DNA of 64,000 bases. Origin: Nitrospirota bacterium (GTDB taxonomy: Bacteria; Nitrospirota; Thermodesulfovibrionia; Thermodesulfovibrionales; UBA6898). The notes below the pieces were generated by a model. That model did no database searches. It was not told the origin of the DNA and worked only from the letters and a program-made list of their open reading frames with translations. A program made the translations under genes and the position numbers. Below, in pieces: positions 1-64,000 of the stretch (the stretch's first letter is position 1; each line of letters opens with the position of its first letter). The stretch covers positions 1 through 64,000 of the forward strand of contig JAJRYC010000004.1 in assembly GCA_024275975.1 (NCBI GenBank), in the 5' to 3' direction.

Positions 1-2
1 AA

Positions 3-233
3 CAGCTTTATTACCATAGAAAGCCCGGACGGGGGAAATTGTCCGGCTTCCGGTTCCGGACGAAGTTGTCGAATGCTGTTATTAAACCCGGGGCGACAGT
101 GCCGTTCAGTGCCGTATTCACCGATACGCCTGAAAATTATGACGGATATATTGTGACGTTGAAAGATTTCAGTATGGAGTCAATGGGTGAACTTTTGGTC
201 GATACACTCGTGGGGATGAAAAAAAAGGAATAG
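3..233 (+). CDS. C-terminal fragment of a DUF3426-type (zinc-ribbon) protein, partial
   Basis: Only the end of this gene is in the window. The readable part contains the stretch IKPGATVPFSAVFTDTPENY, which resembles the end of the DUF3426 domain (PG..xPF..VF.D.P.N), a periplasmic or outer-face domain usually attached to an N-terminal zinc ribbon and one membrane segment. The first 12 codons in this frame look unlike coding sequence, while the adjacent frame reads NSFITIESPDGG, so a frameshift near position 25-40 is possible. It ends with TAG at 231-233, about 85 bp upstream of rsmB. The family assignment is from recognition of this short motif only. Confidence 0.45.
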   Translation, partial: QLYYHRKPGRGKLSGFRFRTKLSNAVIKPGATVPFSAVFTDTPENYDGYIVTLKDFSMESMGELLVDTLVGMKKKE

Positions 234-260
234 AGAAAGAAATAAAGACCGTCATTCAGC

Positions 261-290
261 ATGAAACAGGACGGATTTCAATGGTATAAT
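261..290 (+). promoter_or_regulatory. Candidate promoter for the rsmB operon
   Basis: ATGAAA at 261-266 and TATAAT at 285-290 are 18 bp apart. The predicted transcription start is near 297, giving a short leader before the TTG start at 319. Confidence 0.4.
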
Positions 291-318
291 TATAACTGAC
301 AGTTTTGAATTCAGACAA

Positions 319-1686
319 TTGAAAACCTCAACAATCCAAGGGGGGAAAATAGATTCAGATATAACCAATCCTCGCCTCCTCGCCATAATGGCTCTCCTGG
401 AAATTTCAGGGAAAGGAAGCAGGCCGAAAAATGCTATCGAAGCACTGGCGCGGTCACTCGACAGAAGAGACAGGGCCTTTATGATGGAGCTGGTCTACGG
501 CGTCCTGAGATTCAGGGACACACTTGACTGGATATTGAAGCATTTCCTCCGGAATTTCTCGATGTCGGGAGATTTTACCATTAATAACCTCAGGACGGCA
601 CTGTTTCAGATATACTTCATGAGAGTACCGGATTGGGCAGCTGTAAATGAATCCGTGGAAATCGAAAAGAAAGGTGGCATACCCGCCATAAGGCGGACGG
701 GCAGACCCACGGTTGTTAATGGTGTATTAAGGAACATCCTGAGACGAAAAAATGATTTTACACCTCCATTGGAATTAGATGATCCGGTTGCCGCCATCTC
801 GGTGAATACTTCGCATCCGCAATGGATGGTAAAGAGATGGATGAAAAGATTCGGCGGGCGTGGGGCCGCCCTCCTTGCGGAGGCGAACAATCAAATCCCT
901 CCCATGACGATCAGGGTGAACGGACTGAGAATAACCAGGGACCAGCTGATCCGGAAGTTTAATGAGAACGAAATCATTTCCACACCAGCCAATTTTTCGC
1001 CGGATGGGATTATCATGAAGGAATTACATAGTTATAGTGATCTGTCTTTTGTTTCCGGACTCTTCGCGGTACAGGACGAGGCCTCGCAGCTTATCGCTTA
1101 CCTGCTCGATCCGAAGCCCGGCGAAAGGATACTGGACGCATGCGCGGCCCCCGGGGGCAAGACAACACATATCGCGCAACTAATGGGGGACAAGGGCGAG
1201 GTGATCGCGGTCGAAAAAGACCCGGAAAGAATCAGCAGGCTGGAGGAAAACATTAATGACCTTGGAATCAGGTCCGTAAAAATAATCAACGCGGATTTCA
1301 ACAGGGTGAAAAATATCGGAACGTTCGACAGGATACTGGTGGACGCCCCGTGCTCTTCCATGGGGGTCATAAGAAGGAATCCGGATGTCAAATACAGGCA
1401 CAGGGCCGGGGACTTGGCTGGATACAGATCGAAACAGGTAGAATTACTCCTTGCCGCTTCATCCTTGTTAAAGAAAAAGGGTATCCTGGTATATTCCGTA
1501 TGTTCGACTGAACCGGAGGAAGGAGAAGAGGCTGTAGCTGAATTCTTGAAGACAGCAAAAGAAATGAGTATTATAGATGCTGGCTCTGTTTACCCGGGAG
1601 ATTTTGCTGATAAGGGATTCTATCGGACTTATCCTCATAAACATAACATGGACGGCTTTTTTGGGGTGAAATTTTGCAAAAAATGA
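319..1686 (+). CDS. rsmB: 16S rRNA (cytosine-967-C5)-methyltransferase RsmB
   Basis: Methylates C967 of 16S rRNA using S-adenosylmethionine. The 455-residue product has an N-terminal NusB-like RNA-binding domain (about residues 20-150) and a C-terminal RsmB/Nop2 methyltransferase domain. Visible motifs are the SAM-binding DACAAPGGKTTH at about residue 273, DAPCSSMG at about 342 (motif IV) and SVCST with Cys at about 395 (motif VI, the usual nucleophile in RsmB). Length matches the family. The start is TTG; a purine-rich AAGGGGGG tract lies inside the reading frame at about 340 but no ATG/GTG follows it, so the start is uncertain by up to about 20 codons. It overlaps the next gene by ATGA, indicating an operon. 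Confidence 0.9.
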   Translation: MKTSTIQGGKIDSDITNPRLLAIMALLEISGKGSRPKNAIEALARSLDRRDRAFMMELVYGVLRFRDTLDWILKHFLRNFSMSGDFTINNLRTALFQIYFMRVPDWAAVNESVEIEKKGGIPAIRRTGRPTVVNGVLRNILRRKNDFTPPLELDDPVAAISVNTSHPQWMVKRWMKRFGGRGAALLAEANNQIPPMTIRVNGLRITRDQLIRKFNENEIISTPANFSPDGIIMKELHSYSDLSFVSGLFAVQDEASQLIAYLLDPKPGERILDACAAPGGKTTHIAQLMGDKGEVIAVEKDPERISRLEENINDLGIRSVKIINADFNRVKNIGTFDRILVDAPCSSMGVIRRNPDVKYRHRAGDLAGYRSKQVELLLAASSLLKKKGILVYSVCSTEPEEGEEAVAEFLKTAKEMSIIDAGSVYPGDFADKGFYRTYPHKHNMDGFFGVKFCKK

Positions 1687-2420
1687 ACAATTTAATTCGT
1701 GTGCCGGTTATCATCACGATATTTATAGTGTTGGGGCTGACTTTCGGCTACCTGACATTCAAGGTATTAAGTTACAGCCGGACCGTTGAGGCGCCTTCAC
1801 TGGTAAATATGACCCTTTTCGAGGCGAACAAATTATTAAACCAGGCCGGTCTGTACCTGAAAATTGAAGGTGAAGATTATGACTCCAGCATTCCCGCCGG
1901 ATGTATAATCAGGCAGGACATCCCGGCCGGAAACAAGATAAAGGAAAAGAGAGCGATAAAGGTCATCGTAAGCAAGGGACCCAGGGTCTATTCCATTCCC
2001 CTGGTCATCAATAAAACCCAAAACGATGCCGAAGCACTGCTTCTCCAGAACAGGCTGAAAATAGGGAAGATAATATATGTCCATTCCGATTCCGTTAAAA
2101 AAGGCAGAGTTGTGACCCAAAAACCCGGGCCGGATGAAAGATTGATTGACTATGTCACTCTACTCGTAAGCCTCGGTCCCCATGAATACAGCTATTTCTG
2201 TCCTGATTTTTCAGGTAAAAGTCTCGAAAGGGCAAAGGACCTGGCCGAAAAAATCGGGCTCGAGGTCCGGACAAAGGGGACGGGAAATACGATCAGGAGA
2301 CAGGACCCGAAACCCGGAGCAATCGTAAAAACCGGCGATAAAATATACCTGGAGCTGAAGGAAGACAATGTACTGGAATGGTTTTATGACATGATTAAAA
2401 AGGAGAACGCCAATGATTAA
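1683..2420 (+). CDS. Membrane-anchored PASTA-domain protein
   Basis: A 245-residue protein with one N-terminal membrane segment (about residues 6-26, [20 protein letters not shown]) followed by three PASTA repeats (about 38-100, 101-170, 171-235), each with the usual VPxLxxxxxxxAxxxLxxxxL pattern. PASTA domains bind peptidoglycan or beta-lactams in penicillin-binding proteins and Ser/Thr kinases; here there is no enzymatic domain, so the role is probably envelope-associated but undefined. I chose the ATG at 1683 because it forms an ATGA overlap with the rsmB stop. The 3' end overlaps rpe by 8 bp. Confidence 0.8.
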
Positions 2421-3072
2421 AATTGCCCCGTCAATACTCTCGGCTGATTTTATGCGCCTGGGCGAAGAGATAAAGGCGGTTGAAGACGCCGGAGCCCATA
2501 TGCTTCATATCGACGGCATGGACGGTCATTTTGTGCCTAATATTACCATCGGAAGCTCCACTGTTGAATCGATCAGGAAAATAACCGCTATGCCTCTTGA
2601 CGTGCATTTGATGATAGAAGACCCGGACAGCTTTCTGGAAAGTTTTATCACGGCGGGAGCCGATATACTGACGGTCCATTGCGAGGCCTGCGTACATCTG
2701 CACAGAACAATACAGATGATAAAATAAAAAGGGATCAAGGCGGGAGTATCGATGAATCCGGCCAGTCCCGTCCGGAATCTTGAGGATATTCTGGATGACC
2801 TTGATATTGTGCTTGTGATGTCGGTCAACCCAGGGTTTGGAGGGCAGAAGTTCATCCCGCATTCGATCGAAAAAATAAAACTGCTGAAGAAAATGATCGA
2901 GGACCGCGGGCTGAACACATCCATTGAAGTAGATGGCGGCGTTAAGTTGGAAAATGCAAAAGAGATAGCCGACGCGGGAGCGGATATGCTTGTTATGGGG
3001 TCGGCTTTCTTCGGCGCCGGCAATTATAAAACATTGATGGAGAATCTTGATGGAACCCTCGGAAACAGATAA
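2413..3072 (+). CDS. rpe: Ribulose-phosphate 3-epimerase, interrupted by an in-frame TAA
   Basis: Interconverts ribulose-5-phosphate and xylulose-5-phosphate in the pentose phosphate pathway. The reading frame is full length (219 codons) and shows the TIM-barrel signatures [10 protein letters not shown] at the start, [19 protein letters not shown] and [10 protein letters not shown], with EVDGGV near the C-terminus. A TAA stop at 2725-2727 cuts it after QMIK; both halves are in the same frame, and the expected local sequence in homologues is a charged residue (typically IKEKGIKAG), so GAA to TAA is the simplest explanation. Downstream there is an ATG at 2752 but no good reason for reinitiation. 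The 5' end overlaps the PASTA gene; the 3' end overlaps the TPR gene. Either a sequence error or a recent nonsense mutation. Confidence 0.85.
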
Positions 3073-4135
3073 GATATTCGAAAAAGCCGAGACCTTGCGG
3101 CAGGGCAATCAATATAAAAGATCTCTCACCTTTTTTAAAAAGGCTTTGAGTGGATATTCATCTTCAGGGGATACAGGCAGGATTTTGGAATGTCAGCTTT
3201 CAATTGGCGACATCTATAGAATGGTCGGTGATTTCGACAAGGCGGAGAAATCCTATTCCGATGCCATAACGACATGCGGGAAGGTCGACGATCCGGTTGC
3301 CATGTCTGATGCCAAGATCGGTATCGGACTCTCATTCAGGGGAAAAGGAGACTGGAGTAATGCTTTAAAGATGTTTAATCAAGCTCTTGTTTTTTATAAG
3401 AAAAACAAGGATGAGCATGGCATCGCATTCTGCAACTGGGCGATTGCCGGGGCATTCAGGATCAAAGGAGATATTTCAAGATCCATAAAAACCTATAATA
3501 CAGCTTTAGAGAAGTACAAATCATTAAAATACGATACGGGAACGGGATACTGCCTCTGCGGTCTGGGCGGCGCCTCAAGGATAGCCGGCCTATTCAGCGA
3601 TTCCCTTGACTACTACAATTCCGCAAACACGGTATTTTTAAAGCTGAGGGACAATTTCGGGCGGGCGTATTCTTACTGCGGCAAGGGAAATGCCCACAGG
3701 ATGTCCGGCGAATACAAAAAAGCCCTTGCAAGTTTCAACAAGGCGTCAACCCTGTATAAAAAAATCGGCGACAGGGTTAGCTATTCATACACGCTATGGA
3801 GTATCGGGACGACGTATAAAATGTTGGGCGACAATTCCAGAGCGCGCGAGTATTTCAGGACAGCCCAAACCCTGTTTAAAAAAACAAAAGATCCGAGAGG
3901 GATTATTTACTGTAGACTCGGCCTCGGAGAAATTGCTATGCTGGAAGGTGCAGACTCTCGGGCCGGGAAATATTTCAGGTCATCAGTCACCGATGCCGGG
4001 GAATATGGATTCATGATAGAGAAGTGTTACGCGAAAATGTTGCTCTCCTCGCTGTACGGGGAACCGGAATCAGGTTGCTTAAAAAAGCTTGGATTAAGAT
4101 TGGATTTTAAAAAAGCGCCCTTTAATATACCATAA
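3050..4135 (+). CDS. Tetratricopeptide-repeat protein
   Basis: A 361-residue soluble protein made almost entirely of TPR-like helical repeats of about 40 residues (for example GDFDKAEKSYSDAI, GDWSNALKMFNQAL, GEYKKALASFNKAS, GDNSRAREYFRTAQ), a pattern close to the longer TPR_12/LGN-type repeats. TPR proteins act as protein-interaction scaffolds; no catalytic domain is visible. The ATG at 3050 is preferred over the TTG at 3047. It starts inside the end of rpe, suggesting translational coupling. The function cannot be assigned from sequence. Confidence 0.75.
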   Translation: MEPSETDKIFEKAETLRQGNQYKRSLTFFKKALSGYSSSGDTGRILECQLSIGDIYRMVGDFDKAEKSYSDAITTCGKVDDPVAMSDAKIGIGLSFRGKGDWSNALKMFNQALVFYKKNKDEHGIAFCNWAIAGAFRIKGDISRSIKTYNTALEKYKSLKYDTGTGYCLCGLGGASRIAGLFSDSLDYYNSANTVFLKLRDNFGRAYSYCGKGNAHRMSGEYKKALASFNKASTLYKKIGDRVSYSYTLWSIGTTYKMLGDNSRAREYFRTAQTLFKKTKDPRGIIYCRLGLGEIAMLEGADSRAGKYFRSSVTDAGEYGFMIEKCYAKMLLSSLYGEPESGCLKKLGLRLDFKKAPFNIP

Positions 4136-4182
4136 CAATTCAGCAGGCTTATAATTCCAACGATACAACGGGGGGATCACTT

Positions 4183-4722
4183 TTGAGGGTATTAAATTTA
4201 CCCAATACCATAACAATAACGAGGATAATAATTATTCCAGTGTTTACTACCGCAATAATTTACTATAGATACGACTACGCCCTTTATCTTTTTATTATCG
4301 CCGCGGTCTCGGACTTTCTCGACGGACTGATAGCGAGGGTCAAAGACCAGAAAACAGTGCTGGGGACCTTTCTGGATCCCCTGGCGGATAAATTTCTTCT
4401 TGTAACGACCTTTATCCTCTTTTCCATCTATGGCTTAATACCAAAATGGGTCGCCATTATTGTGATAAGCAGGGACCTTATCGTCCTGACCGGCTGGTTC
4501 CTGTTATACATGATTACCCATAATCCAAAGGTCGAGCCGGTGATAATGGGTAAGATCGCTATAGCATCCCAGATGATTACACTGATCTATATATTGCTGA
4601 CCGTAAACATAAAACCCCTGCCCCCCGTGCCGGACATCCTTCTGTTTTTTACGGCGTCGGTTACGGCATTATCGGGCCTGCAATATATATATAAGGGTTT
4701 TAAGCTTACAAATGCGCTCTAA
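4183..4722 (+). CDS. pgsA: CDP-diacylglycerol-glycerol-3-phosphate 3-phosphatidyltransferase
   Basis: Makes phosphatidylglycerophosphate, the first committed step to phosphatidylglycerol and cardiolipin, in the inner membrane. The 179-residue protein begins NLPNTITITRI, typical for PgsA, and carries the CDP-alcohol phosphatidyltransferase signature DG-x2-AR-x8-G-x3-D-x3-D (DGLIARVKD...GTFLDPLADK at about residues 44-70) plus several hydrophobic helices. The start codon is TTG at 4183 with a GGGGGG ribosome-binding tract about 10 bp upstream. The end overlaps the next gene by 11 bp. Confidence 0.9.
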   Translation: MRVLNLPNTITITRIIIIPVFTTAIIYYRYDYALYLFIIAAVSDFLDGLIARVKDQKTVLGTFLDPLADKFLLVTTFILFSIYGLIPKWVAIIVISRDLIVLTGWFLLYMITHNPKVEPVIMGKIAIASQMITLIYILLTVNIKPLPPVPDILLFFTASVTALSGLQYIYKGFKLTNAL

Positions 4723-6010
4723 GGCCGGAATAAAGATAGAAAGCATAATGCCGGGCAGCCTGGCTGATGAAGCCGGACTGCGGCCCGGCGATCTCCTGCT
4801 TTCGATAAACAGCCATCCACTGCATGACGTTATCGATTTCATGTTTTATAACAGCGCCGACAGCCTGGATATAAAATACAAAAGAAAAGGGAGCATCAAA
4901 AGAATTCAGCTAATAACTGAAAATGAGAATGACCTTGGACTAACAATCAAGACCTTTAAAGTCAAAACCTGCAAAAATAACTGTCTTTTCTGCTTTGTCA
5001 AACAGCTTCCAAAAGGATTCAGAAAATCACTGTACATAAAAGACGAAGATTACAGGTTATCGTTTCTATACGGTAATTATATAACATTTTCAAACCTTGA
5101 CAGTACTGCCAGAAAGAGAATTGTTGAGCAGAGATTAAGCCCTATCTATGTATCGGTGCATTCTACCCGGAGAGCGGTGCGTAACAGACTGCTGGGGAAT
5201 CCAAAGGCGCCGGATATCATGAAAGAGTTGAAGTTTTTTTCCGAAAACAGGATACGAATGCATACCCAGATTGTTCTCTGTCCCGGGCATAATGACGGTA
5301 TGGAGCTGCGGAATACGATCAAGGATATATTCAAGTTTTATCCATACGCCTCATCAATCGCCGTCGTCCCGGTCGGCCTTACAACGCCCGGAAAACTTCA
5401 AGTCGAGGCCGTCACAAAAGAGACCGCCATAGAGACCATGGGAATAGTACAATCACTCCAGAAAAGGTTCAAAAAAAACCATGGCGATCCCGTGGTTTAC
5501 TGCTCCGATGAAATGTACATAAAAGCCGGACAGCCCTTCCCCAGGTTAAAGGAATACGGAAGTCTTCCACAGATAGAAAACGGCGTCGGAATGACATCTC
5601 TTTTTATCCACCAGTCAAAAAGGACCAGAACACCCAAGTCATTCACCAGAGGGAAGAAGCTCCTTACCTTTACAGGCGCTTCATTTTATCCTTTTCTGAA
5701 GAAGTTTACAGACCGGCTCGCAGAGAAAGAAGGTATTCATATTGATGTGCTTTCAGTCGAAAATAATTTCTTCGGTCCGTCAATTACGGTCACCGGCCTT
5801 CTTACCGGCCGGGACGTGATAAAGGCCCTGCACGACAATAGGGATTCGTATGAAGTGCTTATCGTCCCTGACTCGGTGCTGAAAGAAGACGAGGATATCT
5901 TCCTGGACGATGTCTCACTGAAGGACATTGAAGAGGCATCCGGATTAAAAACCGTTAAAACAGTTGCCACACCGCAAGGCCTTATAGATACTATCAACAG
6001 CCTCGGGTAA
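4712..6010 (+). CDS. DUF512-family PDZ plus radical-SAM-like protein
   Basis: A 432-residue protein with an N-terminal PDZ-like segment (IESIMPGSLADEAGLRPGDLL, about residues 6-28), then a CKNNCLFCF cluster (CxxxCxxC, about residues 87-94) typical of radical SAM iron-sulfur binding, and a C-terminal DUF512 domain with YCSDEMY. This architecture is the family once labelled TIGR03279, widespread in cyanobacteria, clostridia and Nitrospirota; its substrate is not established. It overlaps pgsA and is probably cotranscribed with it. Confidence 0.8.
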   Translation: MRSKAGIKIESIMPGSLADEAGLRPGDLLLSINSHPLHDVIDFMFYNSADSLDIKYKRKGSIKRIQLITENENDLGLTIKTFKVKTCKNNCLFCFVKQLPKGFRKSLYIKDEDYRLSFLYGNYITFSNLDSTARKRIVEQRLSPIYVSVHSTRRAVRNRLLGNPKAPDIMKELKFFSENRIRMHTQIVLCPGHNDGMELRNTIKDIFKFYPYASSIAVVPVGLTTPGKLQVEAVTKETAIETMGIVQSLQKRFKKNHGDPVVYCSDEMYIKAGQPFPRLKEYGSLPQIENGVGMTSLFIHQSKRTRTPKSFTRGKKLLTFTGASFYPFLKKFTDRLAEKEGIHIDVLSVENNFFGPSITVTGLLTGRDVIKALHDNRDSYEVLIVPDSVLKEDEDIFLDDVSLKDIEEASGLKTVKTVATPQGLIDTINSLG

Positions 6011-6095
6011 GGCCGAAAGTTGCTGTTACTGAATTTTAACCGATGCCGGGGTGAATTTTTAAAAATCGATTAGCATGAAAAACATGGAGTCTTAT

Positions 6096-6920
6096 ATGAA
6101 TATTACAGGAAAGACAAGAATAACAGGGCTTTTTGGCTGTCCTGTTGAGCATTCTTTATCTCCCTCAATGCATAACGCCGCCTTCGAAGCTCTTAGTCTG
6201 GACTATTGCTATCTCCCGTTTCTGGTCAAACCTGAAGATCTTGGCCGGGCGGTAGATTCCATAAGAGCACTCAATTTCGCAGGAGTAAATGTAACGGTGC
6301 CGCACAAGGAAGCTGTTATCCCCCTGCTGGACAGTATAGATGAAGAGGCTATGTTTATCGGAGCCGTCAACACCATAGTAAATACCAATGGAGAATTGAG
6401 AGGCTACAACACCGACGGCAGGGGATTTATGCGCTCCCTGTCGGAAAACAACATCAACGTTAAAGACAGAAAGATTCTGGTGGTGGGCGCGGGTGGTGCT
6501 TCAAGGGCGATAAGCTATTACCTGTCCGGGAAGGCTGATAAATTATATCTTTTTGATATTGACAGGAACAAACTCGGCAAACTGGTGGCGGACCTTTCGA
6601 AAATCAGGGATAATGTATCCGGTCTTCAGGAAATTCAGAATCCAGGAGAGTTCGCGATAATAATTAACGCCACCCCTCTCGGCCTTAAAAAGGGGGACCC
6701 ATTACCTTTCAGCACATCTTCCCTCAAGCCCGGCCAGGTAGTATGCGATCTTATATACGGAAATACGCGGATGCTTGAAAGCGCCTCAAAGAAAGACTGC
6801 CTGACAGTTAACGGACTGGGCATGCTTTTATGGCAGGGTGTTCTTGCATTTGAACTCTGGACCGGCTTATTCCCACCCGTTGATGTTATGAAAAAAGCGT
6901 TATCACATGACAAAATCTAA
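6096..6920 (+). CDS. aroE: Shikimate 5-dehydrogenase
   Basis: Reduces 3-dehydroshikimate to shikimate with NADPH in aromatic amino acid synthesis. The substrate-binding N-terminus has GCPVEHSLSPSMHNAAF, NVTVPHKE with the catalytic Lys, and NTDGRGF. The NADP-binding segment has VVGAGGASRAI, followed by INATPLGL and the C-terminal GLGMLLWQG. Three in-frame ATGs exist (6075, 6084, 6096); I chose 6096 because GGAG lies 7 bp upstream and the protein then begins just before the conserved TGLFGCP. Length of 274 residues fits the family. Followed by about 110 bp containing the lptC promoter. Confidence 0.9.
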   Translation: MNITGKTRITGLFGCPVEHSLSPSMHNAAFEALSLDYCYLPFLVKPEDLGRAVDSIRALNFAGVNVTVPHKEAVIPLLDSIDEEAMFIGAVNTIVNTNGELRGYNTDGRGFMRSLSENNINVKDRKILVVGAGGASRAISYYLSGKADKLYLFDIDRNKLGKLVADLSKIRDNVSGLQEIQNPGEFAIIINATPLGLKKGDPLPFSTSSLKPGQVVCDLIYGNTRMLESASKKDCLTVNGLGMLLWQGVLAFELWTGLFPPVDVMKKALSHDKI

Positions 6921-6999
6921 AATCCGGTCGTAACTGGCCGGTTTGTTAAGCATTTATTGAAGATGCACTTTTTTTGTGTATCCGGGATACTTGTCAGGG

Positions 7000-7028
7000 T
7001 TTACTAAAAAACGGCTATATGATAAAAT
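7000..7028 (+). promoter_or_regulatory. Candidate promoter for lptC, close to the start codon
   Basis: TTTACT at 7000-7005 and TAAAAT at 7023-7028 are 17 bp apart. Only 6 bp separate the -10-like hexamer from the lptC ATG at 7035 and no ribosome-binding site is seen, which suggests a leaderless transcript. Confidence 0.35.
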
Positions 7029-7034
7029 TTTTAT

Positions 7035-7547
7035 ATGAAGAGAAGCATATTCCTTGCCTTCGCTATTTTGTTTTTTTCACTATTTTTTATTCTTGTTAAA
7101 AGCGAAAAAGATACCAGACTGAACGTGCAGTTCAACGAAGAATCTTTTATCGAGGGACTGAAGATAGTCAATAAAAAGAATGGTAATCGGGACTGGGTAC
7201 TGACGGCAAAACGGGCCGATATTACCGAAAAAGGAGAAAATGTGCGGTTAAGCTCTATCGAGATGACACTAGAGGACAATGGGATAACAATAAACGCCGA
7301 CAACGGAGTTTATCATCCGGACAGCAAAAACCTGACTGTTAACGGCAGGGTTACGGCAAGGATGGATGACGTTTCAATAACTACAGAAGACATTGAACTC
7401 GACAGCCGCGCCGGAACCATAAAAACAGACAATCAAGTAATCATACAGGGGAAAAACTTCAGTCTGAGTGGCAGGGGCATAGAAATCCGCAATGCCGACC
7501 AGAGAGTGAGGATACTGAGTAATGTTAAAGCGACTTTTAATAATTAG
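7035..7547 (+). CDS. lptC: LPS export protein LptC
   Basis: Bitopic inner-membrane protein that takes LPS from the LptB2FG ABC exporter and hands it to LptA. The 170-residue product has an N-terminal membrane segment (about residues 5-22, FLAFAILFFSLFFILV) and a periplasmic beta-jellyroll of the OstA/LptC type with repeated ITxNGVYHPxxxxLxVxG-like strands. It heads the lptC-lptA-lptB-rpoN-hpf-rapZ gene order known from proteobacteria and overlaps lptA by 26 bp. Confidence 0.85.
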   Translation: MKRSIFLAFAILFFSLFFILVKSEKDTRLNVQFNEESFIEGLKIVNKKNGNRDWVLTAKRADITEKGENVRLSSIEMTLEDNGITINADNGVYHPDSKNLTVNGRVTARMDDVSITTEDIELDSRAGTIKTDNQVIIQGKNFSLSGRGIEIRNADQRVRILSNVKATFNN

Positions 7548-7992
7548 TCTTCTGTTTATAGCAATTTTCCCGTCGCAGTCATTCTCCGAAGGAACTAAAC
7601 CCGGGTTAAAGAGTTCTATTGTGGTGACATCGGAGACACTTATTACCGACAACAGGGCCCATACCGCTATTTTCGAAAACAATGTTATCGCAAAATCAGC
7701 CGGGATGACACTGTATGCCGATAAAATGATAGTCTATTACAGTGGTGACAGCGGTGATGTCACTAAAATCGAGGCGACCGGAGACGTGAAGCTTCAGAAG
7801 GATGCAAAATTAATAATTGCCCAAAAGGCGACGTATTATCCCGATAAGTCGGAAGTTGTTTTTGCCGGTGGTCCACGCGCTATAGATGGCGAGAATGTTG
7901 TTACGGGCACAAAAATGACGTATTTTATGAACGAAGACCGTTTTAGCGTAGAAAACAGCAAGGTATTCCTGAAAGCCGCGAAGGATAAATAA
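7522..7992 (+). CDS. lptA: LPS transport periplasmic protein LptA (OstA-like)
   Basis: Periplasmic bridge protein that carries LPS from LptC to LptD at the outer membrane. The 156-residue product starts with a signal peptide (MLKRLLIISLLFIAIFPSQS, likely cleaved near residue 22) and continues as an OstA beta-jellyroll (ITDNRAHTAIFENNV, LYADKMIVYY, IEATGDVKL). It abuts lptB with no gap (stop at 7992, ATG at 7993). Confidence 0.85.
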   Translation: MLKRLLIISLLFIAIFPSQSFSEGTKPGLKSSIVVTSETLITDNRAHTAIFENNVIAKSAGMTLYADKMIVYYSGDSGDVTKIEATGDVKLQKDAKLIIAQKATYYPDKSEVVFAGGPRAIDGENVVTGTKMTYFMNEDRFSVENSKVFLKAAKDK

Positions 7993-8715
7993 ATGCATCT
8001 TCTTGAAGTCATAGGTCTACGCAAATCATACGGAAAAAAAATAGTGCTGAAGAACATCGACCTTTATGTCACTACAGGCGAGATCGTTGGACTACTCGGG
8101 CCCAATGGCGCCGGAAAGACAACAACATTTTATACCATGCTCGGACTTAAAATGCCGGAACACGGCAGTATTTATCTCGACAAAAAAGATATAAGCCACC
8201 TGCCGATGTACCGACGGGCGTTGATGGGTATAAGTTATCTGCCGCAGGAACCCTCGATATTCAGAAAGCTCTCGGTTGAAGATAACCTCAGGGCCGTACT
8301 CGAGATCAAGGGCCTTACAACGGAAGAAATCGAAATCGAGGTCGGGCACCTGCTACATGAATTCAAACTGGAAGAGTTCTCGAAAAGAAATGGATACAGG
8401 CTTTCCGGGGGTGAGAGAAGGCGCGCGGAGATAGCTAGGGCGCTTGCCACCCGACCCACATTTATCCTATTTGACGAGCCGTTTGCCGGCATAGACCCCA
8501 TCGCTATTATTGAACTGAAAAAAATGTTTGTCTATCTTAAGGAAAAGGGGCTTGGTATAGTTATTACAGACCATAATGTCAGGGATACGCTTTCGATAAC
8601 CGACAGGGCCTATATAATAAACAATGGTGAAATCCTGGATGAAGGCACACCTGAAAAACTGGTATCGGCACCGAAAGTAAAAGAGGCTTATCTTGGTGAG
8701 GAGTTCAGCTTATAA
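7993..8715 (+). CDS. lptB: LPS export ABC transporter ATPase LptB
   Basis: Cytoplasmic ATPase of the LptB2FG exporter. The 240-residue product has Walker A GPNGAGKTT (about residues 36-44), the Q-loop YLPQEPSIF, the signature RLSGGERRRAEIARAL, Walker B FILFDEPFAGIDP and the switch histidine in VITDHNV. The signature, with extra Arg residues, and the DHNV motif are typical of LptB rather than other ABC ATPases. It lies between lptA and rpoN with zero-base junctions on both sides. Confidence 0.93.
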   Translation: MHLLEVIGLRKSYGKKIVLKNIDLYVTTGEIVGLLGPNGAGKTTTFYTMLGLKMPEHGSIYLDKKDISHLPMYRRALMGISYLPQEPSIFRKLSVEDNLRAVLEIKGLTTEEIEIEVGHLLHEFKLEEFSKRNGYRLSGGERRRAEIARALATRPTFILFDEPFAGIDPIAIIELKKMFVYLKEKGLGIVITDHNVRDTLSITDRAYIINNGEILDEGTPEKLVSAPKVKEAYLGEEFSL

Positions 8716-10215
8716 ATGGCACTTGAAAACCGTCTTGAGTTAAGGCTTTCACAGAAGCTGGTATTGACGCCGCAGCTTCAGATGGCGATAAAACTGCTGC
8801 ATATGCCTCTGATGGAACTCTCCCAGACACTTACGCAGGAGATGGTGGAAAACCCCCTGCTGGAAGAGTCAATGGATGCTACGACGACATCGGAAGAGCT
8901 CACTCCTGAAGAAAAAGAATCTGTCGATACATACAGTGAAAACGATTATGATGACACGGAGATGCCCCTTGAGGAGATGATAAACTTTGTATCGTCCGAT
9001 TATTTTGAGGAAAGAGGTGCCGACGGAAGAGATCTGGGATATTTCACTCCCGGAAATGTGACCCTGCCTTCTTTTGAATATTTCCTGAGCAATACAACCA
9101 GCCTTATTGATCACCTTGAATGGCAGCTCCGCCTCTCAAAAGAAGACGAAAAAACCAGGTCCGCCGGAGAAATAATAATCGGCAATATAGATGAAAACGG
9201 ATACCTTAGAATTTCAAATGAAGAAATACAGTCGCTCTCGGACACCGACGCTGAAACTTCCGAAAGAGCGCTCAGGCTGGTTCAGAGCTTTGATCCGCCC
9301 GGTGTCGCCGCGAGAAAAATAGAGGAATGCCTTCACCTGCAGCTGGGCTTGCTCGGGCTTCAGGGAACTCTTGTCGACAATATAGTTCTGAACAACCTGT
9401 AGATGCTGGCCAAAAAGAAATATGTTCAACTGGCAAGACAATACAATGTACCGCTTGAGGATATCATGTCGGCAACCGGAATCATAGAGGGACTCTAGCC
9501 GAAGCCGGGCAGAAACTTCCTGTCTTCGGCGATTAACTACGTAATTCCGGACGTCTATATTGTACGGACATACACGGGCTATCAGATAATCCTGAATGAC
9601 GAAGGAATGCCGAAATTAAGGATCAGTAATTATTACCAGAAACTCCTGAAACAGAAAAACACCATGGAAAAAGAAGACAGGCATTTCCTGGAAGAAAAAC
9701 TCCGTTCGGCCATCTGGCTGCTGAAAAGCCTGTCCCAGAGAAACAAAACTATTTACAGAGTGACCGAAAGCATCCTGAACTTTCAGAAAGATTTCTTTGA
9801 CAGGGACATTAATTATTTAAAACCCATGAACCTCAAAGACGTTGCGCTGGAACTGGGTCTTCATGAAAGCACTATCAGCAGGGTGACGTCAAATAAATAT
9901 CTCTCCTGCGCCCATGGAATCTACTGCTTTAAATTTTTCTTCAGCAACACGATATCGAGTGATTCGGGTGGTATATCCTCAACATCATTAAAAGAGCTGA
10001 TCAAGAAAACAATCACGGAAGAGGACCTGCGGCGGCCTCTCAGTGACAAGCAAATAGTGGATATTCTGACGGACAGGAACATCCGGATCGCCAGAAGGAC
10101 GATTGCAAAATACAGGGATGAACTAAAAATTCCGCCACAATCACAAAGAAGAAGGTTGCTACCAAATACTTCAAACCAATACTTAAAAGGAGGCTGTAAT
10201 GAACATCATAATTAG
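8716..10215 (+). CDS. rpoN: RNA polymerase sigma-54 factor, interrupted by two in-frame TAG codons
   Basis: Sigma-54 directs RNA polymerase to -24/-12 promoters that need an AAA+ activator. The frame spans 499 codons. It has the Gln-rich activator-contact region (LRLSQKLVLTPQLQMAIKLL at residues 9-28), the core-binding region, a helix-turn-helix (LKDVALELGLHESTISRVTSNKY) and the RpoN box ARRTIAKYRDELKIPP. TAG codons occur at 9400-9402 (after LNNL) and 9496-9498 (in IIEGL-PKPGRNF). Both sit where homologues carry Glu or another charged residue, and all three pieces are in one frame, so GAG to TAG is the likely change. No rpoN paralogue is in the window. Probably a sequence error in a working gene, but loss of sigma-54 cannot be excluded. 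Confidence 0.85.
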
Positions 10216-10726
10216 CGGACGACACCTCGAGGTGACACCGGCAATAAAACAATACGCTAAAGAAAAGATCGGCAAGTTCGAGCGCTACCTGTCCAATATT
10301 TCAGAAGCGGTAGTCACTCTCAGCGTCGAAAAATACAGGCATAAAGCCGAGGTGCTGTTCAAAGTAAACGGTATTCTGATACAGGCAGAGAGCGTAACAG
10401 GCGAAATATATTCCTCGATCGACCAAGTTTCGGAGAAGCTCGAAAGACAGGTCAAGAAGTACAAGGAGAAATTCATCTCTCAGCGAAAGGGCGGCAACAG
10501 GGTGCCTTCCGAGCCGAAGGAGAATCCGTCTTCCGCAACGGAAGGTGGCATCATAATAAAGAACAAACATTTTGAATTAAAGCCGATGAGTCCGGATGAA
10601 GCGTCCATGCAGATGGAGCTTCTCGACAAGGATTTTTTCGTTTTTCTGAACGATCTCACCAACGATATCAATGTGATATACCTCAGACTGGATGGAAATT
10701 TCGGGCTGATTGAACCGGTGAGATAG
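10199..10726 (+). CDS. hpf: Ribosome hibernation promoting factor, long form
   Basis: Stabilises inactive 100S ribosome dimers during stationary phase. The N-terminal ribosome-binding domain (IIISGRHLEVTPAIKQYAKEKIGKF onward, residues 2-100) is followed by a linker and the C-terminal dimerisation domain (about 115-175, KHFELKPMSPDEASMQMELL, VIYLRLDGNFGLIEP), so this is the long HPF type. The 175-residue length fits. A strong AAAGGAGG ribosome-binding site precedes the ATG. It overlaps the end of rpoN by 17 bp. Confidence 0.92.
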   Translation: MNIIISGRHLEVTPAIKQYAKEKIGKFERYLSNISEAVVTLSVEKYRHKAEVLFKVNGILIQAESVTGEIYSSIDQVSEKLERQVKKYKEKFISQRKGGNRVPSEPKENPSSATEGGIIIKNKHFELKPMSPDEASMQMELLDKDFFVFLNDLTNDINVIYLRLDGNFGLIEPVR

Positions 10727-10735
10727 AATATTTCC

Positions 10736-11635
10736 GTGAAAACAGGAAAACCTGCAGAAAAAACCGGGCATCATCCCGCAAGCAACGACAAAGCTTCCCG
10801 TGTCGTTATTATCACGGGGCTATCGGGTTCGGGCAAGACTGTTGCACTCAGGGCGGTCGAGGATGCCGGTTTTTTCTGCGTCGACAACCTGCCGGTTTCC
10901 CTTCTAAGCTCGTTAATAGACAACATCTCTCTCAACCGGAAGCTTAAAAACATCGCGCTGGGCGTAGATATCCGTGAAAAAGAATTTCTTGCGGACACGG
11001 AGAAGGTCCTGAACGCCCTCAGGTCCAAACATCGCCTGGAAATACTGTTTCTGGAAGCTGAAACAGAGGTGCTGATCAGGAGGTTCAAGGAGACCCGGCG
11101 GCCCCATCCGTTAGGTGGAAAACTGGAAGAAGCTATAAAACAGGAAAAAGAGAGTCTGGCCATGCTCAGGGCCAACGCGGACAGGGTTATAGACACATCC
11201 TCGTTCTCTCCACATCAGTTAAGAAAACTGATACCTTCCATTTATTTCCCGCGGAGCGACCGGAAAGATTTGACTATAGGCCTTGTATCTTTTGGATTTA
11301 AATACGGGGTTCCACTGAATACAGACCTTCTTTTCGATGTCAGATTCCTGCCGAACCCCCATTTCATCCCGTCACTCAGACCGCTGAACGGAAAAAACAG
11401 GCGCATTGTCAATTATGTATTTAAGCACGCCGAGACAATAGAGTTCATGACGAAAATTGAAGACCTGCTGAATTTCCTCATACCTCTATATATAAAAGAG
11501 GGAAAATCATATCTTTCGATCGACGTGGGTTGCACCGGCGGAAATCACCGCTCTCCAGCGATTATCGAGAGAATTGCAAAACTTATAAAAAAGGGCAATA
11601 TCACATTGAATATTGTCCACAGGGACATGTCCTGA
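10736..11635 (+). CDS. rapZ: RNase adapter / nucleotide-binding protein RapZ
   Basis: In enterobacteria RapZ binds the sRNA GlmZ and controls glucosamine-6-phosphate synthase; the wider family (YvcJ) binds nucleotides. The product has an N-terminal P-loop GLSGSGKTVALRA (about residues 29-41) and the C-terminal signature DVGCTGGNHRSP that defines the family. The start is GTG at 10736. ptsN, which lies between hpf and rapZ in many proteobacteria, is absent. The last bases overlap the cysteine desulfurase frame. Confidence 0.88.
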   Translation: MKTGKPAEKTGHHPASNDKASRVVIITGLSGSGKTVALRAVEDAGFFCVDNLPVSLLSSLIDNISLNRKLKNIALGVDIREKEFLADTEKVLNALRSKHRLEILFLEAETEVLIRRFKETRRPHPLGGKLEEAIKQEKESLAMLRANADRVIDTSSFSPHQLRKLIPSIYFPRSDRKDLTIGLVSFGFKYGVPLNTDLLFDVRFLPNPHFIPSLRPLNGKNRRIVNYVFKHAETIEFMTKIEDLLNFLIPLYIKEGKSYLSIDVGCTGGNHRSPAIIERIAKLIKKGNITLNIVHRDMS

Positions 11636-12777
11636 AACGATTAACTCAAACCATATACCTCGATAATAACGCGACCACACCGGTTGATCCCGAAGTGTCC
11701 GATGCAATATTCTCATCGCTTAAGAGGGATTTCGGTAACCCCTCAAGCAGTCACCGCCCCGGCATGCAGGCAAGAAAGGTCATAGAAGACTCCCGTGAAA
11801 TCATCTCCACCTTCCTGGGATGCGGCCATGATGAAATATACTTCACCTCGGGAGGGACGGAGTCTAACAACCTTGCGTTAATCGGGGCTGCGGCATTGCA
11901 CAAAAAAGGCCATATTATTACATCGGCCATCGAGCACCCTTCAGTCATCAAAACATGCGGATACCTGGAATCACTTGGGTTCGAGGTCACATATGTCCGC
12001 TCGGACAGTGACGGAATAGTCAGCATTGACGACATCAGGCATGCTGTCCGAAAAGATACGGTCCTCATATCAATCATGCATTCCAACAATGAAACCGGCG
12101 TCATCCAACCTGTTGACGAGATAGGCCGAATAGCAGAAGAATACGGAATAACATTTCATGTTGACGCGGCACAGTCAATAGGGAAGATACCTTTCAGTAT
12201 GAACGGTTCAGGGATAGACCTGTTGACGGTAGTTTCACATAAATTCTACGGCCCTAAAGGCATTGGAGCGCTATATATAAAGAACGACGTAAAGATCGCA
12301 CCTGTTTTCTTTGGCGCCGGACATGAAAAGGGGTTAAGGCCTGGAACAGAAAATGTCGCAGGGATAGCAGGATTCGGGAAGACGTGCCTTCTGTCCGGGA
12401 GAGACGTTAATTCACGTGCTGCTCATGCCACCCGGTTAAGCGAGCTGCTTCTGGGCGGCCTCCAGTCTTCTATTCCCGGCGTCGGGCTGAACGGCCATCC
12501 TTCAAAAAGACTACCCAATACCCTGAACCTCCGCATACCCGGAATATCTTCTTTCGAGCTCATCGAAAAGATCAGGGACCGGGTCGCTATTTCTTCGGGC
12601 TCCGCCTGTCACTCGGGAAGGCAGACCCCATCAGGCGTCTTAAAAAATATCGGCCTGACGGATGAAGACGCGTTATCATCCATTAGATTGAGCACCGGGA
12701 AGGACAATACGGAAGACGAGGTAAATGAAGCGGTCGGGATAATAGCAAATGCCGTGAATGAACTGAAAAAAAAATAA
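11632..12777 (+). CDS. Cysteine desulfurase (NifS/IscS type)
   Basis: PLP enzyme that removes sulfur from cysteine for iron-sulfur and thio-cofactor synthesis. Visible motifs are YLDNNATTPVDPEV at the N-terminus, FTSGGTESNN, HVDAAQSIGK, the PLP-lysine SHKFYGPKG, and the catalytic Cys loop SSGSACHSGRQTPSGVL. The start codon is unusual: the conserved core begins LKRLTQTIYLDNN and the only NTG codon close to it is CTG at 11632, which overlaps the rapZ stop; the next upstream candidate is TTG at 11530, deep inside rapZ. I give the CTG as the boundary but the start is unproven. It could be IscS or NifS-like; no iscU follows. Confidence 0.85.
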   Translation: MKRLTQTIYLDNNATTPVDPEVSDAIFSSLKRDFGNPSSSHRPGMQARKVIEDSREIISTFLGCGHDEIYFTSGGTESNNLALIGAAALHKKGHIITSAIEHPSVIKTCGYLESLGFEVTYVRSDSDGIVSIDDIRHAVRKDTVLISIMHSNNETGVIQPVDEIGRIAEEYGITFHVDAAQSIGKIPFSMNGSGIDLLTVVSHKFYGPKGIGALYIKNDVKIAPVFFGAGHEKGLRPGTENVAGIAGFGKTCLLSGRDVNSRAAHATRLSELLLGGLQSSIPGVGLNGHPSKRLPNTLNLRIPGISSFELIEKIRDRVAISSGSACHSGRQTPSGVLKNIGLTDEDALSSIRLSTGKDNTEDEVNEAVGIIANAVNELKKK

Positions 12778-12882
12778 TCCGCCTCCCGCCCTTCACTCTT
12801 TTCCATCAGTCTATTTATAGACAGCCATCGCGGACATTCATGAAATGCCTTTTGTATCGTCCTTTTAAAAAATGGTATTTGT

Positions 12883-12912
12883 TTGATTTCACAAGGGGTT
12901 GTGCGTTATTAT
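12883..12912 (+). promoter_or_regulatory. Candidate promoter for argDF, close to the start codon
   Basis: TTGATT at 12883-12888 and TATTAT at 12907-12912 are 18 bp apart. The argD ATG at 12919 begins 6 bp after the -10 hexamer and lacks a Shine-Dalgarno sequence, consistent with a leaderless mRNA. Confidence 0.45.
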
Positions 12913-12918
12913 TCATGA

Positions 12919-14118
12919 ATGGAGACGAAAAAACTGCTCGATGACGCCGGCCATTACCTGATGAATACCTACAGCAGATTTCCTGTTGTGCTCAGAAAGG
13001 GCCGTGGCATGAAGGTCTGGAGTACCGATGGAAAAGAATACCTTGATTTTGTGGGAGGCCTGGCTGTCAACTGTCTCGGCCACTGTCACCCGAAGGTAGT
13101 AATCGCGATCCAAAAACAGGCACAGCGACTTCTCCATATCTCGAATCTTTATCATATTGAACCACAGATAAAACTGGCCAGAAGACTGGTAATAAACTCT
13201 TTCGCCGACAAGGTCTTCTTCTGCAACTCCGGCGCGGAGGCGAATGAGGCCGCGATAAAACTTGTCAGGAAATACTTCAGGGAGCAGCCGGTTAATAACA
13301 GATTCGAAATAATAACGGCGATTAATTCATTTCATGGCAGGACAATCGCAACGCTTACAGCGACTGGACAGGATAAAATAAAGAGCGGCTTTGAGCCTCT
13401 CCTGCCCGGTTTCAGGCATGTTGCTTTTAATGATATAGAAGCATTGGCGGCCGCAATAACAGGACAGACATGTGCGATTATGCTTGAACCGATCCAGGGG
13501 GAAGGCGGGGTGAAGATGCCCGACGAATCATACCTTCGTAATGTAAGAGAGCTGTGTGACAGGCATGGTATTCTCCTTATTCTGGATGAGGTCCAGACAG
13601 GGATGGGTAGAACAGGGAAATTATTTGCATATGAACATTACGGTGTCACTCCCGATATCATGACCCTCGCAAAAGGTCTCGGCGGTGGAGCTCCCATCGG
13701 TGCGATGCTCTCGACGGCCAGGATCGCGACGGCATTTCAGCCATCCTCTCACGGGTCGACATTCGGCGGCAACCCCCTTGTCTGCGCGGCTGCGATGGCA
13801 ACACTCGATGTTCTGCTCGAAGATGATTTAATGCTTGATCAATGCAGAAGGATGGGTGGATATTTCAGGAAAAAACTTGAGGCGCTGAAAGAAGAGTTTC
13901 CCGGCATAATCGCTAATATATCGGGCGCGGGACTCCTGATCGGCATTGAATTAACCCGTAACGCCGCTCCAGTAGTCAAGGCGTGCCTGGACAGGGGAAT
14001 TCTTATCAACTGTACGGCGGGCAATATCCTGAGGTTCATGCCCCCGCTGATCATAACCGAAAAAGAGATAGACCTTCTTACCGATATACTCGAACAGGTC
14101 TTCGACAGGCTTTCGTAG
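12919..14118 (+). CDS. argD: Acetylornithine aminotransferase
   Basis: PLP-dependent class III aminotransferase of arginine synthesis, converting N-acetylglutamate semialdehyde to N-acetylornithine. The 399-residue protein shows YLDFVGGLAVNCLGHCHP near residue 35, FFCNSGAEANEAAIKL, FHGRTIATL, LEPIQGEGGV, LILDEVQTGMGRTG and the PLP-lysine in TLAKGLGGGAPIGA. It is followed 8 bp later by argF, so the two form an arginine operon. Confidence 0.92.
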   Translation: METKKLLDDAGHYLMNTYSRFPVVLRKGRGMKVWSTDGKEYLDFVGGLAVNCLGHCHPKVVIAIQKQAQRLLHISNLYHIEPQIKLARRLVINSFADKVFFCNSGAEANEAAIKLVRKYFREQPVNNRFEIITAINSFHGRTIATLTATGQDKIKSGFEPLLPGFRHVAFNDIEALAAAITGQTCAIMLEPIQGEGGVKMPDESYLRNVRELCDRHGILLILDEVQTGMGRTGKLFAYEHYGVTPDIMTLAKGLGGGAPIGAMLSTARIATAFQPSSHGSTFGGNPLVCAAAMATLDVLLEDDLMLDQCRRMGGYFRKKLEALKEEFPGIIANISGAGLLIGIELTRNAAPVVKACLDRGILINCTAGNILRFMPPLIITEKEIDLLTDILEQVFDRLS

Positions 14119-14126
14119 GGGGAAAA

Positions 14127-15032
14127 ATGAAAAAAGATTTTCTTTCATTATTGGAATTGTCTTCGGTGGATGTCACAAATCTTCTTAAGAGGGCGTTGGA
14201 TTTAAAGACCGGTGTAGACGCGGACGCACGTCCACTCTCCGGAGGAAGCATCGGCATGCTTTTTGAGAAGCCTTCAACCCGGACACGTATCTCGTTCGAG
14301 GTGGGAATATACCAGCTCGGCGGACAGCCGATATATATGAATCCGTCCGAACTTCAGCTCGGAAGAGGAGAATCATTGCGTGACACCGCCGGAATACTGT
14401 CGCGTTACCTGAGAGGAATTGTAATCAGGACGTCATCCCACACAACACTCGAGACCTTTGCAGCCGGCGCATCTATCCCGGTAATTAACGGACTGAGTGA
14501 CCTGCACCACCCCTGTCAGGCGCTTGCCGACCTGATGACCATCCAGGAAAACAAAAATCGCCTGAAAGACCTGAAGGTCGCGTTTATAGGCGACGGCAAC
14601 AATGTCTGCAATTCACTGATTGAGGCGGCCGCGCTAATGGAATTCAATCTTGACATTGCCTGTCCGGAAGGGTTTGAACCCGATGCCGGGATACTCGAAA
14701 ATGCCAGGGCATCCGCGAAAAGCGAGATCATTATCCTCAGGGACCCCCGGGAGGCAGCAGGCATGGCCGACGTAATCTATACGGATGTCTGGGTCAGTAT
14801 GGGACAGGAGAAGAACGCTGATGAAAAGAAACGGAAGCTCAGTGATTATCAGGTAAACAGCAGGTTGTTGGCCTGCGCAAAAAAAGATGTGACAGTACTG
14901 CACTGCCTTCCGGCGCATCGGGGAGAAGAGATTACAGCAGAGGTTATGGACGGTCCTCATAGTGTAATTTTTGACCAGGCCGAAAATCGCCTTCACACTC
15001 AAAAAGCGCTTCTGGAGCTTTTAATAAGGTAA
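14127..15032 (+). CDS. argF: Ornithine carbamoyltransferase
   Basis: Forms citrulline from ornithine and carbamoyl phosphate. The 301-residue product has the carbamoyl-phosphate motif STRTRISFEV (about residues 49-58), the ornithine/carbamoyl HPCQALADLMT, VWVSMGQE (SMG loop) and HCLPAHRGEEI. The ATG at 14127 with AGGGGG 5 bp upstream is clearly the start; longer readings would run into argD. No argG or argH is nearby. Confidence 0.92.
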   Translation: MKKDFLSLLELSSVDVTNLLKRALDLKTGVDADARPLSGGSIGMLFEKPSTRTRISFEVGIYQLGGQPIYMNPSELQLGRGESLRDTAGILSRYLRGIVIRTSSHTTLETFAAGASIPVINGLSDLHHPCQALADLMTIQENKNRLKDLKVAFIGDGNNVCNSLIEAAALMEFNLDIACPEGFEPDAGILENARASAKSEIIILRDPREAAGMADVIYTDVWVSMGQEKNADEKKRKLSDYQVNSRLLACAKKDVTVLHCLPAHRGEEITAEVMDGPHSVIFDQAENRLHTQKALLELLIR

Positions 15033-15157
15033 AACTGCGCTTACGGACCGCATAGCGCAACTTGAGGATAACTACAATTCAGGGGTCTTGAAAGGTATAA
15101 ATAATAGATGAAGGAAGCTTCCATGGGATACAATAAACAGAAAAAGACTGCCGTCTG

Positions 15158-15601
15158 ATGAACAAAATCGTTAAATTTAATAAACTCTGCGCAGATTACG
15201 GTATCCTTGCTGCTTATGCCTTTGGTTCTGGGGCGGAGAAAGCCGTTGAACTGATTGAAGGCAGGGAGACTGAGGGGATTAAAGATCCCCTTGCTGATAT
15301 TGACCTTGGTATGGTTTTCCATGCAAAACGGTTAAGCCCGGGTGAACGGATAAAGACCTATGGGAGACTCTATTCAGAACTCAGCGAAATATTCTCACCC
15401 TTTACGCTGGACCTTATCTTTCTTCAGGAGACGGGGGTAATCCTGCAGTTCGAAGCAATAAACGGTATATCGGTCTATACTTCTGATGATGACAAACGGC
15501 TTGAATATGAAGAACACGTTATAAAGTTTTACCAGGACTGGAAACCTGATTACGACCAGTACACAAAAGAAGTGCTGGAGGCCATAAGCGGATTAACCTG
15601 A
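15158..15601 (+). CDS. MntA-like nucleotidyltransferase antitoxin
   Basis: A 147-residue minimal nucleotidyltransferase. It has the AFGSGAEKA motif (Gly-Ser of the Pol-beta fold, about residue 21) and, after an insertion, DPLADIDLGMVF, giving the Asp-x-Asp pair. It precedes a HepT-like HEPN gene by 2 bp. In the characterised MntA/HepT pair the nucleotidyltransferase AMPylates a Tyr of the HEPN RNase and neutralises it; the same role is inferred here. A short upstream frame (ATG 15108 to TGA 15158, 16 codons) ends with a TGATG overlap onto this start. Confidence 0.8.
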   Translation: MNKIVKFNKLCADYGILAAYAFGSGAEKAVELIEGRETEGIKDPLADIDLGMVFHAKRLSPGERIKTYGRLYSELSEIFSPFTLDLIFLQETGVILQFEAINGISVYTSDDDKRLEYEEHVIKFYQDWKPDYDQYTKEVLEAISGLT

Positions 15602-15603
15602 AT

Positions 15604-16032
15604 ATGAACATACTTACAGGGAGAATAGACGTCATAAGAGTCGCCCTTTCACGTTTAAAAGAATTAAGCGGATTATCAAGGGAAGAATTTCTTGAAGATT
15701 ATAAAAACCCTGCTACCGCTGAAACATATATCCGGCATTGTCTTGAGGCAATATTTGATATCGGAAGACATATTCTGGCAAAGACAGGCAAGATCAGATT
15801 AACTCATGAATATAAAAACATAGCAAAGGGACTTGGAGAAAGCGGGGTCATATCAGACGCCCTTATGTATAAACTCATGGAAATGGCCGGATACCGTAAC
15901 AGGATCGTCCACCTCTACCACGAAATCACGGATGAGGAATTATACGAGATACTCCGGAACGATTTGAAAGATATAGAACAGTTTCTGAAAGAGATTGGAG
16001 AATCCATAAAGAACATCAGGATGGCGGAATGA
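15604..16032 (+). CDS. HepT-like HEPN ribonuclease toxin (DUF86)
   Basis: A 142-residue all-helical HEPN protein. The sequence GYRNRIVHLYHEI at about residues 98-110 contains the RNxxxHxY motif: Arg and His are the RNase residues and the Tyr is the residue modified by MntA in the studied system. It is directly downstream of the matching nucleotidyltransferase, forming a type VII toxin-antitoxin pair by family knowledge. Confidence 0.83.
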   Translation: MNILTGRIDVIRVALSRLKELSGLSREEFLEDYKNPATAETYIRHCLEAIFDIGRHILAKTGKIRLTHEYKNIAKGLGESGVISDALMYKLMEMAGYRNRIVHLYHEITDEELYEILRNDLKDIEQFLKEIGESIKNIRMAE

Positions 16033-16093
16033 AGAGGCTCCACATTGAAAGCCCCCGGCTATCAAAAAAACGTGACAGAAAGAGAGCTTTGCT

Positions 16094-16846
16094 ATGAGTA
16101 AAAAGGTGATAAAATTTCCTGAGCAAGCAGAGACAACCATCGATGTGGTTCTTGAAGAATTCCTGACAGAACAGAGAAAACGACTGAAACCGGCGACAGT
16201 GTCAGGGTATGAAGGCGTTGTCACTTTAATAAAGGACCACCTGAACGGCTACGGGCACACAAACCTTTCAAAGGCTGAATTAAGCCTTTTTGACAGGCTC
16301 TACAACGCCGGCGGGGCTGAACACCGTGAGTTCTGCCAGTTATTCGGCCCTGAGAAGATTATTGATAACATTGGAGACTTTCTCGGATATTTCATAATCA
16401 GAAAAGTGATGGCTGGAGCGGATTTCAAGCGTACCGCCGGTACGGTCACAAAGAAGCTTTCAAAATGGCTGGCAGAGAAGGGATATATTTCAGAAGAAGC
16501 ATCCATGGAGGGCTTTGAAGAGGGAGCCACTGCAGCAAGAGACCTGCCAAAGGCGGAGAAAGCAGCGGAGATACTTTACCGGGCTGCCGAAGATTCCATC
16601 GCTGACACCGATGAGCTTGATGATCAGGATTATATGGAGTTTGACCACTATAGCATTTCAAGGATAGAGCCCGGAAAACTCTGGATTGTGATATACGAAA
16701 AAGATAAAAGAGGTACGCTCGGGCCAATCTCCGTGCCCAAAAGCGCAACCTCTCTGCTCGGAGAAGGCTGGGACATCAGTTGCGCCCTTGGCAAGGTGAA
16801 GGGAAAGTGGCGGATAATCGAGATGGGAAACGTTTATCCGCTATAG
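16094..16846 (+). CDS. Hypothetical protein with integrase-like N-terminal helical segment
   Basis: A 250-residue protein that I do not recognise. The N-terminal third (VLEEFLTEQRKRLKPATVSG and following helices, about residues 18-100) resembles the SAM-like core-binding domain of tyrosine recombinases, but no catalytic R-HxxR-Y domain follows. The C-terminal part (about 180-250) is beta-rich with several Trp and Gly residues. A GTGACAGAAAGAGAG purine tract lies upstream. It stands between the MntA/HepT pair and the repeat-rich region and may be an accessory gene of the island. Confidence 0.55.
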   Translation: MSKKVIKFPEQAETTIDVVLEEFLTEQRKRLKPATVSGYEGVVTLIKDHLNGYGHTNLSKAELSLFDRLYNAGGAEHREFCQLFGPEKIIDNIGDFLGYFIIRKVMAGADFKRTAGTVTKKLSKWLAEKGYISEEASMEGFEEGATAARDLPKAEKAAEILYRAAEDSIADTDELDDQDYMEFDHYSISRIEPGKLWIVIYEKDKRGTLGPISVPKSATSLLGEGWDISCALGKVKGKWRIIEMGNVYPL

Positions 16847-17379
16847 ACATTCATTTAATGTGAAAATAGCCCCCCCCTGCTTGCACCTACGGGGTGCACG
16901 GAGACAACTGCAAATTACCAATTTACCGGGTAACTACCCCTACCCCTGGCTTCACCTGAGAGGGAAGTAATCTTCCCACTTTGGCAAAGGGGGATTTGAG
17001 GGGGATTTTATAAATGTCGTCAGCGGGTGTCGCTTTCCGTCCCGGTTTTCTGTTTCCAGTCCTTAACGCGATGCTCTGTTCATCTTTTAACATTGAACAT
17101 TGAACCCCGAACGTTGAACTTCTTTTATCCGTTGCGCTATGCTTTTGTTTGCGCCTACGGGGTCGAGGTATTGGCGCAGCTCACTTCTGCTGCTTAATAA
17201 TGGACAAGTGAATAAGGAGACCGGCGTTCTTTATGATATAATATACAACAACGGATAATAAGACAAAAGGGATGACTTCAATCGAAAAAACAGGAGAGCT
17301 TCCGGGTGTGTCGGATGGAAAAGATTAAGACAGGGATAGCTATTGTTCACCGGATGGTACAGAGACATATTAAGAGGAG
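16847..17379 (+). repeat. Non-coding stretch with dispersed repeats and a toxin-operon leader
   Basis: No gene of convincing length. Contains copies of dispersed motifs found again elsewhere in this window: the GGGGGATTTGAGGGGGATTT family (about 16986-17010, also near 18328, 19623 and 21658) and the AACGTTGAACATTGAACC-type words (about 17085-17130, also 18676 and 21757). From about 17234 a leader with TATAAT (near 17236) and a tiny frame MTSIEKTGELPG resembles the segment at 19806-19890, suggesting a duplicated operon front end. Confidence 0.6.
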
Positions 17380-17403
17380 GTGAATAAGCTTGAGGAGAAC
17401 AAA

Positions 17404-17775
17404 GTGGGTCGGGCATTGTTGAATGTCAAAAATGCTGAAAAACTTTCATTTCTGACAACTAAAGAGAGAGTTGCCGTGCTGGAGTTTGCAAGCGCTGTCA
17501 GAAAGAGATTCGGGTCAGAGGTAAAAGAAATAATCCTCTTTGGCTCCAAGGTAAGAAGGAATGGCAACAAAGAATCTGATATAGACATTTTGATAGTCCT
17601 CACAAGTCTGTCCTGGGAAATAAAAAAAACCATTTCAGAACTGGCGGCAGCAACGAATTTAAAATATGACGTGCTTATTTCGACTATAAGATACGATAAA
17701 TCCGTATGGGATAACCCTACAATAAAAGCCTCGCCTTTTAGTAGAACTGTAAGGGAGGAAGGCATATGTCTCTGA
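17404..17775 (+). CDS. Minimal nucleotidyltransferase (antitoxin-type)
   Basis: A compact Pol-beta-fold nucleotidyltransferase of about 123 residues with the complete motif ILFGSKVRRNGNKESDIDILIV (Gly-Ser, then Asp-x-Asp). It is overlapped at its end by a HEPN gene. I prefer GTG at 17404 because GAGGAG lies 6 bp upstream; GTG at 17380 sits directly on another AGGAGG. By family knowledge such genes are the antitoxin or modifying partner of HEPN toxins. It is not closely similar to the MntA-like protein at 15158, so it is a second independent pair. Confidence 0.8.
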   Translation: MGRALLNVKNAEKLSFLTTKERVAVLEFASAVRKRFGSEVKEIILFGSKVRRNGNKESDIDILIVLTSLSWEIKKTISELAAATNLKYDVLISTIRYDKSVWDNPTIKASPFSRTVREEGICL

Positions 17776-18173
17776 CTCCCGAACAGAAAGCACTTGCAAG
17801 TCATAGATTTGAGAGAGCTGAATCAACTATTGGGGAAGCAATAGACGAATTATCCCGTGGTAATTTCAGACTTACTGTTAACAGGGCTTATTATTCAGTC
17901 TTTTATGCAATGAGATCCTTTCTTGCACTGGCAAATAAGGATTCGTCAAAACACTCCGGAGTTATCTCTATGTTCAATCAATATTTCATAAAAACTGGTA
18001 TTGTTTCGGAAATCAGCTTCAAGTCCATTCAGTCCCTCATGGATCTGAGGCACGAGAGTGATTATCAGGATTTCGCTGAAATAACAGAAGAGGAAGCTGT
18101 GGGGGCTGTGCAAACTGCCCACATTGTCATTACTCCTCTAAAACAGTCATTAGAAAAACTTCTGGAAGAATAA
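17766..18173 (+). CDS. HEPN-domain protein (toxin partner)
   Basis: A 135-residue helical protein of the HEPN type (PF05168-like). The segment FRLTVNRAYYSVFYAMRSFL is the typical first helix pair, and LRHESDYQDF near residue 95 contains an R-H pair close to but not identical with the canonical RxxxxxH RNase motif, so catalytic activity is less certain than for the HepT protein upstream. It overlaps the nucleotidyltransferase by 10 bp, indicating coupled translation. Confidence 0.8.
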   Translation: MSLTPEQKALASHRFERAESTIGEAIDELSRGNFRLTVNRAYYSVFYAMRSFLALANKDSSKHSGVISMFNQYFIKTGIVSEISFKSIQSLMDLRHESDYQDFAEITEEEAVGAVQTAHIVITPLKQSLEKLLEE

Positions 18174-18417
18174 GCAACTACTTCCCCCTCCGGGGTGGAG
18201 GTAGTTAAGGTTTACAGGCTGGAATATTCGACCGTTGAACTTACTTTTATGCAGATAAGTGCTGTTTACCGGATAACTCCCCCAGCCACTCTTAAACCTA
18301 AGAGGGGAGTAGTCTTCCCACTTAGGCAAAGGGGGATTTGAGGGGGATTTTATAAATGTCGTCAGTCGGCATCACTCTTCGTCCGAGTCTAAGTTCTAAG
18401 TTCTCTGCTTTTCTTTG
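18174..18417 (+). repeat. Intergenic stretch with dispersed repeats
   Basis: No gene seen. Includes the CGTTGAACTTACTTTTATGC word (about 18233-18252) that recurs right after the TumE toxin at 45543, the TAACTCCCCCAGCC word and the GGGGGATTTGAGGGGGATTT word. Confidence 0.55.
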
Positions 18418-18690
18418 TCCTTAACGCTATGCGCTATGCTCTCTGCGCTCTGCTTTTCTTCAGTCCTTAACGCTATGCGCTATGCTCTTTGCGCTCTGCT
18501 TTTCTTTAGTCCTTAACGCTATGCGCTATGCTCTTTGCGCTCTGCTTTTCTTTAGTCCTTAACGCTATGCGCTATGCTCTCTGCGCTCTGCTTTTCTTCA
18601 GTCCTTAACGCTATGCGCTATGCTCTTTGCGCTCTGCTTTTCTTTAGTCCTTAACTCTATGCTTTTGTCCGTCCGTTAACGTTGAACATT
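18418..18690 (+). repeat. 46-bp tandem repeat, five units plus a partial one
   Basis: Unit starts (TCCTTAACGCTATGCGC) fall at 18418, 18464, 18510, 18556 and 18602, with a diverging sixth at 18648. Units come in two sequence types that differ at CTCTCTGCG/CTCTTTGCG and CTTCAG/CTTTAG: units 1 and 4 are one type and units 2, 3 and 5 the other. Each unit also contains internal near-repeats of GCGCTATGC/GCGCTCTGC. Single copies of the same words occur near 21228, 21345, 41375 and 41490. Confidence 0.85.
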
Positions 18691-18974
18691 GAACCCCGAA
18701 CGTTGAACTTCTTTTATGCTCTCTGCGCTTTGCTTTTCCTCCCCTTCCTTGCACCTACGGGGTGGAGGTAGTTGTGGTGGTGGCTGACTTGAATATTCGA
18801 CAAAGAATTGTATAATAGGAGAAAAAAAGAAGCCTGACATTGATGAAGACAACGCATTTATTATATAGTCCATTCAGGACCCCTGTTGATAAGTTGTTAA
18901 TAACTTATTTTGAGAAGGAGGTTCTGAATTTTTGCGATATTCGCTCTTTGAAATCAATGTGTTATAATGTAAGA
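18691..18974 (+). promoter_or_regulatory. Leader region of the small CRISPR array
   Basis: No gene seen. An extended -10 element TGTTATAAT ends at 18968, six bases before the first repeat at 18975, so transcription could begin at the repeat itself. GCTCTTTGA at about 18944 also occurs in the leader of the large array (about 32273), which suggests a shared leader element. Its orientation (leader on the left, degenerate repeat on the right) agrees with the array. Confidence 0.5.
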
Positions 18975-19351
18975 GTCAGAGATGACATCCTTGTCGGCAG
19001 GGACTGAAACCCATGAAGTTCAAAATATCGTAGATACCGTCCGTCAGAGATGACATCCTTGTCGGCAGGGACTGAAACCATATTTTTGTTATCATAAACA
19101 TTTAACAGCCAGTCAGAGATGACATCCTTGTCGGCAGGGACTGAAACTGTAATCCCCTCAAGGAGATTACGTTCATTTGTCAGAGATGACATCCTTGTCG
19201 GCAGGGACTGAAACATTCTGTTGGTATCATAATTACCCCTCCTAATTTGTCAGAGATGACATCCTTGTCGGCAGGGACTGAAACCCATCTCTTTTGAATG
19301 TTTTTCTTTCAGTTTGTCAGAGATGACATCCTTGTCGACAGGGACTCACCA
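18975..19351 (+). CRISPR. Small CRISPR array, 6 repeats of 36 bp
   Basis: Repeats begin GTCAGAGATGACATCCTTGT and end GGGACTGAAAC. They start at 18975, 19043, 19112, 19179, 19249 and 19316; spacers are 31-34 bp. The last repeat is degenerate (a G to A change and loss of the GAAAC end), which marks the leader-distal end. The repeat differs from that of the large array at 32393 apart from the common CTGAAAC end, and no cas gene adjoins it, so it is an orphan array unless served in trans by Cas6 at 31234. Confidence 0.97.
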
Positions 19352-20057
19352 CCGCCCATACGTGGAATGCACCAATGCGACTCTGACCAGCACTCATTGA
19401 AAATACTGGATTCTCGATGTAAGTCCTCGCGAGAGTCGCGGCGACCCGCTCAAAAGAACACGGGAATGACGGCCTAATCAGGTCAATCGCAGGTAGAAAT
19501 CCAGGGACTTCTACCTGCACCTACGGGGTGCACGGAGACAACTGCAAACTACCAATTTACCGGGTAACTACCCCTACCCCCGGCTGAACCTGAGAGGGAA
19601 GTAATCTTCCCACTTTGGCAAAGGGGGATTTGAGGGGGATTTTATAAATGTCGTCAGCGGGTGTAGCTTTCCGTCCTGATTTTCTGTTTCCGGTCCGTTA
19701 CGCTCTGCGCCATGCGCTCTGCTTTTGTTTGAACGTTGAACTTCTTTTATCCGTTACGCTTTGCGGTTCTTCCCCTTCGGGGTGAATGAGGCGACCGTCT
19801 TTCTTTATGATATACTATAAAAACAACGGATAATAAGGTATAAGGAATGTCTTCCATTGAAAAACAGGAGAACTTCCGGGGAAATTGATTGATCAAAGGA
19901 GCCTTTTACTGCTCTTCAGGAGACTGAAATGCTGGCGGTTGAAATCAGCACGGAAATACAGAGCTGCAAAGAGAAGGGTGTTGATTGGAAGAGATTAAAT
20001 CGAAGATAGCTGTTGTTAACGAGAGGCTAAGAAGACATGTTAAGAGGAGGTGAAAAA
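19352..20057 (+). repeat. Intergenic stretch with dispersed repeats and a duplicated toxin-operon leader
   Basis: No intact gene seen. 19380-19520 resembles the common intergenic element with TGGATTCTCG and CGGGAATGAC. 19500-19700 repeats the GGGGGATTTGAGGGGGATTT family. From about 19806 the sequence parallels 17231-17379: a TATACT box, ACAACGGATAATAAG, a short frame MSSIEKQENF, and finally TTAAGAGGAGGTGAA (20040-20054), the same ribosome-binding region that precedes the nucleotidyltransferase at 17380. Confidence 0.55.
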
Positions 20058-20380
20058 ATGGAACAAACATTAGAAAAGGTGTCACGTCCCAGGTAACGGA
20101 GACCGGTTCAATCCCAGGTAACGGAGAAGACGCCCTTATCTCTCAGGCAATTTCTAAAATGCTGGATTACAAGATACAACAATACAATAAAGAGATAAAG
20201 AGACTCGATAGAGCTTTGAGGAAGTTTGAACGCCTGGACAATAAAGACTCATCCGTTTTTTTTGAAGAGTTTAAGAAGGGCAGACTTCGAGATAATATGG
20301 ATTTTATTGAGTGGGCTTCTCTTTATCAGATGCGAAGCAACCTCATTGAAAAAAAGGTAGAACTTGAAGGTAAAAATTAG
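20058..20380 (+). pseudogene. Coiled-coil antitoxin-like protein, frameshifted near its start
   Basis: ATG at 20058 has a strong AGGAGGTG site and reads MEQTLEKV, then hits a stop. The main frame TSQVTETGSIPGNGEDALIS... continues from about 20084 to 20380. Joining MEQTLEKV to TSQVTE requires removing 2 bp (TC near 20082), so a two-base insertion is the simplest view. The body is charged and helical (YNKEIKRLDRALRKFERL). The next frame resembles the start of a TumE-type toxin, so this is probably the antitoxin of a decayed pair. An alternative is that translation starts at the internal ATG at 20159 to give a 73-residue protein. Confidence 0.6.
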
Positions 20381-20482
20381 GTGGTAGGGAAATATTTTGA
20401 TGACTTACTTCAGGAGCTTTTTATAAGTCGTGCTATATCTTCTTTCAAGATATTGAGGCAAGACAGTAGATTTTCTTATTGA
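20381..20482 (+). pseudogene. Truncated TumE-like (DUF6516) toxin remnant
   Basis: GTG at 20381 follows the antitoxin stop directly. The 33-codon frame (KYFDDLLQELFISRAISSFK...) resembles the start of DUF6516/TumE toxins (a Y/F-F-x-LLxELLxSxxIxSF pattern) but stops at 20482, far short of the usual length. Recognition is from a short stretch only. Confidence 0.45.
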
Positions 20483-20584
20483 CAGAAGTGGTAGTATTCT
20501 GGCGTAATCTGGAGAGTCTGGAGGGTAAGTTTTTAGGCTAAAAAGCGGAAAAGTTTTGCATAGTGTGCAACAACATCCCTGTAG

Positions 20585-20680
20585 TTCTCTTTTGCATTCT
20601 TTAATTTCAAACTTGTTGAACCGACCGGCATCTTCATCCAGGTTTTCCTGGAAAAGGAGACGATTACGGAGCTGTTATGA
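20585..20680 (+). pseudogene. 3'-end relic of a second copy of the CRISPR-linked membrane protein gene
   Basis: The frame ending GIFIQVFLEKETITELL-stop (20627-20680) matches the end of the membrane protein at 31111-31164, GIFMQVFWEKETITEPL-stop. By eye 44 of 54 bases agree and most differences are in third codon positions, so the two copies diverged as coding sequence. Upstream the frame continues FAFFNFKLVEPT before a stop at 20582, with weaker similarity. No start or CARF partner is present here. Confidence 0.7.
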
Positions 20681-20710
20681 TAATATTTTATTAGGAGGAG
20701 GTGAATTATT

Positions 20711-20923
20711 ATGTTAGTTAAAATAGACACATATTTTGATGGGGAATACTGGTGTGCAAAAGGAATTACCGAGGATATATTCACACAAGGTGAGACCTAT
20801 GATGCATTATTGAAGAATATAAGAGAGGCAGTAAGTTTGCATTTTGAAGATATAATCAACCGGGGCAAGACATTGGAAATACTTGTTATGTCCGAGATGG
20901 AGGTTGGACGCAGTGTCGCCTAA
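20711..20923 (+). CDS. hicB: HicB-family antitoxin
   Basis: A 70-residue HicB-like protein with the typical start LVKIDTYFDGEYWCAKGI and the GETYDALLKNIREAVSLHFED helix. It lacks an obvious C-terminal DNA-binding domain, as in short HicB forms. GGAGGAGGTG lies just upstream of the ATG. It overlaps hicA by 11 bp, giving an antitoxin-first hicBA operon. Confidence 0.85.
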   Translation: MLVKIDTYFDGEYWCAKGITEDIFTQGETYDALLKNIREAVSLHFEDIINRGKTLEILVMSEMEVGRSVA

Positions 20924-21161
20924 GCTGCCGGAGGTCAGCGGAGAAAAATTGGTAAAACTTCTTAATAAGCTGGGCTACCAGGTTATCAGGCAACGGGGGA
21001 GTCACATCCGGCTGAGCAAGGCAACTGCTTCAGGAAAGCATAACATTACCGTACCAAATCATAAAATAATCGCAAAGGGGACATTGAATGATATTTTCAC
21101 AAAGGCAGGGTTGTGGAATAACATGTCAAGAGACGAATTGATAAAGATGTTGAAGAAATAG
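20913..21161 (+). CDS. hicA: HicA-family mRNA interferase toxin
   Basis: An 82-residue HicA toxin with a dsRBD-like fold. The key motif is RQRGSHIRLSK, whose His is the catalytic residue of HicA mRNA interferases, followed by ITVPNHK and the C-terminal KGTLNDIFTKAGL. GTG at 20913 is chosen because GGAGG lies about 8 bp upstream and MSPKLPEVSGEKLVKLLNKL is the usual family start. It overlaps hicB. Confidence 0.87.
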   Translation: MSPKLPEVSGEKLVKLLNKLGYQVIRQRGSHIRLSKATASGKHNITVPNHKIIAKGTLNDIFTKAGLWNNMSRDELIKMLKK

Positions 21162-21205
21162 AGATTATAGCAATGGTAGTATTTTGGTGTAATCTGGAGA
21201 ACCAA

Positions 21206-21568
21206 GGCTCTTTTTTTGGCTTTAACGCTCTGCGCTATGCCTTTCATTCATTCCCCTTTGATAATTTCAGGGATGATTCCGAGGCTGAACACGTTAAGAA
21301 TTCAAGACTGTTTGAGCTTTTTTTTCGTCCTTAGTCCGTTACGCTATGCGCTTTGCTCTCTGCGCTATGCTTTTTTATCGGGCAGACCGGAAGCAGACCG
21401 TTAAAAAAGAATGGCGGGGCGCATTTTCTTGGTTCCGTTCTTTATGTCTTTGTTCTTGCTATGCGTCTTTATCCGTTGCGCTGTTGCTTCTTAAAGAACC
21501 GGGGGAAGGGGCGGAGTCCCATTTAATCAGATAACTCCTTGAACTACCTGTTTACCGGCTAACTCCCC
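21206..21568 (+). repeat. Long direct repeat, left copy (about 365 bp)
   Basis: From GGCTCTTTTTTTGGC to AACTCCC this stretch is nearly identical to 41355-41730 in the same orientation. The differences are a few substitutions and a 14-15 bp indel at GCTATGCGCTTTGC in the right copy. The pair brackets the CRISPR island. No gene is convincing in it. It contains the same CGCTATGCGCTTTGC words as the tandem repeat at 18418. Confidence 0.92.
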
Positions 21569-21886
21569 CTACCCCTCTTAACCCTAAGAGGGGAGTAATT
21601 CACCCTCCATTTAAGTTAAAGTCAGGCCAATAGCAAGTAATCTTCCCACTTAGGCAAAGGGGGATTTGAGGGGGATTTTATAAATGTCGTCATTTTGTAT
21701 TGTTTTTCATCCCAGGTCGTGTCTTTGTCCTTAACTCTATGCTTTTGTCCGTCCGTTAACGTTGAACATTGAACCCCGAACGTTGAACTTCTTTTATGCT
21801 CTCTGCGCTTTGCTTTTCCTCCCCTTCCTTGCACCTACGGGGTGGAGGTATTGAGGGGATACCAGCTATAGCGGGTGTTTTTTCCA
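21569..21886 (+). repeat. Intergenic stretch with dispersed repeats upstream of the cas operon
   Basis: No gene seen. Contains GGGGGATTTGAGGGGGATTT (about 21658) and a block from about 21722 to 21848 that closely repeats 18650-18770 (CTTAACTCTATGCTTTTGTC ... GCACCTACGGGGTGGAGGTA). Confidence 0.6.
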
Positions 21887-21916
21887 TTGACAATAATGGT
21901 AGTATTTTGCTATACA
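21887..21916 (+). promoter_or_regulatory. Candidate promoter of the type III cas operon
   Basis: TTGACA at 21887-21892 and TATACA at 21911-21916 are 18 bp apart, the best promoter match upstream of cas10. The spacer word TGGTAGTATT also occurs near 20490 (after TTGACA) and 21176. Confidence 0.6.
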
Positions 21917-22032
21917 CATAAAGGTACAGATCGAGACTCTTTTGGAAGCTTCATTCGCATCTAAAAATTATTACAACATCAATTAACAGCGGGGACATCA
22001 GTAATTTTTTCACAAAAGGAGGCGGAATCCAA

Positions 22033-22143
22033 TTGAGTGCGTTGGACGGGGATAACAGCGAGGGTGGAATGGGAGCACCAAAAATTAAATTTTTGCTCAG
22101 GCGTCTGGTCAATCATATAAGTTTCATAAATGCAAGACAGTGA
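22033..22143 (+). CDS. Possible small protein upstream of cas10
   Basis: TTG at 22033 is preceded by AAAGGAGG (22016-22023) and opens a 36-codon frame (SALDGDNSEGGMGAPKIKFL...) ending in TGA at 22143, 15 bp before cas10. No family is recognised. It could be a small leader peptide or the remnant of a longer N-terminal Cas10 segment. Confidence 0.3.
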   Translation: MSALDGDNSEGGMGAPKIKFLLRRLVNHISFINARQ

Positions 22144-22158
22144 TGGAGAGGTAGTTTT

Positions 22159-23583
22159 ATGACTTTGGAATATCTTGTTTCACTAGACATGAAAGGCATT
22201 CACGATTACATCTTTGGCACAAACAAGTTAAGAGAGATACGCGGGGCCAGTGTCCTTCTTGACAGATTGAACAGAGAAACTCCCTTGAACGAACTCTGTA
22301 GTGGGAAGTATGGGCAACAGGGGCAGGATTGGATCCCTATAGTTTTGGGCGGTGGTAATATAAAGGTTCTTTTTAGAGATAAAGCTAAGACTGAAAAATT
22401 CAAAAACTTCCTGGAAGTTAGCTTTAGAAAACAAACCTTTGGTTCCAAGGTTAGTGTTACAGTCAGTGAAAAAAATGGTGATAATGACAAACAATGGCTT
22501 AAGAGGATTGGAAGAGAAATCCAAAGAGAAAAGTTCCTTCGGGGAGAACAAAACCAGATTATGGCTTGCAGTTTCTTCAAAGCATGTAAGGCATGCGGAC
22601 TCTATCCTGCAGAGCATCCAGATACCCGCATTAAAAAAATCCGGTACATTTGTAAATCCTGCTACAAAAAGATTGAAGAATCAGAAAAGTATAAGAATCT
22701 AGAGATTTACAAAGAGCTATCAAAGACGAGAAATGAGTTAAAGCTTCCAAGGGAATTTAGCGAGATCGGAAAAGAATCGAAACCCGAAGGATATATGGGG
22801 TTTATCTATGCAGATGCAAACAGAATGGGCGAGTATCTGTCAAAAATAAAAACGTTTAATGACCTGGAGAATTTCAGCGCTGATATCCACAAAAGCAATT
22901 TAGATGCTACTGTTTCTGCAATAAGTAATAATTTTGACAGTAACTATTTACCTGTTCAGGTAATACTTGCAGGAGGTGATGACCTGATTCTTGCATTGCC
23001 GGCAGATAAAGCAATAGATGTGGCAATAGATTTCTGTGGTAACTTCAATATAAATCTTTCTCATCGTGAGATATCAACTTCTGCTGCAATAGTGATCTGC
23101 CACGACAGTCTTCCCATAAAAAACATCCTTGATGTTGCAGAGTCTCTCCTCAAGAATGCGAAACTTGAAAGCAGAAATAATGGCGGTGGAACTTATATAG
23201 ACTTCATTGTTACAAGCGGTTCTGCCCTTGAGGACCCTATTTTGAAGAGAGAAAGGGAATTAACAATTCGGGATAGCGGTGTTCATCGCGTTACAAAACG
23301 TCCATATTCACATGAAGACATAAAGATATTGCGAGATAATGTCAAAGCTTTGAAAAAAAATAATTTTCCAAAAAATAAACTCCGAATGCTATATGAGTGT
23401 CTCTTCAGTGGACACGATCGGTCAATGCTTGATGCCTATTATTTCAAGACGAGACTGAGTGAGAGGCATAGGGAGCTGATGAATGGGCTGAAGCTTGATT
23501 TATTTCCCTGGCAGCAAAAAGAGTTGAGTGAATATACAACCATAATTGCTGATATTGTAGAACTATACGAGTTCATACATTGA
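22159..23583 (+). CDS. cas10: Cas10, type III large subunit with GGDD cyclase palm and no HD domain
   Basis: Large subunit of a type III interference complex. The 474-residue protein starts directly in the first palm domain (LDMKGIHDYIFGTNKLREIR, residues 9-28, then GASVLLDRLN). A zinc-binding cluster follows (CKACGLYPAEH ... ICKSCY, about 142-175), then the second palm with GGDD at residues 272-275, the metal site that makes cyclic oligoadenylates from ATP. An N-terminal HD nuclease is absent, so single-stranded DNA cleavage is not expected. It is short for Cas10 but complete, with GGAGAGG 8 bp before the ATG. It heads an operon of closely spaced or overlapping genes to 31164. The region is visibly more AT-rich than the flanking housekeeping genes, consistent with transfer. 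Confidence 0.9.
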   Translation: MTLEYLVSLDMKGIHDYIFGTNKLREIRGASVLLDRLNRETPLNELCSGKYGQQGQDWIPIVLGGGNIKVLFRDKAKTEKFKNFLEVSFRKQTFGSKVSVTVSEKNGDNDKQWLKRIGREIQREKFLRGEQNQIMACSFFKACKACGLYPAEHPDTRIKKIRYICKSCYKKIEESEKYKNLEIYKELSKTRNELKLPREFSEIGKESKPEGYMGFIYADANRMGEYLSKIKTFNDLENFSADIHKSNLDATVSAISNNFDSNYLPVQVILAGGDDLILALPADKAIDVAIDFCGNFNINLSHREISTSAAIVICHDSLPIKNILDVAESLLKNAKLESRNNGGGTYIDFIVTSGSALEDPILKRERELTIRDSGVHRVTKRPYSHEDIKILRDNVKALKKNNFPKNKLRMLYECLFSGHDRSMLDAYYFKTRLSERHRELMNGLKLDLFPWQQKELSEYTTIIADIVELYEFIH

Positions 23584-23595
23584 AGGAGACTTCTG

Positions 23596-24237
23596 ATGGA
23601 TAAACGCATTGTTAATCTTCAAATGGATATGATCTTTCTTTCTCCATTTATTGTTGCCAGTGGTTTTGGGCTAGCAGGTATAATTGATTCAACCACAGTT
23701 AAAGACAACGACAAGATTGTCTATATTCCTGCTAGTTCTATTAAAGGCAAGATAAGAAGCGAATTTAAAAAAGTAATGGAATCGTTGGAAATGCCTGTAT
23801 GCAATAGTATCGTAGCCGACAGACTTGAAATATGTAAAAATGATGACGTGAAAGATGCCTGTGCCATCTGCAGGATATTCGGGTCAGAATTTTATGACGG
23901 GTGTCTTATTTTTGAAGATGCTGTTATGGAGGACAAAACACGGGAGCTTTTCTCAAGAATAGTAAAAAACAGACCACTCCCTGCATTTCAGTCATCCATC
24001 AGATCAGGAATAAAGCTTAACAGATACCTAAAAACAGCCAAAGAAGGAGCACTGTTTACATTTGAGGGGGTAAATCCCTCGGTTACCTTTAGAGCCTCCT
24101 TTTTTGGGTCTTGTTATATAACTGATGAAGAGTACTCACTGTTTAAAGGCACCATTGAGACCATCACCCATCTTGGCGGCAACAAGGCAGGAGGAATGGG
24201 CAGGTGCAATATCAGACTTATTGAGGTTACACCATGA
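23596..24237 (+). CDS. Csm3-like RAMP (Cas7 family), type III backbone subunit 1
   Basis: A 213-residue RAMP. The typical Cas7 features are IPASSIKGKIRSEF (residues 52-65), the Cys motif CAICRIFGS, and the C-terminal glycine-rich loop THLGGNKAGGMGRC. IIDSTTVKDND near residue 32 lies where Csm3 carries its target-RNA-cleaving Asp, so it may be a slicing subunit. It is 12 bp after cas10 and overlaps the Csx10-like gene by 4 bp (ATGA). Confidence 0.85.
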   Translation: MDKRIVNLQMDMIFLSPFIVASGFGLAGIIDSTTVKDNDKIVYIPASSIKGKIRSEFKKVMESLEMPVCNSIVADRLEICKNDDVKDACAICRIFGSEFYDGCLIFEDAVMEDKTRELFSRIVKNRPLPAFQSSIRSGIKLNRYLKTAKEGALFTFEGVNPSVTFRASFFGSCYITDEEYSLFKGTIETITHLGGNKAGGMGRCNIRLIEVTP

Positions 24238-25367
24238 AAATACTGTCTATCTCACTTATTGCTAAAAGCCCTTATTCTATGTCTGCATCAAGAGATGTTG
24301 GCAATCTGCAGAAAACCCTGGATTTCATCCCTGGTACATCACTCAGAGGAGTTTTTGCCAGGTTATGGCTCGAAACCACTAGGTTAGATAATGATTTTAG
24401 GGAGATGTTCACTTCCGAAAAGGTCTCTTTTTCTAATTTGTACATTAAAGATTCAAAGCCGATTCCAATGTCGGCCTCTTCCTGCAAATATTGCGGCGGA
24501 TTTCTTGGAGATAAAGATCGGCACGGAGTTGTAGACATATTGCTTCCCCTGATCAGGGAAAAAGAAAATCATATGGATATCCCGGATAAATGTCTACACT
24601 GTCAGTTCACGGAAGTCTCTGTGAAGTGTCTATCACCAATGAAAAAAATCAAAGGGTACTATGCCATACATCTATCAGATAACTCCTTGAGCAGAATTCA
24701 GGTAGACAGACGCCTTATATACAGAACGGCCATATCCCCTCTAACCGAGACGGCACTTGACAATACCCTTTACAGCCTGGAGGTTGTAGAAAAAGGACAG
24801 ACGTTTACGGGAGAAATATTTTTTTTCGAAGACAGGCTTTTCAATATATTCACGGCATTCATTGAAAACCACGAATCCCTTTTTGTCGGGGCTGACAAGT
24901 CCTCGGGACTCGGTAAATTTGACATTCTTTCAGTTAGTGAGACTAAAAGAGTTGCGGAGAATGAGATGATGGCTCGCATTGAAGAGTTCAACCGAAAATT
25001 GGCGATTAAAAGCAGCAGGGCCTACTTTTCTGTCACACTACAATCTGATGCCATAACAACCGACAGGTACATGCGTTATAAGAGCTTTGTTGATAAAGAA
25101 GATACAGGGATTTCCGGGGCGGAGTTTGTTTTAGGAATTGCGGAGACAAGGATTGTTCAGGGATGGAATGCCCTGACAAAACTTCCCAGGGAGGACACTC
25201 TGGCGATTGAGAAAGGCTCTGTCTTTGTATTCAGTGTGAATGATATTGAAAGTGCGATGGACAGCCTTTTAAAACTGGAGGTATCAGGAATTGGCAGACG
25301 CAGGGGTGAAGGCTTCGGCAGGGTTACAATATGCGCCCCCTTTCACCTTGAGAAGGGGATAAAATGA
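24234..25367 (+). CDS. csx10: Csx10-like RAMP (Cas5-group) of type III-D systems
   Basis: A 377-residue protein with two RAMP halves. The N-terminal half has IPGTSLRGVFARLWLE (about residues 33-48), a CxxC pair (CKYCGGF and CLHCQF), and GADKSSGLGKFDI (about 222-234). The C-terminal half ends VSGIGRRRGEGFGRVTI. In type III-D complexes Csx10 takes the Cas5 position at the crRNA 5' end. The assignment rests on size, double RAMP layout and neighbourhood (Csx19-like gene downstream). It overlaps both neighbours by 4 bp. Confidence 0.75.
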   Translation: MKILSISLIAKSPYSMSASRDVGNLQKTLDFIPGTSLRGVFARLWLETTRLDNDFREMFTSEKVSFSNLYIKDSKPIPMSASSCKYCGGFLGDKDRHGVVDILLPLIREKENHMDIPDKCLHCQFTEVSVKCLSPMKKIKGYYAIHLSDNSLSRIQVDRRLIYRTAISPLTETALDNTLYSLEVVEKGQTFTGEIFFFEDRLFNIFTAFIENHESLFVGADKSSGLGKFDILSVSETKRVAENEMMARIEEFNRKLAIKSSRAYFSVTLQSDAITTDRYMRYKSFVDKEDTGISGAEFVLGIAETRIVQGWNALTKLPREDTLAIEKGSVFVFSVNDIESAMDSLLKLEVSGIGRRRGEGFGRVTICAPFHLEKGIK

Positions 25368-25828
25368 CTAAAAAAGATCTTGTAAAACTTGCACTGAAAC
25401 ACATAATGGAAAGTGGTGCGCTATTTACTATAATAAAGACAGAAATGGATAAATTCATAGAAAAATACAAAGTAAACTGGCTTCCAAACAGCCAGGTAAG
25501 CACAATACAGGAGATTCTCCTCTCCACAAATACAGAGACAGTTCTGGACAATCTCAACCAGTATAGTAACCGACAGTCTAGCAGACACTCTGAAAAGGAT
25601 AAGTGGCAGAGAGAGGCTGATGGAATTAAAGCTATAGATTATTTTATTGATATGGTAAAAGGTCTTGAAGAGAGACATTTCGGTTTTATCAGTGAAAAGC
25701 TGGAGGATGAATTCAGATTGATACTTGACGACGAATTTAAAGATGAAGCTTTCAAAGCCTTACTCACTATCTTTACCCATATTTTTGTAACCACATTAAG
25801 ATCCAGGCAGGAGGGGAAAAATGTTTGA
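25364..25828 (+). CDS. Putative small helical subunit (Csm2/Cas11-like)
   Basis: A 154-residue, charged, predicted all-helical protein (IKTEMDKFIEKYKVNWLPNS, YFIDMVKGLEERHFGFISEK) without Cys or glycine-rich loops. Position inside the type III operon, size and helicity fit the small subunit that lines the complex opposite the Cas7 backbone. No sequence motif proves this. It overlaps the genes on both sides (ATGA upstream, 8 bp downstream). Confidence 0.55.
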   Translation: MTKKDLVKLALKHIMESGALFTIIKTEMDKFIEKYKVNWLPNSQVSTIQEILLSTNTETVLDNLNQYSNRQSSRHSEKDKWQREADGIKAIDYFIDMVKGLEERHFGFISEKLEDEFRLILDDEFKDEAFKALLTIFTHIFVTTLRSRQEGKNV

Positions 25829-26600
25829 AAAGCTACAAAGCAGATATATCTTCAGGGGAGAGATTGTCCTTGAAAAGGAATTTCACATTGGAAGCGGGAA
25901 AGGAGATGCAAGGACAGATGCCCTTGTGGTGAAGGACTTTTCTAACAGACCCTATATTCCGGGGTCATCCTTAAGAGGTGTTCTAAGGTCAACTATTGAA
26001 AGGATTGCCTCATCCATCGGGAAAAATCCGTGTATGCTCGTAAATAAAGGTTGTGTAACAAATTCAGGTGAGCTCCAGGAGGAGTTTAAAAAGATACTAA
26101 AAGATAAAGACAAAACTGACATAGAAAGCTTTTTAAATGATGACTCGAAAATATGCCCTGTGTGTCGACTCTTTGGCTCTACAGTTATTGCTTCCAGAAT
26201 ACGCGTTACAGACCTGTACTTAAAGAATGATATCAAGTTAACGGCAGTCAGGCATGGAGTTGCAATCAACAGAGATACAGAGACCTCTCAGGATAAGGCA
26301 AAGTTTGACTTTGAAACCGTGCCTGCTCAGACAAGATTTGACTTTGAAATCATTGGAGAAAACCTCGATGACAATAATCTTGCTCTTCTTGCAATAGGTA
26401 TTCAGGAAATGGTTGATGGAGACTTCTGGTTGGGAGGAAACACAGCAAGGGGGCTTGGCAAGTGTAAGTTAGCAGGGCTCAAGATAAAGTATTTTAATGG
26501 GTCTGAGGGGTTAAGGCAATATCTCGTAAGCAGGGAAGACGGTCTCGACGAGATGAGCAAAGAGGATTTTTTCAATAAGATATCTATTGTAGTCGCATAA
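25821..26600 (+). CDS. Csm3-like RAMP (Cas7 family), type III backbone subunit 2
   Basis: A 259-residue RAMP. GSGKGDARTDALVVKD (about residues 23-38) holds the candidate catalytic Asp region, followed by PYIPGSSLRGVLRSTIE, the Cys motif CPVCRLFGS (about 113-121) and the C-terminal GGNTARGLGKCKL loop. The motifs are the canonical Csm3 set, making this the best candidate for a slicing Cas7 subunit. It partly overlaps the small-subunit gene. Confidence 0.87.
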   Translation: MFEKLQSRYIFRGEIVLEKEFHIGSGKGDARTDALVVKDFSNRPYIPGSSLRGVLRSTIERIASSIGKNPCMLVNKGCVTNSGELQEEFKKILKDKDKTDIESFLNDDSKICPVCRLFGSTVIASRIRVTDLYLKNDIKLTAVRHGVAINRDTETSQDKAKFDFETVPAQTRFDFEIIGENLDDNNLALLAIGIQEMVDGDFWLGGNTARGLGKCKLAGLKIKYFNGSEGLRQYLVSREDGLDEMSKEDFFNKISIVVA

Positions 26601-26616
26601 TCGGGAGGAGCAGAAT

Positions 26617-27603
26617 ATGCTTAAGAAAATATTAAACGAAATAAGCATGACATTTCATATTGAGGCCACAGGCCCAATACTCATAAAAGAAGGCGATACC
26701 AAGGAAGAAGATTCTTCTTTGATGCGTTTTGTTGTAGATGCAAATCAGAAAATATTCATCCCTGGCAGTTCAATAAGGGGGGTCTGGCGCAGCTGGTGTG
26801 AGAAGATTGCGCGGACGATAAGTAATGGTGTACCTCTTGCCTGTGACCCATTCAATAATATATTAGATACAGAAAATCTGTCTTGTTCCAAAAGGCTTGA
26901 AAAAATGGACACGTCTAATGTTTATGCTCTCTCCTGTCCTATTTGCAAACTTTTTGGGAATACCTCTCAGGGGAGCAGGATAAGGATATCCGATGCATAT
27001 ATTGTCAATGGTGATATTGCAAGAGATAATCTTCCGGTTCGTGATGGTATCGGTATTGACAGATTTACTGGTGGATCAAGTAGTGGTGCAAAGTTCAGGT
27101 ATCAATATCTGAGTGACAAGACTTTTGAGGCAGAGATTCACATAAGAAACTTCGAACTATGGCAACTTGGACTGCTTGGCTATCTTTTCAGGGATTTCAG
27201 GGAAGAACTCATTCCCGTAGGCTTTGGGAAGACGAGGGGGCTTGGAAAGGTGAAAGGCACGATAGAAGGTCCAAAATTAACATTTTATGGTCTTCAACAC
27301 CCTCGAATTAATAGCACTGACAAGAAGGCTGAGATTAAAGGAAGTGGAAGCCTGTATACCGATGTGGACAAGGGTCACTATTGCTTTGCTACTGAAGCAC
27401 CTGTTGAGATAGATTTCAAAACAGCCTCAAACTCGGCTATAAAGACAATAATTGAGCTAGACGGAGATCAGGCCGAAAGTCTGTTTATGAAAAAATCTCC
27501 AGATTACTGGGCTAACGTAAAGGATGACGGGACCCCAGGAGGCTATTATCTTATAGCACAGGAAGCGAGAAACCATATTGGCGAGGTAATAGAAGATGCC
27601 TGA
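26617..27603 (+). CDS. Csm3-like RAMP (Cas7 family), type III backbone subunit 3
   Basis: A 328-residue RAMP longer than subunit 2. It has FIPGSSIRGVWRSWCEK (about residues 47-63), CPICKLFGNTSQGSRIRI (about 108-125), GIGIDRFTGGS and the C-terminal GFGKTRGLGKVKG. About 100 additional residues follow the RAMP core (KGHYCFATEAPVEIDF onward) with no recognised fold. GGGAGG precedes the ATG by 9 bp. It overlaps the Csx19-like gene by 8 bp. Confidence 0.85.
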   Translation: MLKKILNEISMTFHIEATGPILIKEGDTKEEDSSLMRFVVDANQKIFIPGSSIRGVWRSWCEKIARTISNGVPLACDPFNNILDTENLSCSKRLEKMDTSNVYALSCPICKLFGNTSQGSRIRISDAYIVNGDIARDNLPVRDGIGIDRFTGGSSSGAKFRYQYLSDKTFEAEIHIRNFELWQLGLLGYLFRDFREELIPVGFGKTRGLGKVKGTIEGPKLTFYGLQHPRINSTDKKAEIKGSGSLYTDVDKGHYCFATEAPVEIDFKTASNSAIKTIIELDGDQAESLFMKKSPDYWANVKDDGTPGGYYLIAQEARNHIGEVIEDA

Positions 27604-28099
27604 AATCGGTACAATAATGGCTATTAGTTCTGAGACACTGGATGGACTTATCAATAAAACCTTTTCAGACACTGAAAATACCATCGCTATCCTTGAGAGA
27701 TGGTTCTGCAGGAAAAATGAAAAGCCTGACTTCTTTGACCACATATCAGAATTAACAGACAGCGTGTCTGCGTGGGACAAAGGTAGAATCTTTGATAATA
27801 CCTCTGAGATACGATGGGAACGAGCTGTAGATGGGTTCCATATTGTATGGATAAAGGATGATGGGACTATTCCTCCGGAATGGCAAACAAAGGAACAGAT
27901 TAAGTTGGTTGGTAAAAGAAAGATTTTGCTATGGGGAAAGAGAATTGAAGATAAAGAGCTGTGGTATGAAAAGCAGGTCCCGAGAATACTTAAATATCCT
28001 GTTAGTGGTGAGGGAGAGAGGGTTTATGCATTGTTAAATGAGTATACCCTTATGGATAGATCAACAGTCTATCGATTCAAGGAGGTGATTGCAGAATGA
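27596..28099 (+). CDS. csx19: Csx19-like type III-D accessory protein
   Basis: A 167-residue protein with the pattern I associate with Csx19 (TIGR03984): EIRWERAVDGFHIVWI, then KILLWGKR, LWYEKQVPRILKYPV and a closing EYTLMDRSTVYRFKEV. Its place between RAMP genes of a Cas10/Csx10 operon agrees. The role of Csx19 in the III-D complex is structural as far as known. This gene is the main reason to call the system III-D rather than III-A/B. Confidence 0.75.
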   Translation: MPEIGTIMAISSETLDGLINKTFSDTENTIAILERWFCRKNEKPDFFDHISELTDSVSAWDKGRIFDNTSEIRWERAVDGFHIVWIKDDGTIPPEWQTKEQIKLVGKRKILLWGKRIEDKELWYEKQVPRILKYPVSGEGERVYALLNEYTLMDRSTVYRFKEVIAE

Positions 28100-29424
28100 G
28101 TTTTGCAAATCCATATAATTTTGTAAAAATTGACAATGGTGTTGAAAGAAGTAATATTCACAACACTGTCTTTCACAATAAAATACAAGAAAATACTTAT
28201 ACAGGCGTTTTGAAATGCACTTTAAAAACCCTTACAAAAATATTTACTCCTTCAACTTTGCCGGAAGATATTGAAGAAAAAAATATCGGAAAAGATAAAA
28301 ATGGGCGCCCAAGGATACATTACATGTTTAAGTCTTTTTATTATCTTAAAAAAGACAAGCAAAAACAATATGCGATCCCAGGTTCATCTTTGAAGGGTGT
28401 TATTCGTTCTGTAGCAGAAGCGATTTCTAATTCGTGCATGCATGTATTTGACGGTAAATATAAAAATATTTCATACAAAAACAGTGATGCACTGCATAAG
28501 GATAGCTGTATCTTTATAGGTGAGCACGGCAACTTGGCCGAAGGAGTTTGTATTTGTTGCAGTATGTTTGGCATGGCTAATGCAAAAGATACAAAAAAGG
28601 CACCCGAATCAGAAAATAAATTACTTCCAAATGCTTTTAAAGGTAAAATGAGTTTTTCTGATGCTCTGCTACAAAGCACCCCATCATTTGAAACCATCTT
28701 CTCTTTAAAAGAGTTATCTTCTCCAAAACCATACCACAAAACTTTTTATGCAGATAGGCAAACAATTAAAGGTCGAAAGTTTTATTACCATCATTCTGAC
28801 CATGATGTAAAAGATTTGAAGGGTGAAGAAACCCACCGAAACCGTTCAGTCATCCCCTTAAAAAAAGATGCCCTGTTTGAATTTACCATCTCCTATGAGA
28901 ACCTTACAGAGGAAGAATATGGCCTTCTTCTTACAACCCTTGAACTTGAATCAGGACTGGCGCATAAAATTGGAATGGGAAAGCCTCTTGGGCTTGGTAG
29001 TTGCGAGATTGTGGTAACTGAGATAAGAGAATTTTCAAAGAATCGTTACCTGTCTATTTCTAATGCGAGTGCTTGCAAACTTTTCAGTAATGATGCCCTT
29101 AAAGAAAGAAAAGAGACGATAAAAGGTTTATGGGAAAATGGAATACCCAACGATTTGAAATGTATTCTCAGATTGAATAATGGGTTTACAGTGATAAGAT
29201 ACCCCAAAAAAGATACCCGCGACCAATCAAATGATGAATTTACCATATATAAAAATCTCCATCCACCGTGTAGCAGTTTCTCTGATGATGAAAAAACTGG
29301 AGAGGGCATAGTAGCATTTCATACACCGCAGATAAAGCCTGAAAAATCGCATAGAAAAAAGCCAAGCCATGCTGTAGGGAGCCTGGCAGACGTCTTCAAA
29401 GAGGCAATTAAAAATAAAAAGTAG
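28096..29424 (+). CDS. TIGR03986-like RAMP (Cas7 group), type III subunit 4
   Basis: A 442-residue RAMP starting NPYNFVKID, the usual opening of the TIGR03986 family found in type III loci. It has YAIPGSSLKGVIRSVAEAI (about residues 94-112), a Cys cluster CICCSMFG (about 152-159) equivalent to the CPxCxLFG motif of the other RAMPs, and GLAHKIGMGKPLGLGSCEI (about 290-308). A C-terminal extension is Lys/Ser-rich. It overlaps the Csx19-like gene by ATGA and is 7 bp from the CARF gene. Confidence 0.8.
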   Translation: MSFANPYNFVKIDNGVERSNIHNTVFHNKIQENTYTGVLKCTLKTLTKIFTPSTLPEDIEEKNIGKDKNGRPRIHYMFKSFYYLKKDKQKQYAIPGSSLKGVIRSVAEAISNSCMHVFDGKYKNISYKNSDALHKDSCIFIGEHGNLAEGVCICCSMFGMANAKDTKKAPESENKLLPNAFKGKMSFSDALLQSTPSFETIFSLKELSSPKPYHKTFYADRQTIKGRKFYYHHSDHDVKDLKGEETHRNRSVIPLKKDALFEFTISYENLTEEEYGLLLTTLELESGLAHKIGMGKPLGLGSCEIVVTEIREFSKNRYLSISNASACKLFSNDALKERKETIKGLWENGIPNDLKCILRLNNGFTVIRYPKKDTRDQSNDEFTIYKNLHPPCSSFSDDEKTGEGIVAFHTPQIKPEKSHRKKPSHAVGSLADVFKEAIKNKK

Positions 29425-29431
29425 GAGAAAA

Positions 29432-30121
29432 ATGTCTAAATTAATCATCACGACAGTCGGTACATCTACAATAAGCAACAAACTTTTTCCCGAAAGTTGT
29501 AACGTAGAAATCGAAGAATTAAAAAAAGGCAAAGTAATAAATAATTACAATAAAATTATTAATAAGACGGCTACTGCTCTCAAAAACGCGATTGACAACG
29601 ACCGCCCGAATAAACTTCTTTCAGCAGAGCTTGCATCACTGAGAGTATTCAAGCAAAGTCTTGGCATTTCAAAGGATGATACAATTGTCTTCTTTTCATC
29701 AGACTCCGAAGATGGCAGGTTCTGTGCTTCGGTGACCAACCAAGTTCTCAATGAACTTGGTTGGTGTAATGCTCCTGAGCCTGTCGTAATAGAAGGTTTA
29801 AAGACACGAAGAACAGGAAAAGAAGAAGATATATCAAAAAACTTTATGGATGCAGGCTTAAAGAAACTAAAGGAAGAGACAGAGCATATCCTTAGGGGCA
29901 AATTTTTTGATGAAAAATATTTCAACATTACTGGTGGGTTCAAGGCGACTATACCTTTTGTTACTATTCTTGCCTTTGAAAAGAGGATATCGCTTGTATA
30001 TTTGTATGAGGAGGATAGTGATTTGATAGTGATAGAACCACCAGATAATTTTAATTGCTCTTACGAAATGATGGTGAACAATATGACCCGCCGTATTCCA
30101 CGGCAGATATTGGCACTATGA
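29432..30121 (+). CDS. CARF-domain protein (cyclic oligoadenylate sensor or ring nuclease)
   Basis: A 229-residue single-domain protein of the CARF type. The start SKLIITTVGTSTI is the first strand and ligand loop, and YFNITGGFKATIPFVTILAF (about residues 167-186) is the typical NxTGGxK strand-helix of the APE2256/TIGR02619-like CARF group. No HEPN, PD-(D/E)xK or other effector domain is fused. Therefore it either reads cyclic oligoadenylate and passes the signal to the next gene product, or acts as a stand-alone ring nuclease that ends the signal. Its TGA overlaps the ATG of the membrane protein gene (ATGA), which favours a physical partnership. Confidence 0.85.
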   Translation: MSKLIITTVGTSTISNKLFPESCNVEIEELKKGKVINNYNKIINKTATALKNAIDNDRPNKLLSAELASLRVFKQSLGISKDDTIVFFSSDSEDGRFCASVTNQVLNELGWCNAPEPVVIEGLKTRRTGKEEDISKNFMDAGLKKLKEETEHILRGKFFDEKYFNITGGFKATIPFVTILAFEKRISLVYLYEEDSDLIVIEPPDNFNCSYEMMVNNMTRRIPRQILAL

Positions 30122-31164
30122 ATATATATGATAATATACAGAAAAAAGTTTACCAATGGCATTCTCAACATCCTGAGGGTATTGAAAGTTTTGTAGATAA
30201 TATAATTAGAGAGAGCAACAACGAGACAGTTCAGAAGCTGAATGATTTTGTTGATTATCTCACTATGTATGGTCTTAAGGATCATCTCCCCAACGCATAC
30301 ATTGACGCGAAATATCACTTAAAAGAAAAAGCGATTGAAAATCTTGATGCTTCCCCTGATGATAAAACAAAGGCCGCATTATATGATTGGCTAAAGATAT
30401 GTATAAATACTCAAAAAGATATAAATTACGATTTTTATTTTGAGAAAAACAACCTGAACAGAGAAGAAGAAGTAAAAACAATACTTTTTGGGAATGGCAA
30501 GCTGCGAAAAATCTTTAAGAACCGAGATTGGCAGATTCGCCTGAAGACCGTAGCGGACTGGTTTTTGAGAAGATACAACGGGGAAATAGCAAGAGACATA
30601 TTGAGATCTCACCAAAATTTTGACTGCTGGGACAATCTCAAGCTATTTTATCCACGTATGATAGTGGCAATAATCGTTGGGCTTTTAGCGTTGATGACAG
30701 GACAGGAGATTTGGGATCTGCCACATAACATTTCTGGTCGTATAACCGGAGTAATCTATGGCCCAATCGCAAAGTTTTGGGGATGGCATTTGTCAGATGC
30801 GTATAGTAATTTAGTAAGTCTTATCGGTTTATTAGTTATTGTTTTCTTTTTTTATGTGCTTTCTGTTCTATACTTGCGCTATGAATGCTACAACATAATA
30901 TTTGACACAAAAGCAGCTGGATGCAGGGCAAGAAAAGTGGGTGGACGAGGGTTATTTGCAAGTTTAATATTGTCGACCTTAATCTGTTATGCAATTGGAC
31001 CTATCTCGGGTACTAAAGAAGTAATGAATCCCGCTACATATTACAGTTGTCAGGCAGGTCTACCCGTTTTTAAAAATATCATTTTCTTTGCCTCTGCCGC
31101 CCTATTTATCGGTATCTTCATGCAGGTCTTCTGGGAGAAGGAAACAATTACGGAGCCGTTATAA
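30118..31164 (+). CDS. Four-helix membrane protein coupled to the CARF gene; candidate novel type III effector
   Basis: A 348-residue protein I do not recognise. Residues 1-180 are soluble, charged and helical (for example YDNIQKKVYQWHSQHPEGIE, LKTVADWFLRRYNGEIARDI). The C-terminal half has four hydrophobic segments at about 181-197, 232-255, 279-298 and 318-338, ending EKETITEPL. The ATG at 30118 overlaps the CARF stop, so both proteins are probably made in step. No nuclease or protease motif is visible. By analogy with Cam1, Csx23 and CorA-type effectors, which link cyclic oligoadenylates to membranes, it may form or gate a pore after CARF binding; that is inference. A relic of a second copy lies at 20585-20680. 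Confidence 0.75.
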   Translation: MNIYDNIQKKVYQWHSQHPEGIESFVDNIIRESNNETVQKLNDFVDYLTMYGLKDHLPNAYIDAKYHLKEKAIENLDASPDDKTKAALYDWLKICINTQKDINYDFYFEKNNLNREEEVKTILFGNGKLRKIFKNRDWQIRLKTVADWFLRRYNGEIARDILRSHQNFDCWDNLKLFYPRMIVAIIVGLLALMTGQEIWDLPHNISGRITGVIYGPIAKFWGWHLSDAYSNLVSLIGLLVIVFFFYVLSVLYLRYECYNIIFDTKAAGCRARKVGGRGLFASLILSTLICYAIGPISGTKEVMNPATYYSCQAGLPVFKNIIFFASAALFIGIFMQVFWEKETITEPL

Positions 31165-31233
31165 ACTCGATGTATAAAGTTAACCAACGGCTAAGAGGAG
31201 AGTTGCATAGTTAAAATCCATGCATCACAACCA

Positions 31234-32163
31234 ATGAGACATCAATCTATAATTCAGCCGGAGGCAAGTTATCTGAAAGAAAGCCTTTCAGTATTCAGCG
31301 CTTTAAAGGTTGAATTCACTCTATTCCCTCTTGAGACTATCCATCTCGGTCCTGACGAGGTTAAAGGTGATCGCTGGAGAGGTTGTTTTGGGGAGGCGTT
31401 AAGAAGACGTGCGTGTGCGTTCAGGTGGAAAGAAATCGACTGCAATAAATGCGATGTCAGAGGAGACTGTCTATATCACGGGTATTTTTTCATAGACAGG
31501 CCGCATCCTTATGTAATGCTCCCCGAGCTTGACGGCAAACGGGTATATAATACGGGGGAAAGGATGCTGCTTGAAATGGTGCTTATCGGAGCGGCAGCAG
31601 AGCATGTGGATAAGTTTGTAATGACTGTTGAAGAGATGGGCAGAATGGGTATAGGCGGCGGAAGAGGGAGATTTCGAGTGAACTCCGTGGTGGCAGAGGA
31701 CTCAATTGATGCTTCCGGGTTTTTTGAAGAAGAACCCCTGACTGTTGACCATTGCACCATTGAATTGCTTACCCCGCTCAAAATAAAAGAGGGGATAAAG
31801 GGGCTCAATTATTCCAATCTCTCTTTTGAGACCTTTTTCAGGCTTTTAATAAAAAGAATTATCAACCTTAACAACCTTTACTGCAATGGCAGGGGCTTTA
31901 ACAAGGAGCGGATTGAGCCTGAGAAACAAAACCTTTTTACGTTGGCCGGTGAGATTGAAACAAAAACATATACAGAATGGCGGGACTTCAATAGATTTTC
32001 CTCAAGACAACATAAGTCACTGAAAATTGGGGGACAAATAGGGATAATAAGGTATAATGGAGAAATAGGCCGGTTTTATCCATATCTTAAGATGGGCGAG
32101 GTGCTTGGGGTCGGGCAGCATACAACAAGCGGATTCGGAAGATACCGCATAAGTACCGCCTGA
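31234..32163 (+). CDS. cas6: Cas6-like pre-crRNA processing endoribonuclease
   Basis: A 309-residue RAMP-fold protein. The N-terminal half carries a cysteine cluster (CNKCDVRGDC, about residues 70-79), and the C-terminus ends with LKMGEVLGVGQHTTSGFGRYRI, the glycine-rich signature of the PF10040-type Cas6. It cleaves within repeats to release crRNAs by family knowledge; the likely substrate is the 35-bp-repeat array 230 bp downstream. The ATG at 31234 has no good ribosome-binding site; GAGGAGAG lies about 35 bp upstream, so the start may differ. Confidence 0.8.
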   Translation: MRHQSIIQPEASYLKESLSVFSALKVEFTLFPLETIHLGPDEVKGDRWRGCFGEALRRRACAFRWKEIDCNKCDVRGDCLYHGYFFIDRPHPYVMLPELDGKRVYNTGERMLLEMVLIGAAAEHVDKFVMTVEEMGRMGIGGGRGRFRVNSVVAEDSIDASGFFEEEPLTVDHCTIELLTPLKIKEGIKGLNYSNLSFETFFRLLIKRIINLNNLYCNGRGFNKERIEPEKQNLFTLAGEIETKTYTEWRDFNRFSSRQHKSLKIGGQIGIIRYNGEIGRFYPYLKMGEVLGVGQHTTSGFGRYRISTA

Positions 32164-32392
32164 GAAATACGGGTATAAGGTAAAAGTTTAACAATAGGCA
32201 AGTAACAGGGTAAGAATAAAGAGAAAAATCTTTATTTAAATGAATTGTCTCAGGCGGTCGTTGTAAACACAGGCTCTTTGACAACTTAAAAGCTGTTTTG
32301 TGGTATAATTTTCATGGTATGGGAAAGCAAAATGCTATTCAGGCGGAAACCATACTGTATAGGCTTATGTGTCAAGGCTTTACAGGGGGAGG
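32164..32392 (+). promoter_or_regulatory. Leader of the large CRISPR array with candidate promoter
   Basis: No gene seen. TTGACA at 32278-32283 and TATAAT at 32304-32309 are 20 bp apart, wide for a standard promoter, with TTGTGG just before the -10. GCTCTTTGA (32273-32281) is shared with the leader of the small array. The first repeat is at 32393. The array's leader-proximal end is on this side, judging from the degenerate last repeat. Confidence 0.5.
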
Positions 32393-34427
32393 CTTCCGAA
32401 GAGCCGTAGATAAGAGGCAACTGAAACAAATGAAGCTCCTTTATCTTTTTACAGAGCTGTTCGTTTCTTCCGAAGAGCCGTAGATAAGAGGCAACTGAAA
32501 CCTGTAATAGCGGCGTTATAGCTAACTATTAATGCCACTTCCGAAGAGCCGTAGATAAGAGGCAACTGAAACGCAAGGCAAGCGCCAAGCAGCACGGCTC
32601 AAAATCCTGTCTTCCGAAGAGCCGTAGATAAGAGGCAACTGAAACAAAGTTGTAGTCAATCAACCACTCGGTAATCTTCTTCTTCCGAAGAGCCGTAGAT
32701 AAGAGGCAACTGAAACTGGATCCGGGGGTTGGGTCTGAGACTCCAGACCCGGCTTCCGAAGAGCCGTAGATAAGAGGCAACTGAAACCATCGCTTTGTTT
32801 ATACTGGCGTATTCCAAAACATTCTTCCGAAGAGCCGTAGATAAGAGGCAACTGAAACTCGCGCCCGCCGCAATTACGGCTTCAATAACCTCGCAACTTC
32901 CGAAGAGCCGTAGATAAGAGGCAACTGAAACACTATATAAACCAACGCATTCAGCATGATCATTTCACTTCCGAAGAGCCGTAGATAAGAGGCAACTGAA
33001 ACTTCGCATTCGCAGCGTTCCCGCTGCTTCTGCTTACTCTTCCGAAGAGCCGTAGATAAGAGGCAACTGAAACCACGTTCTTTAGGATATCCTTGTTGAT
33101 TACCATCGCCTTCCGAAGAGCCGTAGATAAGAGGCAACTGAAACGGCACAACTTCCATGTCTTCGAAGTTAAACATTATTTTCTTCCGAAGAGCCGTAGA
33201 TAAGAGGCAACTGAAACCCATTACAAGGGCGATGATATAGGCAGTAAGTCCTATCTTCCGAAGAGCCGTAGATAAGAGGCAACTGAAACTTTTTTTTCTT
33301 CTACTTTGCCCCAGGCGGATTGCCTGCTTCCGAAGAGCCGTAGATAAGAGGCAACTGAAACAATTTCTTGAACTTTCCCTTCGCCGTCTCGTCGTCGGCT
33401 TCCGAAGAGCCGTAGATAAGAGGCAACTGAAACAGGCTAAATATCACCTGATGACCGATAGCGCACCTTTCTTCCGAAGAGCCGTAGATAAGAGGCAACT
33501 GAAACTTGGATCCGGGTCCGGTGTTGGGTCCGGAGTTGGATCCTTCCGAAGAGCCGTAGATAAGAGGCAACTGAAACCCAGGATAATGGCTCCATTTCGC
33601 ATCCCTGGGAATTTTCCTTCCGAAGAGCCGTAGATAAGAGGCAACTGAAACGGACGCTCCTATACTGTAAATTCCGTCCGCGTTTACCTTCCGAAGAGCC
33701 GTAGATAAGAGGCAACTGAAACTTGGATCCGGGTCCGGTGTTGGGTCCGGAGTTGGATCCTTCCGAAGAGCCGTAGATAAGAGGCAACTGAAACTTGCGG
33801 CGGGTTTATCATCCGCTGTCAGAACCTGAACTTCCGAAGAGCCGTAGATAAGAGGCAACTGAAACTTGCGCGCGCGCGTTGATATTTCTCTCCGTAGTCC
33901 CTTCCGAAGAGCCGTAGATAAGAGGCAACTGAAACTATACGACTCCGTTTACTCCATCCACTACGACACTCTTCCGAAGATCCGTAGATAAGAGGCAACT
34001 GAAACATATCGGCTGTGCCATATCCTTCTTCAATAATTTGCTTCCGAAGAGCCGTAGATAAGAGGCAACTGAAACAGTTAAACCTCCACCGTTCCTTCCG
34101 CGTTGCTCGTGGCTTCCGAAGAGCCGTAGATAAGAGGCAACTGAAACCGTGGGTATTTTGCTTCCCGGTGCTTCACCCTCTATTCTTCCGAAGAGCCGTA
34201 GATAAGAGGCAACTGAAACAAAGGACTCTTCGTAATAGCAAGGTATTACTACGCCTTCCGAAGAGCCGTAGATAAGAGGCAACTGAAACAAAAGATGAAG
34301 CGTGTATGAGCTGAACCCAGACATAGACTTCCGAAGAGCCGTAGATAAGAGGCAACTGAAACAAACACTTTTGATTTGTTTACCGTTTGGAAGTGTCTTC
34401 CGAAGAGCCGTAGATAAGAGGCAACTT
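32393..34427 (+). CRISPR. Large CRISPR array, 29 repeats of 35 bp, 28 spacers
   Basis: The repeat begins CTTCCGAAGAGCCGTAGATA and ends GCAACTGAAAC. Spacers are 34-39 bp. Starts run from 32393, 32467, 32538, 32611, 32682 ... to 34328 and 34397. The last repeat loses the GAAAC end. Repeat 23 (33971) has one change, G to T in GAAGAGCC. Spacers 16 (33506-33542) and 19 (33723-33759) are identical; spacer 5 (32717-32752) is related. The array lies between cas6 and the RT-Cas1 gene, which starts 31 bp after it. Confidence 0.99.
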
Positions 34428-34458
34428 TTAGCAAAAATCCTTTTGGGCGGAGGTACAT

Positions 34459-36528
34459 ATGAAACTTTTTGAGGAAATATGTTCTTATTCCAAGCTCCTT
34501 TCAGCCTTTGACAAGGTAGAGGAAAATGCCGGGGGCCCCGGAGTAGACAATGTCACCATAGAAGAGTTCTCCCTCTCCCTGAACGAAACGCTCATGTTTC
34601 TCAGGAAAGAACTTTTGGATGGTAGGTACAAACCTGTCGCATTGAGAAAAGTCGGCATACCAAAAGGTGACGGAAGTGTGCGGTGGCTGTCGATCCCGGC
34701 TGTCAGAGACCGTGTGGTTCAAACGTCCGCCTCAATGGTGCTTTCTCCAATTCTGGATCGGGAGTTTGAGGAGTGCAGTTTTGCGTACAGGAAAGGAAAG
34801 TCTGTAAAGAAGGCTATCCAAAAGATCGTCCATTACAGAGATAAAGGTTATTTATGGGTTGTAGATGCTGATATAACTTCATATTTTGATGAAATAAACC
34901 ACGAGCTCCTGTTAAAAGAGACCATGAAATATATAAATGATGAGAAGGTTATTCATTTGATAAATATGTGGCTAAAAGGAGACGTTGTGTATAAAGGACG
35001 CAGAACAAAACTGACAAAGGGCGTTCCTCAGGGCTCCCCTGTGTCTCCTCTCCTATCCAATCTTTACCTTGATGTTTTTGATGAGACATTAATGAAAACA
35101 AGGTATAAATATGTCAGGTTTGCAGACGACTTTATTATCCTGTGCAAGGACAGACCGGCCGCTGAAGATGCGATTGAACTTACAGAGGATGCCTTGAAAA
35201 AGCTGAGGCTGAGCCTTAATAATGATAAAACACGGCTTACCCACTTCAACAGTGGGTTTAAGTATCTTGGAGTGAAATTTTTACGATCAATGATTTTCAG
35301 GCCAATCTATGAAGATAAACTGGATATTGAGGAAGAGCCGGACGCCCCCCCAGCAATAGCAGAAAGGAGAAAGACAGGCATAACCCCTCCGCTACCGGAT
35401 TTGCCAGACACGGTGATGGCAGAAGCGTTCAAAGACGCGACAAAAGATGCGGAAGACGTTAATCTTGATTCGCTTTTTCAGGAAAAACCGGAGATAGAAC
35501 CGTCTGTCTCTAAAAATCCATTTTTGAGAACTCTTTATCTTTTAGAACAGGGCACTGTGCTTGCTAAGGAAGATGAACGGTTCAGGATATTGAAAGAGAA
35601 GGTAGAGATAAAGGTGGTTCCGGCTATAAAAGTCGACCAGATTCTTATTTTCGGAAATATCCAAATGACAACTCAGGCGATGAAGTTTTGTCTTGAAAAA
35701 GACATTCCGGTGATTCTCCTTTCAAGCAGAGGCAGATATTTCGGTGAGCTCAGCTCCTTTAAAATAACAAATGTCGCTTTGCATAAGAGGCAGTTTGAGA
35801 TAGCTGATAACGATGCATTGTCACTTGAAATAGGGAAGTCCATAGTAAAAGCAAAAATTAATAATTCAAAGGTTATAATCCAGAGATATGGCAGAAAGAG
35901 AGGACACCTGCATTTTGAATCGGAGGTGCAGCAAATGAACCTAATGCTTAACAAAGTCTCCAGAGTACTTATGCGTGATGAACTTATGGGAGTTGAAGGC
36001 GCGGCAGCTGCCCGGTATTTTTCTGCTCTAAGGACTTTGTTGGGTGACGGGTGGGATTTCAGGAAAAGACAGAAGCAGCCGCCGCCGGACCCTGTAAACA
36101 GTCTGCTGAGTTATGGATATACCCTGCTTTTTTATAATATTTATGCAATGGTCAGAATGCACGGCCTACATCCATATATCGGTTTTTTGCACATATTGAG
36201 GAATGGACATCCCGCTCTTGTATCCGATATACTTGAAGAGTTTAGAGCTCCGGTTGTGGATGCTACTGTGATCAGCCTGATCTTGAGGGGCAGCATTAAG
36301 CAAAAAGATTTCCTTTTGCCCGGTGATAGTGGTGCACCGTGTCTACTGACGGGTGATGCAAGAAAGATTTTTATAAGGGCCTTTGAAAGTAAAATGAACA
36401 GCTCTATTTCTCACGGTCCTACAGGATATCATGTTGATTACAGGAGGTGTATTGATCTTCAGGTGCAGGGACTAAGGAAGATGATTCAGGGGAACTTAAA
36501 TAAATATGAACCAATGTTGATTAAATAA
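34459..36528 (+). CDS. cas1: Reverse transcriptase-Cas1 fusion
   Basis: A 689-residue adaptation protein. Residues 1-280 are a group II intron-like reverse transcriptase: GIPKGDGSVRWLSIP, VVDADITSYFDEI (about 134-146), GVPQGSPVSPLLSNLYL and the catalytic FADD at 221-224. After a linker (about 285-350) comes Cas1, with GVEGAAAARYF (conserved Glu), a His-containing HGLHPYIGFLH helix and SDILEEFRAPVVD. All metal ligands look intact in both domains, so both activities are expected. Fusions of this kind acquire spacers from RNA in Marinomonas. There is no Cas6 domain at the N-terminus, since cas6 is separate. GGAGG lies 6 bp before the ATG. Confidence 0.95.
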   Translation: MKLFEEICSYSKLLSAFDKVEENAGGPGVDNVTIEEFSLSLNETLMFLRKELLDGRYKPVALRKVGIPKGDGSVRWLSIPAVRDRVVQTSASMVLSPILDREFEECSFAYRKGKSVKKAIQKIVHYRDKGYLWVVDADITSYFDEINHELLLKETMKYINDEKVIHLINMWLKGDVVYKGRRTKLTKGVPQGSPVSPLLSNLYLDVFDETLMKTRYKYVRFADDFIILCKDRPAAEDAIELTEDALKKLRLSLNNDKTRLTHFNSGFKYLGVKFLRSMIFRPIYEDKLDIEEEPDAPPAIAERRKTGITPPLPDLPDTVMAEAFKDATKDAEDVNLDSLFQEKPEIEPSVSKNPFLRTLYLLEQGTVLAKEDERFRILKEKVEIKVVPAIKVDQILIFGNIQMTTQAMKFCLEKDIPVILLSSRGRYFGELSSFKITNVALHKRQFEIADNDALSLEIGKSIVKAKINNSKVIIQRYGRKRGHLHFESEVQQMNLMLNKVSRVLMRDELMGVEGAAAARYFSALRTLLGDGWDFRKRQKQPPPDPVNSLLSYGYTLLFYNIYAMVRMHGLHPYIGFLHILRNGHPALVSDILEEFRAPVVDATVISLILRGSIKQKDFLLPGDSGAPCLLTGDARKIFIRAFESKMNSSISHGPTGYHVDYRRCIDLQVQGLRKMIQGNLNKYEPMLIK

Positions 36529-36530
36529 TT

Positions 36531-36806
36531 ATGTTTTACATGGTATGTTATGACATAAGTGATGATGGTCGCCGAAGAGAGGTCCAGAGAACCCTAAAGG
36601 GTTATGGAAAGAGAGTGCAGTATAGCGTGTTTGACTGTAATATATCGGATTTGCAATATAGACGACTCAGAGATGAAATCCTTTCCAGAATTGACAAAGA
36701 TTCGGATAGTGTCAGGTTTTATCCAATTTGCAATGCATGTGCTGGTAAAATCGAATATAGAGGGGCCGGAAATATAAGTGAAGACGAACGGTTTTTTATT
36801 GTATAG
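36531..36806 (+). CDS. cas2: Cas2 (first copy)
   Basis: A 91-residue Cas2 with a ferredoxin-like fold: MFYMVCYDISDDGRRREVQR at the start (Asp of the metal site), GKRVQYSVFDC, and SVRFYPICNAC. It follows RT-Cas1 by 2 bp. Cas2 bridges two Cas1 dimers during spacer integration. It carries a C-terminal extension (AGKIEYRGAGNISED) unlike the second Cas2. Confidence 0.93.
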   Translation: MFYMVCYDISDDGRRREVQRTLKGYGKRVQYSVFDCNISDLQYRRLRDEILSRIDKDSDSVRFYPICNACAGKIEYRGAGNISEDERFFIV

Positions 36807-36808
36807 CG

Positions 36809-37072
36809 ATGTTTATGGTTATAACCTACGATATTATAGATGATAAAAGAAGAGAGAAGGTTGCCTCTGAAATGCAAAATTATGGGATGAGGGTTCAGAA
36901 GAGTATATTTGAGTGCTATCTTGACTATGATCAAATTGATACACTGAAAGCATCTCTTGAAACTATGATTGATATCACCACCGACCATATCAGATTTTAT
37001 TATCTATGCAAAAAAGACCAGAGTAAAACAGCAGTTGAAGGTGTGCAGCTTATTTACAGAAATAACGACTAG
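36809..37072 (+). CDS. cas2: Cas2 (second, divergent copy)
   Basis: An 87-residue Cas2: FMVITYDIIDDKRREKVASE, GMRVQKSIFECYLD, HIRFYYLCKKD. It is 2 bp after the first Cas2 but clearly different in sequence, so the pair is not a recent duplication. Two Cas2 genes behind one Cas1 suggest either a heterodimer or one subunit specialised for the RT-containing complex. Confidence 0.92.
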   Translation: MFMVITYDIIDDKRREKVASEMQNYGMRVQKSIFECYLDYDQIDTLKASLETMIDITTDHIRFYYLCKKDQSKTAVEGVQLIYRNND

Positions 37073-37124
37073 TTTATGATTTAATCGGTTAAATTGTTAC
37101 AATCTTTTTTAAGGGGATTTATGC

Positions 37125-39644
37125 ATGGGGACTAAGGTCAGACCATATATTCATACCACTAAAAAATCGGGCATATGGAATTCCTTCTTCGCCGTCAGGC
37201 TGGGTTCCGTCACCGTGTTTGACCCATCCTCCGGAGACTACAGGGACTTTGCCTTCAAGCTGCTGAACCGGCAGATAGACTTCATCAACAGCCTTGACTG
37301 CCCGGAGGACGGCAGGGTCTTTGAGCTGAGATTCATATGCCGGCCTGACAGCTCATTACACTTAAGAGGCAGGATTGATATTGTCATGATCGTGATGGTA
37401 TCCGATACCGAAAAGAACTTATCTCTCATAAAGGCCGGGGATATTTTTCATGACATATGGTCCATGCTTGCCGCAATATCCGATCACTATGAATTTGAAT
37501 GTATAACGACCAGGGATGATTTTCTGTCGGTTTATGCCCCCTTCCCTGTCCGGGAAATCGTTGAAATTAGCAGGAGAGAGGACATTATCGAAGTCGAAAC
37601 TGCAAAAAGACTGAGGGGTTTTGGAGCGGATAAGGAATTATATGGCAGTGACAAAAACAGGATATATTTTGTCTATCCCTTTATCTGGAGCGTTAATTCC
37701 CTTGCAAGGCTGTTCAGCGTTATGCTGTTCCAGGACGCCCCATGTTTCTTAAGTATATCTTTAAAGCCTGTTGACTTTAGCGGTGAAATTGAACAATTTT
37801 TTGAGAAGCAGATTGACCTGTGCGAAAGATATCTTGCTTCGGACTCACAGGCGAGATCACCCGTCAATGCAAGGATTGAGTTCATCACAAAGACACTCCA
37901 GAGTCAGCTTTTAAGGCTTGAAGACTCACCGTTTCTGATGAAAATCAGGATCGCCTCCAATGGAAAAGTCCAGCGTGCTTTGATAGATTCCTTTGGCGTG
38001 GAGATTACGGAACATGCGGGGTCTCCCGATCTCATCAAAGACTCTAATGACGCCTACGTCTTCTCGGGCGGGTATGACTGGCGCTGCTTCAGTGGTGAAA
38101 GGGAGAAGAGAAAAGAGCTGGATAACCTGAAACATATGCAGTTCGGTCATTACGCCGGGACACTGGCGGATAAAACTGACAGACATGTCAGGTATCTCTT
38201 TGACGCAAACCAGGCCAATTGCGCCTTCAGATTTCCCCTGCCCAGGGCCGACGAATTGCCCGGTATAGAGACCAGATTTTACAGGAAAGTGCTCCCCCCA
38301 CCGGATGTTCCCGCAGAAGGGATTATAATCGGGAAGAATGTTATCCATGGACAATCCCATTATATCCGGCAGTCTGAAGACGACAGGCGGAGGCATACAT
38401 ACGTGGTGGGACAGACCGGAACGGGCAAGTCAACCCTGTTTCTGAATATGGTCCTTCAGGATATTGAAAATAACAAAGGGGTGGCTGTGATCGACCCGCA
38501 CGGCGAGCTGATCAGCGAAATAATGCCGAGGGTGCCGAAGCATAGAATAGACGACGTTGTATATGTAAACTTCGGGGACATAGAAAATCCCGTTGCATTC
38601 AATATGCTTGAATACGGGGATGAGCTTGAGAAGGATTTTGTGGTTAATCAAATGTTCGAGATATTCGCCAAGCTCTATGATTTACAACAGACCGGCGGAC
38701 CAATGTTTGAGCAATACATGAAGAACGCCCTGCTTCTCATCATGGATGACCCGGATTCCGGATCGACGCTCCTTGAAGTGCAGAAGGTCTTCGCGGAGCC
38801 TGAATTCAGGAAGTATAAACTCTCAAGGTGCCGGAACAGATATGTCCTGGAGTTCTGGGAAGGCATTGCCCGGAGCGCCGGGGGAGAATCGTCTCTTGAG
38901 AATATGGCGCCATACATAGTAAGCAAGCTCTCAATGTTTATATACAACAATACCATGCGTAATATCATCTCATCACAGAGGTCATCTATAGATATGAGAC
39001 AGGTTATGGACGACGGAAAGATCCTTCTTGTCGATCTCTGCAAGGGTAAGCTCGGCAATACTAACAGCCATTTTCTCGGGATGATTCTCGTCTACAGGAT
39101 TTTGATGGCCGCCCTCGGCAGAAGAGATGTAAAAGACAAGGATAAACTGAAGGATTTCTACCTTTATGTTGACGAGTTCCAGAACCTTGCCACGGACAGC
39201 TTCATCTCCATTCTATCTGAAGCAAGGAAATACAGGCTGAGCGCCATCCTTACCAACCAGTATTTAACGCAGGTCCCGCCGGAAGTCCAGAGCGCCATCA
39301 CCGGCAATGTCGGCACGATCATGAGCTTCAGGGTGGGGATGGCGGATGCCGGGGTGCTGGAAAGGGAATTTTATCCGGTGTTTACAAAATCCGACCTGAT
39401 GAATCTGCCCAACTGGAGGGTATGTGTCAGTATGCTCGCAAGGGGTGAAGCTTTAAGACCATTTGGCATGCAGACACTGAATGTGGTGTCACAAAAGAAT
39501 GCCCTGACGGCAAAGAAGATAAGGGCGCTTTCAGGGAAGAGATATGGACGGAGACCGAAAGAGATTGAAAGAGAGATATCAGCACGATGGAATCGCCCGA
39601 AAACGTCCATGGAACAGATTAAGAAATTGCTGAAAGAAGATTAG
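37125..39644 (+). CDS. VirD4/TraG/HerA-like ATPase next to the adaptation genes
   Basis: An 839-residue protein. The first ~410 residues have no recognised domain. The C-terminal half is an FtsK/VirD4-type motor with Walker A GQTGTGKST (about 428-436), GVAVIDPHGELISEI, a Walker B-like FYLYVDEFQN (about 678-687) and the sensor-like LTNQYLTQVPPEV. These are features of coupling proteins of conjugation systems and related DNA pumps. No transmembrane anchor, relaxase or mating-pair gene is nearby. The next gene starts at the base after its TAG. GC content is closer to the host core than the cas genes are. Function unknown; DNA translocation is inferred. Confidence 0.75.
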   Translation: MGTKVRPYIHTTKKSGIWNSFFAVRLGSVTVFDPSSGDYRDFAFKLLNRQIDFINSLDCPEDGRVFELRFICRPDSSLHLRGRIDIVMIVMVSDTEKNLSLIKAGDIFHDIWSMLAAISDHYEFECITTRDDFLSVYAPFPVREIVEISRREDIIEVETAKRLRGFGADKELYGSDKNRIYFVYPFIWSVNSLARLFSVMLFQDAPCFLSISLKPVDFSGEIEQFFEKQIDLCERYLASDSQARSPVNARIEFITKTLQSQLLRLEDSPFLMKIRIASNGKVQRALIDSFGVEITEHAGSPDLIKDSNDAYVFSGGYDWRCFSGEREKRKELDNLKHMQFGHYAGTLADKTDRHVRYLFDANQANCAFRFPLPRADELPGIETRFYRKVLPPPDVPAEGIIIGKNVIHGQSHYIRQSEDDRRRHTYVVGQTGTGKSTLFLNMVLQDIENNKGVAVIDPHGELISEIMPRVPKHRIDDVVYVNFGDIENPVAFNMLEYGDELEKDFVVNQMFEIFAKLYDLQQTGGPMFEQYMKNALLLIMDDPDSGSTLLEVQKVFAEPEFRKYKLSRCRNRYVLEFWEGIARSAGGESSLENMAPYIVSKLSMFIYNNTMRNIISSQRSSIDMRQVMDDGKILLVDLCKGKLGNTNSHFLGMILVYRILMAALGRRDVKDKDKLKDFYLYVDEFQNLATDSFISILSEARKYRLSAILTNQYLTQVPPEVQSAITGNVGTIMSFRVGMADAGVLEREFYPVFTKSDLMNLPNWRVCVSMLARGEALRPFGMQTLNVVSQKNALTAKKIRALSGKRYGRRPKEIEREISARWNRPKTSMEQIKKLLKED

Positions 39645-40640
39645 ATGCAGACGCTTAATGACGAAGAACTGGCCATGCTCATCAGGGAAGAAGACTCACT
39701 GACGGCCTTTAAGGAACTCTTAAGGCGGTACACGCCTGTTATTTACAGCATTGCCGGGAGTATATTTTATTCCGGCAACATTCAGCACGCGACAAAGCAT
39801 GAGGCGATCCTTGACGGTGAAAGCGCTTTAGGGCTCGCCATTATACATTATGACCGGAATGAAGGGAGCTTCAGGGGGTATGCTGTAAGGTGCATTCAGG
39901 GTGCCGTTAAAAACTACGTCAACGGAAACAGATCACTCGTAAAACCCCTCGCGTTGCAGCGAAGACTCCAGACAGTGAAATCAGCAATCAGGGCAGTGAC
40001 AGACGGGACAACCTCTGATATTGATATACCCAGGGTCAAATCATGGCTAATGCAAAACTATCCGGACGAGGCTGTATACTGGAATAAATCCCTCGACGGC
40101 TATATCATCGATGTTTCCGATGTCCGTGATGACATGGCCATTGACGCCCTAACTAAAAACGGCATGAGTCTTCACGAAGTAGTAACGGATGGCAAGGCGA
40201 CCGATGGATCGATTGAAAGAAGGGATTCGGCGGTCGAGATTTCGGGGATATTAATGGATGCGTGGCTTGATGTAACCAGGAAAGAGATAATAAAAGGTAA
40301 CAAAAGGGGACTTAAAATTTTATACAGGTACTATGTAAAGGGTGACTCCGCTGCAGAGATTATACATTGGCTTGAAGGTTTGGGACTTAATGGATGCGTC
40401 CTTTTCAGGCAGGCCAAAAGCAGGGGGTTCGGGAACTTATGTAAAAAATATAAGCTGATATTCAGGAATATGGTTGCTCATATTAATAGAACTTTCGATC
40501 ACGTTTTTATAGCTGAAAAGGCGGAAAGTTTCTGTGATGAACTCAAGGTTTTTCTCCAGACACTTGCGGACACCGGAATTCTGACAGAGGGTTATAATGC
40601 ACAATCCTTAAAAGAAGAGACAGGAAAGAAAAAAAGTTGA
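39645..40640 (+). CDS. Sigma-70 region 2-like protein
   Basis: A 331-residue protein. LTAFKELLRRYTPVIYSIAG and EAILDGESALGLAIIHYDRN followed by FRGYAVRCIQGAVKNYV (about residues 20-95) resemble sigma region 2 (core-binding and -10 melting helices). The later part (about 210-275) is helical with a possible region-4-like segment, much less clear. It may be a dedicated sigma factor or a derived DNA-binding protein. It abuts the ATPase gene with no gap and overlaps the HEAT gene, so the three form one operon. Confidence 0.6.
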   Translation: MQTLNDEELAMLIREEDSLTAFKELLRRYTPVIYSIAGSIFYSGNIQHATKHEAILDGESALGLAIIHYDRNEGSFRGYAVRCIQGAVKNYVNGNRSLVKPLALQRRLQTVKSAIRAVTDGTTSDIDIPRVKSWLMQNYPDEAVYWNKSLDGYIIDVSDVRDDMAIDALTKNGMSLHEVVTDGKATDGSIERRDSAVEISGILMDAWLDVTRKEIIKGNKRGLKILYRYYVKGDSAAEIIHWLEGLGLNGCVLFRQAKSRGFGNLCKKYKLIFRNMVAHINRTFDHVFIAEKAESFCDELKVFLQTLADTGILTEGYNAQSLKEETGKKKS

Positions 40641-41253
40641 ACAAATTAAAGATATCATCCTTGAGAACTTTGAGAGGGCGAAGGAAGAGAGGGAAGAAAT
40701 CATCCGCACATCTGCTGAAGTCCTTAAGATTGGGGATGAAGACGCGAGGTGGATGGCCGTCGGAGTCCTTGCCGAGACCGGAGATAAAAGAATTATTCAG
40801 CCCCTGATCACCGCGCTCTCGTCCGACCCGTCGCCCCGGGTTCGGGCGGAAGCCGCCGGTATGCTCGGGGACTGGAGGGACATGGCAAGGCCCTTTGACT
40901 CCCTGATTAAAGCAATTGAAGACCCGTCCGGACTTGTCGGAAACAGGGCGTTTGAAGCTCTTGACAGTATCACTGTTTTAGAGAAGGAGACAGGAAAACA
41001 CGAAAGCGCTGACAGTGAATACATAGTCCATGTAGAAAAACCGGACAGTGAAACAGAAACAAGGTTCACATTCTTTATCAAAAAGAACAAAAAAATGCAG
41101 AGGCTCAGACAAAAGGCCTTTGTCCTCCTGTGCCCTGACGGACATATTAAAGGTAAAACAGATACCAGGGGCTGCGCAGTGTTCAGTAATGAAAAGCTCC
41201 GGGAGGCAGGATATAGAGACGGCGTCGGCAATATCCGTTTTGTGTTGAGATAA
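40597..41253 (+). CDS. HEAT-repeat protein, with an apparent early stop codon
   Basis: ATG at 40597 has AGAGGG 6 bp upstream and reads MHNP, then TAA (40609-40611). The same frame then stays open (KKRQERKKVEQIKDIILE...) to 41253. The frame after the stop looks coding well before the next ATG at 40753, so I favour a 218-codon gene with one bad codon; a start at 40753 would give 166 residues. HEAT-like repeats are visible (ARWMAVGVLAETGDKRIIQP, RAEAAGMLGDWRDMARPFDS), followed by a beta-rich tail (TRFTFFIKKNKKMQ, CPDGHIKGKTDTRG). It is a likely interaction partner of the ATPase and sigma-like proteins. Confidence 0.6.
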
Positions 41254-41340
41254 ATCCCTTACCTGACTCCGCTCCTTTCCGTAAGACCGGGTATGTCAGG
41301 CGCTTTCCCCTCTATCAAGCTTATCCTTACCCACATTTTT

Positions 41341-41743
41341 GACTGGACACCGGGGGCTCTTTTTTTGGCTTTAACGCTCTGCGCTATGCCTTTCATTCAT
41401 TCCCCTTTGATTATTTTAGGGATGATTCCGAGGCTGAACGCGTTAAGAATTCAAGACTGTTTGAGCTTTTTTTTCGTCCTTAGTCCGTTACGCTATGCGC
41501 TTTGCTCTCTGCGCTATGCTTTTTTATCGGGCAGACCGGAAGCAGACCGTTAAAAAATAATCGCGGGGCGCATTTTCTTGGTTCCGTTCTTTATGTCTTT
41601 GTTCTTGCTATGCGCTTTGCGCTATGCGTCTTTATCCGTTGCGCTGTTGCTTCTTAAAGAACCGGGGGAAGGGGCGGAGTCCCATTTAATCAGATAACTC
41701 CTTGAACTACCTGTTTACCGGATAACTCCCACGGTGTCCAGTC
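41341..41743 (+). repeat. Right copy of the long direct repeat, flanked by 12-bp inverted repeats
   Basis: 41355-41730 is nearly identical to 21206-21568. GACTGGACACCG (41341-41352) and its exact reverse complement CGGTGTCCAGTC (41732-41743) bracket this copy, and CCACA/TGTGG extends the match after a 5-bp gap on each side. This looks like the ends of a small non-autonomous element. No transposase gene is inside. The left copy lacks the inverted repeats. Confidence 0.85.
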
Positions 41744-42060
41744 TTATTTGTGGAACATGGTAAGGCTATCAAGAGGGGATTAAGGGGTGTGTTCCTTTCC
41801 TTATTTCCTTCTGTTACCCCGGAATTTATTCAGAAAACCTGTCTGCCTGCAATTTCTGCTACTTAACCAGCCAGTAACGCTGCATTTATTTACCCGTTTA
41901 ATGACGACCGGTCTGACCTTTGAGCAAAACAATATGCTTCCGACCGAACCGCTTCTTTCACCTGGTTAACTTTTCCGTCACAAAAAAAAGAATCTGTTTT
42001 ATTAAGAGGTTATTGAGGAGTTGCATTAAAAATCTTTTTAGAATGGAGGAGATAAAATCA
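41744..42060 (+). other. Intergenic stretch without a gene
   Basis: No convincing gene. A short frame with ATG at 42043 or 42061 (GGAGGAG upstream; MTERKKPAIAGLR from the second ATG) ends at TGA 42100-42102, overlapping the start of the XRE gene as ATGA, so a leader peptide coupled to that gene is possible. Confidence 0.4.
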
Positions 42061-42098
42061 ATGACAGAGAGGAAAAAACCTGCTATAGCGGGTTTAAG

Positions 42099-42479
42099 AT
42101 GAGAAACAATCATTTATATAATTACATTCAAATAGAAGAGGAAGATGATGATAATAAGGGGCTCATGCTTGAAGGTTTCGCTAAAAACCTGAGAAAGATA
42201 CGAACAGATAAGAGGCTTACGCAGGAGCAGTTGGGTGCTCTTGCGAATATAAATTATAAGTACCTCGGGGAACTCGAACGGAATATTAAATCAGCGTCCG
42301 GAACTGTAATTTACAAACTTTCCCGTGCTCTTGGTGTGCCGGTCTGTGAACTCCTGTCAACAGACTGCTGTCCAATGACAAAGCGTGAATTTTTTAAAGG
42401 CTTTGAAAGACTTCTCAAAGGGAAGGAAAAGGGTGATGTGGAGAAGGCGATCAGGATTCTGGAGGTGTTTTTTGGGTAA
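42099..42479 (+). CDS. XRE-family helix-turn-helix regulator
   Basis: A 126-residue protein with a Cro/CI-type HTH at about residues 28-85: NLRKIRTDKRLTQEQLGALA, then INYKYLGELERNIKSASGTV and IYKLSRALGVPVCELL. A helical tail follows. The family binds DNA as dimers and often controls mobile or toxin loci. Its target is unknown; the large lipoprotein gene downstream is the closest candidate. Start ATG 42099 is in ATGA overlap with a tiny upstream frame; translation could also start at a later in-frame ATG. Confidence 0.85.
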   Translation: MRNNHLYNYIQIEEEDDDNKGLMLEGFAKNLRKIRTDKRLTQEQLGALANINYKYLGELERNIKSASGTVIYKLSRALGVPVCELLSTDCCPMTKREFFKGFERLLKGKEKGDVEKAIRILEVFFG

Positions 42480-42619
42480 AAAAGGAGGGTTTGCACTGGT
42501 TGTTGATTACAGGATCGGGAACGAAGTGAATGCACTTGAGTTTTCACTGGAGACGCTGAAAGGGCTTCATGTCGCGCCAATAGCCGGAAAAGAGGACCGA
42601 AAAAAGAGGAGGAGGAATC

Positions 42620-44863
42620 ATGAGCAAAAATCTGAAAGTTTTGACAGGGGTGTTGCTGATCGCCCTATTCGCGGTATATCTGACCGCATGTGGTGGAAGT
42701 AGTAGTGGAGGAGAGGGAGGAGGGAGTGGGGTCAACGGGGGCGGTGCGCCACTTCCTCCTCCACCAACAAAGCTGATTAGCGGCACGATTAATCTTCCAG
42801 CCGACAGTCTGATCGACCCTGAGGAGCTTACTGTACGGGCAATTACCGGAAATACATCTGTCAACAATATCGGTGTTTTTGCAAACCTTGAAGCTGTTAA
42901 TGAGGGACTTGGTCAGGTTGTTTTTGTAGAGAATGCAGACGGCAATGCTATAGCTGTTGCGTATATCTCGGCAGACGATATAGCCGGTGGGAACATCACG
43001 ATCGGTTATGAAGAAATGGCACTTGGGCTGATAAAGCTCAATCCTTACCTGATGGTTTTAAGTCCTGAACAGGAATCGCTTGTATTGGACAAGGCCCGTG
43101 ACCATGCAGATTTTTTCGGTCTTGTTACGGATATTGAGAACGCCTTAACGAATTCGCCGGATAATGCTCTTGATTATGAAAGTTATCCCTACATTTACCA
43201 GAAGGCCGTCAGTATCGGGATCGAGGTAATCGCCGGCTATAGTGGAAGCACGCAATCTATTACGAGCTCCGCTTATACTAATTTGGCTGCTGCCGTAGGC
43301 TCTGATTATGATCCGCATATTGAAGATCCTTCAGGCCCTGATATCACGCTGGTAAATCCGAAACAGACGTTCTATGGCGTCGACCTGGGGAATGGGGAGA
43401 AGACGCTGTTAAATGGGCGTGGCGGAGTTTTGACAACAGATATTGGCTGGAGTCCACCCTGGGAGTGGGTCACAACCACAACTCCATACGAAAAGGATTG
43501 GAATCTCGGAGATGGCACATTTCAGATTACATTCTACAAAGGATTTAATATACCGGAAGACGGATGGTTACTTCCGGAAACAGCCGCCGGAAAAGCAACT
43601 TACGCAAATTTTCTGAAGATGTTCGGTATGCTGATGAAAACGGTTGGGTTGTTTCCGGGCTTTGAGGCAGTTTCAATCATTGCACCAAGTGACTCATCAA
43701 TACAATTCTTACTTACCGTTGATAACATTCCGGTTCTCGATTTTTCCGAAATAGCGGGGGCAATTACTGGAAGCGTCAACTGGAGGCAGCTGCTATTGCA
43801 AAACCTGCCGGATTTCATAGGCAATCATTGGGATGATATTTCGTACTGGGTATGGCAGGGGGGTACCATTTGGACATCAGACCCGGAGATATTGAGGAAT
43901 GTTTCGGATTTTATGCGCGATATTGGAAAGGCATTCAACGGTATCCACCGGGCCCTCCCAGTGGCAAACCAGCTTCTTACCGTTCTGGAGGCCGAGAACC
44001 AATGGATTCCATTTTTTTACGATCTCGTTACTGCCCCATCGAAACTTGAATATACCATCAGCCAAACAGATGGAATTGTAACAGAAGTTTTCTCTCTGAT
44101 TCCTCCAACGGCATTATTTACAGTCGATAACACAAACCCCATAATCAGTGAAGACGTAAACTTCAATGCTTCCGGTTCGTCCGATGATTATGATTCTTCC
44201 GAATCTTTACAAGTTCGCTGGGATTTGGATGGGGATGGAGCATGGGAGACCTCTTGGTCAACGGATAAGTATGTCTCCTATTCTTATCCAGGCCGAGGGA
44301 CTTATTGTCCAATTCTGGAAGTCAGGGATTCTGACGGGCTTATGGCAAGGAGTTCCCTTGACATTGTGGTTGGGTCGCAACAAGCCCTTAAAATTGTGCT
44401 GACCTGGGGCAATGAGCCGACAGACCTTGACTCCCATCTGTACACGCCAGAGATAGAAGGTTCCAACTACCACATTTATTACGTTGACAAAGGTTCACTG
44501 GAATCACCACCCTATGCATGGCTGGACATTGACGATACAAGCAGTTACGGGCCTGAGACAATCTGGTTTGAACGTCTTTTTACTGACACATATACATACT
44601 CTGTCTACAATTACTCAGGTGTACCGGATATTACAACATCGAGTGCACATGTAGAGGTGATCGACGCACAGGGTGTAATCGCAGCATTCGATGTGCCGGT
44701 GATAGGTTCCGGCAGATGGTGGAATGTATTTACATTAGATGGAACTACCGGCGAGATTGCGCGGATAAACACTATTTCCGACAATGGAACTGTTTCTTCC
44801 TCTGCACAGGCTCTCACGCAAAGCACCGGACCTGACGATCCAATGCCACCCAAAGAATATTGA
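42620..44863 (+). CDS. Large lipoprotein with PKD and DUF2135-like domains
   Basis: A 747-residue secreted lipoprotein. The signal peptide ends in lipobox LTAC with Cys at residue 25, followed by a Gly/Ser/Pro-rich linker. The middle is unrecognised. A PKD domain spans about 497-585 (VNFNASGSSDD, WDLDGDGAWETSW, SYSYPGRGTYCPILEV). A C-terminal domain of DUF2135/YfaP type follows (IVLTWGNEPTDLDSHLYTPE, TSSYGPETIWFERLFTDTYT). It probably sits on the outer membrane or cell surface. GAGGAGGAGG precedes the ATG. Confidence 0.8.
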   Translation: MSKNLKVLTGVLLIALFAVYLTACGGSSSGGEGGGSGVNGGGAPLPPPPTKLISGTINLPADSLIDPEELTVRAITGNTSVNNIGVFANLEAVNEGLGQVVFVENADGNAIAVAYISADDIAGGNITIGYEEMALGLIKLNPYLMVLSPEQESLVLDKARDHADFFGLVTDIENALTNSPDNALDYESYPYIYQKAVSIGIEVIAGYSGSTQSITSSAYTNLAAAVGSDYDPHIEDPSGPDITLVNPKQTFYGVDLGNGEKTLLNGRGGVLTTDIGWSPPWEWVTTTTPYEKDWNLGDGTFQITFYKGFNIPEDGWLLPETAAGKATYANFLKMFGMLMKTVGLFPGFEAVSIIAPSDSSIQFLLTVDNIPVLDFSEIAGAITGSVNWRQLLLQNLPDFIGNHWDDISYWVWQGGTIWTSDPEILRNVSDFMRDIGKAFNGIHRALPVANQLLTVLEAENQWIPFFYDLVTAPSKLEYTISQTDGIVTEVFSLIPPTALFTVDNTNPIISEDVNFNASGSSDDYDSSESLQVRWDLDGDGAWETSWSTDKYVSYSYPGRGTYCPILEVRDSDGLMARSSLDIVVGSQQALKIVLTWGNEPTDLDSHLYTPEIEGSNYHIYYVDKGSLESPPYAWLDIDDTSSYGPETIWFERLFTDTYTYSVYNYSGVPDITTSSAHVEVIDAQGVIAAFDVPVIGSGRWWNVFTLDGTTGEIARINTISDNGTVSSSAQALTQSTGPDDPMPPKEY

Positions 44864-44872
44864 CTCACACGA

Positions 44873-44891
44873 GGGCGGGACAACCCCGCCC
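44873..44891 (+). repeat. GC-rich hairpin after the lipoprotein gene
   Basis: GGGCGGG (44873-44879) pairs with CCCGCCC (44885-44891) around a 5-base loop. No T-run follows, so it is more likely a dispersed palindromic element than an intrinsic terminator. Confidence 0.55.
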
Positions 44892-44970
44892 CTACGTGCA
44901 AAGAAACAACACTAATTCTATTATCGTCATAGGGTGCCTGGTCTTTTGAGCGGGAATCAGTGTTCTGCAA

Positions 44971-44998
44971 TTGCCAGGGATGAAAAATTTGTTATACT
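44971..44998 (+). promoter_or_regulatory. Candidate promoter of the TumA/TumE-type pair
   Basis: TTGCCA at 44971-44976 and TATACT at 44993-44998 (with an extended TGT) are 16 bp apart, 27 bp before the antitoxin ATG. Confidence 0.5.
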
Positions 44999-45025
44999 AA
45001 ACAAAACAAACAGGAGGTGATTAAA

Positions 45026-45295
45026 ATGAAACTTGCTGATTTGCTTCCGGAAAAAGAAATAAAAGAGGCTGTCCTGAGTGAGTATGAAAAACGGCTTACT
45101 TTATTCAAGCTCACCGATGAAAAATTCAGGAAAAAATATGGTATGAGTTTTAAAGAATTTGAGGAAAAAAACCTTGTAGCAGAGAAGGGATTTTCCTGTG
45201 ATGTTGAACAGGACTCCATGAACTGGGAACACGCTGTAGAAGGCATAAGGTATCTTGAAGAAAAAATAAAGAAAATTAAAAAAATGAGTGAATGA
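45026..45295 (+). CDS. TumA-like antitoxin
   Basis: An 89-residue charged, helical protein (KLADLLPEKEIKEAVLSEYE, FRKKYGMSFKEFEEKNLVAE). I infer an antitoxin role from size, composition and the adjoining DUF6516/TumE-like frame, which it overlaps by ATGA. ATG at 45026 is preferred to GTG at 45017 because AGGAGG lies 8 bp upstream. Confidence 0.6.
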   Translation: MKLADLLPEKEIKEAVLSEYEKRLTLFKLTDEKFRKKYGMSFKEFEEKNLVAEKGFSCDVEQDSMNWEHAVEGIRYLEEKIKKIKKMSE

Positions 45296-45550
45296 TAAAA
45301 GTTGAAAAAGTAGCTCAGACCATAAAAGATATTACTGACAGATATGGCATAAAACTATTGGAGATAGACCATACGGGCATCACCTTAATTGCACGGATTG
45401 GTTTTTTCTCGTGAGGTTTTTGTACAGATTTACGCCAATGAGACAAAAGAAAAGCTGAATATAGCTCTTGTGGTTGCTGGTGAAAGAGTATACGGAATAG
45501 ATAAAGAAGGCGGCTTTTATCATGAACATCCATGGGATGTTGAACGTTGA
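45292..45550 (+). pseudogene. TumE-like (DUF6516) toxin, frameshifted in a T-run
   Basis: The first frame reads MIKVEKVAQTIKDITDRYGI to ARIGF and stops at a TGA near 45413. The second frame continues REVFVQIYANETKEKLNIAL, ERVYGIDKEGGFYHEHPWDV to the TGA at 45548-45550. Removing one T from the TTTTTT run at about 45403 joins them into a normal 85-residue toxin. The conserved YxNE-x-Y/LN-x-AL and RVYG-x-D-x-GG-x-HxHP pattern is that of the family. Confidence 0.65.
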
Positions 45551-45753
45551 ACTTACTTTTATGCAGATAAGTGCTGAAACTACCTGTTTACCGGCTAACT
45601 CCCCCAGCCCCTCTTAACCCTAAGAGGGGAGTAGTCTCCCCCTTTATATCGCGGAGCCCATTTAAGCAGGTAACTGCGGGGTATTCAGGTTCATTTCTTC
45701 ATATGCCTCTGTTTTTTCTGCCCTATTTAATAAAATATTTCGATAAAATCTGT
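45551..45753 (+). repeat. Intergenic stretch with dispersed repeats before RNase J
   Basis: No gene seen. CGTTGAACTTACTTTTATGC AGATAAGTGCTG and TAACTCCCCCAGCC repeat the sequence at about 18233-18290. The repeat begins inside the last codons of the TumE-like toxin. Confidence 0.55.
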
Positions 45754-45759
45754 TATACT
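45751..45759 (+). promoter_or_regulatory. Extended -10 element next to the RNase J start
   Basis: TGTTATACT ends at 45759, five bases before the first ATG at 45765. There is no ribosome-binding site, so the transcript would be leaderless or nearly so. No -35 match is evident. Confidence 0.4.
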
Positions 45760-45764
45760 CTGCA

Positions 45765-47423
45765 ATGATGAATAAGTCACTCTCAATAATCCCCCTCGGC
45801 GGCGTTGAGGAGATCGGACTCAACATGACCGTCATGGAATACGAAGACGATATAATCGTTATTGATTCCGGCCTCATGTTTCCTGAAGAGGACATGCTGG
45901 GTGTCGATTTTGTTATACCGGATTTCACGTACATACTGGAAAACAGGGACAAAGTGAGGGGGATTCTGCTCACACACGGACATGAAGACCATACCGGCGC
46001 CCTTCCGTTTCTTTTAAAAGAGATAAATGTTCCGGTCTATGGAACGGCCCTGACCATCGGACTTGTAAAAGAGAAGCTCCGTGAACATAAGCTTGATGAT
46101 ATCAAACTTATATCGGTAATACCGCGGCAGATCATAACCCTTGGGGTATTTGCGGTCGAATTCATACGGGTGACGCACAGTATAGTTGATGGTGTCGGCT
46201 TTGGCATACAGACGCCAGTTGGGCTGGTTGTGCATACGGGAGACTTTAAGCTCGATCCTACTCCCGTCGACGGCCAGCTCATGGATTTTCACAAGTTCTC
46301 GGAATACGGAGAAAAAGGCGCGGTTCTTCTAATGTCTGATAGTACTAATGCCGAAAAAGGGGGGTTCACATTCTCCGAAAAAGAGGTCAGACGGTCTTTT
46401 GAAGACATATTCGCGGACGCAAAAGGCAGAATTATCATTGCAACCTTCGCCTCTAACATCCACAGGATACAGCAGGTTATCGACGTCGCGGTCATGTTCG
46501 GCAAAAAAATCATTCTTACCGGCAGGAGCATTATAACAAACGCACAGATAGCCCTTGATCTGGGATACCTTGATATTCCTGAAAATACATGGCTGACACT
46601 AGGGGACATCGGAAATCTCCGGGATGACGAGATCGTCCTGATAACAACTGGAAGCCAGGGCGAACCCATGAGCGTTCTTTCGAGAATAGCAACAGACGAA
46701 CACAAGCAAATAAAAATCAAGGAAAATGATACCGTTATAATATCCGCCAAATGGATTCCAGGCAATGAACGGTCAATTGGAAGAATCATAAACCACTTCT
46801 TCCGGCGCGGCGCGGACGTAATATACGAAAAGGTTTCGGAAATCCATGTCTCGGGTCATGCGTCAAAGGAAGAGCTGAAGCTGATGCTCAACCTTGTGAA
46901 GCCCAAATATTTCATGCCGATTCATGGAGAATACAGGCATAAGTTTTATCATTCAAGGCTTGCCGAAAAAACCGGCGTTCCAAAGTAGAATATATTCATG
47001 CTTGATGATGGAGATATCCTGGAGATAACGGATGAGACCGCCCGGAAAAACGGAAAGGTTACTTCGGGCAGGATATTTGTCGACGGCAAGGGTGTCGGCG
47101 ACGTTCAGGATATAGTCCTGAGAGACAGGAGAAGACTGGCGCACGACGGCATTGTGATCATAATCCTCGAAATAGAAAAACTTACGGGCAGAATCGTATC
47201 GGGACCGGACATCATATCAAGGGGTTTTGTATTCGAGGACGCCTCCAGTGAAATAATAAACGACGTCAAGGAGCTGGTCTATAACACCATAAAAAAACTC
47301 GACAGCGAGATTATTTCGGATAAATCGCTTATGCAGGCGAAAATAAGGAGCGTACTCAAAAAATACCTTAGAAATACAATGGAAAGAAAGCCGATGATAA
47401 TGCCTATTATATTCGACGTGTAA
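45765..47423 (+). CDS. rnj: Ribonuclease J, interrupted by an in-frame TAG
   Basis: Endo-/5'-exoribonuclease of RNA decay and rRNA maturation. It has a metallo-beta-lactamase core with LTHGHEDHTGALPF (about residues 71-84), HTGDFKLDP, the beta-CASP segment (LTGRSI, TGSQGEPMSVLSR) and HVSGHASKEELKLML, PIHGEYRH. A TAG at 46986-46988 follows TGVPK; the same frame continues NIFMLDDGDILEI and the C-terminal domain to 47423. Homologues read VPxEN at this point, so GAG to TAG is the likely event. Total frame 552 codons, the usual size. Confidence 0.88.
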
Positions 47424-47506
47424 ACCGCTGCGCATCGGCCTTTCATCGCTTCTGCCCCCTCTTTGTACTTATCCCGGAAACGCCGAAGATACTTTCCGTC
47501 CAAATC

Positions 47507-47515
47507 TGTTATAAT
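47507..47515 (+). promoter_or_regulatory. Extended -10 element next to the uppP start
   Basis: TGTTATAAT ends at 47515, six bases before the ATG at 47522, with no ribosome-binding site. AATCTGTTATA is shared with the RNase J promoter region. Confidence 0.45.
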
Positions 47516-47521
47516 CCTTAA

Positions 47522-48289
47522 ATGCTAGAGGCTATTATCCTTGGTATTATACAGGGCATTACTGAATTCTTTCCGGTCAGCAGCACCGCGCACCTGATAT
47601 TATTCCCATGGTTCTTCGACTGGGACGGAATGGTAAACACCCTCACCTTTGATGTCGCACTCCATGCTGGAACATTGTTGGCGCTCATCATCTATTTCTG
47701 GAAAGACTGGGTCGAGATGGCGACTAAAAGACGCAAGCTTCTGGGTCTGATCGTGATCGCGACCTTCCCGGCCGGAATAGCAGGGCTTCTGCTTAACGAT
47801 TTTGTCGAAAACCACCTCAGGCATCCTCTTATCATATCCGTAAGCCTGGTGCTGATAGGCATTGTGATGTTCGTTTCGGAAAAAAGGGCTAAACAGAAAA
47901 AGAGCGGTGACGTCGGCACTTCCGATGCTCTCGCGATCGGCCTATCACAGGCATTCGCACTGATCCCCGGTGTCTCCCGCTCCGGAATAACTATATCAGC
48001 GGGGCTATTAAGGGGGCTTGACCGTGAGACGTCCGCGAGGTTTTCATTTCTCCTGTCGACGCCTCTTATCGCCGGGGCCACGGTGCTGCACTTCAGGAAA
48101 ATTTTTTCCGGAGAGGCTGACTATAATCTTTATATATTCCTGGCTGGATTTCTGGCGTCCGCGATAACAAGCTTCGCGGCTATCAAGTTCCTTCTTGCGT
48201 TTTTCAAAAAACATTCTCTGAATGTCTTCGTCTATTACAGATTTCTACTGGCGGGTGTTATAATCCTTGGGATATGGCTGAAAGGGTAA
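47522..48289 (+). CDS. uppP: Undecaprenyl-diphosphatase
   Basis: Integral membrane phosphatase that recycles the undecaprenyl carrier for peptidoglycan and O-antigen synthesis. The 255-residue BacA-type protein has the signature GIIQGITEFFPVSSTAHL (residues 8-25, catalytic Glu and Ser) and the second motif LIPGVSRSGITISAGLLRGL (about 148-167), and about eight hydrophobic helices. It overlaps ftsK by 16 bp. Confidence 0.93.
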   Translation: MLEAIILGIIQGITEFFPVSSTAHLILFPWFFDWDGMVNTLTFDVALHAGTLLALIIYFWKDWVEMATKRRKLLGLIVIATFPAGIAGLLLNDFVENHLRHPLIISVSLVLIGIVMFVSEKRAKQKKSGDVGTSDALAIGLSQAFALIPGVSRSGITISAGLLRGLDRETSARFSFLLSTPLIAGATVLHFRKIFSGEADYNLYIFLAGFLASAITSFAAIKFLLAFFKKHSLNVFVYYRFLLAGVIILGIWLKG

Positions 48290-50340
48290 AAAAAGCAAAA
48301 GAAGAGATCCTCGGCGTTGTATCGCTGCTCGGGAGTATTTACCTTGGACTCAGTCTGTACAGCTACTCCAGGTGGGACCCCTCGTTTTTGACCTTCACCG
48401 ATGCATCCGCTAAAAACTACGGTGGGATTGCTGGAGCGTATATTTCCGACTTCCTGATTTCTCTTATCGGCCTATCGTCATTCGCACTCCCTGTATTCCT
48501 GGTTGTCTACGGCGTAAGGAGGATTCTGGGCAAAAAAGAAAGGAGTGCCTATATGCTCGGCGCTGTCCTCTTTGTCTTTTCCTCTTCTCTGATGGTTTCC
48601 CTTATAACATCAACCTTCAACCTTACGGCCGGCTACAACAACGGTGGTATTTCAGGCGCCTATATCACGGGTTTCCTCGAAAAATATCTTTCCATTTTAG
48701 GGGCGTATCTGTTTTCGCTGGCAGCGTTTCTGGCATCTATAATCCTGCTCAGTCCACTCCCCGTAACTTCATTGGCCTTTAAATGGAAAAGACCAAAATC
48801 TCCAGCCAGACAGAAGAAACCTGAAAAGGCTGTCATAAAAGAGGAAATTATTATTCGCGAGCCGGTAAAATCCAGTGTCGGCCCTGTGTTTACGGAATCG
48901 GTTTCAGAACTCCCGGCGGCAACGGCTCCCCGAAAAACAGCGACTATTTCCGGATACAAACTTCCTCAACCTGAACTCCTGACACTGTATGACCCCTCTT
49001 TAATAAGACCTTCAAAGGAGGATCTACTGTCGAATTCCGCTCTGCTGGAAAACAAACTCGGGGACTTTGATGTTGAAGGCAAGATTACGCACGTGCATTC
49101 CGGTCCGGTTGTAACGATGTATGAATTCGAGCCGGCGCCCGGAGTAAAAATAAACAGGGTCGTGACATTGTCGGACGACCTCACACTGGCGCTGAAGGCC
49201 CAGAGTATCAGGGTGTCACCGCTTCCCGGCAAGTCGACCATCGGCATTGAGGTCCCAAACAGCAAGAGAGAACTCGTATCAATGAGAGAGATTATTTCTT
49301 CGGATAATTTCAGGAAAAGCGGTTCAAAGCTCACCCTCGCGCTCGGTAAGGATATCTTCGGCAACCCGATTATCACGGACCTGGCAAAGATGCCGCACCT
49401 GCTTGTTGCCGGAGCGACTGGCGCTGGAAAAAGCGTCTCAATAAATTCAATGGTGACGAGTATCCTCTACAAGGCGTCCCCCGAAGAAGTAAAAATGCTG
49501 ATGATCGATCCCAAGCTGCTTGAACTCTCGATATATGATAATATTCCACATCTTATATCGCCGGTAATTACAAATCCGAAGGAGGCGGCGGAGGCGTTAA
49601 GAAAGATGGTCTTTGAGATGGAGCGGAGATACAGGCTTTTAGCCGAAAAAGGTGTTAGGAACATCGAGAGCTTTAACAGGCATGCTCCGGAGGAAGAAAA
49701 GCTGCCGTATATTGTTGTCTTTATAGACGAACTTGCCGACCTTATGTTCGCGTCCGCGAAAGATGTCGAGGATTCCATAGCCAGGCTCGCACAGATGGCG
49801 AGGGCATCCGGCATACACCTCATCATCGCGACCCAGAGGCCCTCCGTTGATGTTATTACAGGCGTAATAAAGGCAAACTTTTCCGCCAGAATAGCCTTTC
49901 GGGTCGTTTCAAAAATCGATTCAAGGACGATACTTGACGCCCAGGGCGCGGAAAGTCTTCTGGGTAAAGGGGATATGCTTTTAAGGCTGCCCGGTTCGAG
50001 GACAATGCGCGTTCACGGGACGCTGATCACCGAGGACGAGATCAACGCGGTTGCTGAATTCATTAAAGCACAGGCATCGCCCGACTTTTCGATATACGAA
50101 AACATATCTGCTGAAGCGTCCTTTACTGAAGAACCGTCCGGGGAAAGGGATGACATTTACTATAAAGCCCTTGAGTTCGCGGAGTCTACAGGAGAAGTGT
50201 CCATTTCATCTATACAGCGGAGATTCAAGATCGGATATAACAGGGCGGCAAGGATTATGGAAATAATGGAAGATGACGGGCTCGTAGGTCAGCCAAAGGG
50301 CGCCGGCAAGCCGAGAGATTTCATCGGGAGGCGCTTTTGA
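48274..50340 (+). CDS. ftsK: DNA translocase FtsK
   Basis: Septum-located DNA pump that clears the chromosome during division. The 688-residue protein has four N-terminal membrane helices (about residues 15-165), a short linker, the alpha/beta motor with Walker A GATGAGKSVSINSM (about 379-392), MIDPKLLELSIYDNIPHLIS, Walker B VVFIDELADLMF and HLIIATQRPSVDVITG, and the C-terminal winged-helix gamma domain (ISSIQRRFKIGYNRAARIME) that reads KOPS sites. It is short, close to SpoIIIE size, because the linker is small. Confidence 0.93.
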   Translation: MAERVKKAKEEILGVVSLLGSIYLGLSLYSYSRWDPSFLTFTDASAKNYGGIAGAYISDFLISLIGLSSFALPVFLVVYGVRRILGKKERSAYMLGAVLFVFSSSLMVSLITSTFNLTAGYNNGGISGAYITGFLEKYLSILGAYLFSLAAFLASIILLSPLPVTSLAFKWKRPKSPARQKKPEKAVIKEEIIIREPVKSSVGPVFTESVSELPAATAPRKTATISGYKLPQPELLTLYDPSLIRPSKEDLLSNSALLENKLGDFDVEGKITHVHSGPVVTMYEFEPAPGVKINRVVTLSDDLTLALKAQSIRVSPLPGKSTIGIEVPNSKRELVSMREIISSDNFRKSGSKLTLALGKDIFGNPIITDLAKMPHLLVAGATGAGKSVSINSMVTSILYKASPEEVKMLMIDPKLLELSIYDNIPHLISPVITNPKEAAEALRKMVFEMERRYRLLAEKGVRNIESFNRHAPEEEKLPYIVVFIDELADLMFASAKDVEDSIARLAQMARASGIHLIIATQRPSVDVITGVIKANFSARIAFRVVSKIDSRTILDAQGAESLLGKGDMLLRLPGSRTMRVHGTLITEDEINAVAEFIKAQASPDFSIYENISAEASFTEEPSGERDDIYYKALEFAESTGEVSISSIQRRFKIGYNRAARIMEIMEDDGLVGQPKGAGKPRDFIGRRF

Positions 50341-50987
50341 AAAGACGGACGCCTAAACAACAAATTTTAACGGTATTCGTTCTTGTTTCATTCTTCTGTT
50401 TTTTTGCGCCTGTAGATTGTACCGCCTCTGACGCAGCGAAAAACATCTCAAGGATACAGAATTTTTACAAAACAGTTAAAGACCTGAAAGGGTCGTTCAT
50501 ACAAAAGAATACCATTAAAGATCTTGACCGGACGGATGTATATAACGGCGAGTTTCTCATAAAATATCCTCTGAAGATGCGATGGATGTATAAGGGAAAG
50601 ACGCCGCAGGAAATAATCATATCCGGCGGGTCTGTTATTATATATAAAAAAGGCGATAGTCAGGCGTATAAAGGTAAATTCGACAGGTCCACATATGGCC
50701 AGTCGCCGGTCGCGCTCCTGAGCGGCTTTGAAGATATCACAGAAAGCTTCAACATAACCGGCAGCGGGGATTCGCTAATATTAAAGCCTAAAAATCCCTC
50801 GGGGAATATTTCTTCAATAAAGCTGGTAATGTCCGGTGGGGATTTTCCGATACAGTCGTTCACAATATTTGACGGCAATTCAAATGTCGTCGAAATTGAA
50901 CTGAAGGATATAGAGATAAACACGGGATTAAAGGATTCGCTCTTCGAATTCTCCTTGCCTGAAGGTGTCAGTATATATGAGCAGTAG
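50337..50987 (+). CDS. lolA: Outer-membrane lipoprotein carrier LolA
   Basis: Periplasmic chaperone carrying lipoproteins from LolCDE to the outer membrane. It has a signal peptide (about residues 1-31, ILTVFVLVSFFCFFAPVDCT) and the LolA beta-barrel half (LKGSFIQKN, GEFLIKYPLKMRWMYKGKTP, SPVALLSGFEDI, FSLPEGVSI). The TTG start at 50337 overlaps the ftsK stop by TTGA. Downstream, tsaD begins 58 bp later with its own promoter-like box. Confidence 0.85.
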   Translation: MKRRTPKQQILTVFVLVSFFCFFAPVDCTASDAAKNISRIQNFYKTVKDLKGSFIQKNTIKDLDRTDVYNGEFLIKYPLKMRWMYKGKTPQEIIISGGSVIIYKKGDSQAYKGKFDRSTYGQSPVALLSGFEDITESFNITGSGDSLILKPKNPSGNISSIKLVMSGGDFPIQSFTIFDGNSNVVEIELKDIEINTGLKDSLFEFSLPEGVSIYEQ

Positions 50988-51033
50988 GTCGGGTTATTTT
51001 AAAAGACGGCTCTTTTGTAATCCAATTTGGGGT

Positions 51034-51039
51034 TAAAAT
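51034..51039 (+). promoter_or_regulatory. -10-like hexamer next to the tsaD start
   Basis: TAAAAT at 51034-51039 lies five bases before the ATG at 51045, again without a ribosome-binding site. No clear -35 match. Confidence 0.25.
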
Positions 51040-51044
51040 AAAAT

Positions 51045-52034
51045 ATGTTAATTCTTGGAATAGATACATCATGTGACGACACATCGGCTTCAGTCGTCGA
51101 AAATGGGACGAGAATACTGTCAAACGTTATATCATCCCAGACGGATATTCATACCAGATACGGCGGCATAGTCCCTGAACTCGCATCAAGACGACATATA
51201 GAGATGATCGTCCCGGTTGTCGACGAGGCCGTGAAAAGGGCCGGGGTCTCACTGCCTGATCTTTCGGCTGTCGCCGTATGCCGGGGCCCCGGACTGATAG
51301 GCTCACTCCTTGTAGGCTGTTCTTTTGCCAAGGCCGTATGTTATTCGGACGATATACCGCTGGTAGCAGTCAACCATCTCGAAGGACATATCTTTTCAGT
51401 GTTTCTTGAAACCCCTTCACCGGAATTCCCGTTCTTATCCCTGGTTGTATCAGGAGGACATACAAGTCTCTGTATCGCGGAGAGTTTCGGCGTCTATACC
51501 GAACTGGGAAGAACAAGGGATGATGCCGCTGGAGAGGCGTTCGATAAAGTCTCGAAAATGCTTGGTTGCGGATATCCGGGAGGTCCTGTTATCGAGCGGC
51601 TGGCGGAACATGGCAATCCCGACGCAATAAATTTCCCCAGGGCGTACCTTCCAGGCAGCCTTGACTTCAGTTTCAGCGGGCTGAAGACCGCTGTGCTGAA
51701 CTTTCTTCAAAATAACGGGAAGGATTTTCCTCTTGAGGACATCGCCGCGTCCTTCCAGGCATCGGTTGTGGATGTGCTGGTCAGGAAAACAGAGTGGGCG
51801 ATAGATAAGAGCGGGGTCGGGAAGGTCGCGCTTTCAGGTGGTGTCTCGGCAAACAGCTTATTAAGAAAGAAGATGAAGGATATGGGGCATAAAAAAACCG
51901 TGGAGGTCTACATCCCTTCATCCGCGTTATGCACCGACAATGCCGCGATGATTGCCGCTGCGGGATATCACCATTTCATCAACAAAAATTTCGCTGGACT
52001 TGATCTGAATCCAGGGGCCAGTCTTCGGCTTTAG
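51045..52034 (+). CDS. tsaD: tRNA N6-adenosine threonylcarbamoyltransferase TsaD
   Basis: Transfers threonylcarbamoyl to A37 of ANN-decoding tRNAs. The ASKHA-fold protein (329 residues) has GIDTSCDDTS at residues 4-13, PELASRRHIEM, the metal-binding NHLEGHIFS (two His, about 108-116), VSGGHTSL, DDAAGEAFDKVSKMLG and SGGVSANSLLR. Length and motifs are complete. It converges on lgt with only 6 bp between the stop codons. Confidence 0.95.
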   Translation: MLILGIDTSCDDTSASVVENGTRILSNVISSQTDIHTRYGGIVPELASRRHIEMIVPVVDEAVKRAGVSLPDLSAVAVCRGPGLIGSLLVGCSFAKAVCYSDDIPLVAVNHLEGHIFSVFLETPSPEFPFLSLVVSGGHTSLCIAESFGVYTELGRTRDDAAGEAFDKVSKMLGCGYPGGPVIERLAEHGNPDAINFPRAYLPGSLDFSFSGLKTAVLNFLQNNGKDFPLEDIAASFQASVVDVLVRKTEWAIDKSGVGKVALSGGVSANSLLRKKMKDMGHKKTVEVYIPSSALCTDNAAMIAAAGYHHFINKNFAGLDLNPGASLRL

Positions 52035-52040
52035 GCGTTG

Positions 52041-52810
52041 TTACTGTGAATTTTGTTTTTTTCGAAGTATAAGAAGTGATGTTATTGCCGCAACAGCAAT
52101 GCCCAGGCTGATCCCCTGGGCGATAGACAGGCCCGGCATAATAAATCCTCTAACAGTGTCTCCCCTGAACATCTCCATAACTAATCTGATTATCGAATAA
52201 TTCAGGATATAGATCCAGAACAGCTGTCCCCTGAAAGCCCCCCGCTTCCGTATGAAAATTAGCACCAGAAAATTCAGCATCTCTCCAGCCGCCTCATAGA
52301 GCTGTACGGGATGCAGGGGCACCCCTTTCATCGCAAGCGATTCAGGATTTGTGAAAGTGACCGACCAGAAGACCCCGGCGGCCGGCTTGCCATAGCAGCA
52401 TCCGGCGAAAAAACATCCCAGTCTTCCAATGGCATGGCCTATCGCGATCGAGGGAGCAAAGACGTCGGCTGTCAACCAGAAATCAAGACGTTTCCGTCTT
52501 ATATACCATATCGCGGTCGGTATGGTAAAGAGCAGGCCTCCGTAAAAGACGAGTCCGCCCTTCCATATCTTCACTATATCAAGAGGATTGTTTACATAGT
52601 AGTCCCAGTTTGTCAGGACAAAAAACACTCTGGAACCGACAATGGCGGCAAGCAGGAGATAAAACCGATATCGATGATGTCGTCCCTCCGGATGCCGACA
52701 GCTTTCGCCTGTCGCACGGCAAGCCATAGGGCTACCAGAAATCCGGTGGCGATAAGAAATCCGTATGTATGTATGGTGAGAGGCCCTATCCTGATGAGTA
52801 CCGGATACAT
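52041..52810 (-). CDS. lgt: Prolipoprotein diacylglyceryl transferase, frameshifted in a T-run
   Basis: Adds diacylglycerol to lipobox cysteines in the inner membrane. On the minus strand the first part reads MYPVLIRIGPLTIHTYGFLI ... DDIIDIGF and then leaves frame; the remainder YLLLAAIVGSRVFFVLTNWD ... continues in another frame to 52041. One extra T in GGTTTTATC (about 52659-52662 on the plus strand as AAAA) joins them. Signature motifs are present: IGRLGCFFAGCCYGKP (H-G-x-R-G-N region) and HPVQLYEAAGEM. Located directly after lspA, its functional partner. Confidence 0.88.
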
Positions 52811-53259
52811 CAGCTCCTCTTTGTGAACAATTGGATCAGCATAAAGAAAATTCCGATGGTAAGGGAGGAGTCAGCCACGTTAAATGCCGGCCAGTGATAA
52901 CCTGAAACCGAGACATCGATAAAATCAACAACACTTCCCAGCGCCAGCCTGTCGATCAGGTTTCCGGCGGCTCCGCCGGCAAGAAAAGAAAACACCCTGT
53001 AATCTTCCAGGCCCTTAACGATAATCCAGAGCATCACTATAATCGCAATTATCGAAATTATTATAAAAAATGTATTTCCCAGACTTGTGAATATCCCGAA
53101 GGCCGCACCTTTATTTCGGACATTCACAAGATTCAGTCCAGGCATGATCTGGATAACACCGGACGGATCGATATATGTTCTCGCAAGATATTTTGTAGCC
53201 TGATCAAGCAGGACTATCAGGGAGATGATGATCAGGGAATAGACTATTCTCTTTTTCAT
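52810..53259 (-). CDS. lspA: Lipoprotein signal peptidase (signal peptidase II)
   Basis: Cleaves the signal peptide of diacylated prolipoproteins. The 149-residue protein has four membrane helices and the catalytic Asp motifs GNLIDRLALGSVVDFIDV (about residues 99-116) and WPAFNVADSSLTIG (about 122-135). The ATG overlaps the ileS stop (ATGA), and lgt follows with its ATG at the stop. The order ileS-lspA-lgt is an operon. Confidence 0.95.
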   Translation of the reverse strand: MKKRIVYSLIIISLIVLLDQATKYLARTYIDPSGVIQIMPGLNLVNVRNKGAAFGIFTSLGNTFFIIISIIAIIVMLWIIVKGLEDYRVFSFLAGGAAGNLIDRLALGSVVDFIDVSVSGYHWPAFNVADSSLTIGIFFMLIQLFTKRS

Positions 53260-56059
53260 TTAATGACTTTATAGCATTTCTCGCAGACGTCGGGCGCATC
53301 TTCAAAACTTCCTACACTCCCGCTCCAGCCCCAGCATCTCAGGCATTTATTCCCGGCCGCCCGTTCAACAGCAACCTGAAGCCCCTCAATTTTGATGCTC
53401 TCATATGAACCTGTAAGCCTTGTATCAGCTATCTCCACCGCCGAAACCAGGAAAAACGCCGGGAGGGAATCAGTATACGACCGGCAGAGGTCCATATATT
53501 TTTCAGGCAGATAAAGTCGTACCCTGGCCTCAAGTGAATTGCCTATAAACTTTTCCGCTCTCTTTATTTCGAGGGCCTTGTTGATTTCATCCCGCAGATC
53601 GAGAAGTCCCTTCCACCTTTCTTCAAGTTCCATGTCGATGAATTCCTCTCTCACAACCGGGAATGAAGATAGAAAAACGGATTCAGGGCCGCTTTTATCA
53701 CTTTCTTCCGCCCCACGGCTCCGGATGTATCCATAGACTTCCTCTGCGGTAAATGAAAGCACCGGGGCCATAAGCCCGGTCAACGCTGAGAGTATCTCCG
53801 ACAGCACCCATTGACTTGCCCGCCGCTCAGTGGAATCAGCCCTGTCCGTATACAGCCTGTCTTTCAGTACATCAAAATAAAAAGAACTCATGTCCACAAC
53901 ACAGAAATTATGTATCGAGTGGAAGGCCTCATGAAAATCATAATTCTCATAGGCCCTTGTCGCCCTTCCGATCAGGCTCTGCATCCTGCTCATGGCCCAC
54001 CTGTCTACATCCCGAAGTTTATCACTATAGTCGTTATTGTCAAAATCATAAAGATTACCGAGCAGAAACCTGCATGTGTTTCTTATCTTTCTGTACGCTT
54101 CCGTAAGCCTGCTCAATATCTCTTTTGATATCCTGATGTCATCCCTGTAATCTTCCGAAGCGACCCATATGCGTAATATCTCCGCTCCATATCCCTTGAT
54201 AATCTCCTGCGGGGCTATAACGTTCCCCAGGGATTTGGACATCTTCTTTCCCGAGCCGTCCACCACAAAACCATGGGTCAGAACCGTCCTGTACGGCGCC
54301 CTCCCCCTCGTGCCCGTGGAGGCCAGAAGGGAACTCTGGAACCATCCCCTGTGCTGGTCGCTACCTTCAAGATACAGATCCGAAGGCCATGTAAACCTTT
54401 CATCTCTCTCGACCACGGCGGCATGGCTCACGCCGGAATCAAACCAGACATCAAGTATATCCATCTCTTTGGCAAATCCGGAGCCGCCGCACTTTTTGCA
54501 TCTATATCCTTCCGGAAGTATGTCTTCGGCCTCTCTGATAAACCAGATATCAGCGCCGTGCTCTCTCACGAGACCGGCTATATCATCAAGGATGCTCTCG
54601 TCATCCACAATTTCACCGCAGTCCCGGCATTCGATTAATGTGATCGGAACCCCCCAGCTTCTCTGTCTGGATATGCACCAGTCAGGCCGGTTCTTCACCA
54701 TGCCGTAAATCCTCTCCCGACCCCATTTAGGGACCCATTTGACCTTGTTTATCTCGTCCAGGCAGTTCTTTCTCAGGTTATTATGTTCAACCGAGATGAA
54801 CCATTGCTCAGTGGCACGGAATATGACCGGTTTTTTGCATCGCCAGCAGTGCGGATATGAATGAACGATCTTCTCTTCTTTCAGAAGGGATTTTTTCGAT
54901 TTCAGTATCTCAATCACCGACGCATTAGCCTTAAATACAAACTGGCCTTCGAGCGGGCCGGCATCTCCCGTGAATATTCCCCTGTCATCAACGGGGGCAT
55001 AGACATCAAGGCCATACTTTAAACCAACCTTATAGTCATCTTCTCCATGGCCGGGTGCTGTATTAACGACACCCGTGCCCTGATCGAGTGTGACATGCCC
55101 GCCGAGGATCGTCTCAACAGTGCGGTCGATCCATGGATGGCTGCAGGCGATTCCTTCAAGCTCGTCGCCGGACCATACAAATTCGGTAATTGTATATTCG
55201 TCCTCCCCGTACCCTATTTTGTCCATACATGTTTCGACAAGATCCCTGGCTAGTATCAGCCCGCCGTCCTCCGTTTTGACAAGACAGTAAGTAAAATCAG
55301 GATGCAGCGTCAGCGCCATATTGGCGGGTAGTGTCCAGGGCGTGGTGGTCCATATGACAAAATACACGTCTTTTCCTGTATCAGTTCCGATTTTACCCTT
55401 TGAATCCTTCACCTTGAACTTCACAAATATCGAAGGTGATTCTTTCTCTGCATGCTCGACTTCGGCTTCAGCAAGGGCGGTAACGCATGAAGGGCACCAA
55501 TGGACCGGTTTTTTACCCTTGTAGACGTATCCCTTTTTAAAGAAATCATTGAATTCCCTTACTATCGCGGCTTCATATTCATACGACATGGTAAGATAGG
55601 GATTTGTCCAGTCTCCAAAGACTCCGAGGCGCTTAAATTCTTCCTTCTGTATATCGACAAATTTCGCGGCATATTCCTTGCACAGCTTTCTCTTCTGTAC
55701 TATATCTATTTCATTTTTTTGCTGCCGAGGTTTTTGTCGACCTGGATCTCTATCGGCAGGCCGTGGCAGTCCCATCCGGGCACATATGGCGCATAGAAAC
55801 CTTTCATGGTCTTATATTTTACGATGATATCCTTCAGGACCTTGTTCAGCGCGTGTCCCATATGTATATGGCCGTTTGCATAGGGTGGTCCGTCATGAAG
55901 AATATATGTTTCTGCGGAGTCGCCCCTGCCTTGCAGCTTTTCATAAATCTTTTTTTCTTTCCAGAGGTTAAGGATTTCAGGTTCCCTTTTGGAAAGGTTC
56001 GCCTTCATCGGAAAATCCGTTCGTGGAAGATTGAGCGTATCCTTGTAATTATCGGCCAT
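53256..56059 (-). CDS. ileS: Isoleucyl-tRNA synthetase, frameshifted in an A-run
   Basis: Class I aminoacyl-tRNA synthetase. It starts at [20 protein letters not shown] (ATG at 56057-56059). The HMGH form of the HIGH motif is in [16 protein letters not shown], then [25 protein letters not shown] is in [10 protein letters not shown]; a C-terminal zinc cluster is CLRCWGWSG ... CEKCYK. The frame breaks after GSKK at an A7 run (T7 at 55714-55720 on the plus strand): one more A, or a -1 slip, restores [13 protein letters not shown]. About 930 codons, the usual length. No other ileS is in the window. Confidence 0.92.
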
Positions 56060-56067
56060 AGCTTTAA

Positions 56068-56097
56068 AAAATACCACTACGCGGCCTTCAAAGTCAA
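56068..56097 (-). promoter_or_regulatory. Candidate promoter of the ileS-lspA-lgt operon
   Basis: On the minus strand, TTGACT (56092-56097) and TATTTT (56068-56073) are 18 bp apart, and the -10 box ends 8 bases before the ATG, so the leader would be almost absent. There is no room for a T-box. Confidence 0.45.
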
Positions 56098-56187
56098 GCA
56101 TGGCGGGGCTGCTCACGAAAATTTACCTTGACTGACATCGCCTGAATACGATATAAATGTATGACAGATAAACTCAAAGGAGAGCTA

Positions 56188-56895
56188 ATGGATATCCCTG
56201 GTATTTTCAAAAAAAGTGTCATTTTAGTAAAAAATAATCTGACCATAATCATCCCTACACTTGTAATCTCTATGCTTATGTCAGTTATGACGTTTCTGCT
56301 GATCGGGGGCGGTGCTGCAACCGTTGCCGTAATTGAGGAGGGCAACATGGATGTCCCATCGACAATGACCACTGGGCTCCTCAGTCTGGCGTTTTTACTT
56401 GCAGTAATCTCAATGGTTCTTGGGACTATATCCCAGGGAATAATAATTTCGATGGCGGAAGAGGCGGTTGATACAGGAAAATCATCAATAAAAAGGGGCC
56501 TCACCGCCGCACTGGCCAAAACCGGACAGCTTTTGATTGCGGCCCTTCTGCTCTCGGTCATGGTAACACTCGGAATCATGCTTTTTTATCTACCGGGGCT
56601 TATCGTGGCCTTTCTATTAATGTTCACTTTTTTTGGCATAATCGTAGGCAACCTCAGCGCAATAGAGTCGATGAAAAACAGCTTTTTAATTGTAAAAAAC
56701 AATCTCAACAACACACTGATACTCTTTGTTTCGATTGTGGTTACAGGGATTCTGTTTCTCATGGTAGCTTCCGTATTCACCTTTATTCCTGTTTTGGGCC
56801 AGATTATCGGAGCAGCGCTAATGGGTCTCTTCTGGGGGTACATCTCGATTGTTATGGTCATGGTCTATAAAGAACTCGCTAATCAGAATTTCTGA
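56188..56895 (+). CDS. Polytopic membrane protein of unknown function
   Basis: A 235-residue protein with about five to six hydrophobic helices (IIIPTLVISMLMSVMTFLLI, LLSLAFLLAVISMVLGTISQ, LLIAALLLSVMVTLGIMLF, GLIVAFLLMFTFFGIIVG, LILFVSIVVTGILFLMVASV). The layout, with two related halves each opened by a SxxLxKNNL motif (SVILVKNNLTIII and SFLIVKNNLNNTL), resembles the DUF975/GlpQ-associated membrane domain families but I cannot assign it. AAGGAG lies 6 bp before the ATG at 56188. Confidence 0.65.
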   Translation: MDIPGIFKKSVILVKNNLTIIIPTLVISMLMSVMTFLLIGGGAATVAVIEEGNMDVPSTMTTGLLSLAFLLAVISMVLGTISQGIIISMAEEAVDTGKSSIKRGLTAALAKTGQLLIAALLLSVMVTLGIMLFYLPGLIVAFLLMFTFFGIIVGNLSAIESMKNSFLIVKNNLNNTLILFVSIVVTGILFLMVASVFTFIPVLGQIIGAALMGLFWGYISIVMVMVYKELANQNF

Positions 56896-56968
56896 ATTCT
56901 CTCCCTCGGTAACAACGGATTTTTACCGGTTTTCTTTGAATAGCTCGCATCGGACCGGCTGATATATC

Positions 56969-56998
56969 TTGAAAAGTTCACTATTTTTAAAGTAAAAT
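56969..56998 (+). promoter_or_regulatory. Candidate promoter of apgM, close to the start codon
   Basis: TTGAAA (56969-56974) and TAAAAT (56993-56998) are 18 bp apart. The ATG at 57006 begins 7 bases after the -10 box and lacks a ribosome-binding site. Confidence 0.45.
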
Positions 56999-57005
56999 TC
57001 TAATT

Positions 57006-58217
57006 ATGCAGAAATTGATAAAAAATCTTATCCAGGAGAATAATGCTAAAATTATACTCGTTGTTCTTGACGGACTTGGCGGTCTCCCTGTCAACGGAAA
57101 AACAGAGCTTGAATCAGCCTGCACTCCGACCATGGATTCACTCGCGCGAAACTCCGCATGCGGTCTGCATTTACCGGTTTCCATGGGCATCACTCCAGGA
57201 AGTGGACCTGCGCATCTCGCCCTTTTCGGCTATGACCCGCTTGAGTATCAAATAGGCAGGGGTATTCTTGAAGCTCTCGGCCTCGGCATGGATGTCAAAA
57301 AAACCGATGTGGCGATACGCTGTAATTACGCGACTATCGAAAACGGCATTATAAAAGACAGGCGCGCCGGCAGAATTCCTTCTGAAGAAAGCAGAAAATT
57401 AACCGAAAAATTACAGTCAAATATCAGCAGGATTGATGAGGCGGAGATTCTGTTCGCGCCCGGCATGGAACACAGGTCCGCCGTATTATTCAGGTTCCCT
57501 GAACCGCTTGCCCCCGATGCATCGGCTATCAATGATACAGACCCTCAAACTGAAGGGGTCGCGCCCCTCAAGCCGGTACCCGGGTCACAGGCCGCTGAAC
57601 AGGTCGTCCGTATTGCCGGGAAGTTTATCATCGAGGTCTCCAGGATCCTGAAAGATGAAGGAAAGGCAAACTATATGCTGCTCAGAGGTTTTTCGATTAT
57701 GCCGGAACTGACATCTTTCAGGGAAGCATATGGGCTGAATGCCCTTGCCGTCGCGAATTATCCGATGTACAGGGGAATTTCGAAACTGGTCGGTATGCAA
57801 GCGCCCGCGGTTGATGGAGATGTGATGGACGAGATCAATTTCCTTAAAAAGAATTATGTTGATTACGATTTCTTTTTCCTCCACGTAAAGAAACCCGACT
57901 CGTACGGTGAAGACGGCGATTTTGATGGAAAGGTGTTGCGGATCGAGGAATTTGATCTCCTGCTGCCGCGGATACTCGAACTTAAACCCGATGTACTCGT
58001 CATTACCGGTGACCATTCCACTCCATCCATGCTTAAAGGCCATAGCTGGCATCCCGTGCCTGTCCTGGTGAATTCGCCCTATGTGCTCGGAGGCGGTCTC
58101 TGCAATGCCTTTTCCGAGAAAGATTGTTTAAAGGGAGAGCTGGGGATATTCCGCACGGTAAATTTAATGCCGCTTGCCCTTGCCAATGCCGGAAGACTGA
58201 AGAAATTTGGCGCGTAA
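57006..58217 (+). CDS. apgM: Cofactor-independent phosphoglycerate mutase, archaeal type
   Basis: Interconverts 3- and 2-phosphoglycerate in glycolysis/gluconeogenesis. Alkaline-phosphatase superfamily protein of 403 residues with VVLDGLGGLPVNGKTELESA (metal-binding Asp), PGSGPAHLALFGYDP (catalytic Ser), RCNYATIENGIIKDRRAGRI, HVKKPDSYGEDGDF and ITGDHSTPSMLKGHSWHPVP (metal-binding Asp-His and His). This is the ApgM family rather than GpmI (shorter, different insertion). It overlaps the TatD gene by 11 bp. Confidence 0.92.
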   Translation: MQKLIKNLIQENNAKIILVVLDGLGGLPVNGKTELESACTPTMDSLARNSACGLHLPVSMGITPGSGPAHLALFGYDPLEYQIGRGILEALGLGMDVKKTDVAIRCNYATIENGIIKDRRAGRIPSEESRKLTEKLQSNISRIDEAEILFAPGMEHRSAVLFRFPEPLAPDASAINDTDPQTEGVAPLKPVPGSQAAEQVVRIAGKFIIEVSRILKDEGKANYMLLRGFSIMPELTSFREAYGLNALAVANYPMYRGISKLVGMQAPAVDGDVMDEINFLKKNYVDYDFFFLHVKKPDSYGEDGDFDGKVLRIEEFDLLLPRILELKPDVLVITGDHSTPSMLKGHSWHPVPVLVNSPYVLGGGLCNAFSEKDCLKGELGIFRTVNLMPLALANAGRLKKFGA

Positions 58218-59664
58218 ACAGGGATTCACCGACAGTCACTCTCAAAGCCCGGGCAACAGGGAAAAATCAGATTCATTGCCTCTTAATCATCCCGCTTCAG
58301 TTCCCTTGATTGATACCCACTGTCATCTCGAAATGGAGGCCTTCGATCCTGATCGTAAAGAAGTCATCCAGCGGGCTAAAAACGCGGGGCTTGAATTAAT
58401 GATCACCGTGGGGTCCAGCCTCGAAAGCTCAATAAAAGCCATTGAGCTTTCTGAACAGTATGATTTCATATATGCCTCAGCCGGAGTCCATCCCCATGAT
58501 GCCGCGGACTTTTCAGACGATATATATATAAAACTTAAGGAATTGTCCAAAAAGCGGAAAGTCGTCGCAATCGGTGAAACAGGGCTGGACTATTATTATG
58601 ATAACTCACCGAGGGAGGCCCAGAAGGAGGTTTTCGGAAAACATCTACAACTCTCGAAAGAGACCGGACTACCGGTGATAATACACAGCCGGGAAGCAGA
58701 GCAGGATACAATGCGGATACTAAGGGAATCGGATATAGGCAACGGCGTGCTTCATTGTTTTTCAGGTAACATGGAGATGGCCGAAGAGGTGATGTCCATG
58801 GGCCTTTACATATCAATCGCCGGGCCTGTAACATTCAAAAAATCAAAACAGCTGAAGGAGATTGCCCGCTCAATTCCTGACGATTACCTGCTCGTTGAGA
58901 CGGATTCCCCGTATTTATCCCCTGAACCTTTCAGGGGCAGGCGAAACGAGCCGTCATATATTCAGAATACAATAAAGCATATAGCGGAATTAAGAGGCAT
59001 AAGCTATGAGGACCTGGCAAGGATTACCACCCTTAACGCAAAGCGCCTTTTCAGGATAGGATCAATCGCTGAAAAGCCAGAAATTACGTACAGGATAAGA
59101 GACTCCCTTTACCTCAACATAACCAACCGCTGCACTAATAAATGCTCATTCTGCGTAAAATTTCATACCGATTACGTTAAAGGCCACAGGCTCAGACTTG
59201 ACCGTGAACCGACAGAAGATGAGATTAAAAAAGAGATCGGAGACCCATCCAGATACAATGAAATCGTATTCTGTGGCTACGGAGAACCACTTCAGCGACT
59301 TGATTTTGTCAGGAATGTCTCTGCATGGATCAAGGAGCACGGCGGCAGGGTGAGGATTAATACAAACGGCCATGCTAATCTGATTCACAAAAGGGACATC
59401 ACCCCGGAGCTGAAGGGCATTGTCGACAGCATCTCTATAAGCCTTGGCGCCCAGGACAAAGACACCTACAACCGAATATGCAGGCCCGCCGTCGAAAACG
59501 CCTATGACGGGATAATTCAATTCATAAGGCAGTCGCGGAAGTTTATCCCGGATGTGCGGTTAACCGTCGTTGACCTTGAGGGTGTTGATATAGAAAAGTG
59601 CGAAAAGATAGCTGAAGAGCTGAACGTAAGGCTGGAGGTCCGCAAATTTAATGTCGTAGGCTAG
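58207..59664 (+). CDS. TatD-family hydrolase fused to a radical-SAM domain
   Basis: A two-domain protein. Residues about 33-285 are a TatD metallo-hydrolase: LIDTHCHLEMEAFD, AIGETGLDYYYD, IIHSREAEQDT, LHCFSGNMEMAEEV and LVETDSPYLSPEPFRGRRNE. Residues about 300-485 are a TatD-associated radical SAM domain with CTNKCSFCVKFHT (CxxxCxxC) and EIVFCGYGEPLQR. In many genomes the two are separate neighbours; here they are one frame. The substrate is unknown. The annotated TTG at 58207 gives a 33-residue unstructured lead; TTG at 58306 would start right at the conserved IDTHCHL. Confidence 0.88.
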   Translation: MARKQGFTDSHSQSPGNREKSDSLPLNHPASVPLIDTHCHLEMEAFDPDRKEVIQRAKNAGLELMITVGSSLESSIKAIELSEQYDFIYASAGVHPHDAADFSDDIYIKLKELSKKRKVVAIGETGLDYYYDNSPREAQKEVFGKHLQLSKETGLPVIIHSREAEQDTMRILRESDIGNGVLHCFSGNMEMAEEVMSMGLYISIAGPVTFKKSKQLKEIARSIPDDYLLVETDSPYLSPEPFRGRRNEPSYIQNTIKHIAELRGISYEDLARITTLNAKRLFRIGSIAEKPEITYRIRDSLYLNITNRCTNKCSFCVKFHTDYVKGHRLRLDREPTEDEIKKEIGDPSRYNEIVFCGYGEPLQRLDFVRNVSAWIKEHGGRVRINTNGHANLIHKRDITPELKGIVDSISISLGAQDKDTYNRICRPAVENAYDGIIQFIRQSRKFIPDVRLTVVDLEGVDIEKCEKIAEELNVRLEVRKFNVVG

Positions 59665-59687
59665 TGTTGTGTCACATTTGTATAATC

Positions 59688-59738
59688 GTGAACGATCTGC
59701 CTGTTTGTCATTTCGAAGGAGTACGCGACTGAGAAATC
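59688..59738 (+). repeat. Dispersed intergenic element
   Basis: GTCATTTCGAAGGAGTACGC followed by GACTGAGAAATC is a wording seen in intergenic repeats of several environmental bacterial genomes. Only one copy is in this window, so this is from general recognition. Confidence 0.3.
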
Positions 59739-59763
59739 CCGGATTGTCAGGGAAAGATCACTC

Positions 59764-60138
59764 TCAGGATTTATCTTTGCCAAGGGTTTCCAGTACCATC
59801 GCGAGAAGTGACTTCGGGCTGAAGGGTTTCGTTATATATCTGTCAACGCCGCATTGGAATCCGAGTTTTTCGTCGGAATCCTGTCCTTTCGCCGTCAGCA
59901 TAAAAATCGGGATATTATTCAGATCAGGATCATTCTTCATAAGCTTGCATATCTCAAGTCCGTTGATTTCCGGCATCATCCAGTCAAGGATTATAAGGTC
60001 CGGCAGTTCTTTTCTGATTACTTCAACAGCGTTGTTACTATCCCTGAGGGTTATCACATCAATCTTCGACCGCTTGAGTTTGTCCTCAATCATCATAAGA
60101 ATAAATGGTTCATCGTCAATCACAATTACTTTACTCAC
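59764..60138 (-). CDS. Single-domain response regulator (CheY-like)
   Basis: A 124-residue receiver domain with VIDDEPFILMM (acidic pair, residues 6-8), the phosphoacceptor Asp in LIILDWMMPEINGLEI (about residue 52), MLTAKG (Thr/Ala switch) and RYITKPFSPKSL (conserved Lys). There is no output domain, so it probably passes phosphate or binds a partner. It overlaps the end of the sensor kinase gene by 8 bp and is its likely partner. Confidence 0.9.
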   Translation of the reverse strand: MSKVIVIDDEPFILMMIEDKLKRSKIDVITLRDSNNAVEVIRKELPDLIILDWMMPEINGLEICKLMKNDPDLNNIPIFMLTAKGQDSDEKLGFQCGVDRYITKPFSPKSLLAMVLETLGKDKS

Positions 60139-63100
60139 TTTGCCTCCTGTACGGCATATATAAGACCACTTCCGTTCCCTTTCCGAGTTCGCTTTTTATA
60201 TCCATCCGGCCATCATGCATTTTTATAATTTCACTGCATATAGAAAGTCCAAGCCCCGTCCCCTTAACCTTTTCACCGTGGAGTCCACGAAAGAACCTCG
60301 CTGGAAGATGCGGCAAATCCTCTTCAGGGATGCCCCAGCCATTGTCGGCTATTATGATTTCAAGCTCATCTTCCTTCCTGCTTACTGTTATCTCTATACT
60401 GCAACCGGCGTCGGAAAACGCCAGGGAATTATCAATGAAATTTACCAGCAGCTGCTTTAACTTTCCTTCATCTCCAACAAAGTCCCCGGTCTCTTTGACA
60501 GTATATTTAACGGACGCCCCCTTTTTTTCGATCAAGGAAGAGAAATTTTCGATCACCCTGATCAGAAGGGCTTCCATATCTATGGAGATCAATTTCAGGC
60601 TTTCCTTCCCGCTCTCTATCTTCGCGATACTAAGCAGGTCCGAGACCATATTCGACAGCCTTATTCCCTCATTAAGTATTATACCGAGGTATTTCCTGGC
60701 CTTTTTTTCCTCTATATCTCCATCAAGCATCATTTCGGTCATGCCGACTATCGCCGAAAGCGGCGTCCTGAATTCATGTGAAACAGACCTTATCAGGCAG
60801 GTCTTCATTCCGTCTATCTCTTTTTCCCTGCTTATATCCCGGAGTAAATTCACAGCGCCGATGACCTCTCCCTCTGCATCAAGAACGGGATCGCTGCTTA
60901 TTAACAAGGGTATTGTATTTCCATACGCCATTATCATCACGCCCTCGGCATTTGCGCTTTTTCCTGCAAGGGCTTTTTCCAGACATGCTTCAAGCATCAT
61001 TATGAAATCGGTATTTTCATCTCCACCATTAAAGACATCTCTTACGGTAAGACCCACGGCTTCCTGCGAAGGTATACCGGAATTTCGCTCGAAAGCCCTG
61101 TTTACGGATATAACTCTTCTGTTATTATCTACCGTAAGTATACTATCAGTAACACTCTGAAGGATAGCGTCTGAAAGACCCCTCGCCCTAATCACGCTGA
61201 GATAAAAGTCCGACCTTTCTATCGCAACGGCCAGGAAATTAGCTATGATCTGCAAAAAATGGATCTCTTCTTCCTTGAAATCCTTGCAGTCGTGATAATA
61301 AAGCGCATACGCGCCGACCGATTTATCTCCTATATACATCGGCACGGAGGCCGCTGTGCAAAAAGACAGTGCCGATATTTCAGGATGGATGTAAAATTTA
61401 TCCGCCGACTGGATATCCTGAATCACCGTCGGCATCCTCTTTTCAATGGAATAACCTTCTATGGAACTCGTTCCCTGCCGGTAGATGATCTCGGTTCCCG
61501 TGCTATTAATAGCAGTCGCTGATTTCAATATAAAGTTCCTGTCATCATCGCTCACAAGCAGCCAGGCAAAATCGGCCCTGAAAAAATCCTTTAACAGCAC
61601 TAGGATATGGCCCGTAATGCTCTTGAGTTCGACCGCGGAGCCTAATGTTGTCGACAGGGAAAGCAGCTGCGCGTGTTCTTCTTCCCTGCGTTTCCTCTGA
61701 TATTCATATAACGCCCGCATCTCTTCATAGAGCTTGATATTTTCCAGGGCGATGCCGGTCATATCACCTATCGACTTAAGGATATTTTCTTCTTCGGTTG
61801 TAAAAAAATGGGGCTTGAAATTAAAGAGGCAGAATACACCCAGAATTTTAGCCTTGCCCTTAATCGGTATACAGCAATATCCCTTCATGCCTGAATACCT
61901 GATCTGGGATTTCTCCGACCTACTGTCTTTTAAAATATTGGAAGACGTCACAATCTGACCCGAAACCGCGACTTTCCCGGGGATGTCTTCGCCAACCCTT
62001 ATCCTGCCCAGCTTTTTTACATATTCATCGGATATGCCCCTGTGATACCGGCATAGCATCTCTTTCCCGGTCTCATTGATAAAGAAAATTCCTCCGCCAT
62101 CCATATTCATCATCTCTATCATTTTGTCCAGCACCTCCGTGAATATCTCATCCGGACTGAGCGACCGGCTGAAGATCCCGGATATACTGTTCAGGGCAAC
62201 CAGTTCCCTGTTCTTCCTGGATATCTCTTCCTCGTTTTTCGCCCTTTCAGTAACATCCCTGAGGAGCTCCACTACATTTATTACATCGCCTGAAGAATTC
62301 CTGATCGGACTCGCAACGACCTCATGGTACTTTAAGTCTCCCGATAAATCCAGATGCCTGTGCGTTGTCCTGTGACTCCTGCCTGTCCTGAAGACAGCTT
62401 TTGCCGGACACTCCTGTCCCTCGATCCAGCATGGATGGTACAAGCCGTGCGACACCTCATGACATGGCACTCCTATTATCGGAGACCTCAAGTTTAAGGT
62501 GGCCGCCTTATTGGCCTTAACAACTTTGTAGTCCCGGTCTATCACCAGAAGCTCGTCCTGGATGCTGTCCATAATAGTCGCCAGATAATCCCTGGATTGC
62601 CGCAGCGCGGTCCTGAGTTCGCTCTGTTCCCTGAAATCTTTCAGAACACTAATCTTGCCGTATATCCTGTCATTGATATAAATCGGGCCGCCGCTGATCA
62701 GAACCGGTATCAGTGATCCGTCTTTAGCAAGAATACTGATTTCGTATATGGAGGACATTCCTTCCTCACTTTTTTCGTGAAGCGAGGCGTGCATAATCGC
62801 GGCGTTTTTTTCATCAAAAAAATCATAGATCGAGGAACCTGTCACTTCATCCCTGGAGTACCCGAAAAGCCTTGTGAACGCCGGGTTAACATCCAGCAGG
62901 TTGTTGTCATTATCAACAACCCAGAGGGGATCAAGCATCGCCTTTATATATGTGTCCTTCTTCTGAAGCTCGATAGTCTTTTCTTTTAAGGCTCTCGCCA
63001 TTTAATTAAATGTTTTTGTAATATATCCGAGTTCATCATTGCTGACTATTCTAAGATTGATATCAAGGTTTCCGTCTTTAAGCGCCTGAGAGCCTCTCTG

Positions 63101-63382
63101 TAGCTCCTTCATGGAAATCAACATGTTTCTCATAAAGAACATCGCCATCATAATGGCCAGTATCAGTATATAAATAGCATAAGGCACCATCTGTTCGACC
63201 AGCCTCGGGACAAAGGTCTCCTGAAGCCTGACGTATTCATCCGAATGATTAACGCGCTCTCCATGCTCCTCGATCATCTTGCTTGCCTGATTTAATATTG
63301 TTAACGAATAAGGGACCATTATGATAAGGGCAAATAAAAGTAACAGGGAAATAAGTTTGTGTGTAATCTTTTTTCTGAACAT
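60131..63382 (-). CDS. Multi-PAS/GAF sensor histidine kinase, interrupted by an in-frame TAA
   Basis: Frame of 1083 codons on the minus strand starting at ATG 63380-63382. Two membrane helices (about residues 9-30 and 65-85) and a HAMP linker (LQRGSQALKDGNLDINLRIV) lead to TKTFN, then TAA (63002-63004), then MARALKEKTIELQ. HAMP domains normally read FNEMA here, so GAA to TAA is the likely change. After that come PAS (FGYSRDEVTG), a second PAS with a Cys/His cluster (CHEVSHGLYHPC, CPAKAVFRTG), two GAF domains, a third PAS, HisKA (VSHEFRTPLSAIVG) and HATPase (NFIDNSLAFS, DNGWGIPEEDL, GTGLGLSI). Without readthrough a soluble kinase could start at the ATG after the TAA. Confidence 0.88.
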
Positions 63383-63999
63383 CAGATTAAACTCACCACC
63401 ACGGAAATCAGAAATAATATCACGCCCCACGAAAGAAATATGGCCGCAAGAGGAGCAGCGCCCTTCTCGATAATAGTTTCAAAATCCACTGAAAATCCGA
63501 TTGCCGCAAGCGCCGAGGAAAGGAAAAAGCTGCTGACGTTTCTAAAGTATCCAATCATGGGTTCGAGTATCCTGGTGAAATTGACAATTAAAGCAGAAAC
63601 TATAAAAACAATTATAAACCACGGTATTTTCACCTTTTTCTTTGCTTTGCCCGAGAGCAGAATCGCGGTTGTAACAAGGAAGAAGAGGAAGGATATCCGG
63701 ATTAATTTTATTTTAAGAGCGGTCTCGAAACATTCCCTGGAGATATTCAGAGAAGCAACCTTGACCTGCCCCAGCATGGGAAGCGTCGCGCCGGCAAAAA
63801 AGGCGCTATCTTCAACCCCAAGGGATAATACGTTCGCCAGAACAGGGTATAAAATCATTCCGGAGAGTCCCAGCATCATAACGGATATCACGGATATTGA
63901 AGTATCCTCCTTCCTGGCCCCGATAAGGGGAGATATCACGGCGATCGCGGACGCACCGCATACTGAAAGCCCCGAAGCAAGCAGTATCGCGAGTTTTCG
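63382..63999 (-). CDS. YeiH-family (UPF0324) membrane protein, partial at the window end
   Basis: C-terminal part of a polytopic membrane protein; the 5' end lies beyond the window. The visible frame begins KLAILLASGLSVCGASAIAV, the glycine/cysteine-containing helix of the YeiH/Cons_hypoth698 family (putative sulfate or sulfite exporters), followed by MMLGLSGMILYPVLANVLSL, FFAGATLPMLGQVKVASLNI and further membrane helices. The stop overlaps the kinase start (TGATG), so transporter, kinase and response regulator form one operon. Confidence 0.82.
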   Translation of the reverse strand, partial: RKLAILLASGLSVCGASAIAVISPLIGARKEDTSISVISVMMLGLSGMILYPVLANVLSLGVEDSAFFAGATLPMLGQVKVASLNISRECFETALKIKLIRISFLFFLVTTAILLSGKAKKKVKIPWFIIVFIVSALIVNFTRILEPMIGYFRNVSSFFLSSALAAIGFSVDFETIIEKGAAPLAAIFLSWGVILFLISVVVSLI

Positions 64000-64000
64000 A

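Follow-up and report, generated by a model that had tools for sequence, protein, structure and literature searches.

A VirD4/HerA-clade ATPase, a sigma-70-family homologue and a HEAT-repeat protein encoded as a three-gene unit in a variable defence island of a Nitrospirota bacterium

The 64,000-nucleotide stretch of DNA from a Nitrospirota bacterium analysed here (the window) carries a gene for an ATPase resembling the coupling proteins of conjugation, which is followed on the forward strand by genes for a sigma-like and a HEAT-repeat protein. The question that arises is what such a DNA motor might do in this company, the initial annotation having considered a self-contained DNA-processing or defence module or, alternatively, a remnant derived from conjugation.

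Gene layout and protein families

Gene 1 (37125..39644) encodes a VirD4/HerA-clade ATPase of 839 amino acids, recognised by Pfam, NCBIfam, PHROG and PADLOC matches, AF2 prediction with Foldseek comparison and sequence motifs. Gene 2 (39645..40640), a sigma-70-family homologue of 331 amino acids in the window identified by TIGR02937, FliA, Foldseek and DNA alignment, begins, as annotated, with an ATG at the base right after the TAG of gene 1. Gene 3, in its ancestral frame (40597..41253), encodes HEAT repeats recognised by HEAT_2 and a C-terminal tail. The start of gene 3 inside gene 2, which had been noted for the window, is found in the relatives L002 (G363, Bacterium BMS3Bbin07) and L003 (G320, Nitrospirota MAG M_MetaBat.107), where the two genes overlap by 14 nt, but not as a working start in the window itself. 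There the conserved ATG at 40597, identical in position to the start in both relatives by DNA alignment, is retained, but a single base at the ancestral stop of gene 2 (40608-40610) has changed TGA to TTA. The same T prolongs gene 2 by 10 codons and gives rise to an in-frame TAA (40609..40611, a sense codon in L002 and L003) at codon 5 of gene 3, beyond which the next ATG, at 40753, lies outside gene 2. Judged from the alignment, gene 3 of the window is probably damaged, or else the change is an error of the metagenome-assembled genome (MAG). That a frameshift at an A7 run fuses genes 2 and 3 was considered and rejected, the relatives having an ordinary overlap and the difference being a point change. 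Ratios of dN/dS of about 0.12 for gene 1, 0.24 for gene 2 and 0.15-0.25 for gene 3 indicate constraint, and genes 1 to 3 almost certainly form one operon.

The assignment of gene 1 as an ATPase is borne out by matches to DUF87 (3.5e-6), TrwB (1.7e-5) and T4SS-DNA_transf (3.4e-5), all above the Pfam cut-offs; against the VirD4-like NCBIfam models (conju_CD1115) it stays below the cut-off, with 50 of 250 bits. The motor (residues ~396-825) has both Walker motifs intact (Walker A GQTGTGKST at ~429, Walker B YLYVDEF at ~680), matches phrog_5156 (1e-55) and is predicted by AF2 with a pLDDT of mostly 80-95; Foldseek retrieves with it TrwB (E ~1e-13), CagBeta, HerA, SIR2/HerA anti-phage complexes and DotL, and PADLOC returns weak matches to mad8 (7e-14) and to HerA models. 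The N-terminal half (residues 1-390), on the other hand, is as unrecognised as initially described, with no match in the libraries, PHROGs included, and no meaningful one in the PDB, although it is conserved like the motor (76-86% identity between the window and three other genomes); its AF2 prediction (pLDDT <50) is too poor for a detailed reading. The absence of a membrane anchor is equally upheld, the maximal Kyte-Doolittle value in the first 78 residues being 0.78 as compared to 2.4-3.2 in relatives from Patescibacteria.

A weak similarity of the N-terminal half in the same register has been found to a free-standing ATPase of genome G011 (1.9e-5 at Z=1, the best of 340 shuffled decoys reaching 5e-4, in local-alignment and HMM tests), which suggests an old architecture in common; hhalign between N-terminal halves returned nothing. 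Contig C9 of G011 (L033-L035) carries three of the four VirD4-like ATPase relatives of this genome together with restriction-type genes, a sigma-like/zinc-finger-like pair and integrase-like genes, and this ATPase region likely represents one or more mobile elements.

The sigma-like nature of gene 2 is supported by TIGR02937 (best 9.4e-8) and Sigma70_r2 (best 1.1e-5), with three of three members matching sigma-70 models, by a match to FliA (0.0035) and by a PDB profile search returning sigma factors only. Foldseek with the structure model, which is of low confidence and too poor for detail (pLDDT 52), likewise lists sigma-factor and holoenzyme entries at the top. Over region 2 the homology to sigma factors is firmly established, and a region 4 is hinted at by the sequence pattern and the same low-confidence model. 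In our reading of the alignment, the core-binding signature D-L-x-Q of region 2.2 is altered, the three proteins having L, L and D at the Q position. The HEAT repeats of gene 3 are also confirmed (HEAT_2 at 5e-9 in the window and 1e-14 in L003), and its profile matches HEAT and alphaRep structures; the tail of about 80 residues after the repeats we read as beta-rich.

Distribution, transfer and island context

The N-terminal profile of gene 1 identifies exactly 4 of 396 sampled Nitrospirota genomes (G000, G305, G320 and G363), and the profile of gene 2 three of these (G000, G320 and G363), the only other match being an 84-residue partial (1.5e-4). In the fourth, G305 (L055), codons 1 to ~378 of gene 1 run directly into the final ~10 codons of gene 3; this junction marks the copy, on the strength of its sequence, as the deletion scar of a formerly full unit. 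In this sample of four genomes with unit or scar, the survey finds the three genes together wherever any of them occurs, once in the form of the scar. When 84,980 species genomes were scanned for patterns of close relatives, the N-terminal half of gene 1 was recovered only in L002 and L003. Cargo of a virus or plasmid as the origin of the unit has been rejected, since scans of viral contigs found no relative and gene 2 is absent from phage and plasmid records.

Lesions are present in three of the four copies, namely the stop in gene 3 of the window, a one-base frameshift in gene 1 of G320 and the deletion in G305, and could reflect dispensability or MAG errors. The G320 change is a one-base deletion within a G run at ~1295 of L003, which splits the gene and represents either a lesion or an assembly error.

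The unit has not followed the descent of its hosts. Gene 1 is 86% identical between the window and G363 (dS 0.66), as opposed to 62% for LeuRS and 70% for RNase J with saturated dS, whereas G320 and G363, two members of one genus, share 85-88% in LeuRS and RNase J but only 76-79% in gene 1. As this identity pattern contradicts that of the housekeeping genes, the unit is concluded to have been horizontally transferred, and these sequence comparisons show it as a horizontally mobile, co-inherited operon. Elsewhere in the window, a segment of 270 bp that contains a small ORF (44978-45244; L055 1-266) is 91% identical across two families, with neighbouring genes at about 70-78%, which suggests a recent exchange.

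Comparison with an empty site delimits a variable chromosomal defence island of 30.7 kb (15033..45764, no strand assigned) between the genes for ornithine carbamoyltransferase (argF) and RNase J, which are adjacent in G320. The island contains an MNT/HepT-like pair, a HEPN protein, two CRISPR arrays, type III-D effectors, a CARF protein, Cas6, RT-Cas1 with two Cas2, the three-gene unit, an HTH gene and a PKD protein. The type III-D locus (22159-31164) includes, besides the CARF protein, a gene for 369 amino acids (30055-31164) with a conserved counterpart in G216 (38%), and within one array a 107-nt piece of CRISPR sequence that contains a spacer occurs as an exact duplicate (33471-33577 and 33688-33794). 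CRISPR spacers gave only short chance matches to the unit. The XRE-type HTH regulator (42099..42479, forward strand; HTH_3 5e-11) has counterparts in G320 (69%) and G305 (71%), in both of which it is the downstream partner of the unit or the scar. Between gene 3 and this HTH gene, or in G305 between scar and HTH gene, the relatives encode a small hydrophobic protein without a Pfam family (L003 4545-4925, L055 1842-2132), which was not found in the window.

The initial picture of a repeat-bracketed element had to be dropped. The presumed bracket (21194-21567 and 41343-41760) belongs to a repeat that is dispersed through the genome, with 69 matches spread across many contigs, and does not mark element ends; intergenic members of this family are seen in the window at 17000-22000, 41343-41760 and 45558-45633.

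The ATPase and the question of conjugation

Tested as a coupling protein, gene 1 shows the VirD4/TrwB-type P-loop motor and lacks the N-terminal anchor. A search of the whole genome (96.9% complete) for VirB4 with TIGR00929 yielded only a 35-position match below the cut-off (1.7e-4), no relaxase was detected among the island proteins scanned, and the lack of mating-pair partners described at the outset holds for the island. Because there is no VirB4 in the genome, no anchor and no mating-pair partner in the island, it is very unlikely that gene 1 acts as a standard coupling protein. The proposed conjugation-derived remnant holds in part as regards ancestry: the motor resembles VirD4/TraG and has distant relatives that reside on plasmids beside genes for PrgI, an ATP-binding protein in VirB4 position and Replic_Relax. 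The self-contained module, on the other hand, is well supported by the co-occurrence of the three genes, one case being a scar, in a setting without VirB4.

A modified version is that gene 1 is an orphan, a conjugative coupling protein that has been exapted or survives as a relict of an integrative element and that, regulated by the sigma and HEAT genes, helps to mobilise in trans either the island or some other element. Its ATPase domain has relatives (about 21-35% identity) on plasmids, some with the conjugation-type neighbours just named, the ATPase relative in G011, a genome of the same family, adjoins HTH and integrase-like genes, and relatives with 38-48% identity occur in Patescibacteria, a group in which orphan VirD4 homologues are abundant and mostly located away from virB4 (PMC12102498). 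This version is nevertheless unlikely given the absence of VirB4 and of a membrane anchor, an N-terminal half that is distinct and strongly constrained, and steady companions that are the sigma and HEAT genes and, among the island proteins scanned, not a relaxase.

Possible functions and relation to known systems

The operon might alternatively be a sigma/anti-sigma regulon, in which gene 2 is a functional alternative sigma factor that the HEAT protein keeps bound, the ATPase gene being no more than its main target. Sigma/anti-sigma pairs are typically translationally coupled, and all three members match sigma models; with the altered region 2.2 signature, the low-confidence model of gene 2 and a region 4 that is not established, this explanation is improbable.

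Least probable is an accessory role in RT-Cas1/Cas2 adaptation, in which spacer acquisition would rely on the motor to feed or clear DNA: the RT-Cas1 and two Cas2 genes (34459..37072, forward strand, by Pfam) lie directly upstream of the unit in the window, where gene 1 starts about 50 nt past the second Cas2 with no convincing terminator between them, and equally by synteny in G305 from a different family, but the linkage, as initially perceived, fails in G363, where L002 has no cas gene within 236 bp upstream, the RT-Cas1 loci of G216, G341, G133 and G204 are without the unit, and the two have separate histories, since the nearest relative of the RT-Cas1 of the window is in G216 (84%) and that of the unit in G363. 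The upstream neighbours of the G320 copy fall outside the sequence, as the L003 contig begins inside gene 1.

The best reading is a cytosolic DNA-translocase module for defence or element maintenance. Among non-conjugative uses defence fits best because of the island content, the transfer, the patchy occurrence and the precedent of HerA/FtsK translocases, which anchor known anti-invader capture systems (PMC12839542). Support comes from the motor fold near TrwB, HerA and the SIR2/HerA anti-phage complexes and from the weak PADLOC matches, and the defence role put forward initially agrees with the MNT/HepT, HEPN, type III-D and RT-Cas1 genes nearby, an agreement that is no demonstration. Against it stand the lack of a nuclease, NADase or other effector domain in the three proteins by Pfam, NCBIfam and PADLOC, the lesions in three of four copies, an island location that is not proof and the small number of four. 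A HerA/FtsK-type cytosolic anti-invader module without a recognised nuclease is favoured tentatively, a little short of probable.

By analogy with TrwB and HerA, the gene 1 ATPase would assemble as a ring that pumps DNA. The sigma-like protein, via promoter DNA or RNA polymerase, may take the ATPase to the DNA of an invader or mobile element, or it may instead set the timing of operon expression; it could also simply be a transcription regulator. The HEAT protein may serve as a coupled adaptor or as an inhibitor in the manner of an anti-sigma factor. Most likely, incoming DNA would be blocked, remodelled or excluded as the outcome. That the unit represents a novel anti-invader class, in which the sigma-like protein guides a VirD4/HerA-type pump to foreign DNA, at its promoters or at RNA polymerase there, and the HEAT protein acts as trigger, is a speculative extension with a low chance of being correct.

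Known systems share parts of the unit. VirD4/TraG-type coupling proteins (TrwB, CagBeta, DotL; conju_CD1115) have the same motor fold and Walker motifs, but gene 1 differs by the lack of an anchor, a genome without VirB4, another N-terminal half of ~390 amino acids and scores far below the family cut-offs. The orphan VirD4-like ATPases of Patescibacteria (PMC12102498) and phrog_5156 are 38-48% identical in the motor domain and similar in total length; the Patescibacteria ATPases, unlike gene 1, possess an N-terminal transmembrane segment, and among their listed neighbours no sigma or HEAT partner is recognisable by eye. HerA/FtsK anti-invader systems (SIR2-HerA, HerA-DUF4297 and the capture systems in PMC12839542) likewise place a HerA-type motor in a defence island, whereas for the unit no nuclease, NADase or methyltransferase partner was found and its partners are sigma-like and HEAT proteins. 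Gene 2 has in common with FliA/SigB/SigI-type sigma factors the region-2 homology and, in its low-confidence model, an all-helical sigma-like fold, but stays far below the equivalog cut-offs, has an altered core-binding motif and, in every genome where it was seen, follows the ATPase gene.

No literature on a combination of ATPase, sigma-like and HEAT proteins was found, and a small transferable operon that pairs a conjugation-type DNA motor with a homologue of sigma factors is absent from the family libraries and literature searched. If the motor and the sigma-like protein act together, DNA pumping would be targeted through transcription. Equally, what appear at the sequence level to be coupling proteins in genomes without a type IV secretion system (T4SS) can be part of other machinery.
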